DNA of 64,000 nt from Calvatia gigantea (taxonomy: Eukaryota; Basidiomycota; Agaricomycetes; Agaricales; Lycoperdaceae), in contig JACAAK010000004.1 in NCBI GenBank assembly GCA_025093985.1, positions 1,364,001 to 1,428,000 on the forward strand, given 5' to 3'. This document shows, one piece after another, positions 1 to 64,000 of the stretch; the first letter of the stretch is position 1, and every line of letters starts with the position of its first letter. The notes under the pieces were generated by a model, which was not told the origin of the DNA, made no database searches, and saw nothing but the letters and a program-made list of their open reading frames with translations. Both the position numbers and the translations under genes were made by a program.

Positions 1-35
1 GGTTAAGAGGAGGAACAGCAGGAGTCTATGCGGCC

Positions 36-440
36 ATGAAGGCCCCACAAATCCTAGAAGGAGAAGACTCAGTAGATTGGAAAGCATTTTCCAAAGACTT
101 TAGGAAAACTTTCTCCGATGACACCTCAAACAGCAAAGCAGAATGGCAAATCAAAAAATTCATCTCCGATGACACCTCAAACAGCAAAGCAGAATGGCAA
201 ATCAAAAAATTCAAACAAGGGAACAAAAACACAGCTGACTATCTAATCGAGTTCCAAGTCCTAAAAAGCAAGGCAAAAACAGACAACAAACATGCAATGT
301 TCCTACTCAAGAAGAATGCCAGGCAGAACATCATCCACACCATCACAGGCTACCCACCTAGTGCCAGACCAAATACCTACACAGAATGGACAGAAGCCAT
401 TCTTGCCATGGGACAGGGGTACGAAGCATCAGAATACTGA
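36..440 (+). pseudogene. Ty3/gypsy Gag fragment
   Basis: An open frame of 134 codons resembles the middle of an Agaricomycete Ty3/gypsy Gag. It has an EWQIKKFKQG-type helix, then TADYLIEF, and ends with TEWTEAILAMGQGYE, the usual end of the capsid-like domain. Gag would form the particle core that packages element RNA. There is no zinc knuckle and no protease downstream, because the frame stops just before an LTR, so this is an internally deleted relic. The ATG at 36 may not be the native start. A 51-bp in-frame duplication lies inside it. Family assignment rests on motif recognition only. Confidence 0.6.
112..213. repeat. 51-bp in-frame tandem duplication inside gag
   Basis: Two adjacent 51-base units (112-162 and 163-213) appear identical. 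They duplicate 17 codons ending in AEWQIKKF without breaking the frame. This looks like a replication-slippage event after insertion of the element. Confidence 0.85.
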
Positions 441-509
441 GGAGATAAGAAAACCAACACCAGAATGACCTATGGAGGAATGGGAGAACTAATAGAGATA
501 GGCAGCAGA

Positions 510-814
510 TGTTGTGAACTTTCACCGATCACATCGCAGTTCCTTATCCATCTATATTCCTATCTCCTGTGCACCTGTTTCAGCTATTTCCTACCAAGCA
601 ATCTCCAAGTATAACTCCAACTAACTACAGTGCCACCCTATTGGATGTTTTATGTAGTTCCCCATCCATTCAACTGGATGTTCCTGTAGTACTTAAGCAT
701 ACACACATACTCCTGTATTCGGTATGCTTAACCACTTAGTTCCTCTCCTCTTACTCGCCCTCAAGACTTAGCCTAAGCTGCAACCTGAGGTCTTATCAGA
801 CTAAGGTTGTAACA
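510..814 (+). repeat. LTR (left of an inverted pair)
   Basis: A 305-base block starts TGTTGTGAAC and ends GTTGTAACA. It is the reverse complement, with scattered C/T and G/A differences, of 825-1131. It has LTR-type TG/CA ends. It lies downstream of the plus-strand gag scrap, so it is read here as that element's 3' LTR, although orientation is not certain. Confidence 0.65.
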
Positions 815-824
815 TCTGGAGGAT

Positions 825-1131
825 TGTTACAACCTTAGTCTGAGTTTACCTCAGGTTGCAACTTAGGCTAAGACTTGAGGGCGAGTAAGGGGAGAGGAAC
901 AAGAGGTGGTTAAGCATACCAAATACAGTGGATGTATGTACACTTAAATACAAGATGGTCATCCAGTTGAATAGATGGAGTAACTACATGAAATGTCCAA
1001 TGAGACTGGTATGGTAGTTAGTATGAGTCATGCTTGGAGATTGCTCAACAGGAATAGTTGAAACAGGTACACAGGTAGATAGGAATGCAAATGATAGCAG
1101 AATACAGCTTGATCAGCAGAAGTTTATAACA
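825..1131 (-). repeat. LTR (right of an inverted pair)
   Basis: This 307-base partner of 510-814 begins TGTTACAACC and ends TTTATAACA on the plus strand. Only 10 bases separate the two, so the DNA forms a very long imperfect palindrome. No matching internal region is recognisable to its right. Confidence 0.65.
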
Positions 1132-1179
1132 AGGATATCCATAAAAGAGGGGACAGAAAATCCAAGAAAACATCCAACT

Positions 1180-2140
1180 GAACAAAAACATGCCTACCTC
1201 CCAGTCTAACTGCATTGCTTATCTCCTTCTTTGTCCACCCCAACTCCATCAGAATCTTGTCTGTTCCCCTGCCTGAACCAGGCAACAACAAAGCACCTTC
1301 TCCAAGTGGCACATGTTTTAACATGGCCACAACACTGTCACTGGCCCAAGAACTTCTCAAAGACCTACTTAAGGATGTCAATGACACTACCAATGCTGAG
1401 TTAACCACCATCACTGCACAAAATAAATGGCTCAACACAAACTGTCTTATTATGCTGGCTACTGTCTGCATTACCTTCACTGACATGTATGTTGGCTTTG
1501 AGAATGCCTCTACCTCCACCAGCCAACACATTCCCTCTATCTTCCATACACTTGCACAATCCTTCTTCACCCCCATAGAACAAACCCATGTTGATGGATT
1601 ATAGAACCAAATCAACTTCACCCTTGAAGTATTTAAACATCTCAATGTCACAGAAATATTCTTAGAGTTAGGAGACATTGCTTCCAACCTACTTGGGTGA
1701 GATATCATACCAAATGATTTCAGCACTGAAGACCTTGTCAATAAAATCTACTTAACCCTCAAAGAACTCCACAACATGGTCAGACCTGCTGATATACCCA
1801 CTAGAGCCAATACCCCTATAGACAAAGAAACCACTATCTCCATGAAAGAAAAGGTCAATACTATTGCACTGATTTATTAAAACCATCACTCTTCCCTAGA
1901 TCATCTTGGTTTTTCTGCCACCCACTTGCTTCCACACTGTATTATCTGGCCAAGAATGTTATATGTATTACCTTACTTCACAACTGGGCCCAAATTGTCT
2001 CCACTCAGGAAGAGGTTCAACATTATAGCCCAGGAGTATTGGCAAGTCTCAATAACTTCTATGCAGACTTTGGATTGCTCCCTTGAGTAGAAGTTTGCAC
2101 TTATCTAAGAAGTCTGAGTTAAGTACCACTGCAGTCCCCA
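1180..2140 (+). pseudogene. Decayed accessory ORF preceding a gypsy LTR
   Basis: A plus-strand coding remnant runs up to the LTR at 2145 in shifting frames with several stops. Its longest open part is 1215-1604. The last 150 bases match a better-preserved, CpG-containing copy at about 23.2-23.4 kb, where the frame reads PLRERFNAIAQEYL and then FCAGFGLLPRVEARACL. In both places the ORF sits directly upstream of the same LTR type, so it is probably the last ORF of this gypsy family. I do not recognise its function. CpG loss (for example CGA to TGA or TAG) explains many of the breaks. Confidence 0.45.
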
Positions 2141-2144
2141 AGGT

Positions 2145-2582
2145 TGTTAATCTTGTAGCAGATAAGTGAAGATAAGGAAGCTTGTTACTAGAATAACCTA
2201 AAGTAATACAAAGATACTACTTAGCATTATATACTAGCTACTAAGTACAGATGAGTCACTATATAGTAAGAAAGTTTGAGTCAATAAGAGACTACTACAG
2301 ATTAATTGGTAATCTACAGAGTCATAGGGAATAGGTAATAAATGGAAAAAAAGGGGATATGAGTCACAAGAAGTAGGAGATGAGTAGATAGAAGTCAGTG
2401 GTGGGAATACAAGGTATAAACAGGAACATGACTCAGAATAAGTCATAAGGAAGTGAACTAGAACTACATGTGTTAATAAATAAACAATAGAAGAAAGGTA
2501 AGTCCAAGGAGAAAGGTAATATACTACAAGTAAAGTTAATTCAATAATGGAAGAAAGTCTGGAGTAGGGTAAGTTTGTAACA
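2145..2582 (+). repeat. Gypsy LTR (family 1)
   Basis: This 438-base block starts TGTTAATC and ends GTTTGTAACA. Related sequence occurs at 23408-23830 and, truncated, at 7272-7612. The sequence to its left is an element 3' end and the sequence to its right is a gag-pol leader. It may therefore be an LTR shared by two head-to-tail elements, as recombination leaves behind. Confidence 0.6.
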
Positions 2583-3249
2583 GAACACATCCAGAATAAA
2601 GTTTGTATCAGGACAATTCCCAACAGTCCCCCTGGACCATTCCACAATTCCATGCCCTCACCTACACTCAGCTGTGTGGACATGGACAACAACTGGAAAT
2701 CCTGAAGGACAATGATAGACTTATGTACATAATGAAACAATAGGACAATGGACAGAAGAGTAGTATATATTAACCTATACACCTGCAGGGGACCCTTATC
2801 TGATTCTCTAAGGATTCCCCTACAGGTATGTAGTCTGTACACATGTTTGTAATATAACTAAGGATTTCCCTACAGTTAACTGCTTGTCCACTTTACCCAA
2901 CTCATAAAAGCCTTGCATTCCCAAGCTGCTTGGACTGCAAATTGCCCTTACAGAAGAATCAGATCTCATGAGAGACCCAGTCACCCACTGGGAACAACTC
3001 CAAGAAGTCCCCCTTGAATACCCCCCCATCAGCTGACCCTGTCTCTAACTACCTGACCCACCTCCCATATTGGACCAGTCCCAACTGCAACCACAGCAGG
3101 TTCAACTGCAGCCAGCACAGAATATGTCTTCCCTGGAGCAAATACTCACACAACTGCAGAATAGCCTGCAGGAAGTAATAAATCATTAGGCAGCATCTAA
3201 ACTGAGAGTCTATGAAACACTCTCATCTTTACAAGGTCAGATCAGCATA
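2583..3249 (+). other. Gypsy leader without a recognisable gene
   Basis: This untranslated-looking stretch lies between the LTR and gag. The long minus-strand open frame here (2234-2842) overlaps the LTR and resembles no protein; I regard it as chance. The last part (about 3040-3249) reads as a Gln/Pro-rich Gag N-terminus with stops on the plus strand. Confidence 0.4.
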
Positions 3250-4200
3250 GTGGCTGCTGCAAATGCCCCTACTCCCCACACTCCACAACTCTTTACCAAC
3301 CACACTTTCACTCCTGTACCTCAGCCACACTCCACATCCACCTGGGCCAAGGTAGCCACTCCATCTAACTTTGATGGAGACTGCTCCAGAGGTCATGCAT
3401 TCCTTAACTCCTGCCATATCTATCTTTGGTTGTGTAAGGATCAGTTTGAGGACAAAGACACCCAGATTCTGTGGGCATTGTCATACATGAAGAGTGGTCA
3501 CACAGCTAAGTGGGCCAAGAACATAATGCATTGGGAAAAGCAATACCCAGGGCAAATCTGCTTCCTTATTTGGGAGGATTTTTCCATGGAATTCCACAAG
3601 TACTTCTTCCCTGTAGATGTGGAAGCCACTACAATCAACATCCTGGAAGGCACAGGATACCACCAGGGCAACTGGAGTATTAATGATTACCTCAACAACT
3701 TCTGCAACCTAATTTTGGACTCAGAGTACATTGATCCAAAAGTGGTAGTAGTCAAATTCTACTGTGGACTTTGACTGACAATTCAGAATGTAGTGGCCAC
3801 TATAGTCACAGGATGTCCCTAGGATAATGACATAGAAGGATGGTATGCTATAGTTCAATGCATTGACCAGGCGGGGGCTGCCAATAATGTCTTTTAGGCC
3901 ACTACCTGCTCTGAGCTGTCACTTCTGAAACCAAAACCCCTCCATTCCCTTCCACTCCTACCAGTCACCCTTTTTCCTCCACCCATCTGACCTACACCAT
4001 CTCTTGGTGCCCCTACACCCATGGAGGTAAACACTTTTCACAAATCTACTCTACTTCTGCCTGCCTACTACCACTATAAGAAGGTTGGGCATGTCAAATC
4101 TAAATGCCCCCTCAGACATAATGTCTGCCTATCTAATAGTAGATGAAGAGAATAACCTCCTGATAAGACTTCTAGCCAAAAAGGATGTGAGAGAAGCAGT
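3250..4200 (+). pseudogene. gag: Ty3/gypsy gag (family 1)
   Basis: The open part 3250-3774 has the layout of retrotransposon Gag: FDGDCSRGHAFLNSCHIYL, then WALSYMKSGHTAKWA, then an EF.KYF motif. After a stop at 3774, a degraded zinc knuckle is visible near 4060-4110 (Y-Y-H-Y-K-K-V-G-H-V-K-S-K-C). There the first Cys codons read as Tyr, as expected from TGC/TGT changing to TAC/TAT by G-to-A mutation. The 600 bases 3001-3600 contain no CpG at all. The gene is non-functional. Confidence 0.75.
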
Positions 4201-4559
4201 AGATTTGGCTCAAGTAGCTAAAGAAGTAGCAGAATTAGATTTTCTGTAGAGCAGCGAGTGGAAAGTGTGCTTTCACTGCAAAGCATAAATAGGTTCAGTG
4301 TGCTACCCATAGATGAAATAAACAATCCCTCTCCCTTACTTGCACCTGAACTGAAAGCCACACTATAGAAAACCTCAACATCTTGTCATCCTAAATGGGA
4401 AAGATGCCTTCTGCCCAAACCTATTATAGCTGCTCTAGACCAACATGGGACCTTGCTTATGCTACAAGTAGAACTGGAGACTACAGACACAGTAGAATGC
4501 TACAGTGTATATGCTCTCATAGACAGTAGGTACAACTGGCTCCTTTATTGACTGAGACC

Positions 4560-6720
4560 ATATGCAGACCAACAAACTCAATACCCATATGCTCTCCCAC
4601 CTACTTGCAGTCTACAACATCGACAGCTCAAAAAATGAGGCTGGTCAGATAATGGAGGTTGTAGATATTATCCTTTGATACTACAACCACTTGGAACACT
4701 CTCTGCTTACAGTCACTGGACTTGGCTGCCAAGACCTGCTTCTTGGATATACTTGGCTCAAGCAATACAACCATGACATCAATTGGCAGACAGGTGAAGT
4801 CAAAATGTCCTGCTGCCCATCTAAGTGTGAAGAGTACAAAGTTGAAGCCAAAGCTGAGGCCTATGCCTGCTGCATCCAGACCTGCTGCATCTGTACCTAC
4901 ACCCCAGGCTCCTTTCCTATCTTAATAGAAGAAGTGAAAGAAGAGAATGATTCACCTGCTAGGCCACCTGCTCCAATAGACCTTTATGAGGACAACAACC
5001 ATACAGTATCTTTGCTATCAACCTCCTCCCCTATCTGGAAGAGATTCATGCAATAAGTACCATATCCCAATGGCTAGCTGAGGCCTTCCACTGCAACTTT
5101 CAGTTATCTGACTTACCCACTGGGTTTAGAGAAATTGTCCCCTCCTATCTCCATGACTTTGAAGCTATGTTTGTCAAAGAGTCCTTCAATATGCTATCTG
5201 AGCATCAAAGTGTAGGATTACACAATAGAGCTCATCCCAGGTGCCAACCCAAAGGGTTGCAAGATATACCCGCTTTTACCTGCTGAGCAGTTGCAGCTAG
5301 ACAAGTTTATTCAGGAGAATCTCTCATCTGGTCATATCTACCCCTCCAAATCCTCCATGGCCTCACCTGTATTCTTCATCAAGAAGAAGGATGGATCCTT
5401 CTACCTCGTCTAGGACTATTGCACCCTCAATGCCATTACAGTGAAAAACAAGTACCCCCTCCTACTTACATATCCAAACTCATTGCACAACTTTGCAAGG
5501 CTAAGTACTTCACTAAACTGGACAGTTTGCTGTGGATTCAACAATATGCAGATCAAGCCAAGTGATGAGTGGAAGGCTACATTCCAAACAATTGTAGGTT
5601 ATTCAAGCCACTCATTATGTTCTTTGGCCTTACCAACAGCCCTGCCACCTTCTAAACCATAATGAACAATATCTTCCATAAGCTTATTATAGAGGGCATT
5701 ATGGTGGTATACATGGATGACATTCTGATCTTTACTAAGACAATTGAGGAGCACTGAGAGGTTACCTGCCAGGTTTTGCAAATTCTTGAACAGCACCAGT
5801 TTTTTCTTAAACCTGAAAAGTGCGAGTTTGAGAAAACCTGGGTTGAGTACCTCAAAGTCTCATCATATCAGAGAATAGTATTAAGATGGATCTAGTCAAA
5901 GTTGCAGGAGTTCGAAACTGGCCCACTCCAGCTAATATAAAGGAAGTCTAAGTATTTCTTGGATTTGTCAACTTCTATTGCCATTTCATCCATGACTTCT
6001 CCCATATAGCCTGCCCCCTTTTTGACCTCATTAAGACAGATACCAAGTGGAAATGGAACACTGTGGAGAAAGCAGCTTTCTAGGCATTCAAGAACACAGT
6101 TACCTCCTTCTTCATTCTTCTCTCACCCAACGACTCTGCTCCCTTCTGTGTTGAAGCAGATAGCTCAGACTTCACTACAGGTGCAGTTCTCTTACAGAAA
6201 GTGGCAGACTCAGACCAATGGCACCTGGTGGCATTCTACTCAAAATCCCTCTTAACAGTTGAATAGAATTACAAGATCCACAACAAGGAAATGCTGGTGA
6301 TTATTTGTGCACTAGAGGAGTAGAAACACTTCCTCAAAGGTGCATGTCACCAAACCAAGATCTGGATGGACCACAAAAATCTAGAATACTTCATGTCTAC
6401 TAAGAAGCTCAACTGTCACCAAGCCCACTGGTCTCTTCTACTCTCCCACTTCAATTTCCACTTGCACCACCATCCCAGCCAAACTATGGGCAAACCCAAT
6501 GCACTGTCCTATAGAGCTGACCATGGCACAGGAGCCCATGATAATAAGAATATCACCTTTCTTTCTGACAGCCTCTTTGCCATCTGCACACTCAAAGAGA
6601 TCTCAATGGAAGGAGAGGAGCAGCTTTTGTTGAAGAACACCTGTACCAGAAACTGTGCAGGTGAACAAGAGGAGGCAGTCACTAAAGCCACATGGGAACT
6701 TAAGTAGTTGTCAACCAAGA
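4560..6720 (+). pseudogene. pol: Ty3/gypsy protease-RT-RNase H (family 1)
   Basis: Domains are read in order across several frames. The C-terminal protease region (4691-5056) has LGCQDLLLGYTWLKQYN. RT runs from about 5220 with PGANPKG, then FIKKKDGSFYLV, a stop replacing Gln, and DY. The YMDDI active-site box follows near 5709-5723. RNase H sits at about 6120-6560, with a TTG-type core and HQAHW near 6410. Stops are mainly TAG where CAG or TGG is expected. Together with gag this is one Ty3/gypsy element; it encodes no functional enzyme. Confidence 0.8.
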
Positions 6721-6739
6721 CTGTGAGGAGTGCAGAATG

Positions 6740-7271
6740 GGCAGAGCAGGATGGTCTACTCCTATTCTGAGGGAAGATCTACATCCCAACAGGCTCTGAT
6801 CTTAGGCAGAGGATAGTAGCTCTCCACTATGACATGAAGATTGCAGGACATGCTGGACAATGGAAAATGCTAGAACTCATCTCCTATAACTACTGGTGGT
6901 CCCAGATGGCTTGATACATTGGTTAGTACATCTCCACCTGTGACCTCTGCATGCACACCAAGCCCATCCACCATCCTCTGCAAGGAGAACTCCATCTGCT
7001 CCCCATCCCTGAAGTCTGCTGGGACATATTCAGTGTAGATTTTGTGGTTGAACTCCTGGAATTCACAGGATACAATGCCATCATGACAGTGGTGGACTCT
7101 GTCTCTAAACGAGCCTACTTCATTCCAACCTATACCACTGTCTCAGCCAAAGGTACAGTGTGGCTCTTCCTCTACAATATCTGGAAACTCCATGGACTCC
7201 CCAACACAGTTGTTTCAGACTGTGGACTACAGTTCATCACTACATTTACAAAGAGCTTTATTGACTCTTAG
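6740..7271 (+). pseudogene. pol: Ty3/gypsy integrase, truncated (family 1)
   Basis: The zinc-binding region is followed by the catalytic core: DIFSVDFVVELLEF contains the first Asp, TVVDSVSKRAYFIP follows, and VVSDCGLQF contains the second Asp. The frame is cut at 7271 before the catalytic Glu and joins directly to the middle of an LTR. One deletion therefore removed the end of integrase, the last ORF and the start of the 3' LTR. Confidence 0.8.
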
Positions 7272-7612
7272 GAATCAAGATGGCTGCCTCAGAGTCAATG
7301 GGAGACTACTATGGGTTAATTGGTAATCTAAAGGGTCATAGGGAACAAGTAATGAATAGAAAAGAAGTGATATGAAGTGAGAGAAGAAAAAGATGAGTAG
7401 ATGGAAGTTTGCTAGTGGGCAATACAAGGTATAAACAGAAACATGACTTGGAATGAGTCATAAGAAGGTGAACTAGAAGTACATGTAATAGATAAATAAA
7501 GATGGGACCAGAGTATATGGAAAATAAGAAAAGTCTAATAGAAGGTTAATACATTTGTGGAGGAGTAAGGTTAGTCTGTGGTTAAGTTTGTAATATTAGC
7601 CCACCTCTAGGT
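7272..7612 (+). repeat. Truncated gypsy LTR (family 1)
   Basis: The sequence from about 7278 matches the interior of the LTR 2145-2582 (GGTTAATTGGTAATCTA box) and continues to about 7600. The 5' part of the LTR is missing. Confidence 0.6.
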
Positions 7613-7624
7613 AAATTACTCCAA

Positions 7625-9135
7625 AATTTACACAGATAGACAGGAGAAGTCAAGGGAGACACCATCATCATAGTCTTCATCATTAAAGGCATTACAGGGG
7701 TTAGAATAGATGGGTGGTTGATAGTGCTCCTTTATTTGGTTTACTGCCTCTATATATTCAGGGTAGTGAGGGCAGTGTTTGGGTTTATGCTGGGGGTTCC
7801 AAGTTTCACAGATTTGGCAGAAGTATTGGGGACAGGACCATTTGTAGTGTCCTAGTTTCATTTTACAGTAGATGGGGCATATAGTATGTTGGCAATGGCT
7901 AGCCCAATGGCCAATTGCTGGGAGATGGAGCTTTTCACATTTCTTGCAGAATGCTCTGGGGACAAAATTCACATCATTTATAGCTTGGGGTCAGGTTGGG
8001 GTTTGTTAGTGATTGTTTTCTCTAGTAATTCATTTATTGCCTCCATTTCCCCATTGGAAAGTGGGGATGCTTCCTCCTGGGCCAGCATTTGGTTTAGGTG
8101 TTCCATTAAGTTGAATACTGTCCATTTGAGTTGGGTTTGAGACATAGTGTGGTGGAGGGGGCTGAGATCAGGTCAGGGGAGGTATATTTGCTAGGGTAGA
8201 ATGGGGAGTGGGAGAGGCACTGGTCAGGATGTGTAGTTCATTCATAGTCAGGTAAGGGTGCCAGTTGGATGGGAGAGGATCAACCTAATGCTCTCTGAGG
8301 TAGTAAGCAAAAGCCTGAGGTAGTCCAAGGTTTTGTGATGCCTTGATAAATATGACCACTTGATTGGTTGCATGGTCATGATCCTGATGAAGATACTCAC
8401 ATTGGAGTATGGTGTTGCAGATAAGGTGCCAGTGATTTCATTGATTGGTTGTATGTAAATATTGGGTTCAGAATAAAGCTTGATAGTCTCTGCTGAAAAC
8501 CATCACATGGAGGGATCCCAAACTCTGGAAATCAGGTCAAGCCCATAATTCTATGGATGAAGGTTGATTGTTCTCAGGGGAGAGTTCTGGACTGAACCTG
8601 GTTTGACTGCTGGGGTCTTGGTCAGCAGGGTTTATGCATCCAGCCAGCAGCTGTATATTTGGTTGGGTGGTGTTCCTCCCAAGCAGATCTTGGGATCCTA
8701 GCTTGCTCCAAGGGGAGTGCTGGAGCAGGGTATTGGTTTGGGATGGGGTATATATATGTAGGGGTTGGGGACCACTGGATTTGCTGGGGGTTTCCCTGTG
8801 TGTTGTAGACAGTGGTATAGGGAGTAGTTCCAGCAATAACTACTGAGAAGGAGACTGGAGAGTCTCTGAGTTTGGAGCTAGAGGCAGCTCATTCCATGTT
8901 GGCCCAGATAAGCTGTAGTTTAGTAAGAACAGATTGTTTTCTTCATTAGTTTGGATAGAAAAGGTTAGCCTAGGGGGAATGATTGGTGAATTTGCTAGTG
9001 GGTAAGATATAGATGCACTGGGCACCTATGAAGATGTCAATCCAGAAATGTTTATTCTGGTCTGTAATTTGCTGGAGTTTATTTTGGAAGAAAACACCAT
9101 TAAACAGTATTAAGATGGGCTATTCTCATTCTAGG
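7625..9135 (-). pseudogene. Broken zinc-knuckle protein, Gag/ORF1-like
   Basis: The minus strand carries a decayed coding region. A Pro/Ser-rich part (9025 down to 8537) is followed by an ATG at 8143 opening a short helical stretch. After a frameshift near 7972 comes a Cys/His-rich part with CKKCEKLHLPAIGHWASHC, then CPIYCKMKLGHYKWSCP and CQICETW. Repeated C-x2-C...H...C units are typical of nucleic-acid-binding zinc knuckles in Gag or LINE ORF1 proteins. No polymerase domain is adjacent. I cannot assign it to a family and cannot exclude a captured host gene. Confidence 0.45.
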
Positions 9136-9523
9136 TGAGTAATGACAGGAATCTTCACGGTACTTACAATTCTGCCTCTGGGCGGGAGTATGATGCCTCT
9201 GTTATTGATCTGCTTCCCAGCCTTCCAAGGTGGGGCTAGGTTGACTTTTCAGACAAGGAGCTGGTGGATACACTGTCCACCTGCTCCAAAATCTCTGCTC
9301 CAGGCCTTGACCACATTACATGGTGGATGCTCAAACAGATCATGTTAGGGGACTCCCTGCCGATCTTCATATGTCTAGCCAGTGCCTGTGTTTGTCTTGG
9401 GTACTGGCCAGAGTATTTTAAGGAGTCTATGTCAGTTATCATCCCCAAGCCGGGTAAGCCTGTATACTCCACCCCTAAGGCCTTTCAGCCTATTGTTCTT
9501 CTCAACACACTGGGTAAGCTGTT

Positions 9524-9769
9524 TGTTAAGTAATGATGGGTCAAGTCACTTGACAGGTCAGGGTCCTCTGAACTATCCCATGCCTCCATAGTGCACCAAT
9601 CTCTAGAGTGTGCTAGGAGAGGGAAGTCAAGTCCTAGCCCTGATAGTATGTATATGACTTACCAGTTCCCCTAGTAACCAGGCCATGTAGCTCAGTGGTT
9701 AGAGCTTCTGATGCAATTCCAGGTGGTCCCAGGTTCAATCCCTGGTGTGGTCACTTTTCTATCCTAATA
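9524..9769 (+). mobile_element. 246-bp LTR-like element carrying a tRNA-like gene (copy 1)
   Basis: The insert sits in the LINE RT frame between two copies of CTGTT (9519-9523 and 9770-9774), a 5-bp target-site duplication. It begins TGTTAAGTAATG and ends TCCTAATA. A second copy of identical length lies at 13654-13899 with its own 5-bp duplication. The 5-bp duplication and TG start suggest integrase-made LTR ends, with terminal CA decayed to TA as in other LTRs here. The right third is a tRNA cloverleaf. A classical SINE has its tRNA head at the left and an A-tail; this element has neither. Confidence 0.8.
9681..9753 (+). tRNA. tRNA-like sequence inside the 246-bp element
   Basis: Seventy-two bases plus discriminator A fold as a cloverleaf. 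The acceptor GGCCATG pairs with TGTGGTC, the D stem GCTC with GAGC, and the T stem CCAGG with CCTGG around the loop TTCAATC. The A box reads TAGCTCAGTGGTT and the B box GGTTCAATCCC. CTTTT follows, a pol III stop. The anticodon stem is imperfect and the loop TGCAATT lacks T33, so a working translator tRNA is unlikely; a pol III promoter is plausible. Confidence 0.7.
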
Positions 9770-11051
9770 CTGTTTGAGAAAATAATTGCGACTAGGCTCC
9801 AGTTTGACTCTGTCAAATTTGGGGTCTTTTACCCTAATCAGCTCAGAGGTGTTATCCAGAGATCCACCAAAGATGCTGGCCTGATGCTCACCTACATTGT
9901 CAGAGCGGGTTGGGCTAAGGGCTTCTGGACTAGTGTTGTGGTGTTTGACATAGCACAGTTTTTCCTGTCATTGCACCATGGCATGCTGGTAGCAATACTC
10001 TGCAAGCAGGGATTTGCACCAGAGTTGGTCAAGTTTTTTGCACACTATTTGGTAGGGCAAAAGACCCAGTACTGCTGGGACTCTTTCAAGTCCAGACCGT
10101 TCCCCGCAGACATAGGGTAGGACAGGGTTCTACCCTTTCCCCTGTTTTCTCAGCCTTGTACATAGCTCCATTTATGTGGCTCTTCGATAGAGAGGCCTTC
10201 TACCTGGTGACTACTCTTCTGTCATACATAGATGATGGAACTATCATTGCCCAGTCTAAGAATTGGGGATCAAATCTTGTGGACTCTCAAGGAGGCATAT
10301 GGTATCATTTTTGGGCTCTTTGAGTGCTTTGCCTTGGTGCTTGAGCATAATAAGTCCAAGATATTTCACTTCTCCCATAGACATGGGGATGACAATCCAC
10401 TGATTGACCTAGGCTTTGCCCTGTTCACTGGTGATACACTGCTCCAGCCCAAGCCCTATTGGAGGTACTTGGGCTTTTACTTCAATCATTCCTCTCACTT
10501 TCAAGGAGTATGTGCGATACTATTCCATCAAAGCTATTTCTATGGTTAAGGCCATAAAGATGCTTGGTAACTCTATGAGGGGCTTGAGGCTTATGCAGAA
10601 GCGCCTCCTCTATCGGTTGTGTGTCATCTCTATTGTGACACATGGCTTCAAGCTCTGGTTCTTTAAGGGGTCCCATTGCAAGACAGTCCTTAAGAGCCTG
10701 AATGTCATGCAGCATCAGGTAGCCCTGTGGATTATGGGTGCCTTCCGGACTGCTCCTACTGGAGCTGCAGAGTCTTTCACAGGTTTCATTCCCATCCAGC
10801 TTCACTTACAGAAGCTTGCTACTAGGTCTGACTATAGAATTAAGATATTGTTGCCTAATCATCCTCTCAGGGCCCTTATGAGCCCTGAGTATTCTGGGTC
10901 TGCTAAGCTGTATGCCCGCTTTATCAGCCTTATGTCTTCTGCAGTTCACAAGAAGACCAAGGGCTCCTTACTCTAGGCTAATGCCAACCTGGTAAATCTC
11001 ATTGAGGAATTCGAGCCCATAGCTTCAATTAATCGACCCAGATACCGCCTC

Positions 11052-11347
11052 TGTAAAGAGGTGCACGTAGGGGACATTGAGACGGTCCTAACAGCAGTGG
11101 AACAAAGTCTATTGATTGGGTATTGGAGGAGATAATCCACAATTACTGTGGACAACTGTAAGAGACTGAATAAGTGAAGTTACAATACTTTGCTCACCTG
11201 TGGACAACTGTAAGAGACTAAAGGCTCTCAAAGCGTCCACAGGAAGCTACAAGTCCACCTGTGTCATGTGACTCATCACCTGACCAAAACTCCATCAGTA
11301 ATAAGTCCAAATCTATCTATAGGACTGATGAGACTATATATCTAACA
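11052..11347 (-). repeat. Solo copia LTR
   Basis: The 296-base block has ends TGTAAAGAGG and TATCTAACA on the plus strand. It matches 37159-37400 (inverted) and 58148-58441. It contains a tandem duplication of a unit with GACAACTGTAAGAGACT. Its left flank is the LINE ending GCCTC. Its right flank is a different point of the LINE, about 330 bases further upstream in LINE coordinates, so the two sides did not come from a simple insertion here (see the inversion finding). Confidence 0.8.
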
Positions 11348-12419
11348 CCTGCTGTAAGGTGGCCTTTAAGAGCTTGAATGCCATATAGCATCGGGCAGCC
11401 CTGTGGATTACAGATGCATTCTAGACTGCTCCTACCAGGGCTGCGGAATCATTTGCAGGTCTCATTCCCATCCTAGCTTCATTTACAGAAGCTTGCTACT
11501 AAGTCTGGCTACAGAATTAAGATGTTGTCACCTAATTATTCTCTCAGGGCCCTTATGAGCCCTGAGTATTCTGGGTCTGCTAAGCTGCATGCCCACTCTA
11601 TCAGCCTTATGTCCTTCTACAGTTCACAGGAAGACTAAGGGCTCCTTATTCCAGGCTGATGCCAACCTGGTCAATCTCATCAAGGAATTTAGGCCCATGG
11701 CTTCGATTAATCAACCCAGATACCTGCCTCATGGATTGCCACCCTGACCAGGTGTTGTTCATGGAGGTAAAACTCACTGTAGAGGGTAATATCGATTCTG
11801 TACACATATATACTCTCGATGTGCACCTTAAGGAGTGCAGGGAGGATATCGGGATTGTCCATATAGTGATGGATGCAAGTCTGCTACTGCATGGCAAGTT
11901 CCAGGCAGTTTCTTCTGCCCATGTCTACTGTCGACATGAGTATCTTAGGGAGATCACTCGCATAGCTGGCCGAGTTACAGTGCCTGATGCCAAGCTCATG
12001 GCTATTGCACTTGGCGTTCATTTTGCTCTTAAGCAGGATGATGTCAGGCTTATTCGTGTCTTTACTGACTCTATTGTATCAGCGAAGCTCACAGTTGATC
12101 CATTCATGCACTCCAGGCAGATGCTGTCCCAAGGGGTGTGTGTGGTGCTGAAGCAGTGGCTCTCTGGGGACCCTCAGAAGTGCATTGAATTTCTTGCTGT
12201 TCCTTCCTCCAAGAAGTGGAAGTTCCACCATGCTGTGCACCAGCATGTTACCTTATTTCCTCAAGTCACTTTTGGCCTGAGGCCTTTCACCTCCATTGCC
12301 CACCTCTGCAAAGAGGCAGTCGATCATGCTCTAGAGGAATGGTGCCAGCTGTACTCTATCCTCTCTTATAAGGGGTGCAGTAATATGGATTTGTCCTCCA
12401 GGGTGGATTCAGCACTCTC
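11348..12419 (+). pseudogene. LINE-1b: RT end and RNase H
   Basis: The LINE sequence starts inside the RT connector (the AALKSLNVMQ region) and continues through the RNase H-like domain. In 11659-12468 one sees IVHIVMDASLLLHGKFQAVSS with the first acidic residue, the helix DAKLMAIALGVHFALK (usually DAELMA; the Glu is replaced by Lys), and RVFTDSIVSAKLTV with the next Asp. It is cut at 12419 by the poly-T of a minus-strand LINE. Confidence 0.75.
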
Positions 12420-13168
12420 TTTTTTTATTTTTTTTTATTTTTATATCATGGCTTGCACCAATTTATAACACAGTGCTCGATTGCAGTCTGCATGTAGCAG
12501 AGTACAATCCCCTAACTACAAAGTCTGATGAGTTAGGAGTAATCTACTATTCAAAGATGGCCTAACCCAACCCAAGGAAAAATCCCCCAGACTAGACCAG
12601 ACCACTCCCTACTTGCTAAATCCCCCAGTTTCCCAAAATGCCCATCACACTGTAGAAGACCCAGTTGCCCAGGTCTTGTGGTATACATCCAGTGACACAC
12701 CGCAGCCAGGCGGAGTGTGGCAGCGGTGTCCTAACCATTTCACAACTGGTAGGCCCAGCAGCAACGGCAGCTGAGCACCTGAGAGGGGACAAGTGTAGTC
12801 AGGGGAGCCAGTGCAGAAGGCCCACACTTGGAGCCCCCTGACCCCCAACTTTCCAGCCCAGAGGGTATCTGCCCAAAGCTGAACCTGTAGCAACCCAGAA
12901 GCAAGGGTAGAAACCTGATGTATTATCTATGCCAGGAAAGCAGCAAGCAGGATAAATCCGCCATAATACCCAGGAACCCCACCCTTATTATTTTATTCCT
13001 TCCACCTCCAGCTCACCACAAGTAAGCCTCAGGAAAGGAGAACCACCAGGACACCCGATACCTGCATTATCCAGTCTGAAAGCAAATGCCCCAGGATTTG
13101 CCTCCAGGAAGTCAATCAGCTCACAAATGGTCTGAGGAAGTCTGTCCAGGTCCCTCCTGAGGAGAGGA

Positions 13169-13309
13169 TTTGCTTGTGAACAGTAGTTTACTCTCAACTC
13201 ATCAAACTTTGTAATTGGGGCTTTGTACTTGGCTACACACAGACTGTGATTGGGCACCACATTATAAATTGGCGCAAGCCATGATTTTTAAAAAAAAAAA
13301 AAAAAAAAA
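13169..13309 (+). mobile_element. 141-bp LINE 3'-tail insertion
   Basis: Only the last ~120 bases of the LINE 3' UTR plus an A-tail are present. The insert is flanked by GAGGAGAGGA on both sides (13159-13168 and 13310-13319). This is an extreme 5' truncation made by target-primed reverse transcription. No coding sequence is carried. Confidence 0.9.
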
Positions 13310-13653
13310 GAGGAGAGGACACCAGATGAAGATGTGATAGCGCCCCTCGAGAGCAGCACCACACTGACAGCTAATGCTTTCATTTGGAAAGAACTGCACC
13401 CTGTACGATCCTATTGGGGCATGGCCTGTAATGACACACATGGCCCTCACACAAAGCAAGTTAGAGCTGCTAACATGGGGCAGCCAGGGCCTACCATGAA
13501 GGTAGGTCAGCTTACCCAGAGAATACAGATCCACCCCAGAGGACAAATCCATGTTACTGTACCCCTTATAAGAGGGGGTAGAGTACAGCTGGCACCATTC
13601 CTCTAGAGCGTAATTGACTGCCTCTTTGCAGAGGTGGGCAATGGAGGTGAAAG

Positions 13654-13899
13654 TGTTAAGTGATGATGGGTCAAGTCACTTGACAGGTCAGGGTCCTCTG
13701 AACTATCCCATGCCTCCATAGTGCACCAGTCCCTAGAGTGTGCCAGGAGAGGGAAGTTAAGTCCCAGCCCTGGTAGTATGTATATAACTTACCAGTTCCC
13801 CTAGTAACCAGGCCATGTAGCTCAGTAGTTAGAGCTCCTGATGCAATTCCAGGTGGTCCCAGGTTCAATCCCTGGCATGGTCACTTTTCTGTCCTAATA
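13654..13899 (+). mobile_element. 246-bp LTR-like element with tRNA-like gene (copy 2)
   Basis: It has the same length and ends as 9524-9769 (TGTTAAGTGATG to TCCTAATA). It is flanked by GAAAG (13649-13653 and 13900-13904), an independent 5-bp target duplication inside minus-strand LINE-2. The two copies differ mostly by C/T or G/A changes. Confidence 0.8.
13811..13883 (+). tRNA. tRNA-like sequence, copy 2
   Basis: This is the same cloverleaf as at 9681. Here the acceptor GGCCATG pairs completely with CATGGTC (one G-U). The anticodon stem starts CCTGA, pairing four of five positions with CCAGG. The T arm CCAGG-TTCAATC-CCTGG is perfect and CTTTT follows. GGTTCAATCC is probably GGTTCGATCC with the CpG decayed. 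Confidence 0.7.
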
Positions 13900-13947
13900 G
13901 AAAGGCCTTAGGCTGAAAGCAACTTGAGGAAATGAGGTAACATACTG

Positions 13948-14032
13948 TCCACTGGCATGTTACCTTGTTCTCTCAGGTTGCTTATGGCCTGAGGCCATTC
14001 ACTTCTATTGCCCGCCTGTGTAAAGAGGCGGT
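13948..14032 (+). mobile_element. LINE-B, left fragment
   Basis: This is the 5'-truncated start of a plus-strand LINE (end of the RNase H coding region, near LRPFTSIARLCKEA). It is inserted in LINE-2 with the 17-bp target duplication AATGAGGTAACATACTG (13931-13947 and 33513-33529). It breaks off at GCGGT (14028-14032) and resumes at 32360 with GCGGT, which is the target duplication of element C. Confidence 0.85.
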
Positions 14033-14823
14033 AAAGAGGCAGAAATAGAAATACTAAATGTGATATGGATGTTCGGCTTAGATTAAGCTGACAGAATAGA
14101 TTTTTAAAGATTTCTGCACAAGGCAAGTTCGTGGGGAGGCAATCTGACAATATGAGGGACAATTCCACAAAATAACGCGAATCAACGACGCGTGGAGAAC
14201 ACTAGAATAGCTAACTACCTTCGCTAAGAAGAGTAAAGCCAAGTTACACTGTAAAAAGTGCGACTCGTGTCCTTTATCCAAGAAGTTAACAAGACACAGA
14301 ACCTCAGGTACTCCCTAAGCTTCACCCTTATCAAGTTAACGACCAGAAGCGCACTGTCCTACACTTGTGATACGCCAAGTACCAGGGTGTAGCGATGCAA
14401 TACGCTCTTAATCTAAGCTCACTTCACGAGTAAGCCCGAGGTCTTCTTCTTAGATCAAAAGGTCTCAATCCTAGCTCAAGTCACTTAGTCTAGTTAATCT
14501 CGAAAGAACTTATTACTTTGCTTCACTCAGGCACAATAGATCGCTTTTCACTGCGCTCTGAAGGCTGGGCAATGGCTAGTAGGTTCCTTGCCACGTCCGA
14601 CACCTCAGAGGGGGTTTATATATTATTTGGGTGCTCGTTATGACAAGACAATGATTACACAACTAGGAACATATTATCAAGCAAGGTACAAACCGGTAGA
14701 TTAGATCGCGCGCCAAGAGAGCCGCAACCTGTTAGATTAGTGAAACATTGGAAATACAGAAGGATTCTGGGTATCCGTTTGTTCCGGGCTATGTTTTAGC
14801 CTGTTCTCTGGGTCTGCATTCTT
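14033..14823 (-). repeat. Probable remainder of the element C 3' LTR
   Basis: These 791 bases lie between the target duplication and the part of the LTR repeated at 31845. They share the recurring TTAGATTA/TAATCTAA 8-mer (14078, 14409, 14732). The simplest reading is an LTR of about 1.3 kb whose matching part in the other LTR is lost in the scrambled block. I found no copy of it in the window. The left end lacks a clear TG; TGTGATATGG at 14059 is a possible terminus, leaving 26 unexplained bases. No gene seen. Confidence 0.45.
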
Positions 14824-15338
14824 CTCTAAATATGTAGAACATCTAAGATTTCGGATGTCGCGTGAACTGTTCTCCTACGTGTCCCCGTAGATTGTATGCG
14901 AACGCGTCCATACGTGTCATTAGTGCTGAGTGATGTTCGTTAATCTAACAACGGTGGCATTTCCTTGTGAACACGCTGATCAGCCTTTTAGATTAAGCAC
15001 GTCGGACTTATTTCTCGAGTCTAGACTCATTGGAGGGGTCCCGTAGCTCTGTATAGATGCATTGGAATGGTTTTACCGCCTGGTCCGGCCAGAATCACGA
15101 CTGGTCATATGGTACACTGTTAGAATTGCTTTTTGTTAAGCACAGTGGTCATCCCGTAGCCGCTGCTATCCGTCATCAATGGTCATAGTGTTCTACAGTG
15201 ATCGAGTACTCTTTTATTATACTGTTGGGCTCTTAGATTAGGTCGTACTACTACAGGAAGGTTCGATGCAATCGTTAGATTAGGCTTGTATGCCTTAGAT
15301 TAGCGATTTTCATGTGTGAAAACGGCTTTGCCGTTACA
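14824..15338 (-). repeat. Element C LTR, 515-bp repeated part (3' LTR on minus strand)
   Basis: It matches 31845-32359 without gaps. I see seven differences, every one at a CpG site. On the minus strand it starts TGTAACGGCAAAGCCGTT, a small hairpin. It contains five copies of TTAGATTA/TAATCTAA (14941, 14988, 15233, 15275, 15295). Confidence 0.85.
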
Positions 15339-15350
15339 TCTCCCCCTCAC
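15339..15350 (-). promoter_or_regulatory. Polypurine tract of element C
   Basis: Read on the minus strand, GTGAGGGGGAGA directly abuts the LTR start TGTAACGG. This is where a plus-strand-priming polypurine tract is expected and it fixes the LTR boundary and element orientation. Confidence 0.8.
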
Positions 15351-15789
15351 TATAGATGACTGCCCTCAGTCCTCCGTTAAGTCTGACATGATCATTAAGC
15401 AACAACTTTGCTTTCTCTCTGTTTGCTGATCTTTAAGCGTGCACAGAAGCGCCGGGCTCAATCAACTAGAAGTATTTTTATGCTTCACAGTGAAGTCTTC
15501 GAGGGATGATCTGATTTCACCCTCTTCGACGTCGAGTTCTCCTTTCGGTAACCCTATCGCCGTTAGCGGCTAATGCTTCTCGCAGCTGATATCCGCTGTT
15601 GCTATCTTAAGCCTTTCATGGCTGCCTGTTATTCTAAACATTTTTATATGTTTTGTGTGTATCTTAGATACATTCCTCTCGCTAAGTACGATACCGGGTT
15701 GTAGAACCTCGCTCATCTGTTTTGGACCGTGAGATTAAGAACCCGGCCTTATCACGTTGCGTTAGCTTAACCTTCCCTCGATCGTGCGG

Positions 15790-15796
15790 TATATAA
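15790..15796 (+). promoter_or_regulatory. TATA box of antisense gene 1
   Basis: TATATAA lies about 50 bases before the ATG at 15844, followed by a pyrimidine-rich stretch. This supports independent plus-strand transcription of the antisense module. Confidence 0.55.
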
Positions 15797-15843
15797 GAAC
15801 GGCACACGTTTTTTCTTCCTAGTTTCATACATCTATCATCGTT

Positions 15844-18066
15844 ATGGCTGCCCCGCACGATTCCAACGCAAATCTGGTCACTCCGGCCTCCATTCGCAAC
15901 AGTCTGGTGGCTCGTGGATTCGAAGGAGAGGAGTTGGAGAACCGAGTTGCAGAAATGGTGGACATGCTGTGTCCAGGGTGGACGGGTACGCCCCTTTTTT
16001 CTTCTCTGGTGTTCAGTGTGCTAATCTCCGCCTCTAATCTCAGGCGGACCACTACGAGCACCCATGCCACTTATCCGGCCAACGCTCTCATTTATCGCGC
16101 CGGCCCCCACCGTTGGTCTCCAACAGAACGAAACATTTACGTTCCCTCCCGTTCAGACCTCCTTCGATGCTCCCGGGCCTTCGCTTAGGCCACAGCCCGT
16201 TATCTACCACCCAGGAACCGGTGCCCGTATTCCTCCAGGCATGCAGGCCGTGACGCTACTGCCAACACCTATTGGTACTTTTCTTTTTTTTACTCTATCT
16301 TGTTATTCCTGAGCTGACTTGTGATCTCAGCTGCAACTCAGTCATTGCCGTCTTCTTCTAAGCCAAAGAAGTCCCGGAAACGTGCCGGGAAGGCACGTCA
16401 TTCATCTACTTTTAACTGTATTTCTTGTTTGACCATTTATCTAACAGAACCTTGATGTTCCGACCCCAATTTCGGCAGGTCCGTCTGCCTCTACTGACCC
16501 TCCAACGTCTTCCATGGCGACGGGAGGATCTATTGCAACCAGCCGGCCTTCGCGCATAGCTGCTCCCAAGACTCCCGGTGCCCTTGTCGACGTAAGTCAT
16601 TTGATTTATGACCGTTTTTATCTTAATCTAATTTCATTCATCTAGCCCGCGGCCGCTCGTCTTGCCTTGTTGGCCACTCAGGCAAAGGCACAGGCTCGGA
16701 CTCGTCAATGAGCTACAAACGCGTCACTGGATGACGCCCCACCCAAGAAACGTGCTCGCGAGGCCGTCACGTCGGCCAGGAAGACTCTCACCGCTCCTGC
16801 CCTCTCCGCGTCGTCGTCTGTCTCTACGACGAATTCCTCCAAACCGAAACCTCGCCGGGTGATCCTGAAGATCCCCGTCAGGGAAGAGACAGTAACTGCC
16901 CTCCCCGAGGCCCTTCCGGAGACAATCCGTCCCGCTTCTTCGCCGGTGGGAGAGATTGACGTCGAGGAGGTTGAAGAACCCCCCAGGAACGTTCCGGAGC
17001 CTGCAGAGCCCCGAACCCGTCATCTCCGTAAGTCTCTTTTCGTCAAATCTTGTCTTTCTTTGCTAATCTAACAGGTGCTGCTCGTCGTACGGACGAGGAC
17101 CTCGTTGAGGAGTGCGGCTTGAAGGTGGCCGCCTCCTTCTTTTCTGACGTTGGGCCAGCGTTCTCGCTGCTCAACGCTGAGCCTTATGTGAGTGTTTTTC
17201 ATACAAGGTACACCTTAATCTAACACTTTTCTAGGGCAGCGCTGGACAGCTTCAGTGCCTAAACTGCATGAAGCTGTTCTCACCTGACTGCACTCCCGGT
17301 GGCAAGGACCAGGATGGCAAAACTCGCAAGTGCAAGCAATGCCTTGCCCAGAATGCCGCCCACTGTTCGGATACCAAGCCGGCACCTCTCCTTCAGTACC
17401 AGGCTGAAGGTGCTCGACTTCGCTCCCTGACCAGCGACCACTGTAAGTCATTTTTATTCTCTTATCTACATAAGTGGTTATGTTGGCTGACCAACACTAT
17501 TTCTTGTTAATCTAGACCTCGCCGACCGATTCCGGAACCTGACGGCGGCCCACGCTCAAGTTTTCGGGCTCGAAACTTTCCTGGACATGGCTTATGCGAA
17601 CTACCATGCCCTCGTCTACTCGTTTGTGAAGGACATCCAGATCGCGTGTCAACTTCACGGTCGCGAGTCCTCCTTCTGGGTTGAGTCCGGGCTCTGCAAG
17701 ACCCAAAGCGACGCCTCTGACCTGTTCGCCTTCGTCGACGGATTCCTCGACGAAGTCCATGCTTCGGAAGATCCCGATCTCGCTCGCCGGTCTTACTTCG
17801 CTCACGGCCGTTTCCTCAACGTGCTGTCTGGTTTGCGCGGGGAGGCACCCAGGACATGGCCTGGCATGCCTCCTACCCCGTCCTTCGCTTCGAAACACGC
17901 CGACTTCACCGATCCCCCCGTCCCTCGTGTCAAGAAGGCCCGCTCCGCCAAATCTAAGGGGAAACAGCGAGCAGCATCGCCCTCTCCTTCCTCGAGCCTG
18001 CCTATCAGCGAGGAGGAGTTCAATTCCGGGGACGACGTGGCGGCGTCTTCTGATTACGAATCCTGA
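15844..18066 (+). CDS. Antisense gene 1: Cys-cluster protein with basic NLS-like motifs, one TGA
   Basis: I do not recognise the family. Eight exons are predicted: 15844-15985, 16044-16274, 16331-16396, 16479-16591, 16646-17027, 17075-17187, 17235-17442, 17516-18066. They total 1,806 bases and stay in frame to the TGA at 18064. All introns are GT-AG; the 16479 acceptor is the least sure. One in-frame TGA at 16709-16711 probably replaces CGA, so this copy may be dead. The product (~601 aa) has basic motifs KPKKSRKRAGK and PPKKRAREA, a Cys/His cluster in exon 7 (C-x2-C, C, C-x2-C, H-C) and a Ser-rich acidic tail. It lies tail-on toward the minus-strand pol, inside the LTR element. Suggested role: nuclear DNA- or chromatin-associated protein (inference). 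Confidence 0.7.
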
Positions 18067-18724
18067 GGTTCGTGCGGCGTTTTTTCTTGTCATATCTCGA
18101 GAGTCTTCGGAGTAGATACATTACCGTAGTAGTGTATTCCGCTCCCCCAACATCTTGCTAGGTATCTAGGTACATCCTACTTAGATATATGTTTTTTCTT
18201 TAGTCTTTCTGCATCTTTGGGTGATACCCTGGATGCTCAATTCAATCTGCTTGTGCGCGTTTTTGTGTGAATCCATAAATCTTAAATTTTTCCAGAAGTA
18301 AGTGTGTGGATTCGCCAAAATTTTGTACCATTGCACATATATTGCACGTCTAGTCAAATCTAAGTCTCTGCAGTACACACTCCCCCCCACTAAAACGGAC
18401 GGGTGCCCTCACCCTTATGCTATCCATTTCAGAGACGTGTGAGAGGTGTCGCTATGGTATGACCTATTTCAAATCTCGGCGACTTTTTGCAATTTCAAAA
18501 CGTCGCGGCTCTCATCGTTCAAAATTCGCCAAAAGCAGCCGAATTTTTCATTCTTATCTTACACAGGTTTTTCCGCTAATCTCAAGGTCTTTTTCACCGG
18601 CAGTTTGTGCCGTATTTCTAGATAGACCCTTTTTTGATGTAGCTACATATAATCTAAACACAGGGAACTTGTACCTCAGTTCTCCTTGCTGTATATCTCG
18701 CTAGGATCTCTTGTCATTCTCTTC
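18067..18724. other. Spacer between antisense genes 1 and 2
   Basis: There is no gene. It holds the presumed 3' end of gene 1 and the promoter of gene 2. A TATA-like ACATATAAT lies at about 18645 and overlaps one TAATCTAA motif (18650). Small open frames here have no coding character. Confidence 0.5.
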
Positions 18725-20063
18725 ATGTCTGCTGATACTGTTAACGCTCGTATTGAGCTAGACGATGCGATTAGTACCTTCCAGCACCGATTGCAACGTT
18801 TTCAGCATCAGGAGAGCACACAGGCTTCCATATTTAATGCTTTGAACGACGCTACTGCCCCAGCCGTAAGTCTTAGATTAGCACCTTCGACCATTGTTGT
18901 CGACAGCTAACATGTCTATCCTTTCAGTCTCAGTTCCTTCGTCAACTTTCAGGCGATGCTGCTGGTTTAGAAGACGAGAAGAACGTTAATCTCGTTTTCC
19001 GCGCTCGCAAGATCTTTGAGACCTGGCAGAATGAACATGACAAGGCTTTCAAGATGCTAGAAGTCTACAAGAAACTTCAAGACTTCTGTGCTCAGTACCA
19101 GCGCTCCAAAGCTAAAGCTAAGTCAAGTTCATCTGGACCAGCAAGCCCTGCCGCAACTCCCGCGTCTACGACGACTACTACTGGCTCAGGTCCTCCGACC
19201 AAAAAAGTGCGCAAAATCTTTAATCTAAGTCGATCCGTTGTTATCTCAATAATGTCCGCTAGCGTCGTCGCAGTAAGCAAGTCATTTCGCCCGAGACCGT
19301 TGACGACTCTGACAAAGAGGAGACATCGAGGACCGTAAGTTATTCTGATATCTCCTATTGCCTTAATCTAACATTGTTTTCGCCACAGGAGACCATGCAA
19401 GTTGATGATTCTGGCCCTCCAGGAACAGCCGTATCCCCTGATGACGACCGAACCAGTAGCACCATGGTGCTCGAGCCTCAAATCGTCACTACCGCTGTTA
19501 ACCAGGTGAATCATTCTTTCTCCTGTCGCCGCAGCACATCGTTCTCAGCTGTGGTTCGTCTTGCTTTCTTCATTAATCTTGGTTAGCTATTGCTAAGACT
19601 CATTAATCTACGCTTGCAGGAGACAGCTGTGGCTGATACTCGTGCTGAGACGGTGTGTATACCTTATGCCTTTGTGCCTGGCTTAGATATCAGCAGTAGC
19701 GCTTATAAGCGAGCCATACAGCTTACTACCGGTGCGAAGCATGTTCATTTTTCGCCTTCCACTCCGGAACAAGGTCAGCTTTTCAGAACACCTTAGTGCG
19801 TCCTAGCTGATAACCAAATTCCATAAGTTGTGGCTCTAGCAAAGGTCATTGAGCCGTTGACTCTCAAGAATCGCGAGCTCTATGCTCACTATGTCACTTG
19901 TTGCGAGAGCGCCGTGCTTCAGACTGGTCTCCTTGGTACCAGCTCCGAGTTAATCTCAGCAGCCCAGGCATTGGAAGCCGCTGCTCGCCGCTATGAAGTC
20001 TTAGCTAAACAGCAGGAACATCTCTTTGTTCAGTTAGAGAAGTTATCCGGCCATTCTGCTTAG
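18725..20063 (+). CDS. Antisense gene 2: intact six-exon protein, unknown
   Basis: I do not recognise it. Exons 18725-18865, 18928-19206, 19263-19334, 19389-19505, 19620-19773 and 19828-20063 sum to 999 bases and encode 332 aa with no stop; every intron is GT-AG. The N-terminal half is helical and heptad-like (LDDAISTFQHRLQRFQ, then VYKKLQDFCAQYQRSKAKAK). A Ser/Thr/Pro linker leads to a basic cluster (TKK joined to RRRSK across an intron), then an acidic region and a C-terminal helix (EKLSGHSA). It ends 116 bases before the end of pol, tail to tail. It could be a nuclear coiled-coil partner of gene 1 (inference). That it stays open while pol is broken is notable. Confidence 0.75.
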
Positions 20064-20179
20064 ATTACCTCTAGCATTCTTCAATCACCCATTTTTACTT
20101 AGATAGTTTTTACCCTCAGTTTGTACGCGTTCACGCAAACAGAGTTTTCTATCTTATGATGAAATTCGGTGTGATCGCG

Positions 20180-21501
20180 TCAGTTCTCGATGTCTGAGTC
20201 TGTTAGCTTTGCCTCTGACTCATCTTCCATGATTAATCTATCCAAACTGTCCTTAGATAGATCAATTAAATGTTCGATTTTCTCGTCCAGTGTTAGCTTA
20301 GACCATGCTAAGTAAGGTATTACTCTAAAAGCTGCGACCTTATTTTGCCACACGGATCCGTCCAGTTCTGCTAAGATATACGCGCCACCTTTAAGTCGCT
20401 GAATCACTACCATAGGTCCTAGATACCTTGGCTTCATTTTGCGATCCGCTGACATTTGTATGGCTGAATTCTTAACTAAGACTAACGATCCCGGCTTTAG
20501 GTCAAAGTCTTTTATCTTATATTTCATTTCTTCTTCTAGTTTTAAAGCCCTATTTAACTTTTCGTTAGATAGATGTTTTTGCATTTCATCTATGTGGTCT
20601 ACGTGTTTAGCTAAGGCCAGTGCTCGTAGACCGATAAGTTCTTCTGTAGATAGGAAACGTTCTGGGTATTTAACTAACCAGGTTGCTTCTATTATATCTA
20701 ATGGTAACGTTGGGTGCGCTCCCGTTGCCATGAAGTAAGGCGAACATCCCGTACCCTTTCTTATTGTTATTCTATCAGCCCACATTACATGGTGGAGATA
20801 CCAGTACCATTTTCTGACATTGCCATTTGTGGCCTTATACAGCATTTGTCTAACATCCCAGTGGGGTCTTTCTATTGTCCCGTTAGCTTGTGAGTTGTAG
20901 GGAGAGATAGTGACTCCTTTAATCCCATACTTCTCAGCTAACCAGCCAACTGCTTTCTTAAATGGCGAGCCATTATCCGTGACAATCTTCACAAGACTTC
21001 CCCATCTGCAGACGATATCTTCGAAAAGCCATTGTCCGATAGACTTGGCGTTCTCTTTTCTTAAGGCTCTGGCTTCCATCCAGGATGAAAGTCCACATCG
21101 GCCGTGGACAATATAACTACAACTGTTTGACGGCGGAGTCATACTGTATGTATTGTATCTGCATGTAAGATTTGGAAAAGCAACGGAGTATGCGTCACTA
21201 CCGGTGGCAATTCTAATGCCATCTTCTGTCTAACCTGACACAGGTGACATGTCTTCACATACCATGCTATGTCGCCCTCCATTTCTGGCCACCAGAACCT
21301 CTGAGCTATGAGCTTTGTGGTCGCGTACGCTCCTCTGTGCCCTAGCTTATCATGACAAGTTTTCATAATTCTCATCCGATGTTCTTTAGCTAAGACGAGT
21401 GCAGGGTTTCCACCACTCGCAGACTTCCTGTATAAGCGACCGTCGTCGTCTAGCCAAAAGTGTGAGGCAGCCCTCACAAATTTAGCTTGATCGGCGTCCA
21501 T
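20180..21501 (-). pseudogene. pol: Element C integrase
   Basis: The H2C2 zinc-binding domain is at the right (CHDKLGHRGAYATTK, then CHLCQ). The catalytic core has ILHADTIH (first Asp), IVTDNGSPF (second Asp) and [12 protein letters not shown] (Glu). A C-terminal tail follows with [12 protein letters not shown] and a long acidic end. Integrase would join element cDNA to the genome with 5-bp staggering, matching the GCGGT duplication. A small frameshift near 21140 separates the first Asp from the rest; otherwise the protein is well preserved. Confidence 0.9.
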
Positions 21502-22935
21502 TTTACTGATGTCAAATCCTTTCGGGTCGTTAGCTAACCATTCCCGGATTCGACTGAGTCATTTATCTTGTATTTTTGCTGTCTCCGGCCTCCGGTCTTC
21601 ATTATAGGGTGCCAGTTCTTCGTCGTCAGGTTCTTTATCTAAGTTTTCTGACTCTAAGGTAGCGACCCTATCTAAGAAAGCGCGGAGCAACTCAGGATAT
21701 TTTTCCTGGTTAGCTATCATGCGTCTGGTCTTTATGTCTTGTTGGGTAGATTCCTTAGCGTTATCTAAGTCGTTTTGGAAGTCTACCAACAGGCTCATTA
21801 CTTGCTGCGTATAGCCTGTTCGATTATCTATTTCTTCGTAGAATTCTTCTAAATCTAATGGGTCTTCGTCTTCCGGGTTAGCCTTAGATAGAATAAAGTC
21901 ATCCCCGTCGTCCTCAGATCCATCGTCAAAGGCACGTTCTACTGGGTCCCCTGGGCACCAAGGTCTTCTCGAGAGTCCGTCAGGCCCAAAGGCCTTACCT
22001 TTCTTATGTACAAGTTCGAAATGAAAGTTTGTCCGTATATAATCTACCCAGCGATTTATCGTCACGTTAGGCAGTCTTCCGGGGTTGTTCAACATTCCAA
22101 ACAAATACTTAGCATCTGTCTCAACAATTAGATTTCGACAACCAGTCAATAGATAAGTCTCTTCTTCTAAGACCATTCTTAGACCGCACAATTCTCGCTT
22201 AGGTTGTGAATATCTCTGTTGTCGTTCGTCCATAAGCAAAGAGTTAAACTTCACATAATGGATTATCTTACGATCTTCCTCGTCTCTTTGATAGAGATAA
22301 TATCCTACTGCTCTCCAGGACGAGTCAACCGATAGGACTATGGGCTGAGTGCTTGGAAATTTCGGATTTCTAGTATGAAAGCAGTTTTTAATTGCTTCCT
22401 TTAGATTATCTTGGGCTGTCTGCTGTTCAGGTCCCCATTCGAATGCTATATGCATCTTGCACACATTATATAACGGTGCAGCGATTATCACAAAGTTCGG
22501 AATGTGATTCCTACATCTAACGGCTGTCCCCAAGAAAGATCTGGTCTCTGAAGCGTCCTTACAAGCGCCCCATCGTAATATAACACCGATGGCGTCTGCT
22601 GTCGGTTTTCTTCCTTTATATGAGCAGTCAAATCCTACAATAGTTATATGATCTGCACATATTGTTGTCTTTGGCCCGGAAAAGGTGCCTCCCGCATATT
22701 TCATTCATTGTAATATGCGGTTCACCATGTTCATATGTTCCCATATGAATCGCCTAATGCCCGGGTTCCCTTCTATAACCTCGTAATCACCATTAGATAA
22801 CTCGTGGTAGGTGTCCCCTGGCATGTCATTGGGGACTGTATCGAATTTATCGACAATATTGAGGAATTGAAGAAGGTACGAATTGTCCACCATAGGCACG
22901 TTACTATCTAGGCTCCGATGGTTTTGGGAAGTCAT
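21502..22935 (-). pseudogene. pol: Element C RT thumb and RNase H
   Basis: The first part holds the end of the RT palm (EVIEGNPGIRRFIWEHMN). It then continues with MKYAGGTFSG, GFDCSYKGRKP and FLGTAVRCRNHIPNF. RNase H shows IVLSVDSSWRAVGYYLYQ (Asp), PKRELCGLRMVLEE (Glu) and LIVETDAKYLFGM (Asp). It runs in frame into the integrase region. The frame is cut by TGA just before MKYAGG (about 22703) and again near 21557; both sit where CGA (Arg) is expected. The right end (about 22830-22935) degenerates into the indel-rich block. Confidence 0.85.
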
Positions 22936-23407
22936 TAATTCTAGTCGCCCGCCTTGAAGACATAAACATAGTGGAGCAAGGCTCCTGGAGGCTCTATTCT
23001 TGTTACGGGCGGCGCCGAAGCGCGATGATATTAGGTCTAGCTTGACAGTCGACCTTCTTTCTTAGTACCAAACTATTTACTTAGAGAATTGAGGGCTCAA
23101 TACCGCTCTATTTTCTTTTGTGCACAGTCGTAAATCGCGGGAACCGAATGCTTCCGGTATATGGGAATATGGGATCTTTCGGAGGAAAACTTCTTAAATG
23201 CCCTTGTATTAGCAACTTATGTTACTGCGTTACCTTACTTCGCAACCAGGCCCGGATCGTCTCCACTCAGGGAGAGGTTCAACGCTATAGCCCAGGAGTA
23301 TTTGACAAGTCTCAATGACTTCTGTGCAGGCTTCGGATTGCTCCCTCGAGTAGAAGCTCGCGCTTGCCTGAGAAGTCCGAGTTAAGTGTCACTGCAGTCC
23401 CCAAGGT
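22830..23407 (-). other. Indel-rich second copy of RT sequence, then accessory ORF end
   Basis: 22830-23210 is recognisably the same RT sequence as 23840-24290 but with many 1-2 base deletions. 23211-23407 is instead a CpG-rich copy of the family-1 ORF end (PLRERFNAIAQEYL) seen at 1950-2140. This may be raw-read-quality sequence at a mis-joined contig edge rather than biology. Confidence 0.55.
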
Positions 23408-23830
23408 TGTTAGCCTTGTAGCAGACGAGCGAAGATAAGGAAGCTTGTTACTAGAATAACCTACAGTAATACAAAGTAGTACTTAAGGTTTATATACTAG
23501 CTACGAATAAGAGATGAGAGATTACGTAGTAAGTAGATATGAGTCAATGAGAACTACTACGGGTTAATTGGTAATCTAAGGAATCATAGGGATAGGTGAA
23601 ATGAATAGAAGAACGAGTACGAGTCATAAGAAGACGGAGTCAGGTAAAGAGAAGCACAATGGTGGAAAAGATGAAGGTGAAACAGAAACATGACTCAGAA
23701 TGAATCATAAGAAGCAAAGGTAGAAGTACATGTGATAAATAAATAAAGAACGGACCGCGGTATACAGAAGGGAAGAATGGAAAGTCTGTACGGAAGGTTA
23801 ATACGGTAATGTCGTCATGAAAGATAGGTA
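23408..23830 (+). repeat. Gypsy LTR (family 1), CpG-rich copy
   Basis: It begins TGTTAGCCTTGTAGCAGACG and corresponds to 2145-2582, where CpGs are replaced by TpG or CpA. It sits inside the RT domain of element C. No clean target duplication is visible because the left flank is in the indel-rich block. Confidence 0.6.
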
Positions 23831-24488
23831 CTGAATTAGTCCATCCCATAGGCAACGTTACTAATCTAAGGGCTCCGAATGGTGTTTGGAAAGTCATTAG
23901 ATCTCTAGACGACTCAGCCAACTGCCTTTCGTCATACCCTACATATAAATCTAATATGCCGCTACAAGCCCTTCCTGAGAAGTGCATAGCTAATTCTTCT
24001 GTTGCGGGCGGCAGACCCGAATGCGCGATTGTCACTCTATTTAGAGGCTCTAAGCTATGTACTAGTCTGAGACTCTTTCCGTCTTTCTTAAGTACACAAA
24101 ACCATTTAGATCTATAAGACGAATTCGAGGGCTCATATACCCCTGCGTCTATTTTTCTTTTGATGATTCTACACACTTCGTCATATATCGCTGGGGGAAT
24201 CCTGAAATGTCTTTCTACCCATGGTATATGGGCAATAGTGGGGATCTCTATCGGAGGGAAAAACTCCTCCTTAAATTTGCCCCTTTCAGTATCATCCCAA
24301 GCGAACGCTTTATTGTGTTCTGCAATTAACCAATGCATTAGCTTTTGCTCCTCGTAAGTCAAGAAGTCCCCAATATGAGCTGCGTCCATCTTGTTTTTCC
24401 GTTCTTCGGTATACCTGCCTTTAGATTTGAAAGTTGGCGGGTTAACCGGCAGGATTGGCAGCTCAGTCAAGGGATCTCCAATTATCTC
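23815..24488 (-). pseudogene. pol: Element C reverse transcriptase, fingers and palm
   Basis: Reading leftward: PWVERHFRIPPAIYDEV, FCVLKKDGKSLRLVHSLEPLN, then LDLYVGYDER (active-site motif A) and TPFGALRLVTLPMGWTNS. The frame is lost at about 23815 where the LTR sequence begins, so the YIDD box is missing here. A TGA near 24485 separates it from the upstream linker where CGA is expected. It is clearly Ty3/gypsy of the Agaricomycete type. Confidence 0.85.
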
Positions 24489-24869
24489 TCATTTTATTCT
24501 GTATTTGTCTGGTAGTTCTCCCAGTACGGGTCTCACTTTCAATGCGACTGGTTTATATTTCTTAGCTAAACAAAGAATATGTTCCTCCTCTGTAGGTGGT
24601 CCATAGATTTCGTCTAACGCTGTCACTCTTTGAATAACTCTGCTGGGACTTACAATCTGAGATAAGAACGTAGTAAGTAGTTCTTTATCGCGAGACCGCT
24701 GCGTCGCTAAACTCTTCTGTAAGTATATTAGATTAACTTCGTCGGAGGTCATAGATTTTACATCAACTGCCAACGTTTCACTAATATATGGTTTATTCTC
24801 ATTATCTAAGCTAATTATAAGAGCAACCTCTCCTTCGATGCCTTTTTCGAAGTCATCGAGGCTACTCAA
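24489..24869 (-). pseudogene. pol: Element C protease-RT linker
   Basis: This 126-codon open segment lies between protease and RT. It is acidic and helical, ending in KYKPVALKVRPVLGELPDKYR, which leads into the RT N-terminus. It is joined to the protease by a one-base frameshift at about 24868. Confidence 0.7.
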
Positions 24870-25141
24870 AAATTTTGCTCTTTAATTCGCGGTAATTGGC
24901 CTTTAGCGTAAGTAGGCAACGTTGCTCTATTCTTTGTATTGGGATCGGTAATGACTATCATTTGCGCTCCTTCAGCAGAATTCACCACTCGACTTTCTGT
25001 TAGGACGTCGAAAGGTCTGCCTAATAATATTGAGTATGGTGGACTGTCGACTACATGGACCTGTAGATAGACCGTCACATCTCCGAAGCTAAACGGCACA
25101 TTCTTAGCTAGACCACAAGTCTGGCTTACAGTAAGGGACAA
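24866..25141 (-). pseudogene. pol: Element C protease, C-terminal part
   Basis: PYSILLGRPFDVLTESRVVN is the hallmark of the end of a retroviral-type aspartic protease. The catalytic Asp-Ser/Thr-Gly is missing because a mariner terminal repeat begins at 25129, after the target TA at 25127-25128. Confidence 0.8.
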
Positions 25142-25338
25142 AACCGTTCCAATGTTTTGAACTTCTCAGAAGATCAGCTCATATCTCAAGGACTACTGTG
25201 GCTGTGCACTTCCTAATTTAATTGTAGATAGTCCAGTATCTTATCTAATCATATGCAAAGTATGATTATGTAATCCTTTGTTTTAGGGGAGTTATTAATT
25301 AATTAATATTTTAAGTGCATTGGAACAGTTTTGTCCTC
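25129..25338 (+). mobile_element. Tc1/mariner terminal repeat fragment in protease
   Basis: Starting CAGTAAGGGAC after TA, this 210-base block appears the same as the end of the complete mariner at 41742. It covers the whole terminal repeat and stops there. The rest of a mariner reappears in indel-rich form at about 27130-28364. Confidence 0.85.
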
Positions 25339-28300
25339 TTATTACGCTGAAAGTGACCAGGATTTGCTAGGATTCTAGAAGAAGGAGAAGTCTGGCTAAA
25401 TTGAACCCGTGCATACGGAACGCCGATGAAAATCGTCAACTTAATCAATGGCGAAGGTCTCGGAGTCAGGGAAGTTCCAGGAAAGCGCTATCTTTTCGTT
25501 CGGTGGATAGCTTCTAGATGTGAACTTGGCGGTTAACCGTGGATGATTACTCCGGGATCTAAGGATTTGGTTTTGTGTTGCTGTGGGGGTTTCGGAGAGC
25601 GGCGCAGATGGGGGGACTGCGTTATTGTGGCGAAACTAGCTAAGAATTTGTGACCCAGGTGGGGTCCGGGGTGTCGTTTGGCTCGGTGGGTACTTACTGG
25701 CTGGGCTAAGGGTGTGAAGGTTATTCGGGCGTGGTGCCTTGGGGAGTGGGTTGTCCTGCTCGCGTCTGGGATGCTGGCGGCGTTCGGGTTTAGCTGGTTT
25801 GATCATTCTCTGTAGGATGAATGGAACCTGTCTTGTCCCTTTTGTGAGGAGGGGCTACCTTGCGCTGGTTGATTCGGTGGGGCGAGGCACATCTGCTACT
25901 GTGATTCGACTCGAATTGTTATTCTGGTCGCGAATTTTGGAGCTCGTCTTGGTGCGCAAAGGCGTGCAATGGTTTTTAGGTATGGTAATTTGGGATCGGG
26001 GATTGGATAGGCACATCTGTAGGTGGGGGGTAATTATAGATGGAGTGGGACAGTAATGGACTTTTCTACGGGGAATTTGTATTTTTGGAATGGAGGTGAC
26101 CGAGGACTGGATGGGGCACTGCTTTTAATTTTGCTTAGCTTCTTTAAAATATATAATGGTACATTGGTATTCATTTTTAAAGGAGTGAATACATCAAGTT
26201 GATGACTGGAATATTTATTCCTTTGAGGGTGGATTAGTCTGTTCAGCTCCCATTCCCCTGTAAGCATTGCTGAGTGCATATGATACCAAGAGTTTCTTGC
26301 TAGACCTTGTAATGGTAATTCCTTTGTATCCTCTCTATAGGAATTCAAGATCCTGATTCTATATTCTCCACTGTCTTGACGAGCAGCGTGAGTTGATCCA
26401 AGGGATTATTTCGAGGAAGAAAGGGTGATGGAACGTTCTGCCTTTCCTTTTCTCTAGTTGTCTGGTCGACTGGTAGCTTTTTGAAGGACGCTTCAGACTT
26501 CGTCGATCTTTTAGTTATGCGCATTTGACATCCGTTCAAGCCATCTTTCCTTCTGGTCTAGGGTTCAATTTTGCTTTATTCGTTTCATCGATCATCCTGT
26601 TCTTGAGCAACAATTGCTTTCTCTCAGTCTCAGTACTTCGTTTTCATTGCTGAAGCCTGCTTTCCATTCACGGATTCAGGTTTTGCTCCGCCTATTCGTA
26701 ATGGGTTTCTTCCGTCCATGTCTTAGTTTGGGCATTTGTCTTTCTACGAACCAGAGAGGGAGTTTCCGATGCTAGATTCGTACGGCTTTGGCCATGCAAT
26801 CGTTCTTGTCAGTTGGGGTAGCTGTGAAATGTTGGGACTTCGAGTTTTCAGCCTGCTGAGGCGCCAAGAACCTAGTGTCAGCAGGGAGAGAGTTCTGGGT
26901 TACCAACTGTTTGGACTGTCTATTATGTGGGAATTCCTGGATATCCCTTCACAGAACAGAATGCCTTGTAGCAGATTCCCTAAGCCCGTTGAATCAGGAC
27001 TTCATTTGGCTCCTTCAGGATTACCACTCGACTTTCTGTAGGAGTGAAAGGTCTCCTATATTTGAGTTGGTGGACGGGATATGGACTGTAGATGCCGTCA
27101 CGTCGAAGCTAAACGGATAACTTAGTAGGCAAGCTGGTTGAAGGAAACTGTTCCATTTTTAGAATTGAGGAGATGACTAACGAGGAGTGGCTCAATCCTA
27201 ATTTAATTGTATGTCATATCTAGCTAAGCATATGCAAGTATCGGTTTTAGCATTGCTTTAAGAGATGAGAATTGGAAATCTAGTCATTGGACTTTTAGGT
27301 CCCCGGGAATGTATAAGTGGTATTTCCGTATACCTTGGCCTGAAAATGCTGGACCCTCCAAGGCATTCTCTATCAGATTTGTAACACTTCGTTAGTATTC
27401 CCCTCTTTTGATCCTATCGCATAGGGTTCATGCTTCAGATTTCATCTCTCTATAGCAGAGTGGAGTGAGTTTCCAAGGGATTGTCGTAGACTCGGGGGAA
27501 GGCTAGCCCAATTTGACTCTTCCCGTTTAGAGCCTTTTCTGTGTTGAGGGGCATGCTTTGGAAGCATACGTCCTAACTTCGTCATCTTGTCATTGAATAG
27601 TCCCCCAAAATCGTCAAACCACTTTTTCCTGGCAGGTTTATGAACCCCATTCGTCCCCAGCATCACCCATATTCACATTGCCTCCAAATTCTGTTCCCTC
27701 AACATTATCATTCGCCTTCTCCTGGCATTTTCCATTCCTCAAATCACTGATCCACGTTATTCGGACTATTTCCAAAGGCTCTTCCAGTCTGAGTGTCAGT
27801 AACATGTGTTTCCACTCCAACCTTCTCCAGGAGAGAATTTAGTCGTTAGTGACTACGGCCTTATTTCCGCGAAGTGCCTTCGCTTTCGGTGGTACAGGCT
27901 GGCAATAAATTTGGAGTGATTGGTAGTTGGAGATTAGCGAGTGTGGAATGGGGACACAGTGGGATATCAAGTGTAGTCAATCGGGGAACAGTTGAAGTGT
28001 GCAATCTTTGGACTAATCCTGTAAAGATGAGATTCCCCCTTGAAGTAACATGATCACAATTCCCTGGCCGAATTGAGTGACCTTGGTCTATGGAAGATGA
28101 GTATCAGTCATAGGATATGGGGAGGTCTTTGCACCTGCTGCATCGTTACAACGTAAGGACACATGGTTATTTTGATTTTGATTGCTAACTAACGTACTTC
28201 GATGAAGGTATAAATTGGCCAATACTTAAATATGAATAATAAAACTCGCTAAAGGGGTTATCAATCGACTTGTGTTAGTGAAGTGCTAGTTCATATTGGG

Positions 28301-31300
28301 AATGACCTTCGTGTCTTGATGCTGCTCTGAAAGTAAACTATTGGAGTTTTGCCTTACTGTATCTGAGATTGTTCATCTTCAAGCGTTTGGATCCATGAAC
28401 TCAGTGTCCCTATATGGAATGGATCATTGTGAACATTCCAGAAGCTCTTCTTCCCTGGATCTCCAGGTGAATATTAAGCATACTGTCACGTTAGAGTCAT
28501 CTGATCTAAGTGAATTGGCTTGGCTTATTTTGGTTCGGGATGTAAATGTCGAATAGGATGTAATGATACATTCATCGGATGCTTCAGTGAATTTTGGGTT
28601 TCTCAATGGTTCCTGGATAGTACGTTGTAAGCAATGTGGCTCCGTTTCCGAATCCATTCTTCTATCGTTTATGCAAGAGTTGTGTTATTCTGTTTTCATT
28701 GGTACGTTGTATTTCTGGATGGGATAGGGCCTTCATTCTTTGTGATAAGAGAGCTCCAATGCTATTTTGAGGCATTCACAAACGTTTTTTTGGTGGCTAG
28801 CAGACGGTCTTTTGCATCGTTTTTCAGGTAAGGCTCTTTCTATCGGCCATGGAATTCTTTTTTTGGTAAATCGTTAACTGTGGAATCGTGGTGATTATGA
28901 TCTTTGGATTACATTAGATCCTCATTTTACGACATCCGGGCGTTGTGTAGGCGCCTTCTCTTCCAGGGGTTTGGTTTACCGTTCGTCTAGAGGGGGCTGA
29001 TTCTATGAGGTTTCTTATGGGTTTACAAAGTCCATTTTAGTACAGGTTAGATCGCAGATGCTTCTTGCAGGACTAGTGTAACATCATTTCTTCTGTTTGC
29101 TAGACAGATGCATGTTAATTATAATTTTTATCTAGCTTATGCGAAATGTGTCCTATTTTATGTGGCTAGGGCTTACTTAAAATGCCATTCTCGTAAATTC
29201 ATGGTCATTGAATGCCTAATCCATGGTCTTCGACCTCTCTGCTATCGGTTGATGCCTTTAATCAATAGGGTGCTTTGAATTTGCCATAATGCTGATCGTA
29301 AATGGTACGTGTGTGGTGTATTAGGGTAGTGATCTTCGCGGCCGAAGTTTCCCGTCTTCGGGCCAGGTCATGAGGATGACGCCACGAGTTGGTGTGGTCG
29401 ATTCCTGGGTGTGGTGCTTATCGGCCAAGCTTAAATATTGAGGGGTCCCCAGGGGACGTTTGGGTCTTCGGTAAAGTTTCTGGTGCTTTATGGACGTTGC
29501 TAGACCGTGAATGTTGGTTTTCTGTCGGAGGGCTAAATTTTTCTTGGCATGTCCTAGCGCTCCAAGGGTGTTTTCTGTGCTTTAGCTGAGCTATCTCTCT
29601 GGATTTGGTTTGTGATTTGAGCTTTGCTTGAGTCTCCACTCGCTTATCATCATGTTTCACATAGGTTGGCCTGGGTCTCTTCTGGTGGCCATTGGTAATC
29701 CTAGAGCTTTAAGTAAGTGGGTGTTGTTCATTAGGTAGTGTACGTTCGGATTCTTCTGATGCTAGGATTTCTTCATTTTTGTTTGGGATTTTGTAAGGCT
29801 AAGAGCTTCGTCGTCACACATTTAATGGTTAAGTATCCATTTAAAACTAGAAAAAAAAAATTAACATGGTATCCTAAGCTTGTCTTTGGCTCCATCTACT
29901 CACTAATTGACATGTTTCCAAATTAGTGTTCCTAAGCTTTCTCATGTATTACATTTATTACCTCCATTATATTTTGATCTTTGATAGCTGTGAGTCAAAG
30001 TTATAAAGTTCGAGGATATTAGTTTGGCTCGATGCATACGGTGATGGGTTTTGTAGGTTGGATTAGGTGGAGGTTGTGTTTTGTGTTTGAGAGGAGTTTT
30101 TTAGAGTTGTCGGGTACCAAGGTTTCCCTTCATACGAATCACTAAATCCACAGTTAGTCGTTGAACATTGCAAGCATCTCTGTACAGGTTTGCGCCTGGG
30201 AGTTCTCTAACAAACTTGAATCTGCTATCTTTGGTTTGATTTCTCCACCGTAATCTGACTTTGGTTTTGAGATTGTCTATCGGGGGATGCTGAACTCTTT
30301 TTGGCGATGGGCTCCTGGAGGTGAGTTGATGTTAGGGCAGGATTTGGAAGATTGTTTCTGGAAATTCCCCTGCCTGCATTCCCATGAGGCAAGTGCTAAG
30401 TGAATGGAGTTTAGGTAATTAGGGCAGCAAGTCTTCTTTATTTGTATTAAATTGGGGAGTAATTGACAACAAGGAATTCAGGGTTTGAGCAATACGACTC
30501 AGTAAAGTTCAAGATGAAATTTACTAAAATCAAGAGCACGTTCACCAAGAGTGGTCAGGCCGTTAGCAACGAGGAAATTAAAACCTGGTCCTAGCTTACA
30601 ATAGCGACCCTGCCTACCTTAGATCGGGCCTATCTTTTGTGAGCATGCTACCTAATCAATGCAGCCCGTGAATGTCGATAATGCCTTAGTAAAGTCCTCA
30701 AGTGCAAGCACTTGGAATTCCAATTAAAGCCTTACCATTTTCGCTAATCGTATCCTTTCCGTGCAGTAGATCCGATGGGTAGTTTCAAGCTCACTTCAAT
30801 CTAGAAGGTAGTATCCCAAGGGACGGCTTTCCAGCACGGGAACGCTTTTTAAATTGTTCAACCGGAAAGCCTCCTGCCAGAGGAGCGACCCACTGTCGGT
30901 TGTCACCTCGGACTCAGGCTGATTCGGATACTTTTCACAGAGGCCAAAGCTGTAACCCGGGTTTGTCCCTCAATTCGGAGCTTTTGCCGATTCTTTGAAT
31001 TTCCATGTTTCCTCAATTGAATGGCGAGTAGAGTCTCGTCACCTCGTCTTTGTCCTGGAGAAGAGGTGGGTTAAGAACCTGGTGGATTTCTGAACAGGGG
31101 GGGAGGGAAGGGCAGCTCTCCTTTCACCTTAGGGAGGATCTTTCAGGTACTTAGTCGTCCATTCCGAATGGGTTGGCCCTATCGGGGTGGGGTGGTTGGT
31201 CGTGGTTCTTAATGTTTCTTTGAATTGAGGGGTACCCGACCGTCGTTCTGGATCAATTGGTCATTATTTCTACACTGGATATAGGGTATTAAGGGTGCTG

Positions 31301-31844
31301 GGTGTAAAATGGGTTCTTCTCATAGGTGATGTAGAGGTAGATGGAGTTGTGAACTGATAGCGTTTTGCTTGATGCTTAAGGACACGGGAAGATGGTTTTT
31401 GTCCGAATTGGAAGGGTACGCTCTGGATGGGTCGTGAGTGACTCTTAGGGGCTCTTGTCGGGCGAAGGTCGAAATGTCGAATTCCACTTTGTCTGGTTTT
31501 CTGGTTCAGGGCTCTGGATCTTTAGTAGGGCCTGGATGTCTTAATGTCGTTTGGTCTAGTGCGGGGATATGATAATCCTTTCTAATGGATAGCGAACATG
31601 TGGTCACTGAGTTGCTTCACGAGGAGTAGTAGGGCTCAAGATGTTGGGTTGTTAACTTCAATGACTTTGGAGAAGAAGTTAAGGACGTTTCCCATTTCGC
31701 AACTGTGAAGAAAGAAGATGGGATGCAGGCCCGCCTCTAGCTACTTGGCGGGGCAATAATTCGCCTAGTGGTGGAGTTCATTTCTAACCCATCGGGCCAA
31801 GGTCTCATTCACTGGCGGTGGGCTCGTCGTGGAGCTGGCTAAGA
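25339..31844. other. Indel-scrambled interior of element C
   Basis: There is no credible gene. 26950-27130 repeats the protease region 24930-25128 with many small indels. 27130-28364 repeats a whole mariner in the same noisy way and ends with TTTTGCCTTACTGTA. The remainder (28364-31844) occupies the place of gag and the 5' leader on the minus strand, but only short open frames exist. It keeps CpGs. Either old sequence eroded by small indels or unpolished long-read assembly. Confidence 0.55.
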
Positions 31845-32359
31845 CTCTAAATATGTAGAACATCTAAGATTTCGGATGTCGCGTGAACTGTTCTCCTATG
31901 TGTCCCCGTAGATTGTACGCGAACGCGTCCATACGTGTCATTAGTGCTGAGTGATGTTCGTTAATCTAACAACGGTGGCATTTCCTTGTGAACACGCTGA
32001 TCAGCCTTTTAGATTAAGCACATCGGACTTATTTCTCGAGTCTAGACTCATTGGAGGGGTCCCGTAGCTCTGTATAGACGCATTGGAATGGTTTTACCGC
32101 CTGGTCCGGCCGGAATCACGACTGGTCATATGGTACACTGTTAGAATTGCTTTTTGTTAAGCACAGTGGTCATCCCGTAGCCGCCGCTATCCGTCATCAA
32201 TGGTCATAGTGTTCTACAGTGATCGAGTACTCTTTTATTATACTGTTGGGCTCTTAGATTAGGTCGTACTACTACAGGAAGGTTCGATGCAATCGTTAGA
32301 TTAGGCTTGTATGCCTTAGATTAGCGATTTTCATGCGTGAAAACGGCTTTGCCGTTACA
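31845..32359 (-). repeat. Element C LTR, 515-bp repeated part (5' LTR on minus strand)
   Basis: This is the partner of 14824-15338 at an offset of 17,021 bases with no gap. Its right end TGTAACGGC abuts the GCGGT target copy and LINE-B, which fixes the outer edge of element C. Confidence 0.85.
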
Positions 32360-33483
32360 GCGGTCGACGATGTTCTGGAGTCATGGCATCAGCTGTACTC
32401 TACCTCTTCTTACAAGGGGCGTAGCAATATAGATCTCGCCTCTGGGGCGGATCTGTCTATTCTGGGGAAGCCGACCTACCTTTCTGGTGGGCCCTGGCTC
32501 CCTCATGTTAGCAGCTCTAACTCATTATGTGCGAGGGCCATGCATGCCGTCACAGGCCATGCTCCGATTGGGTTGTACCGTGTATGATTCTTTCCTAATG
32601 AAAGCATTAGCTGTTCATGTGGTGCCACTCTCGAGGGGCGCTATCACATATTCGTCAGGTGTCCCAACCACAAGAGGGAACTTGACAGACCTCCTCAGAC
32701 CATTCGGGAGCTGATTGACTTCCTGAATACAAACCCAGGTGCTTTTGTGTTCAGACCAGATAATGCTGGGATCGGTTGAGCTGGCGCACATGGGGGGTCC
32801 CTGCGGTATTGCTGGTCTTCTGGCCTACTGGGTGGGGAAGTTGTAAGGCAACAAGGGTGGGGTCCCTGGGGGGTGCTTCCAGTCTTGGCTGGTGGTGCTC
32901 CTTTCCTGGGCCTGGCTGGGGGCTTCACGGGGGGTGAAGGCATAAAATAACAGGGGTGGGGTCCCTGGGTGGCAGTGCGGGTTCGTCCTGCTCAGCTGCT
33001 TTCTTGGGCACTGTCTAGGCAGCGCTTCGAGTTGTTACCCTGCCTGCTGGGTCACCCTAGGTCAGGACTGGGCTGATACCCTTTTATCTGGAAAGTTGGG
33101 GGTAAGGCGGCTCCAAGTGGGGGCTCCTTGCGCTGGCTCTCCTGACTACACCTGTCCCCCTGAGGGCACTTGGCCGCTGCTACTGCTGAGTTCACCTCTT
33201 GAGGGATGATCAGGGCACTGTCACAACGTGATGGTGCGCCACTGGGTGTACACCACAAGACCTGGGCAACTGGGTCTTCTTCAGTGTGATGGGCATTTCG
33301 GGCAACCGGGGGATTTGGCAAGTAGGGGGCGGTCTGGTCTGGTCTGGGCTAATACTTGGATTGGGTTGGGTTGTCACTGAACAGTAGATTACTCTTAACT
33401 CATCGGACTTTGTAGTTAGGGGATTTGTACTCTGCTACACACGGACTGTGATCAGGCACCGTGTTATAAATTGGCGCAAGCCT

Positions 33484-33512
<29 letters not shown>
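32360..33512 (+). mobile_element. LINE-B, right part with A-tail
   Basis: It continues the RNase H/zinc-knuckle frame broken at 14032. Visible are YLSGGPWLPHVSSSNSLCARAM, the knuckle region near 32610-32660, and PQTIRELIDFLNTNPGAF. The 3' UTR follows, with an A-tail at about 33490-33512 and the target duplication AATGAGGTAACATACTG. A TGA near 32585 and a frameshift break the C-terminus. Confidence 0.85.
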
Positions 33513-33514
<2 letters not shown>

Positions 33515-33850
33515 TGAGGTAACATACTGGTGTACAGCATAGTGGAACTCCCACTCCTCAGAGGAAGGGACAGTGAGAAATTCAATGCACCTTTGAGGGT
33601 CCCCAGAGAGCCACTGCTTCAGCACCACACATACCCCCTGGAACAGCATCTGCCTGGAGTACATGAATGGATCAACTGCAAGCTTTGCTGATGCAATAGA
33701 GGTTAGTAAAGATGCGAATAAGCCTAATGTCATCCTGCTTAAGAGCAAAATGAATACCAAGTGCAATAGCCATGAGCTCAGCATCAGGCACTGTAACCCA
33801 GCCAGCCATGTGAGTGATCTTCCTAAGGCACTCATGTCAACAGTAGACAT
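33513..33850 (-). pseudogene. LINE-2, middle segment (RNase H)
   Basis: The minus-strand frame reads GVCVVLKQWLSGDPQRCIEFLTVPSSEEWEFHYAVH (split for quoting), with a TSIASAKLAVDPF segment upstream. This continues LINE-2 between the LINE-B and LINE-3 insertions. Confidence 0.75.
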
Positions 33851-34709
33851 GGACAGAGGGGGTAGGGCAGGGTTCTGCTCTTTCCCCCATCCTCTCAGCC
33901 TTGTACATAGCTCCACTTATGTGGCTTTTTGACAGGGAGGTGTCACATTTAGGGACAACTCTTCTATCATATGTAGATGATGGCACTATCATCACCCAGT
34001 CCAAGGATTGGGGTTCTAACCTTGTGGCTCTTAGGGAGGCATATGGTATTATATTCAGGCTCTTTGAGCAATTTGCCCTGGTACTTGAACATGACAAGTC
34101 CAAGGTATTTCACTTCTCCTGTAAGCATGGGGATGACAATCTGCTGATTGACCTGGGCTTTGCCCCATTCACTGGCAATACACCGCTCCAGCCCAAGCCC
34201 TATTGGAGGTATTTGGGTTTCTACTTCAACCATGCTCTTATGTTTAAGGAGCATGTTTGTTACTATTCTACCAAAGCTCTGTCCACAGTGAAAGCTATGA
34301 AGATGCTTAGTAATTCTACAAGGGGCTTGTGGCCTATGCAGAAGTGCCTCCTCTATTGGTTGTATGTCATTCTCATTGTGACATATGGCTTCAAACTTTG
34401 GTTCTTCAAGGGGTCCCGCTGCAAGGCGGCCCTTAAGAGCCTTAATGTCATGCAGAGACAGGCAGCCCTGTGGATTACAGGTGTGTTCCGGACTGCTCCT
34501 ACAGGGGCCGCAGAGTCGTTTGCAGGTCTCATACCCATTCAGCTGCATATACAGAAGCTTGCTACTAGGTCAGATTACAGGATCAAAACCCTGTTGCCTA
34601 ATCACCCTCTTAGGGCTCTCATGAGCCCTGAGTATTCTGGGTCTGCTAGGCTGCATGCCCGCTCCATCGGTCTTATGTCTCCTGCTATTCACAAGAAGAC
34701 TAAAGGCTC

Positions 34710-34821
34710 TTAACTCATCGGACTTTGTAGTTAGGGGATTTGTACTCTGCTACACGCGGACTGCGATCAGGCACCGTGTTATAAATTGGCACAAGCCTTG
34801 ATATAAAAAAAAAAAAAAAAA
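34710..34821 (+). mobile_element. 112-bp LINE 3'-tail insertion
   Basis: It consists of only the LINE 3' terminus plus an A-tail, flanked by the 17-base duplication AAGAAGACTAAAGGCTC (34693-34709 and 34822-34838). A second example of the extreme truncation seen at 13169. Confidence 0.9.
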
Positions 34822-35794
34822 AAGAAGACTAAAGGCTCCCTAATCCAGGCTGATACCAACCTGGTGAACCTTATTGAGGAGTTTGAGCCTATGGCTTCGA
34901 TTAATTGGCCCAGATATCGCCTGATGGACTGCCACCCTGACCAGGTGTCATTCATGGAGGTGAAACTCAATGCGGAGAGTAACACTGACCCTGAGTATAT
35001 GTATGCTCTCAACACATGCCTCTGGGAGTGCAGAGAGGACATCAGGATTGTCCATATGGCAATGGATGTGAGTCTTCTGCTTCATAGCAAGTTCCAGGCA
35101 GTTTCATCTGCCCATGTCTATTGCCAGTGCAAGTGTCTTTGGGAGATCACTTGTGTAGCAGGCCGAGTTACAGTGTCTGATGCTAAGCTCATGGCCATTG
35201 TGCTTGGCGTTCATTTTGCTCTCAAGCAGGATGATGTCAGGCTCATACATGTCTTCACTGATTCTATTGTGTCAGCGAAGCTCACAGTTGATCTGTCCAT
35301 GCACTCTGGGCAGATGCTGTCCCAGGGAGTGTGTATGGTGCTTAAGCAATGGCTCTCTGGGGATCCCCAGAGAGGCATTGAATTCCTCACTGTCCCTTCT
35401 TCTGAGAAGTGGGAGTTCCACCATGCTGTTCACTGGCATGTTACTTCGTTTCCTCAGATTGCTAATGGCCTGAGGCCGTTCACTTCTATTGCCCACCTAC
35501 ACAAGGAGGCAGTCAATGATGTTCTGGAGTCATGGTGCCAGCTGTACTCTACCTCTTCATACAAGGGGCGTAGCAACATGGATCTTGCCTCTGGGGCGGA
35601 TCTGTCTATTCCAGAGAAGCCAACCTACCTTTCTGGTGGGCCTTGGCTCCCCCATGTTAGTGGCTCTAACTCGCTCTGTGCGAGGGCCATGCGTGCTGTC
35701 ACAGGTCATGCTCCGATTGGGTTGTACCACATATGATTCTTTCCTAACGAAAGCATTGGCTGCTTGTATGGCGCCGCTCTTGAGGGGCGCTATC

Positions 35795-36094
35795 TGTTAG
35801 AATAAAACAGGGACGTCGTAGAGGTCACCTGAGTAGCGCTGATGGGCTTAGTGCAGGTATTGGGATAACCAAAGGCCATTGTATAAGAGGTGTAACTCGA
35901 CAAGGAGAATCCTTGTCAAGTAGCTAACTATATACAACATCAAAGTTTACTACAAAGTTTGGTATGAAACAGATGACATAGCGTGACATCATACATATGT
36001 CATACATGATGTCAGTGGAGTAATGATGTCATAGATGACGTCATTGATGAGAAGGGCCATAACTCCAAAATCGTCCAATTACCCACTTCTAACA
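35795..36094 (+). repeat. Solo LTR, 300 bp
   Basis: Its ends TGTTAGAA and TTCTAACA are perfect 8-base inverted repeats. It is flanked by CTATC (35790-35794 and 36095-36099), a 5-bp target duplication in the LINE-3 zinc-knuckle coding region. The left part includes a palindrome (TCGACAAGGAGAATCCTTGT) and the right part repeated TGACGTCA-like words. A second copy, split by mariner, is at 41639-43545. Confidence 0.9.
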
Positions 36095-36954
36095 CTATCA
36101 CATATTCATCAGGTGCCCTAACCACAAGAGGGGGCTTGACAGACCTCCTCAGACCATTCGTAAGCTGATTGACTTTCTGAATGCGAATCCGGGGGCATTT
36201 GTGTTCAGACCAGATGATGCTGGGATCGGCTGAGCTGGCACGTGTGGGGGGCTCCTGTAGGGTTGCTGGTCTTCTGGCCTACTGGATGGAGAAGTCATAA
36301 GGCAACAGGGGTAGGGTCTCTGGGGGGTGCTTCCGGCCTCAGTTGGTGGTGCTCCTTTCCTGGGCCTGGTTGGAGACTTCATGCAGGGCAAAGGCATAAA
36401 ATAATGGGGGTGGGGTCCCCAGGTGGCGGTGTGGGTCCATCCTGCTCAGCTGCTTTCTTGGGTGCTGTCTAGGTGACGCTTCGAGTTACTACCCTGCCTG
36501 TTGGGTTGTTCTGGATTGGGACTGGGCTAATATCCTTTCGTCTGGGAAATTGGGAGTAAGGCGGCTCCAAGTGGGGGGTCCTTGCGCTAGCTCTCCTGAC
36601 TACACCTGTCTCCTCTCGGGTGCTTGGCCGCCGTCGCTGCTGGGCCTGCTGCTTGTGAGATGATCAGGCTCAGCCATGGTGTGTCATTGGGTGTACACTA
36701 CAAGACCTGGGCAACTGGGTCTTCTTCAGTGTGATGGGCATTTCGGGAAACCGAGGGGCTTATAAGTAGGGAGTGGTCTGGTTTAGTTTGGGTGGGTGAC
36801 TGCTTGGGCTGGATTGGGCTGCTCATGAATGTAGTTTACTTTCAACTCATTGAACTTTGTAGTTGGGGCTTTGTACTTGGCTACATGCAGACTGTGATCG
36901 GGCACCACATTATAAATTGGTGCAAGCCATGATTTAAAAAAAAAAAAAAAAAAA

Positions 36955-37158
36955 AGTAGACATAGGCAAAAGAAACTGCCTGGAACTTGTCATGCAGTGG
37001 CAGACTCACATCTATCACCATATGGACAATCCCAAAATCCTCCCTGCACTCCCTAAGGTGTGTGTCAAGAGCATACATGTGCACAGGATTGATATTACCC
37101 TCCACAGTGAGTTTCACCTCCATGAACAACACCTGGTCAAGGTGGCAATCCATGAGGC
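36955..37158 (-). pseudogene. LINE-2, 5'-most surviving segment
   Basis: The minus frame reads CHLDQVLFMEVKLTVEGNINPVHMYALDTHLREC in pieces, the start of the RNase H domain. It ends at GAGGC (37154-37158), complementary to GCCTC at 11047-11051, directly at a copia LTR. Confidence 0.8.
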
Positions 37159-37400
37159 TGTTAGATGTGGTCTCATCAGTCCTATAGATAGATTTGGACT
37201 TATCACTGATGGAGTTTTGGTCAGGTGATGAGTCACATGACACAGGTGGACTTGTAGCTTTCTGTGGACACTTTGAGAGCCTTTAGTCTCTTACAGTTGT
37301 CTACAGTAATTGTGGATTATCTCCTCCAATACCCAATCAATAGACTTTGTTCCACTGCTGTTAGGACTGTCTCAACATCTCCCACACGCACCTCTTTACA
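37159..37400 (+). repeat. Copia 5' LTR
   Basis: TGTTAGATGTGG to CTCTTTACA, 242 bases. It is inverted relative to 11052-11347 and lacks one unit of that LTR's tandem duplication. A primer-binding site follows immediately. Confidence 0.8.
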
Positions 37401-37412
37401 GGTTATGGGCCC
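37401..37412 (+). promoter_or_regulatory. Copia primer-binding site (initiator tRNA-Met internal fragment)
   Basis: GGTTATGGGCCC directly follows the LTR. It is complementary to the anticodon region of initiator tRNA-Met (GGGCCCATAACC), the half-tRNA priming style known from copia. The same box follows the LTRs at 49458, 58147 (minus) and 61422 (minus). Confidence 0.75.
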
Positions 37413-37518
37413 CACGCTTTAACAGCTTCAAACAACACTTTAATCCATCCTAATCCTTTTCTTCTTCTTACATCTCTCTCCCCACCCCAACTCTATTTCC
37501 GCTCTCCTGACTGCAAAA

Positions 37519-37735
37519 ATGGCTCAATCCAGACCAAATTTTGTGAAGCTATGTAGGACGAACTACTCTACCTGGGCTGGTAAGATAGAGGCATGGTTGA
37601 GGGCTAGTGGTCTGTGGAGGATTGTTTCTGGGAAAGTCTCCCCCCTTGCCATGTCTAGTACCCCCACTAAGGCTGAGCTGGCTGCTCAGGATGCCTGGGA
37701 GGCTAAGGCAGACAGAGCTGCAGGTTGGCTCTTCC
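37519..37735 (+). pseudogene. gag: Copia Gag, N-terminal fragment
   Basis: The start MAQSRPNFVKLCRTNYSTWAG is the typical NY..W motif of copia Gag. Then WLRASGLWRIVSG and AAQDAWEAKADRAAGWLF follow. It is truncated at 37735 by the poly-T of a minus LINE. The same protein is encoded on the minus strand near 57.7-58.0 kb. Confidence 0.85.
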
Positions 37736-38987
37736 TTTTTTTTTTTTTTTTTAAATTATGGCTCCCACTAATTTATAACACAGTGCCCAATCACAGTCCG
37801 TGTGTAGCCAAGTACAAAGCCCCAACTACAAAGTTCAATGAGTTGAAAGTAAACTACATTCACAAGCAGCCCAATCCAGCCCAAGCAGTCACTCACCCAA
37901 ACCAAACCAGATCACCCCCTACTTATAAAATCCCTGGTTTCCCGAAATGCCCATCACACTGAGGAAGACCCAGTTGCCCAGGTCTTGTGGTGTACACCCA
38001 GTGACATATCGCTGCAGAGCAGCAGTGCCCTGACCATCCCTCAAGAGGCAGACCCAGTGGCAATGGCGGCCAAGTGCCCTCAGGGGGACAAGTGTAGTCA
38101 GGAGAGCCAGCACAAGGACCCCCCACTTGGAGCCACTTTACCCCCAACTTCCCAGATGAAAGGGTATCGGCCCAGTCCCGATCCAGAACAACCCAGCAGG
38201 CAGGGTAGCAACTCAAAGCGCCACCTAGATGGTGCCCAAGAAAGCAGCTGAGCAGAACAAACCCGCACCACCACCCGGGGACCCCACCCCTGTTATTTTA
38301 TGCTTTCACCTCCCATAAAGCCCCCAACCAGGCCCAGGAAAGGAGCACCACCAGCTGAGGCCAGAAGCACCCCCCAGGGACCCCACCCTTGTTGCCTTAT
38401 GACTTCTCCACTCAGTAGGCCAGAAGACTAGTGACCCCACAGGAGCCCCCCACATGCGCCAGCTCAGCCGATCCCAGTATCATCTGGTCTGAACACAAAT
38501 GCCCCTGGATTCACATTCAGGAAGTCAATCAGCTCACAAATGGTCTGAGGAGGTCTGTCAAGCCCCCTCTTGTGGTTAGGGCACCTGATGAATATGTGAT
38601 AGCACCCCTCAAGAGCGGCACCACACGAGCAGCCAATGCTTTCATTAGGAAAGAATTGTATATGGTACAACCCAATCAGAGCATGACCTGTGATGGCATG
38701 CATGGCCCTCGCACAGAGTGAGTTAGAGCCACTAACATGGGGGAGCCAAGGCCCACCAGAAAGGTAGGTCGGCTTCTCCAGAACAGACAGATCTGCCCCA
38801 GAGGCAAGATCCATGTTGCTACACCCCTTGTATAAAGAGGTAGAGTACAGCTGGCACCATAACTCCAGAACATCATCGACCACCTCCTTATGTAGGTGGG
38901 CAATAGAAGTGAACGGCCTCAGGCCATAAGTGACCTGAGGGAATGAGGTGACATGCCAGTGGACAGCATAGTGGAACTCCCACTTCA
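37736..38987 (-). mobile_element. LINE-4: 3' part (minus)
   Basis: The A-tail is seen as poly-T from 37736, with about 700 bases of 3' UTR. The coding end (38464-38988) is 174 open codons: RNase H end, YLSGGPWLPHVSGSNSLC, zinc knuckle CSCGAALEGCYHIFIRC and the ICELIDFLNVNPGAFVF tail. It joins abruptly to LINE-5 at 38987 without an obvious target duplication. Confidence 0.85.
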
Positions 38988-39960
38988 AAAACTATGCTTT
39001 ATTGGATGCATTGCTAGAATCTGAGAAAGATAACTTTGACATCGTGTTCATCCAGGAACCTCCCTGGCAGATGATTAGATCCACCCCCTCGACACTAGAT
39101 GCCAAGGGTGAGCCTGTCATCAGAGCACCTAAGCACCCTGAGTGGCTGTATATGGTGTGGCCAGCCTCCTCATTGGAGGAATGAGATCGCCTGTGTATTA
39201 TGGCATATGTCCACATGTGGATCAAGAGGCTGAGGCCCTCACTAAGGTGGGACCTCATTGATCACTGGGATGTGATGGTTATTACCATTTTCAATCACAG
39301 TTGCAAATGCCATTTCATGAATGTTTATTCTGATGATGAGCATACTGTGATCGGGCTTCTCTATGAGGAGCGCGATTCATTACCCCAGATGCACTATATG
39401 GGAGGCAATTTTAATTGCCACTCACGTGAGTGGGATGATAATGTTCCGCATCACCACTGACCTACCCAGCAGCTTATTGAGGCTGCCAATGACCTCAGCC
39501 TTGGGATCTGGTTACCAGATTCCAGGGCTTTTACACATGTACCCCGAAATCCAACCAAACACCAATCAGTGATTGATCTGATCTTTATCTCCGATCTCAG
39601 GTGGCACATCATGCACCCCAAGATCAGATTGGATCTTACAGGCCCATCGGACCATCATCTGCTGTCTGTCACGATCCCTATCCACCCTGAGGACATCACA
39701 AATGTCAGGAGGGCATTTCCCAAGAACTTGGCAGCCACTGCGGAACTGCAGTTTCTGGACGAGATCAGAGAAGGGATGTATGGCCTTCAGGACCATTCCC
39801 TTAATTCAGCATGGGATATTAATGTCCTGGCATCGGCTATTGGGTCAGTGTTCTCTGCAGTGTGGCATCACCACACTGTGGAGGTGCACATATCTGCAAA
39901 ATCTCAGCCATAGTGGGATGAGGATTGCAATGTCACCCTTTGGGCCCACAGGGACTCCTC
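38988..39960 (+). pseudogene. LINE-5 endonuclease domain
   Basis: The apurinic-endonuclease-like fold (exonuclease-endonuclease-phosphatase family) shows FDIVFIQEPPWQ with the first catalytic Glu, HPEWLYMVWPAS, then YMGGNFNCHSREWDD and DLTGPSDHHLLSV. The enzyme nicks target DNA to start reverse transcription. In the DFN motif Asp has become Asn (GGNFN, against GGDFN in LINE-7), as a CpG-to-CpA change would produce, so the domain is probably inactive. Stops occur near 39180 and 39460. Confidence 0.85.
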
Positions 39961-41638
39961 AGACCCTGCGGACTGGAAGGCATTTCGATACATTGTGGCA
40001 TCTAAAAAGTGCAAATTCTTCAATAAGAAGATCGAGGAGATTGCTGAGACTAACAAGTGCCCTTGGGACCTTATGGAATGGGTCAAAGCGCGCAAGTTGC
40101 CCATGTACAAGGCTATCTCCTATCAGGGGAAGCCTTGTCACACTATGGACTTCCTATGGAAGGCCCTTCACAGTACCTACAACTCCGCCTCTGGGTGTGA
40201 GTGTGATACCCCTGTTATTGATCCACTCTCTGCGCTTCCGCGGTGGGAGTGGGTTGACTTCTTGGACAAGGAGCTGGCAGACACACTGTCTGCCTGCTCC
40301 AAAGTCTCTGCTCCAGGCCCCGACCACATTATGTAGAGAATGCTCAAATAGATTGTGCTTGGAGATGCCCTGCTGGTCTTCGTACATCTAGCTAGTGCCT
40401 GTGTTCACCTAGGCTGCTGGCCAGAGTATTTTAAAGAATCTATGTCAGTTATTATCCCTAAGCCAGGTAAGCCTGCATACTCTATGCCCAAGGCCTTTAG
40501 GCCTATTGTCCTTCTTAACACACTGGGTAAGCTGTTTGAGAAAATGATTGCGACTAGGCTCCAGTTTGACTCTGTCAAATTTGGGGTCTTTCACCCTAAT
40601 CAGCTTGGAGGTGTGATCCAAAGGTCCACCAAAGATGCTGGCCTAATGCTGACCCACATTGTAAGAGTGGGGTGGGCTAAGGGCCTCAGGACTAGTGTTG
40701 TGGCATTTGACATAGTGCAGTTCTTCCCTTCATTGCACCATGACATGCTGGTGGCAATACTCCGCAAGCAAGGATTCGCCCCTGAGTTGGTTGAGTTCTT
40801 TGCGCACTACCTGGTAGGATGGAAGACCCAGTATTGCTGGGATTCTTTCAAGTCTGAACTGTTTCCATCTGACATGGGGGTAGGGCAGGGCTCTGCTCTT
40901 TCCCTCGTCCTCTCAGCCCTATACATAGCTCCGCTTATGTGGCTTTTTGACAGGGAGGCATCACATTTAGGGACAACCCTTCTGTCATATGTAGATGATG
41001 GTACCATCATTGCCTAGTCCAAGGACTGGGATTCTAACCTTGTGGCTCTTAAGGAGGCATATGGTATTATATTCAGGCTCTTTGAGCAATTTGCCCTGGT
41101 ACTTGAACATGACAAGTCCAAGGTATTTCACTTCTCCTGTAAGCATGGGGATGACAACCCATCAATTGACCTGGGCTTTGCCCCGTTCACTGGTGATACT
41201 CCACTTCAGCCCAAGCCCTACTGGAGGTACTTGGGCTTCTATTTCAACTGTGCCCTTACTTTCAAGGAGCATGTCCACTACTACTCTACCAAAGCTCTGT
41301 CCATGGTGAAAGCCATGAAGATGCTTGGTAATTCTACGAGGGGCTTGTGGCCTATGCAAAAGTGCCTCCTCTATTGGTTGTGTGTCATTCCTATTGCAAC
41401 ATATGGCTTTAAACTTTGGTTCTTCAAGGGGTCCTGCTGCAAGGCGGCCCTTAAGAGCCTTAATGTCATGCAGAGATGGGTGGCCCTGTGGATTACAGGT
41501 GCATTCCAGACTGCTCCTACAGGGGCCATGGAGTCATTCACAGGTCTCATACCCATTCAGCTTCATATATAGAAGCTTACTACTAGGTTAGATTACAGGA
41601 TCAAAACCCTGTCGCCTAATTACCCCCTTAGGGCTCTT
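39961..41638 (+). pseudogene. LINE-5 reverse transcriptase
   Basis: RT motifs appear in order: KVSAPGPDHI, SVIIPKPGKPAYS, PIVLLNTLGKLFEKM, VVAFDIVQFFPSLHHDM (motif A), MGVGQGSALS, LSYVDDGTIIA (motif C at about 40984-41014) and PYWRYLGFYF. Three stops interrupt it: TAG in place of Trp near 40335, another near 40346, and TAG in place of CAG after TIIA at 41015. It is cut at 41638 by a solo LTR, before RNase H. Confidence 0.9.
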
Positions 41639-41741
41639 TGTTAGAAGTGGATAATCAGACGATTTCAGAGTTATGGCCCTTCTCATCAATGACGTCATCT
41701 ATGATGTCATTACTCCACTGACATCATGTATGACACATGTA

Positions 41742-43346
41742 CAGTAAGGGACAAAACCGTTCCAATGTTTTGAACTTCTCAGAAGATCAGCTCATATCTC
41801 AAGGACTACTGTGGCTGTGCACTTCCTAATTTAATTGTAGATAGTCCAGTATCTTATCTAATCATATGCAAAGTATGATTATGTAATCCTTTGTTTTAGG
41901 GGAGTTATTAATTAATTAATATTTTAAGTGCATTGGAACAGTTTTGTCCCTCTTGAAATTTATATACAAAATGGGTATTCTAGTACCTGGTATAAGCTCC
42001 CTTGGCCTGTAAAACTGCCTGGACCCTCCTAGGCATACTCTCTATCAGATTCTGACACACTTCTGGTTCTATGTCATCCCACTCCTTTTGTATCCTCTCC
42101 CATATGGTATTCATGCTATCAGGAGGAGTATCATACTCTCCCAGCTTATTCTTGAGGTGAGTCCAGAGATGTTCAATGGGATTAAGGTCTGGAGACTGTG
42201 GGGGCCATACCATAACCTCCAATTCAGACTCATCTAGCCAGTTTGTAGCCTTTTTGCTCTTGTGTTTGGGGTTATTGTCCTGTTGGAAGACCATATCCTC
42301 CTCATTCTTCCCATACCACCTGATGCTCCTCTTTAGTTCATCCCCCAAAATTTGAACATAAAGGTCAGCATCCATCTTCCCTTCAATTTTAGTGGCAAAC
42401 CCCACTCCATCCCACAGCATACAACCCCAGATCATCACATTTCCTCCACCAAACTTGACTGTTCCCTCAACCAATCTATCATTCAGCCCCTCTCCTGCCT
42501 TTTTCCATACCCAAACCCTTCCATCTGATCCAAACCGATTGATTTTGGACTCATCTGTCCAAATAACCCTCTTCCAGTCCTCCAGGGTCCAGTTAACATG
42601 TGCTTCTGCCCACTCCAACCTTTTCCTCCTATGGACAGCAGTAAGTTTAGGTCATTTCCGCTTGACTACAGCCTTCATTCCAGCTCCTCTGAGTGCCCTG
42701 CGCACTGTTTTGGTGGATACAGGCTGGGCAATAACATTTTGAAGTGATTTGGTGACTTGGGAGGCATTGTCAGCCTTGCGAGAGGTGATGAGGCGAACAG
42801 AATAGTGGATATCAGAGGGAGAAAGTTTAGATGGGCGGCCACCAACAGATTTGGAAAGTGTTGATCTATGTTTGGAGCGAATCCTAGAAATAGTACTGAC
42901 TCCCAGACCAGTAATAGAAGCAATATGATGAGCAGATTTCCCTTGGTCCAGGTAAGAGAGGACTCTATTGGTCTGAGTAGAGGAAAGAGAGCGCATATAG
43001 TTGTAAAGGTATAGTGGGGGAGTTAATTTGCACCTGAGAATAAGCACATCCATTTATACATCACCCTACATGGTCACATGATTTTATTTGTATTTATTTG
43101 ATTGCAATAAACGAAGTCATGTGCTCAGAATTTGAGAGGGACAAAACTGTTCCAATGTACTTAAAATATTAATTAATTAATAACTCCCCCAAAACAAAGG
43201 ATTACATAATCATACTTTGCATATGATTAGATAAGATACTGGACTATCTACAATTAAATTAGGAAGTGCACAGCCACAGTAGTCCTTGAGTTATGAGCTG
43301 ATCTTCTGAAAAGTTCAAAACATTGGAACGGTTTTGTCCCTTACTG
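41742..43346 (-). mobile_element. Tc1/mariner element, 1,605 bp
   Basis: It is inserted at TA (41740-41741 and 43347-43348). The ends CAGTAAGGGACAAAACCG lie in 209-bp terminal inverted repeats (41742-41950 and 43138-43346). Each terminal repeat also carries an inner, reversed copy of its own outer 20 bases (41931-41950; 43138-43157), so each end is itself hairpin-capable. It contains one transposase gene on the minus strand. Confidence 0.95.
41980..43053 (-). pseudogene. Tc1/mariner transposase with one nonsense codon
   Basis: The product cuts and pastes the element at TA. The N-terminal part (43053-42655) has two helix-turn-helix units (GKSAHHIASITGLGVSTISRI and VSTKTVRRALRGAGM) with a GRPSK linker. 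The catalytic part (42651-41980) has VIWTDESKINRFGSDG (Asp), VFQQDNNPKHKSKK (Asp) and SPDLNPIEHLW (Glu), a DD34E arrangement. The only break is TGA at 42652-42654, just after AVVKRK, in the same frame. CGA is the likely ancestor. This copy is otherwise complete. Confidence 0.95.
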
Positions 43347-43545
43347 TATGATGTCACGCTATGTCATCTATTTCATACCAAACTTTGTAGTAAACTTTGA
43401 TGTTGTATATAGTTAGCTACTTGACAAGGATTCTCCTTGTCGAGTTACACCTCTTATACAACAGCCTTTGGTTATCCCAATACCTGCACTAAGCCCATCA
43501 GCGCTACTCAGGCGACCTCTATGATGTCCCCGTTTTATTCTAATA

Positions 43546-45640
43546 CCAGGGCCCACCAGAAAGGTAGGTCGGCTTCCCCAGAATAGACGGATCCGCCCCA
43601 GAGGTGAGATCCATGTTGCTACGCTCCTTGTAAGAAGAGGTAGAGTACAGCTGGCCATGACTCCAGAACATCATCGACCACCTCCTTATGTCAGGTGGGC
43701 AATAGAAGTGAACGGCCTCAGGCCATAAGTGACCTGAGGGAATGAGGTGACATGCCAGTGGACAGCATAGTGGAACTCCCACTTCAAAAACTATGCTTTA
43801 TTGGATGCATTGCTAGAATCTGAGAAAGATACTTTACATCGTGTTCATCCAGGAACCTCCCTGGCAGATGATTAGATCCACCCCCTCGACACTAGATGCC
43901 AAGGGAATGCAATAGAGCAGTAAAACGATAAGTGACGTATTCTGCTTGAGGGCAAATTTAACACCAAGTGAATCGGGCCTGAGCTCAGCATCAGGTGTCC
44001 AACTCGGCCTGCCACGCGAGGCCCTCCCCGAGATACTCGCGTTCAAAAGACATGGGGATGAAACTGCCAAATTGCCATCAAGTGGAAGACCATCAGGCCC
44101 AGAAACAGTACCAGCAAACTCCACCTCTTTATATCCACTTTTTTTTTTTTTAAATCATGGCTTGCGCCAATTTATAACGCAGTGCCAATCGCAGTCCGCG
44201 TGTAGCTAAGTACAAAGCCCCAGCTACAAAGTCCGATGAGTTAAGAGTAATCTACTGTTCAGAGGCAACCCAACCCAACCCAAGCGCTAACCCAGACCAG
44301 ACCAGACCACCCCCTACTTGTTGAATCCTCTGGCTCCCTGAAATGCCCATCACACTGAAGAAGACCCAGTTGCCCAGGTCTTGTGGTGTACACCCAGTGA
44401 CGCATCACCGCCTCTCTGCACAGGCAGGCAATAGAAGTGAACGGCCTCAGGCCATAAGCGACCTGGGGGAATGAGGTGACATGCCAGTGGACAGCATGGT
44501 GGAACTTCCACTTCTCAGCAGAAGGGACAGCGAGGAATTCGATGCCTCTCTGAGGATCCCCAGAGAGCCATCGTTTAAGTGCCACACACACCCCTTGGGA
44601 CAACATCTGCCTGGAATGTGTAGCCTAAGGTGGCGTGAAAGCATACATTCAGGCGTACACCTCCGATTGAGCTTCCTCTAATGCACCTGGTCAGGGGGAT
44701 CTTTATACATGTCAGCCCAATAGCAGTTCTGGTTTCTAAATATCCTTTGGGCTCAGGAGGAGCTGACCTCCACCACTCTCCTGGTGGATCCTGGGCATTG
44801 AGCGCCTAGGAAGGGTGGGGGCTCAATTACGGTGGACACTGGGGGAGTCTGGGAAGTGTATGCATACCCGCAACTTCCCCACCTCACCGCTCGCCCATCA
44901 TAGTCTCGTTACCTTGTCCGGCTGATTGGGTGCTCCTTCCTTTGTCGTTGGCCGTACCCTATTTTCCATCTAACTCATTCCCTTCAACTTCTCCGCTATG
45001 CCTTATAGTTAGAACTCGATCCTGGTGTTTGTTAGATGGCCATCCTGGCGGCCATCCATTTTCATTCCATCTTTCACTTCCCATTTCAGACAGTTTAAAC
45101 CTATCCCCAGCTTGTAAACCTAGTCTGATATTGACCATGATTATGCCCTCTGATCCTTTCCCTTGTTCTGTTCCTCCGCCTCGACCCACTCTCCTGAAAT
45201 ACGGACTTCGATGCAGCAGGAGGCCCATACGTTGAGCTCTGGCCAAATCTGATGTCGAATTCACTGCTCCATAATTCTCACCGCATCCCTGGCAGCTAAC
45301 CTTTGGCTTTCCCGGCCTCGTAAAGTCAGGAGCTGAAGGCATCAAGGAGGCTCTGGGTAGGACTGTGGAATATGGGACTGAAGCTGTAGTAATAGATGAG
45401 CTATCTCAGGATCTTCAAGAGGAAGTGAATGACTAAGGCACTCTGGTCAGGAGCATCGACAGTGGGCGTAGGCAGGTGTCTCATCCCCCTCATCTTAAGA
45501 TGAGCATTGGGAAAGTCCAGGAAACAAATGAGGGAAAGTGTGGCTTCAGGGAGATGAGGCCAGCAAAGTGGATGGCTTTATTTTTGCTTTAGATAGTCCA
45601 GGAAGTATTCTCATCAGAATTCAAACCTTATAGGTGTGAG
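43546..45640. other. Indel-rich duplicate of neighbouring DNA
   Basis: 43553-43904 repeats 38745-39108, including the unique LINE-4/LINE-5 junction. 43905-44640 repeats shortened pieces of LINE-6 (45690-47400). 44640-45640 repeats the copia/solo-LTR region 47400-48500. All carry a small deletion or substitution roughly every 10-20 bases, while the other copy is clean. No gene should be called here. Unpolished assembly is the simplest explanation; a decayed segmental duplication is the alternative. Confidence 0.6.
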
Positions 45641-45689
45641 GATCAGGCCCAGAAACAGTACCAGCAAACTCCACCTCTTTATATCCACT

Positions 45690-47411
45690 TTTTTTTTTTT
45701 TTTAAATCATGGCTTGCGCCAATTTATAACGCGGTGCCCGATCGCAGTCCGTGTGTAGCTAAGTACAAAGCCCCAGCTACAAAGTCCGATGAGTTAAGAG
45801 TAATCTACTGTTCAGAGGCAACCCAACCCAACCCAAGCGCTAACCCAGACCAGACCAGACCACCCCCTACTTGTTGAATCCTCTGGCTCCCCGAAATGCC
45901 CATTACACTGAAGAAGACCCAGTTGCCCAGGTCTTGTGGTGTACACCCAGTGACGCATCGCTGTGTTGCGGCAGTGCCCTGATCATCCCTCAAGAGGCGG
46001 ACCCAGCGGCAATGGTGGCCAAGTGCCCTCAGGGGAACAGGTGTAGACAGGAGAGCCAGCACAAGGAGCCCCCGCTTGGAGCCACCTTATTCCCAGCTTC
46101 CCAAGTAAAAGGGTATCAGCCCAGTCCTGATCTAAAGTGACACAGTAGGCAGGGTAGCAACTCGACGCACTGCCTAGACGGTGCCCAAGAAAGCAGCTGA
46201 GCAGGACGAACCCGCACCGCCACCCAGGGACCCCACCCCCATTATTTTATGCCTCCGCCCCCCGCGCAGTCCCCAACCAAGGCCAGGAAAGGAGCACCAC
46301 CAGCCAAGGCCAGAAGCACCCCCCAGGGACCCCACCCCTGTTGCCTTGTGACTTCTCCACCTAGTAGGCCAAAAGACCAGCAACACTGCAGGGACCCCCC
46401 ACGCGCACCAGCTCAACCGATCCCAGCATCATCTGGTCTGAACGCAAAGGCCCCGGGGTTTGCATTCAGAAAATCAATCAGCTCACGAATGGTCTGAGAA
46501 GGTCTGTCAAGTTCCCTCTTGTGGTTGGGGCACCTGATGAATATGTGATAGTGCCCCTCAAGAGTGGCACCACACGAACAGCCAACGCTTTCATTAGGAA
46601 AGAATTGTACACGGTATGACCCAATCAGAGCATGACCTGTGATGGCACGCATGGCCCTCGCACATAGCGAGTTAGAGCTGCTAATGTGAGGGAGCCAGGG
46701 CCCACCAGAAAGGTAGGTCGGCTTCCCCGGAATAGACGGATTCGCCCCAGAGGTGAGATCCATGTTGCTACGCCCCTTGTAGGAAGAGGTAGAGTACAGC
46801 TGATGCCATGACTCCAGAACATCGTCGACTGCCTCTCTGCACAGGCGGGCAATAGACGTGAATGGCCTCAGGCCATAAGCGACCTGGGGGAACGAGGTGA
46901 CATGCCAGTGGACAGCATGGTGGAACTCCCACTTCTCAGCAGAAGGGACAGTGAGGAATTCGATGCCTCTCTGAGGATCTCCAGAGAGCCATCGTTTAAG
47001 TCCCACACACACCCCTTGGGACAACATCTGCCCGGAATGTGTAGACGGATCAACCACGAGCTTTGCTAATGCAATAGAGTCAGTGAAAACGTGTATAAGC
47101 CTGACGTCATTCTGCTTGAGGGCAAAATGAACACCAAGTGCAATGGCCATGAGCTCAGCATCAGGTGCTGTAACTCAGCCTGCCACGCGAGTGATCTCCC
47201 AGAGATACTTGCGTTGGCGATAGACATGGGCAGATGAAACTGCCTGGAACTTGCCATGAAGTGGAAGACTTGCATCCGTCGCCATGTGGACAATCCCGAG
47301 ATCCTCTCTGCACTCCCTAAGGTGTGCGTCGAAAGCATACATATGCGCAGGGTCGGTATTACCCTCCGCATTGAGCTTCACCTCCATGAACGACACCTGG
47401 TCAAGGTGGCA
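45690..47411 (-). mobile_element. LINE-6, 5'-truncated
   Basis: It is flanked by the 15-base duplication CTCTTTATATCCACT (45675-45689 and 47412-47426). Poly-T marks the A-tail at 45690. The coding end 46413-47150 is open for 245 codons: RNase H with HVFTDSIALAKLVV, zinc knuckle CSCGATLEGHYHIFIRC and the C-terminal IRELIDFLNANPGAFAF. A TGA near 47176 replaces CGA in the G-R-V-T motif. CpGs are still frequent, so this is a comparatively young copy. Confidence 0.9.
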
Positions 47412-47591
47412 CTCTTTATATCCACTGTCAGCCCAATAGGCAGCTTCCTGGTTGTCTAAATCATCCTCTTTGGGCTCAGGAGGGAGCTTGATCCTCCACC
47501 ACTCTCCTGGTGGTTTCCTGGTGCGATTTGAGCGCCTAGGAAGGTGTGGGGGCTCAATTACTGGTGGAACACTGGGAGGAGTGCTGGGAAG
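47412..47591 (-). pseudogene. Copia integrase C-terminal linker
   Basis: The frame reads PRRSNRTRKPPGEWW and then PPEPKEDDLDNQEAAYWADS, the basic/acidic linker usually found between copia integrase and RT. It lies between LINE-6 and the solo LTR and continues 48150-49263. Confidence 0.75.
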
Positions 47592-47596
47592 CTGTA

Positions 47597-48144
47597 TGTC
47601 ATGACCCGCACACGTTCGCCCACTCTCACCCGCTTCCCCCACTCATAGTCATCGTTACCTTAGTCCGGCTGCATTGGGTGCTCTTCATTCTTTCTGTCAG
47701 TTGGTCCGATATCCTATTTTCCATCTTAATCTCCATTCCCTTCAACTTCTCCGCTATCGCCTTATAGTTAGAACTCGATCCTGGTGTCTTGTTAGATGGC
47801 CATCCTCGGCGGCCATCCATTCTTCATTCACCATTACTTTCATACTTCCCACTTTTCAGACTAGTATATAAACCTAGTCCCCATGCTTGTAAATCCTTAG
47901 TCTGATTATTGACCATGATTATGCCCTCTGATCCTGTTCCTCTCTGTCTCTGTTCCTCCGACCCTCTGACCCTACTCCCTCCTGAAATACGGACTTCGAT
48001 GACAGCAGGAAGGCACAACACATACGTTGAAGCTGCTGAGTCCAAATCTCGTACTCGTCCGAATTCACCTGCTCCATACGTTCTCACCCAACATCACCTG
48101 GCAGCTAACCTTTGGCTGATATCCCGCATAACCCGATCGTAACA
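47597..48144 (+). repeat. Solo gypsy LTR (548 bp)
   Basis: TGTCATGACCCGC to GATCGTAACA, flanked by CTGTA (47592-47596) and CTATA (48145-48149), a target duplication with one G/A change. It matches the LTR at 61787-62335. Here CpGs are kept, whereas there most are TpG or CpA. Confidence 0.9.
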
Positions 48145-48149
48145 CTATA

Positions 48150-49263
48150 CAGGAGCTGTAGGAGGCATCACAGGAGGCTCTGAAGGCTTAGGACTGTGGA
48201 ATTATGGGGACTGAAGCTGAGATAGTGATGAGATGATGCTATCTTTGCAGGATCCTTCTTGAAGAGGAAGTGAATGGACTAATGGCACTCTGGGAGCCTC
48301 AGGAGCATTCGGAGCAGGCTGGGGCGACTCAAGCAGGTAGTCTACATCACCCCCCTCATCTTCAAGAAGTGAGAGCATCTGGGAAAGTCCAGGAAACAAA
48401 ATAGACGAGGTAGAAGGTGGTGAGACTTCAGGGGAGGATGGAGGGCCAGCAAATGATGGTATGGCATTTATTTTTGCTTTAGATAGTCCAGGGAAGTATC
48501 TCTCATCAGAATCTGCACACTCCGAGATCCTAGTTTGCCTAGTAGTAGGGTTATAGAACTTCCAACCTTTGTAGCCAGTGGGATATCCAATAAAAACACA
48601 TTTTTCAAAGTGAGGCTGCAAAGAATTCCACTTATCTTGCTGTATATGCACATAGGCAGTACACCCCCATACTCTGAGGTGTGAAACATCGGGTTTTCAC
48701 TTGTAGAAGGCCTCAAAGGGTATGGTTTTTGGTAGAGCAGAGGTAGGGAGCCTATTCCACACATGGACCATAGCAGCTATGCATTCACCCCAGAAACTCA
48801 CTGGCAAACTGGACTCAGAGAGCATAGCAGTGATTCTCTCACCCATAGTCCTATTAGCTCTCTCAGCTAGACCATTTTGTTGGGGCCTATTTCGCACAGA
48901 ATGCCTCCTCTCAATGCCATACAGCCTTGTGAACTCCAGAAAGGCATTAGACATGTATTCTCCACCTTTATTGTCCTGTAGAGCACAGATTTTGACTCCC
49001 AGTTGGTTCTCAGCCCAATATTTGTAGGTTTTGAATGCTTCAAAGGCTTCTGACTTGGATTTAAGCAGATACACTGCCCGGAATTGCATAGAATCATCTA
49101 TAAAGGTGATCCAGTACTTGTAGCCTTGGTGGGTAGCTGCTGGAAGTGGTCTATGCAGATCTGAGTGCACTAGAGCCAGTGGGGAGCAATTGTGGCTGGT
49201 AGAGGAGGGGAATGGATGGGAATGCATCTTTCCTGCAAGACAGGGCTCACAAATGGGGTCAGG
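48150..49263 (-). pseudogene. Copia integrase
   Basis: From the right: CEPCLAGKMHSHPF closes the zinc-binding part. The core has LALVHSDLHRPLP (Asp), ALQDNKGGEYMS (Asp) and PQQNGLAERANRT (Glu), followed by WNRLPTSALPKTIPFEAFY. After a shift at about 48697, 48651-48202 continues with KCVFIGYPTGYKGWKFYNP and a Pro/Ser-rich linker. Integrase inserts copia cDNA. It is broken by the TGA at 48697 and by insertions. Confidence 0.9.
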
Positions 49264-51050
49264 TGTTAAATCATGTGACCATCTGATCTGTGACTTGTTT
49301 GGTAACTATTTGGCTAATCACATCTCCTACATGTATATATAGAGTAGCACCACTCTGAATCAACCTAGGTTCCTACCTCCATCTTCTGTGTTAGTGTCTG
49401 TGTCTGTGTCTGAGTTCCCTCTCTCTATCCTCCACTCTCTCTGTGTCTTTCCTGACAGGTTATGGGCCCTGAGCTGTGAACCTCTGCCAAATTGTTGCTC
49501 TGTGTTGCTGAAACTCTGCCACATCATCACTCCTAACCCTTGTCTGACTGCCACATCATCACTTCTACCCTCTTCCCCACACCTTCTACCACCCTTCTAA
49601 CTGTTTCTCTGTTACTTCCTTGCTCTTCCCTCACTGTCCATCATGTCTATCCCTTCTATTGCCATCACAATCCACAACTCTGTCCCTGTCCTTACCAATC
49701 ATAACTGGGTTCAATGGTCCTTGGCTATGCAGATGTTCTTCCAGTCTGCCAATGCTTCCCACATCTTCTCTGACTCACCACCCTCCTCTGATGACCCCAA
49801 ATATGCTTCCTGGCTATCCCTTGACTCCCAACTCCTTCCCTTCATCTTTGCTAAGTTGGACCAGGACTTCTGGTATCTCCTGGATAGTGTCACCTCTGCT
49901 AGGACACTCTGGGGCAAGGTTAAGGCCCTGTTTGAGAAGTCTACCATTGGTCATAGAATGTTGGCTAGGCAAAAGTTCTATAGAGTGTCTCATGACACCT
50001 CTAAGCCTATTTCCATGTTTATTCAGGAGGTGATTGCTGGTGCCTCACAGCTGAAGACCTTAGGCTGTTCTGTGGAGGATACTGAGGTGATTGATGTCAT
50101 TTTCATGAATTTGGACCCCTCCTTCCATCCTATCAGAACCACCATTCTTGCCCAGGATGACTATCCTACTCTGGAGAAGCTGAAAACCATTCTTTCCTCT
50201 GCCACCTTAGCTGATGAATTAGGCCCTAGTGTTTCCTCCCACTCTGCTTTTGCTGTCTCCCATGGCAAGAGCAAATACTCTTTCTATCCACACCACTCCA
50301 AACCTCCCCATCACTCCCATCACCTCCCCCATCACTCCCATCACTCTGGTCATCCTAGTCATTCTGGTCATTCTGGTTATCCTCCTCCCAGATCTCCCTC
50401 TCCTGTGGATTTCAAGGGTTTTAGATGGTGTAATCCTGCAAATGAGGGCCACTGTCATAGATGTGGAAGAGAAGGTCATATTGCTGCTAGGTGTGTTTAT
50501 AATATGCCTCAGGATGTCAAGGATTGGGTCTTTGCAAATTCAAAACAAAATAGCCATCCTGCCCAACAGAAAGCTAATACTGCCTACCACTTCCTATCTT
50601 CTCCTCATCATTCTCCTACCAACTCTCCTTCCTATTCTCCTGAAATGGCCTCTGGTACTTTTGTGGACTATTCTATAATGCCTCCCTTGTTGATTTAATG
50701 GACTTGATTTCTGATGGACAATTTCTGCTTTTTCACTTTATTTCACTTTAATTCCTTCTTTTTATGGACTTTATAGACATTCTTTAGATTAGGTGGGTAC
50801 TTGTTGGACTTATATTGCTCTTGTGTTCATGTTAGGATCATCTGGTCAGGTGGGTATGTTAGATCATGTGACCATCTGATCTGTGACTTGTTTGGTAACT
50901 ATTTGGCTAGTCACACCTCCTACATGTATATATAGAGTAGCACTACTCTGAATCAACCTAGGTTCCTACCTCCATCTTCTATATTAGTGTCTGTGTCTGT
51001 GTCTGAGTTCCCTCTCTCTATCCTCCATTTTCTCTGTGTTTTTCCTGATA
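49264..51050 (+). mobile_element. Compact Gag-only LTR retrotransposon (TR-GAG-like)
   Basis: A 1,787-bp element has 194-bp LTRs (49264-49457 and 50857-51050) and the 5-bp target duplication TCAGG (49259-49263 and 51051-51055). The primer-binding site GGTTATGGGCCC lies at 49458-49469 and there is one intact Gag gene. There is no protease, RT or integrase, so it must borrow enzymes, presumably from the copia elements that share its primer site. The LTRs differ only by a handful of C/T or G/A changes. Confidence 0.92.
49643..50698 (+). CDS. gag: Gag of the compact LTR element, intact
   Basis: The gene encodes 351 aa with no stop. The N-terminus has LTNHNWVQWSLAMQMFFQS, the NY/NW..W entry motif of copia Gag. 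The UBN2-like helical core includes ARTLWGKVKALFEKS and RQKFYRVSHDTSKPISMFIQ. A His/Pro-rich stretch lies at about residues 210-250 (repeated PHHSHH). Then comes one CCHC zinc knuckle, CHRCGREGHIAARC, at about 272-285. Gag should assemble particles around the element RNA. The start fits an upstream leader without competing ATGs in frame. Intactness in an otherwise ruined neighbourhood suggests recent activity or selection. Confidence 0.9.
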   Translation: MSIPSIAITIHNSVPVLTNHNWVQWSLAMQMFFQSANASHIFSDSPPSSDDPKYASWLSLDSQLLPFIFAKLDQDFWYLLDSVTSARTLWGKVKALFEKSTIGHRMLARQKFYRVSHDTSKPISMFIQEVIAGASQLKTLGCSVEDTEVIDVIFMNLDPSFHPIRTTILAQDDYPTLEKLKTILSSATLADELGPSVSSHSAFAVSHGKSKYSFYPHHSKPPHHSHHLPHHSHHSGHPSHSGHSGYPPPRSPSPVDFKGFRWCNPANEGHCHRCGREGHIAARCVYNMPQDVKDWVFANSKQNSHPAQQKANTAYHFLSSPHHSPTNSPSYSPEMASGTFVDYSIMPPLLI

Positions 51051-51188
51051 TCAGGGGATGCCTCAGACTCCAGTTTCAGGCCTGTAACAAGCTTCTGACT
51101 GATCATTCTCTTCACATCTGCATAATTGTGGTGCACAAAGTGTCTATGCCACAAGGAGAGGTCTACAAGCAGTGTGGAAAGGTGAAAT
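51051..51188 (-). pseudogene. Copia pre-integrase domain fragment
   Basis: The minus strand reads LWHRHFVHHNYADVKRMI and then LVTGLKLESEASPD, the GAG-pre-integrase zinc-binding motif. It continues in frame to PICEPCLAGKM at 49263 once the Gag-only element is excised. AAAGGTGAAAT at 51178-51188 is the left target copy of LINE-7. Confidence 0.85.
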
Positions 51189-52900
51189 GTGGTCTCCCTC
51201 CGTAGCAGCCTTGGCAGGCAATCTAGATCACCTCACTGCAGATGTCGATAGTGCTGCCGAGTCCCTGCATAACCTGTCCCATTGGTTCAGGCAAGTGCAT
51301 GCTATGCCGCTTAGTGTGGAGTCTACTACAGTGGTTCTGGGTGCAGCGCTTGTGTTCATCCAGTTCCTGTCTAACAATGGCTGGTTGGATCGCTCTCCAA
51401 CTGGTCAGTCCAATCCAAGTTGGCTTAGAGGTCATACATTAGCCAACATCGCTGCTTGCTATGCCTGAACCCCTGCTCCACTGGGAAGGGCCACTCCCTC
51501 ACCATGGCTGTCTGGCTCTGGTAGTGATGATCAAGACATGGGAGACTCGACACCTAGGTCAGGGAGACTGAAGCCGGCTAGAGCTCCTGGGTCCAGCACT
51601 CCAGTTTCAACCTGTCCATCCTGCTCATCAAGAGAGGGATCTGGTCGAGTCGATTTGTAAGAATACAGAGGCGAAGCATCTCACCATGCAGAATAAGCAG
51701 AAGTCTGCACAGGTGCTGCCTGGCCCTGTGTAGCCTCTTAATATCACCAAGAAGTCAAAGATGGTGCTGGTGTCCTGCGCCCAGTCTGTCTTGACCTCTG
51801 GTAAGGGAAAGAAGGCCCAGGTCCCCGTGGTTATGGCTGTTCGTGTAGCACAGTCATTCCCCGAGCTCGAACCCAAGTGTGTTGTAGCAATGGCATGCAA
51901 GGTGGAACCCTCAGTGCAAGGCAAGTCCAAGTGCCCAGATAATGTCATGGTCAGGTCCCAACTGTAGGCAGCTTCTCATGACGGTGGTGGTGATCCCTGA
52001 AGGTTCCCCTCGCCCCCTGATGCATACCCTGGTCAAAATGATCAACTAGGGACTTGTTTAGGCTCGAGTCTGATGCAGGATTGAGTTGATTTGCTCGAGC
52101 ACCAGCAGTGCTTGGTCTATGCTCACCAACTTTGCCCCTACCCCCAAGAATGTTGCCATCATTGATGAGTGGGCCCATAAAGCAGTTGCTGAGGGTATTA
52201 AGTTCCAGTTCCATGTTTCTGACTCAATGTCTTACATTCAAGTTGTCAACAGTTCCCTTCATCAACAAGTAGGGCCGGAAGGCCATGACTGTCAAAAGGT
52301 TTCTCAACCACTTATCAAGGTCACCCTACTGGGAGAACTTTGCTATGTTGGCTCATATCCTGCATATTTCATGCAATTCTGCCAGCTCAGATACATGTAC
52401 TGTCTGGCTCAACCTCGCCGACTCCAAGTTGGGCACTCAGATGAAGCATCTTGTGGGGTGCACCATTCAGATCGGAACACACTCCTGCCATATACAGCAG
52501 GCCTCCACCTGCACAGGTGTTCCCTGGTACTAGCGTTGCTGGTACTGGGGGCACCCCACCACTATTTGCCAGGTTGCATTTGAACTAGTGCCCCATCTGC
52601 ACTGGTCCTCACACTGCTGAGAATCACCATGCTGTTGCCGGCTGCTGCCATCCTCATGATGTCACCAAGGCCACTCTGGAGGGACAACCATGCCCTCATC
52701 ACTTTAAGTGCCTGAACTACAGTGGTGATCACCATGCAGACTCGCACTCCTGCCAGCTCTGGCACCATCAGTATGAGGCCGATTGGATCAAGGAGCACTA
52801 CCGAAAGGTGAGTGAACATTGTTTGTCTAGGACTGTGGCATCACGATCTGCTGACAACCATTCAGCATCTGTGCAATGAACCCCGAGCCTGATGTGTTGA
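51189..52900 (+). pseudogene. LINE-7 ORF1 (nucleic-acid-binding protein)
   Basis: Its first part is open (51172-51468: LHNLSHWFRQVHAM, then FIQFLSNNGWLDRS). A decayed Ser/Pro-rich middle and a region with WAHKAVAEGIKFQFHVSDS and VKRFLNHLSRSPYW follow in changing frames. The Cys/His-rich C-terminus at about 52560-52810 looks like decayed zinc knuckles. LINE ORF1 proteins coat the element RNA. Many stops and shifts make it non-functional. This is the only LINE here that extends this far 5'. Confidence 0.7.
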
Positions 52901-52929
52901 AGCATTTTGTGAAGGGTAGTTTACATATA

Positions 52930-53900
52930 CTGTCATTTAATGTAGCAAAGAATTACACATTACTTGACACTCTACTAGAGTCTGAGAAAGACAACTTCGA
53001 CATTGTGTTCATCTAGGAGCCTCCCTGGCATATGATCAGATCCACTCCCTCAGTGTTTGACCCTGAGGGTGTGCCTGTCATCAGTGCACCTAAACACCCT
53101 GAGTGGTTGTATATGGTATGGCTGGCCTCCTCTGTGGAGGCACGAGATCGTCCGCATGTTATAGCCTTTGTGCACACGCAGATTAAGAAATTGAGGCCCT
53201 CACTTAGGTGGGACCTCATTGATCACCGGGATGTGATGGTTGTTACCATCTTCAACCACAGTCATGAATGTCACTTCATAAATGTCTATTCTGATGATGA
53301 ACACACTGTGATCCATCTTTTCTATAAGAAGCATGATTCTCTACCCTAGATGCACTACATGGGAGGTGATTTTAATTGTCATTCACAGGAGTGGGATGAC
53401 AATGTTCTACATCACTGCCAACCTGCCCAGCAGCTCTTGGAAGCAGCTGATGACCTCGGCCTTGGAATCTGGCTCCCAGATTCCAGGGTTTCTACTCATA
53501 TTCCTTGAGATCTGACCAAGAACCAATCGGTGATTAATCTGATCTTTATATCTGATCTTAGGTGGCGCATCATGTGCCCCGAGATCAGATCAGATCTAAT
53601 GGGACCTTTGGACCATCATCTGTTGGCTGTCATGATCCCCATACACCCTGATGACATTATGAATGTCATCAGGGTGTTCCCCAAGAACTTGGTGGTGACT
53701 GCAGAATTGCAGTTCCTGGATGAGATCAGAGAAGGGGTACAGGACCTGCATAGTCATCCCCTCAACTCGGCATGGAACATTAATGTTCTAGCATCGGCTA
53801 TTGGATTGGTGTTCTCTGCAGCATGGCACTGCCACACCGTGGAGATGCATATTTCAGTGAAATCTCAACCATGGTGGGATGAGGATTGCAGTCTTGCTCT
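52930..53900 (+). pseudogene. LINE-7 endonuclease domain
   Basis: FDIVFI with a stop replacing Gln is followed by EPPWH, HPEWLYMVWLAS, FINVYSDDEHTV and HYMGGDFNCHSQEWDDN. Here the catalytic Asp of DFN is kept. DLMGPLDHHLLAV follows, where the usual Ser-Asp-His has become Leu-Asp-His. TAG stops near 53016 and 53350 are CAG-derived. Role: nicking target DNA for target-primed reverse transcription. Confidence 0.85.
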
Positions 53901-56555
53901 CTGAGCTCACAGGGCCTCCTCAGACCCTGTGGACTGGAGAGCTTTTTGACGTGTTGTCACAGCCAAAAAGCGCAAATTCTTCGATTCTAAGATTGAGGAG
54001 ATTGCTGATACTAACAAGTGCCCCTGGGACCTGATGGAATGGGTCAAGGCACACAAGTTACCTGCATACAAGGTGATCTCCTATCAAGGGGAGCCTTGTC
54101 ACACTATGGATTCCCTGTGGGGAGCCCTTCATGGTACCTACAACTCTGCTTCAGGGTAGGATTGTAATACCTCCATCATTGACCTGCTTCCTGACCTGCT
54201 CTGGCAGGAATAGGTCAACTTTTCAGACAAAGAGCTGGTGGACGTGCTGTCTGCCTGCTCCAAAGTCTCTGCACCAGGCCCCTGACCATGTCACTTGGTG
54301 GATGCTCAAACAGATTGTGCTGGGAGATTCCCTGCCAGTCTTTGTAATGTCTAGCTAATGCCTGTGTTCGTCTTGGGTGTTGGCCAGGAGTACTTTAAGG
54401 AATCTATGCCAGTCATTATTCCTAAGCCGGGAAAACCTGCATACTCCACTCCCAAGGCCTTCAGGCCTATTGTTCTTCTCAACACACTGGGTAAGCTGTT
54501 TGAGAAAATGATCGTGACTAGGCTCCAGTTTGACTCTGTCAAATTTGGAGTCTTTCACCCTAATCAGCTCAGAGGTGTGATCCAGAGGTCTACTGAAGAT
54601 GCTGGCCTGATACTGACCCACATTGTTAGAGTGGGGTGGGCAAAGGGCCTTTGGACTAGTGTTGTGGCTTTTGACATAGCACAGTTCTTCCCTTCACTGC
54701 ACCATGAGATGTTGGTTGCAGTACTCCGCAAGCAAGGATTCATCCCTGAGGTGGTCAAGTTCTTTGCGCATTACTTGGTAGGACGCAGGATCCAGTATTG
54801 CTGGGATTCGTTCAAGTCTAGGCCATTTCCTTCCAACATGGGAGTAGGGCAGGGTTCTGTCCTTTCCTCCATCCTCTCTGCCTTGTACATAGCTCTACTT
54901 ATGTGGCTGTTTGATAGGGAGGCTTCCCATCTGGGAACTACTCTCCTGTCTTATATTGATGATAGTACCATCATTGCCCAATCCAAGGATTGGGGTTCGA
55001 ACCTTGCATCCCTTAAAGAGGTATATGGTATCATTTTTAGGCTCTTCGAGCGCTTTACCTTAGTACTTGAGCATGACAAGTCTGAGGTATTTCATTTCTC
55101 CTACAGACACAGGGATGACAACCCACCTATTGACCTGGGCTTTGCCCTGTTCACTAGGTGATACACCACTGCGGCCCAAACCCTTTTAGAGGTATCTGGG
55201 CTTTTATTTTGACTATGCTCTCACTTTTAAGAAGCATATGCATTACTATTCTACTAAGGCTCTCTCCATGGTGAAGGCCATGAAGATGCTTGGTAATTCT
55301 ATGAGGGGCTTGAGGCCTATGCAAAAGCACTTCCTTTATCAGTTATATGTTGTTCCTATTGCAACATATGGCTTTAAGCTCTGGTTCTTCAAGGGTTCAT
55401 GGTGCAAAGCAGCCCTTAAGAGCTTGAATGTCATGCAGTGTCAGGTGGCCCTGTGGATTACGGGCACCTTCCAGGACTGCTCCTACAGGGGCCGCAGAAG
55501 CGTTCGCAGGTCTCATTCCTATCTAGCTTTATATTTAGAAGCTTGCTACTAGGTCTGATTACAGAATTAAGATGTTATTGCTTAACCATCCTTCTTTGGG
55601 CCCTCATGAGCCTGGAGTATTCTGGGGCTGCCAAGTTGCACACCCGCTCTATCAGTCTTATGTCTCCTGCAGTTCACAGGAAGACCAAGGGCTCATTACT
55701 TCAGGCCAATGCCAGCCTAGTTGATCTCATCGAGAGGTTTGAGCCAATGGCTTCAATTAATCGACCCAGATACCACCTCATGGACTGCCACCCTGACCAG
55801 GTGTTGTTCATGGAGGTGAAATTCAATGCAGAGGGTAACATTGACCCAGTGCATATGTATGCTCTCAACGTACGCCTTAGGGAGTGTAGAGAGGACTTCG
55901 GGATTGTCCATATGGCGACAGATGCAAGTCTGCCGCTGCATGGCAAGTTCCAGGCAGTTTCCTCTGCCCATGTCTACCTGCCGATATGAGTGTCTCAGGA
56001 AGATCACTCGCATGGCGGGCTGGGTTACAGCACCTGATGCTAAACTCATGGCCATTACACTTGGTGTTCATTTTGCCTGAAGCAGGAATGACATCAGGCT
56101 TATTCATATATTCACCAATTCTATTGCATCAGCAAAGCTCACAGTTGATCTGTCCATGCACTTTGGGCAGATGCTGTCCCAAGGGTTGTATATAGTGCTT
56201 AAACAATGGCTCTCTGGTGATCCCTAGAGGTACATTGAATTTCTTGCTGTTCCCTTCTTCTGAGAAGTGGGAGTTCCATCATGCTGTTCACCGGCATGTC
56301 ACTTCATTCCCTCAGGTTGTCTACAGTCCAAGGCCATTCACTTCCATTGCCTGCCTCCATAAGGAAGCAGTGGATAAAGCTCTAGAGGATTGGTATCAGC
56401 TGTACTCTACCTCTTTATATAAGGGGCGTAGCAATATAGACCTGTCCTCAGGGACAGACCCATCTATCCTGGGAAAACCATCCTACCTTTCTGGTGGGCC
56501 TTGGCTTCCCTATTTTAGTGGCTCTAACTCGCTCTGCATGAGGGCCGTGCATGCC
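53901..56555 (+). pseudogene. LINE-7 RT and RNase H
   Basis: RT motifs run PIVLLNTLGKLFEKM, VVAFDIAQFFPSLHHEM, MGVGQGSVLSSIL and LSYIDDSTIIAQSKDW (catalytic IDD at about 54955). The segment 54358-55161 is open for 267 codons. RNase H follows with IVHMATDASLPLHGKF (Asp) and the start of DAKLMAI. After frameshifts near 55165, 55480 and 56070 it reaches YLSGGPWLPYFSGSNSLC. At 56555 it jumps to the last ~110 bases of the 3' UTR, so the zinc knuckle and most of the UTR are deleted. Confidence 0.88.
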
Positions 56556-56683
56556 AAGTAGATTACTCTTAACTCATTGGACTTTGTAGTTGGGGGTTTG
56601 TACTCTGCTACTACGCAGACTGCGATCAGGCACCACATTATAAATTGGCACAAGCCTTGATTTTAAAAAAAAAAAAAAAAAAA
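56556..56683 (+). repeat. LINE-7 3' terminus and A-tail
   Basis: This is the conserved LINE 3' end (TTATAAATTGGCACAAGCC) followed by an A-tail. The right target copy AAAGGTGAAAT (56684-56694) matches 51178-51188, proving LINE-7 spans 51189-56683 as one insertion. Confidence 0.9.
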
Positions 56684-58027
56684 AAAGGTGAAATACAGTC
56701 TCTGAAGCAATTGTGATGCCATCTAACAGTGCTGAGTGGCCCAGAGTGATTCTAGCCTTGAAAAACACCTTTTTGCCCTTATAAAACACTATAAAGGTTG
56801 CACTAATGCTGATATTAACTCTGGAGTGACAAGTAAGGTATAAATATGATAGTAGGTTGCTCCAGAGGTCTGGGACATGTAGGACTCTCGAAAACTCGAC
56901 CTCTCTAACCCTCTTTCTCTCCAATACAGGCTGAAACACCACAGAACCCACACCAGCTGAAGTAGACAATGGAATTGTCAGCTAAGCAGATGGGAATGTG
57001 ACTGGGGGAGTAGGACTTGAACCAGTGGCGATGTGGGGTCATATGAGAAGTGGCCCCTGTGTCTGCAAGCCAATGGAAGTCAATATTAAGCTGTAGAGGT
57101 AAAGAGGGAGAGAGTAACAAAGAACTTGCATTTCTGGCAAATTCCCAGGCCTATTGTGCTCCACCCACTGTAGGCGATGAGGGGGGGTCTTGAGGAGTGT
57201 CCTGTGTACATTTCACATGATTCCGACAGTGTCTTGATGAGTTATTGGCAATTTGCTCAGTAGTCTTCTCCTAGGCTTGCTTTTGAGCTGTCTCGAAAGC
57301 CCAGCACTTCTGTATAGTGTGTCTAGACTTGAGACAAAAATTGCATTTTCCAGATGAAGGAGGGGGGTGGGAGCATACAGAAAACACTGTGGAGAAGCTA
57401 GCAGTGTCCTGGGCACATCTGTGGCATTGAAATATCCTCTGTGACAAAAGTCTGGTGTATAGCAGCCTTGTCAAGTTTGTCCATGAGGAGGAGGGAGGAG
57501 GTGAAGGAGGCAAATTCTTCAGATGGGAGGGCTTGAATGAGGGACATAAAAGCTAGTTCTTCATCAAGCTGGGTGAGGGTGAAGTCCAGGAGCCTGAGGT
57601 CCTTGATAGTCTTCACTGCATCTTCAACTCTGTTGAATGAGTGACTGTAGGGACTCCTCCTCGAGTTTCCAGATGGTAAAGAGGTCATCATAGGCATTGA
57701 ATCACATTCCTGGACACTTTTGAAGGTATACAGACTGTAGGGAGGTCCACATCTTGACTGGGTCATCCTGGATGCCATTGAAGTGAATCCTCTGGTTAGC
57801 CTCCACTATAAGGAAGAGCCAACCCACAGCTCTGTCCGCCTTAGCCTCCCAGGCATCCTGAGCAGCTAGCTCAGCCTTAGTGGGGGTATTAGACATGGCA
57901 AGGGGGGAGACTTTCCCAGAAACAATCCTCCACAGACCACTAGCCCTCAACTACACCTCCATCTCACCAGCCCAGGTAGAGTAGTTCATCCCACATAGCT
58001 TCACAAAATTTGGTCTGGATTGAGCCA
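56684..58027 (-). pseudogene. gag: Copia gag and protease
   Basis: On the minus strand from 58027 (ATG of MAQSRPNF...), Gag reads WLRASGLWRIVSG and AAQDAWEAKADRAVGWLF. The helical core has LRLLDFTLTQLDEELAFMSLIQ (in pieces). The zinc knuckle is CNFCLKSRHTIQKCW (about 57310-57360). Protease has FHWLADTGATSHMTPH with the catalytic Asp-Thr-Gly near 57050. Then VLHVPDLWSNLLS and the F..G..A segment reach LINE-7 at 56694. Frameshifts and a TAG near 57950 break it. Confidence 0.88.
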
Positions 58028-58135
58028 TTTTTGTGGTCAGGAGAGCGGAAATAGAGTTGGAGTGGGAGAGAAAGATGTAAGAAGAAGAAAAGGATTAGGA
58101 TTAATTAAAGTGTTGTTTAAAGCTGTTAAAGTGCG

Positions 58136-58147
58136 GGGCCCATAACC
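58136..58147 (-). promoter_or_regulatory. Copia primer-binding site
   Basis: The minus strand reads GGTTATGGGCCC next to the LTR, complementary to the anticodon region of initiator tRNA-Met. Confidence 0.75.
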
Positions 58148-58441
58148 TGTAAAGAGGTGCATGTGGGGGACATTGAGACTGGTCCTAACAGCAGTGGAAC
58201 AAAGTCTATTGATTGGGTATTGGAGGAGATAATCCACAATTACTGTGGACAACTGTAAGAGACTGAATAATGAAGTTACAATACTTTACTCACCTGTGGA
58301 CAACTGTAAGAGACTAAAGGCTCTTAAAGCATCCACAAGAAGCTACAAGTCCACCTGTGTCATGTGACTCATCACCTGACCAAAACTTCATCAGTGATAA
58401 GTCCAAATCTATCTATAGGACTGATGAGACCACATCTAATA
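58148..58441 (-). repeat. Copia 5' LTR
   Basis: TGTAAAGAGG to CATCTAATA (plus strand), 294 bases. It is the same family as 11052-11347 and 37159-37400 and keeps the tandem GACAACTGTAAGAGACT units. The terminal CA has decayed to TA. Confidence 0.85.
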
Positions 58442-59457
58442 ATGACTTACAGAAAAAGTCCACTAGCTCGCCACCTTTGAGCTTCAGGCTGTTGACCATT
58501 CTATTACACACGAGTTTCTGAACTACTATGGGAGCTATGTGACTGAGCCTGCAATGTAACACATCAAGAGTGAGTAGTTTCACCAACTAGCATTTATCTC
58601 CTTGCTGATCTCCCTGACCACTTTGTATAGACCCCTCTCATTCTTAGCAATCTCCGCCATGCATATACCCTTCGGATTACAAATAATACACTTTCTGTGT
58701 GCAAGCATGGTCATAAACCCTGTCTTGTCAAGCCAACCAAGGGAAACAAGCATGTAACTAGCCTCAGGGGAATAGAGGACATCCATCAAATAGAGCTCCG
58801 AAGTTGTATCTCCATTCGGTAATTTGAGAATAATATCTCCCTGGCCAATAGCACTGAAATTTTGCTTGTTGGCCATACACAAGAAACAAGGTGAAATGGT
58901 CTTGAAGGTCATGAACTCATCACAATAAGGTGAGATATGCCAAGAGGATCCTGAATTGAAGATTTTGACTCAAACTGTTGAGGTATGTGGCTCGCTGACC
59001 TTCCTGACTTCATCTATACCTTCATCAGGCATTGTAGAAACATACATGCCTTTGTCAGCAGTCCCATTGTCCTTCTCAAACCATTCCTCGAGCACCTTCA
59101 CTCCTTCCACTTCAACTAATGCCTGAATTCCCCAATCCTCATCAGGCTCCATCCTTATACCATCAGCATCAATGTCTACCATGTCAACCATAAATGACAC
59201 ATCATTCTCATCTTCAACAGCATTTACACTAGCACCAGGCTTAGCTGAAGGTGTTCCCCCACCCTTCTTGTCCTGATTCAGAAGTGGGCACTCTCACTTC
59301 CAGTGGCCAAGTTCTCCACACTTGTGACAAGTGCCTTTCTTCTTCTTTTTCTTCCTATCATTCTTTTCTTTCCCCTTTCCATCTGCTTCAACACCTAGGG
59401 CATCATTGCTTCCTGTCTTGGTTCTTCCCTTGGATCAGTTACTGAAGGATCATGTTC
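58442..59457 (-). pseudogene. Second copia element: zinc knuckle, protease end, pre-integrase
   Basis: From the right: zinc knuckle CHKCGELGHWK, then TGA where CGA is expected, then ECP (about 59285-59340). An acidic spacer (DIDADGIRMEPDEDWG) follows. The protease end is at 58912-58580 (IGQGDIILKLPNGD, LMDVLYSPEASYMLVSLGWLD). Then come HCRLSHIAPIVVQKLV and LKLKGGELVDFF of the pre-integrase domain. It is a different copia lineage from the one to its left, whose 5' LTR cuts it at 58441. Confidence 0.85.
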
Positions 59458-60657
59458 TTTTTTTTTTTTTTTTTTAATCAAGGCTTGTGCCAATTTATAA
59501 TGCAGTGTCCAATCGCAGTCCATGTGTAGCAGAGTACAAACCCCCAACTACAAAGTCCAATGAGTTAAGAGTAATCTACTATTCAGAGACAACCCAACCC
59601 AACCCAAGTGTTAGCCCAGACCAGACCAGACTACCCCCTACTTGCTAAATCCCCCAGTTTCCCAAAATGCCCATCACACTGTAGAAGACCCAGTTGCCCA
59701 GGTCTTGTGGTGTGCACCCAGTGACATACCGCAGTCGAGCGGAGCTTGGCAGTGGTGTCCTGACCTATCCCACAAGCAGTGGGCCCAGTGGCAACAGTGG
59801 CTGAGTACCCAAAAGGGAACAAGTACAATAAGGGAAGCCAGTGCAGAGAGCCCACACTTGGAGCCCTCCAACCCCCAACCCCCCAGACTGAAGGGTATCT
59901 GCCTGGAGCAGACCTGCAGCAACCCCCTGGCAAGGGTAGAAACCCAATACATCACAGAAGCTCCACACCAGGAAAGCAGCAGGCAGAATGAACCTGCCAC
60001 ACCATCCAGGGACCCCACCCCTGTTATTTTACACCTTCTGCCCTGGGACCACCACAAGCAAGCCCAAGGAAAGGAGAACTACCAGGACAGACCCAGAAGA
60101 ACCCCCCAGGGACCCCACCCCTGTTTCCTTATGACTTCCCAGCCTAGCAAGCCAGAAGAAGAGAGACTCGGTATGAGCCCCCCACACATGTCAACTCACC
60201 TGATGCCCGCGTTATTCAGTCTGAAGGCAAACGCCCCAGGGTTTGCCTCCAGAAAATCAATCAGCTCATGAATGGTCTGAGGTCTGTCCAGGTCCCTCTT
60301 ATAAAGGGGACAGCAGACAAAGATGTGATAGTGCCCCTCAAGAGTTGCACCACACTGACAACCAATAGTCTCATTAGGAAAGAACCATACCCTGTACAAT
60401 CCGATTGGTGCATGACCAGTAATGGCACTACATAGCCCTCGTACAGAACGAGTTAGAGCCACTAATATGGGGAAGCCAAGGCCCACTGGAAAGGTAGGAC
60501 GGTTTCCCCAGAATAGATGAGTCTGCCCCTGAGGACAGGTCCATATTGCTATGCCCCTTATATGAAGAGGTAGAGTACAGCTGACACCAATCCTCTAGAG
60601 CTTTATCCACCTGCTTCCTTACAGAGGCGGGCAATGGAAGTGAATGGCCTTAGGCCA
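59458..60657 (-). mobile_element. LINE-8, 5'-truncated
   Basis: The poly-T A-tail starts at about 59458. The 3' UTR and coding end follow (zinc knuckle CQCGATLEGHYHIFVCC and IHELIDFLEANPGAFAF at about 60196-60300). The flanking target copies are AAGGATCATGTTC (59445-59457) and AAGGATTGTGTTC (60658-60670). Confidence 0.9.
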
Positions 60658-60670
60658 AAGGATTGTGTTC

Positions 60671-61410
60671 TTTCCCACTCATCACAGATGATGGTGATAA
60701 GGATGTCTGGCTTAATAGTGTGTTGGAGGGATATATGGAGGCAAGCAGCTGATAGTTGGTTTGAGGCATAAGTGGCTAGCCATCAGGGTAGGGACTGTAT
60801 GATAGCACTCCTGTAATCATCATCATTGATACTAACACCTACAGCAGATAATTCAGCCTTCTTCACATAGAGTTTATTAAGGAATGTATGCACATCCCTT
60901 TTTTCAGGACATCGTGCCATCATAAATTCTTGATGGAGACAAGCTTGCAAAAAGGCACTCTTGTAGGTATAGTCACATACAATGGCATTCCACATCACTT
61001 TGACAGTGGGACATTCAGAGATGACAACAAGGATAGAGTTGGGGAGCTTCTGAGCTAGCAGTGAATGGGCGATGCTCTCATTTCACTCCCATGCTTTGTG
61101 GGTTTCAGTTGGGAGGGGTGGTATGGCTGCCATTTTGGTTTTTAGCTCAACTGTAGACTCAGAATTGGGTGAGGTCTGTACAGGTTTGGATGGAGAAGGA
61201 GTCCTTGGACATGGCACACTACTATCAAAGTGCCCCCACAAGCCTTTCCCTTGCACCACTGTCTGGAAACATAGTGTGAAAATTGCCCAGTTTCCCCCAG
61301 GCACATCCAGCTTGGGAACAGAGGCTGGTAGTATGTCATTGGCTGTAGACATTTCAATGATTGATCTCAAATGAATAAATGTAATCATTCAGCAAAAGCA
61401 CAAGAGGGTG
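60671..61410 (-). pseudogene. gag: Second copia element: Gag N-terminal half
   Basis: From an ATG at 61352, MSTANDILPASVPKLD leads to GGNWAIFTLCFQTVV, the N-W entry motif of copia Gag. A Ser/Pro insertion follows, then FLQACLHQEFMMARCPEKRDVHTFL and SAVGVSINDDDYRSAIIQSLP of the UBN2 core near 60783-60998. It is interrupted by stops and LINE-8. Confidence 0.85.
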
Positions 61411-61782
61411 GGGCCCATAACCTGAAAGAATACAGTAAGATAAACTCAGTTGCTCAAAATACACATGAGAACTAGTATTCATTACCTGAAAGAATACAGT
61501 AAGATAAACTATGGAATAATCAGTGAGATAAGATAGGAATAACACATAGTATACTCACCTAAGTTACTCAAGATATGTGTGAGAACTGAGGTGATGGCTG
61601 AAAATTGTGGCCTACTTATACTACAATGGTCAGTCAAAGATAATCATAGACAATAGGTGAGGGAAATAATAGAAAGAGTGGCCATGGACAATAAGAATAA
61701 AAGAACGACTGAGGGATACAATCCAGCAGTCAATACCATGACCTGTGCCACTCAGCTTCAGCCCAAGTTTGCTACTCCAACA
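61411..61782 (-). repeat. Second copia element: primer site and 5' LTR
   Basis: The primer-binding site GGTTATGGGCCC (61411-61422, minus) is followed by an LTR from 61423, probably to 61782 (minus start TGTTGGAG). It contains a direct repeat of TGAAAGAATACAGTAAGATA (61423 and about 61489). The outer end is uncertain because a gypsy LTR starts four bases later. Confidence 0.6.
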
Positions 61783-61786
61783 ATAT

Positions 61787-62335
61787 TGTCATGACCCACA
61801 CACATTTGCCCACTCTCACTCACTTCCCCTGCTTGTAGTCATCATTACCTTAGTCTGGCTGTATTGGGGTGCTCTTTATTCTTTCTGTCAGTCAGTCCAA
61901 TATCTTGTTTTCTATATTAATCTCTATCCTCTTTAACTCCTCCACTATTACCTTATAATTAGAACTTGATCCCAGTGTCTTGTTAGATGGCCACCCTCAA
62001 TGGCCATCCATTTTTCATTAACCATTACTTTTATACTTCCTGCTTTTCAGACTAGTATATAAACCTAGTCCCCATGCTTGTAATTCCTTAGTCTGATTAT
62101 CAACCATGATTACATCTTCTGATCCTGTTCCTCTCTGTCTCTGTTCCTCTGACTCTCTGACCCTACTCCTTCTTGAAATACAGACTTTGATGATAGCAGA
62201 AAGGTGCAATATATATGTTGAAGCTGCTGAGTCCAAATCTTGTACTTGTCTGATTTCACCTGCTCAGTACATTCTCACCTGATGTCACCTGGCAGCTAAC
62301 ATTTGGCCAATATCCTGCATAACCTGATCATAACA
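61787..62335 (+). repeat. Gypsy 5' LTR (549 bp)
   Basis: TGTCATGACCCACAC to GATCATAACA. It is aligned over its whole length with the solo LTR 47597-48144. Most differences are CpG there and TpG or CpA here. A gag gene follows in the same orientation. Confidence 0.85.
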
Positions 62336-62389
62336 GTATAATCAGACTCTACTTCTCTGTTGTTTTCTTGTCCCTTTATCACTCATTAC

Positions 62390-63360
62390 TATGTCTACCA
62401 TGACTGTCAGGTCACAAACTGCTTCCAAAGCCCAGAAGGCTTCTGTTGCCAGAAGCTGGAAGGCTACCACACCACTTTCCTATGGAACCTCTCAATACAA
62501 AGCTTCTCCAGTAGTAGCACTCCAAAAAACCCCTTTCAAGGAGGTCTTGTAGGAAGGGCCTGATTCCAATCATGAAAATAATGAGGACTGGTTACCTGAC
62601 CAAGGTGAGAACCAGAATCAGAACCCTTTCAACAAGGGACCCCTAGATCCTGGAGATAGTAATGATGGTGGTGATGATGGTGAAGCCCCTCCTGACAGTA
62701 ATACTGGTGATAATAGTGTCCCAAATCCCCAATGCTGAGGTTTGACAATGGTGGAAGCTATTACACTTTTGGCTGACAAGTTAGATGATCAGGCCCATTC
62801 TCAGCTACCCCAAGTATCCCAAACCCCCCATATCAAGGCCTGTGAATCTAACACATTCAACAGTGCTAACCCTGAGGAACTCCATCAGTTTCTGTTCCAA
62901 TGTTGGCTCTACTTTCACTCCAACTCCTTGTTTTTCCTGGCTGACAATAATAAGGTGAACTTCACCCTCACCTATTTGACTGATACTGCTCTCTGATGGT
63001 TTGAGACAGCTATCAACCAAGAGGAGACTCTTGGCACTGTCCACCCATGGACCTCTGACTGGGACCTTTTTGTCCTGGAGCTGAAAACCAATTTAGGGAT
63101 TGTAGACCTATATGGCAAATCTGCCAAACTTTTAGACAACCTTCAGATAAAACACTCCAATGAAATCATGAACTATAACATCAAGTTCATATGGCTGTCA
63201 TCACAGCTTAATTGGAATGATGAGGTGCTTTGCCACTGATACTACAAAGGGCTCCTAGATTGTCTCCAGAACTCCCTGTCCAGTTGTCCCACTGGTAAGC
63301 CCACCACTTTCATCCTAATACAGGAGATTACTCTTGTTGAGATGAGTATACCACAGTAGC
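62390..63360 (+). pseudogene. gag: Ty3/gypsy gag
   Basis: It starts at the ATG at 62390 with a Thr/Ser-rich basic head. An acidic Asp/Asn/Gly spacer leads to MVEAITLLADKLDDQA at 62742. The capsid-like core follows: FNSANPEELHQFLFQCWLYF, VNFTLTYLTDTAL, a stop and WFETAINQEE, then FVLELKTNLGIVDLYGKSAKLL and IKFIWLSSQLNWNDEVL. At least four stops are present, with TGA where Cys, Trp or Arg is expected. It would form retrotransposon particles if intact. No protease or pol follows. Confidence 0.8.
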
Positions 63361-63829
63361 TAATGCTAGTGGTAGAGGGTAGTCATACTCACTGGGAATG
63401 TTGAGAGATACTGGTAGAAGTTGCTAAAGAGTTGGTGTTTCAAGTATAAGAAAGACTAAATTGTCTGAAGGACATACACATACTACATAGTACTTTATAT
63501 ACATATAATCCCTGGTCTGTGCACTATTCTACCTAGTTAGGTGAGGTCTTATCTGCCAGTAGCATATACAGAGCATAATGCATACTACATATGTATCTAA
63601 TAGACCATATAGCCAGCAACCTAGAGTATAGTCTAGTACTATGTCCGTAGCTCATTATCTTGCTTCTAATAGTGAAGTACTCAAGACCCCATTTCAGCTA
63701 TGAATAGTCTGAACCAATGTAGTGGTATGGGATCGAGATTCAACACTCCTCTTCACTTGAGGAAGGGAGATCAACACTTCAACAATTGAGTGGCTTTATT
63801 CCATACTTCAATATTGGAACTAAAAATAA
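63361..63829. other. No gene recognised
   Basis: This AT-rich stretch has repeated TA-containing words (CATACTACAT, ATATAC) and no open frame of interest. It may be the 3' untranslated region and LTR of the copia remnant at 63830-64000. Confidence 0.35.
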
Positions 63830-64000
63830 GTCCTAACTCAGGACAGAAGAGGTTTATTTTGGTTACACCAAGATTCTTCATAAAGATATTGATGGAATTG
63901 TCTTGTGAAGATACATCACCAATAATAATAATACCCTCCTTGATCAATTCTCACATATAGTGGTAATGAATATCCACATGCTTCAACCATTTTTCAACAA
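63830..64000 (-). pseudogene. Copia RNase H C-terminal fragment
   Basis: The minus strand reads KWLKHVDIHYHYM, a stop, ELIKEGIIIIGDVSSQDN and INIFMKNLG, the characteristic HIDIRYHFIRE...ADIFTK ending of copia RNase H. It continues beyond the window edge. One in-frame stop replaces the expected Arg or Val position. Confidence 0.75.

Follow-up and report, generated by a model that had tools for sequence, protein, structure and literature searches.

The window analysed here, a stretch of 64,000 nucleotides of Calvatia gigantea DNA, contains a degenerate member of a Ty3/gypsy retrotransposon family of ~14.15 kb, whose internal region almost certainly has two spliced protein-coding genes that lie antisense to gag-pol and adjoin the 3' LTR. 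The gene pair belongs to the retrotransposon family, and the family's own DNA, namely the LTRs, the introns and intergenic DNA of the two-gene module and the gag-pol coding sequence, is enriched in the octamer TTAGATTA or its core TTAGAT. This element-wide enrichment is new in the present analysis. The explanation that seems best to us, with a probability of about two in five, combines the family anatomy with a motif-directed self-recognition by the two predicted proteins.

The element part of the window spans 14032–25128 and comprises, in order, the 3' LTR, the polypurine tract, two plus-strand genes and a minus-strand integrase-reverse transcriptase (RT)-protease region. The minus-strand Ty3/gypsy pol described in the first-pass annotation was confirmed using the C45 copy, in which the coordinates of Pfam and PDB matches place protease, RT, RNase H and integrase in that order, and paired LTRs, a polypurine tract and a target duplication likewise agree with the Ty3/gypsy assignment. 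The 3' LTR (14032–15338, minus strand) is 1307 bp long and contains eight TTAGATTA sites, at 14078, 14409, 14732, 14941, 14988, 15233, 15275 and 15295. Adjoining it is the polypurine tract (15339–15350, minus strand), which appears as a pyrimidine run on the plus strand and was found in all 11 copies that have both LTR and module, with a single change in one. The minus-strand segment at 20180–22947 encodes the integrase (H2C2), RNase H and part of RT in a broken frame; comparison with the C45 copy indicates an insertion within pol at ~22948–23804, of which 23230–23750 is similar (81%) to window positions 1968–2487, and the remainder of RT and part of the protease follow at 23805–25128 (minus strand). 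Beyond 25128 the window sequence has no further homology to the C45 copy, and therefore gag is absent and 25129–31844 lies outside the element, so that the earlier view of 14033–32359 as a single element does not hold. The non-element DNA consists of a 214-bp repeat unit (25127–25340) and then 6.5 kb for which no other full-length match was found in the genome. At 31845–32359 (minus strand) lies a remnant of the 5' LTR, 515 of 1307 bp with five TTAGATTA sites; the LTRs and polypurine tract proposed at first are thus real, with the right LTR reduced to this fragment. The target duplication also exists, not as the GCGGT originally read but as GCGG (left copy 14028–14031, right copy 32360–32363), which is limited to 4 bp because the LTR itself begins with T.

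Integration signatures were also seen elsewhere in the family. Identical 4-bp flanks, conforming to NCGN in every case, occur at 12 of the 18 LTR loci without an adjacent module; among the other six, four belong to longer elements as their 5' LTRs, one (L026) is one base off and one (L034) has no match. Two of the four, L030 and L024, agree with the flanks to the left of L010 and L011. The sequence TGGAGCCCACC, a putative tRNA primer-binding site, is located just inside the 5' LTR, as judged from the flanks.

Between integrase and the 3' LTR, the two plus-strand genes of eight and six exons were recovered as first drawn. In the splice model, gene 1 (15844–18066, plus strand; 608 codons) has exons at 15844–15985, 16044–16274, 16331–16417, 16479–16591, 16646–17027, 17075–17187, 17235–17442 and 17516–18066, with the one in-frame TGA already noticed in the window copy; exons 2–8 are free of internal stops and gaps in 3 of the 14 other aligned copies (L040, L042 and L043). 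The acceptor of intron 3 is uncertain, and a shorter alternative, whose last bases are the branch-like CTAACAG, disrupts the reading frame. The gene 1 protein has a Cys cluster, CX2CX7CX13CX2CX7C. Its exon-8 frame matched two metagenomic relatives, P0001 and P0002, the former of which is 51% identical, retains the second CX2CX7C and has an insert exactly at the position of intron 7, so that this alignment supports the intron position. The spliced protein had no match at E<=0.001 in a large protein set (best 8000 candidates by shared words) and no Pfam family at E<=1, and neither relative matched Pfam or NCBIfam. Exon 8 had no match in viral contigs or prokaryotic genome contigs, its profile had none in the PDB, and its structure model predicts only a generic helical bundle.

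Gene 2 (18725–20063, plus strand) is open, as initially reported, but encodes 328 rather than 332 amino acids; its modelled exons lie at 18725–18865, 18928–19206, 19263–19334, 19389–19505, 19620–19773 and 19840–20063. The predicted protein contains the basic stretch PPTKKRRRSK and looks helical by eye. The spliced protein had no match at E<=0.001 in the large protein set, only sub-threshold matches in Pfam and none in NCBIfam. The basic stretches, Cys cluster and helical character pointed out earlier are therefore present, the last as modelled for gene 1 exon 8 and as judged by eye for gene 2. The intergenic region (18067–18724, plus strand), possibly the promoter of gene 2, contains at 18650 a TTAGATTA site (TAATCTAA) that is intact in all 13 alignable rows, the window row included.

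The genes are retained in the majority of copies that share this pol. Gene 2 adjoins integrase at 15 of the 18 integrase loci found, with a spacing of 527–532 bp, where the number of loci is a lower bound (at least 18, as 125 of 875 candidates were scored) and C23:1424093 and C23:1434414 were taken together as one locus. The gene pair was absent from the two sister gypsy families sampled in the genome, and the integrase query had no match in viral contigs. Gene matches without a nearby integrase were seen at C1:1776104, C1:1778818, C19 and C23:2341064 in the part looked at. No clear host locus for either gene was recognized among the gene matches looked at, and, with no source found, the idea that the genes were captured from the host gains no support. 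The checks that the first-pass annotation named as potentially refuting, on other copies and on host loci, thus did not overturn its proposal. No long terminal repeats flanking the gene module itself were found.

Comparison of the copies indicates that both genes are under purifying selection, which is specific to the coding frame and also acts between subfamilies. At non-CpG sites, pooled omega was ~0.49 for gene 1 (seven copies) and ~0.40 for gene 2 (six copies), values from copies that are not independent because each was compared with the window copy, while wrong frames and intergenic pseudo-frames used as controls gave 0.81–2.05. Decay after insertion moves omega toward 1. For gene 1, L040–L043 were left out for too few non-CpG differences and L045, L051 and L053 as poorly alignable; for gene 2, the test covered exons 1–4, and L040–L043, L045, L048, L052 and L053 were left out. 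The splice donor GT is kept in most, not all, aligned copies for the nine introns checked, with AT in its place in seven of the nine, in one to five copies each. Recurrence in independent insertions and purifying selection together uphold the proposal of a transposon-borne accessory system made in the first-pass annotation.

The octamer TTAGATTA occurs eight times per 1307-bp LTR, compared with 2734 sites in the 45.95-Mb genome, which is a ~103-fold enrichment. Paired sites number 344 genome-wide versus 14 for the reversed control, and nearly all of those among the ~100 places listed are in the family's LTR; one tandem expansion of the motif (G000:C5:13590-13743) was also seen among these places. 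The full octamer is densest in the LTR and the non-coding DNA of the module, with seven of the eight module sites in introns or intergenic DNA, and it is present in both orientations. Several of the intron copies overlap a branch-point-like CTAAC. In gag-pol, the core TTAGAT was the top hexamer of 1874 after synonymous shuffling (28 versus 5.2 expected), while the integrase had no excess (1 versus 0.7 expected). The motif is also conserved, at 52 of 56 sites in divergent LTR copies versus 76% on average for control octamers, and at 48 of 51 in the module, among rows retained by a filter on coverage and identity, versus 418 of 740 for controls, although both tests count related copies as independent. 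Three sister-family stretches tested (1714, 2339 and 2357 bp) lack TTAGATTA.

These patterns would be explained if the proteins of gene 1 and gene 2 enter the nucleus, as the basic stretches of both and the Cys cluster of gene 1 suggest, and work as a pair that recognizes the element's own DNA, in a sequence-specific way, at its TTAGATTA sites. The pair might raise the transcription of the LTR and of its own genes, relieve silencing by host CpG methylation, or do both. The antisense placement would preserve the introns through the genomic RNA cycle, because there they are reversed and would not be spliced out. We rate the mechanism in this form, in which the binding of the proteins to the motif is inferred, slightly more tentatively than the overall explanation, and anti-silencing rather than plain transcriptional activation seems unlikely. 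Weighing against the mechanism are the lack of a Pfam family for gene 1 and of anything above threshold for gene 2, the generic fold of the exon-8 model, the overlap of intron sites with CTAAC, the missing TTAGAT excess in integrase and the CpG decay described below. The TTAGATTA motif nevertheless narrows the earlier idea of element regulation or counter-silencing to something more specific. The family provides a defined target sequence and two candidate proteins; some of its copies have an open gene 1, and sister families without the module can serve as controls in the same genome, and thus self-recognition by antisense genes is directly testable.

CpG decay was used as a proxy for methylation. 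It amounted to 14/134 CpG positions in the LTR, 38/368 in gene 1, 21/208 in gene 2 with the intergenic region, and 35/264 and 13/126 in pol; decay in the motif-rich LTR is about as high as elsewhere, and integrated copies are therefore not exempt from it. Decay is only slightly lower at CpGs that have a motif within 10 bp (18/242 versus 150/1276, p=0.057, with dependent sites treated as independent). Neither the LTR nor the motif neighbourhoods are clearly spared, and we make no claim of sparing near the motif. The integrase-RT part of pol had 46/2493 non-CpG differences, versus 0–7 in each of the other stretches.

It is conceivable, though rather doubtful, that TTAGATTA is the site of a host transcription factor driving the LTR, for example a homeodomain-type reader of TAATC/GATTA, and that the gene pair does something else. 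The peak of motif density in the LTR, the enrichment of TTAGAT in gag-pol coding DNA and the resemblance of homeodomain-like cores to TTAGATTA would all agree with such a factor. The near restriction of paired sites to the family's LTR among the ~100 places listed, however, and the lack of TTAGATTA in the sister-family stretches tested are harder to reconcile with a host factor, as is the presence of the motif within module introns and intergenic DNA, by which module and motif go together in the sample. That the proteins instead serve RNA export, packaging or particle assembly, like retroviral accessory proteins, with the DNA motif unrelated, appears improbable: judged by eye, the gene 2 protein is helical and has a basic stretch, while the Cys cluster of gene 1 could bind RNA, and the plant literature draws the comparison with retroviral accessory genes (PMC7264820, PMC11963269), but a motif in both orientations suits double-stranded DNA better than RNA, and in the sample of families module and motif occur in the same one.

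Two further explanations are disfavoured. A plus-strand antisense transcript might pair with the genomic RNA to regulate the element, its coding capacity being incidental, and the module is indeed convergent with gag-pol, and for plant elements a role of antisense transcripts has been considered (PMC7264820); the frame-specific purifying selection, the retention of splice sites in most aligned copies and the 51% protein relative in a metagenome make this very improbable. Even harder to sustain is passive cargo, that is, host genes or a nested transposon hitchhiking in the element. The genes are as intron-rich as host genes and the sister families sampled lack them, but their position is constant at 15 of the 18 integrase loci found, no clear host source was recognized, the module has no flanking long terminal repeats and selection is maintained between subfamilies.

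Most likely the module is a nuclear system by which the element recognizes itself, for regulation or anti-silencing, and which resembles Arabidopsis VANC and plant Retand elements by convergence. Retand-lineage gypsy elements (Grande gene23, RIRE2 and Retand) carry antisense aORFs with a TRP28 domain, for which nuclear and DNA-binding roles are proposed, while what antisense accessory genes do for gypsy elements is given as unknown (PMC7264820, PMC11963269). The present family likewise is Ty3/gypsy with antisense genes in a long pol-to-3' LTR region, but differs in its fungal host, its two genes of eight and six exons and its element-wide 8-bp motif; the passages on the plant elements mention tandem repeats and no such motif (PMC7264820, PMC11963269), and TRP28 (PF04195) had no Pfam match in gene 1 or gene 2. 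Fungal DNA transposons with a TET/JBP dioxygenase, thought to counter methylation or hypermutation (PMC12730594), are similar as fungal elements with extra gene content, and no Pfam match to that domain was found in gene 1, gene 2 or the C45 gag-pol frames. Among the open-access papers listed by the literature searches, no fungal gypsy element with intron-containing antisense genes or with a motif spread through the element came up, which is no proof of absence. VANDAL21/VANC21 of Arabidopsis has a short AT-rich motif that is dense in its own introns, intergenic and terminal DNA and rare elsewhere, and carries extra intron-bearing genes (PMC5735166, PMC10398659). The present family resembles it in both respects; however, VANDAL is a MULE DNA transposon, while the pol domains here are those of a retrotransposon, and its motif is mainly non-coding and in tandem arrays, whereas TTAGAT is also enriched in gag-pol. 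In VANC-type anti-silencing an element protein binds the motif and removes methylation; VANC binding is demonstrated, while the two proteins of the present family are candidates for such a role. A two-protein anti-silencing system that binds TTAGATTA throughout the element, gag-pol included, as a convergent analogue of VANC carried by an RNA-based element, is a rather speculative extension of this analogy. If self-recognition is true, sequence-specific recognition of this kind would have had separate origins in plants and in fungi, and in a DNA transposon and a retrotransposon.

The two-gene antisense module carried by this Ty3/gypsy family is genuine, recurrent and selected, and it places the family in the already known kind of gypsy elements with antisense aORFs. 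On the strand shown, the element reads 3' LTR, polypurine tract, gene 1 and gene 2, followed on the opposite strand by integrase, RNase H, RT, protease and gag, and then the 5' LTR. Full copies elsewhere in the assembly (G000; 46 Mb, 77 contigs) measure ~14.15 kb, as at G000:C45 ~2061831-2075979 and G000:C12 ~319311-333456. Pfam matching of the C45 copy located a DUF4100 stretch within pol; DUF4100 is associated with mushroom-type fungi, and together with the richness of the genes in introns it points to a basidiomycete, so that the host of the family is probably a fungus.

The first-pass annotation had treated 14033-32359 as one LTR retrotransposon, and its ends were upheld but not its whole length, because 25129-31844 is other DNA. 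The left (3') LTR occupies 14032-15338 (1307 bp), only 515 bp of the right LTR survive (31845-32359), and this damaged copy can be aligned to the C45 copy at 14032-22947 and 23805-25128. The non-element DNA consists of a 214-bp repeat unit followed by 6.5 kb for which a search of the assembly gave no full-length match other than itself; 25340-31844 is T- and G-rich on the plus strand, has a largest ORF of ≤123 aa, and contains two short, deletion-rich patches similar to known repeats. An insertion in pol (23230-23750) is 81% similar to 1968-2487, and a LINE-like repeat with A-rich ends crowds the window in several copies roughly 73-89% alike (32360-33504, 36093-36955, 37736-38986, 45689-46935 and 59455-60657). 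When the best 40 of 433 candidates from the LTR search were scored, 46 matches were obtained, and the LTR-only matches mostly begin at query 128-133 and finish at 1437-1444. Identical tetramers flank 12 of 18 LTR loci without an adjoining module (among L021-L038), all 12 being NCGN, and integration seems to prefer this target; most of the 12 resemble solo LTRs. GCGG flanks the window copy at both ends, which supports a single insertion only mildly because, given the NCGN preference, a chance match is expected ~1 time in 16.

The 608 codons of gene 1 are spread over 8 exons and include one TGA in the window copy, and gene 2 comprises 6 exons encoding 328 aa. In 3 of 14 other aligned copies (L040, L042 and L043), exons 2-8 of gene 1 and exons 1-4 of gene 2 lack internal stops or gaps, and exon 1 of gene 1 is open in L012 and L010, which belong to two of the same elements. 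The proposed recurrence of the pair at a fixed place was borne out: among the best-scored candidates, the family has 18 integrase loci, and at 15 of them a gap of 527-532 bp separates the integrase match from the last exon of gene 2. The three exceptions are C5:550, at a contig end, C77:1583692, where gene 2 is ~15 kb off, and C56:2034448, where no gene 2 match was found beside the integrase. Some gene hits without integrase nearby look like fragments, and no clear host source was recognised among the best-scored, partly inspected candidates of genome searches with the two genes.

Differences between young copies are almost confined to CpG sites, and such sites were therefore left out of the selection test, in which the non-coding substitution spectrum supplied the neutral expectation for omega. 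At non-CpG sites gene 1 gave a pooled omega of 0.49 (7 copies) and gene 2 one of 0.40 (6 copies), below the values for wrong frames (0.92-2.05) and intergenic pseudo-frames (0.81-1.30); the dN/dS comparison between copies called for earlier thus shows purifying selection on both genes, and single-copy tests fell below 0.05 in 4/7 and 3/6 cases, respectively. Exon 8 of gene 1 matches two metagenomic proteins (51% and 47%). One of them, P0001, also covers the end of exon 7, retains the second half of the gene 1 Cys cluster, and carries a read-through insert exactly at the position of intron 7, which is an independent check on the predicted splice site.

CpG positions changed at ~10% in young copies (L010-L043) versus 0-1.8% of other positions, depending on the stretch, and all 7 differences between the window LTR pieces 14824-15338 and 31845-32359 are CpG transitions, pointing to either methylation decay or CpG-directed hypermutation as the probable cause in this genome. 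Decay in the LTR is about as strong as in other stretches of the element, which counts against long-term anti-silencing; it says only that integrated copies end up methylated or mutated, and does not bear on the active phase.

The octamer TTAGATTA, a family-specific DNA motif that is a new observation, is the most enriched in 14033-32359 (25 versus 3 in the remaining window). Each LTR of the C45 copy contains 8 (6.1 per kb); another 8 fall in its module stretches and 5 in gag-pol. The whole genome has 2734 sites (0.06 per kb; 1494 for the reversed control). Pairs 5-34 bp apart number 344 genome-wide versus 14 for the control, and almost all such places, among roughly 100 listed, are the same LTR segments. 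One LTR copy (G000:C5:13590-13743) has a 42-bp unit with TTAGATTA three times in tandem. Of the 8 sites in the window copy's module, 7 are intronic or intergenic and one overlaps the stop of gene 2. Under synonymous-codon shuffling, the core TTAGAT ranks first of 1874 hexamers in gag-pol (28 versus 5.2 expected), with 16 versus 2.2 in RT alone (matched by 0/500 shuffles), 7 versus 1.5 in protease and 4 versus 0.9 in gag; the same test found no excess in integrase. The sites are also conserved, being intact at 52/56 LTR positions in seven divergent copies (comparable control octamers, mean 76%) and at 48/51 module positions (controls, 418/740). Branch-point-like CTAAC overlaps some intron sites; sites 18650 (intergenic) and 18873 (5'-side intron) lie outside it, and each is intact in 13/13 alignable rows including the window. 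In sister family B, whose integrase is 45% identical, a 360-bp LTR stands within ~55 bp of pol and leaves no room for a module, and in a second sister set (L060 and L061; integrase 44-46%) shared sequence ends ~715 bp beyond integrase. Neither TTAGATTA nor TTAGAT occurs in three sister-family stretches (1714, 2339 and 2357 bp) covering 3' ends and part of pol.

An antisense, spliced gene pair under selection is thus accompanied, in the sampled data, by an element-wide motif. On the favored reading, the two products would be nuclear proteins that recognise TTAGATTA and act on transcription or chromatin of their own element, and lying antisense would allow both genes to retain introns during the RNA cycle. 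Such self-directed motif recognition is plausible but unproven. The YAGTATTAY motif of VANC21 is found within its own family in introns, between genes and in terminal DNA (PMC5735166), and to that extent the parallel with TTAGATTA is close. Unlike the VANC21 motif as described there, that of the gypsy family is also enriched in coding DNA and shows little tandem arrangement. The tandem 42-bp unit in the C5 LTR copy recalls the tandem growth of VANC targets.
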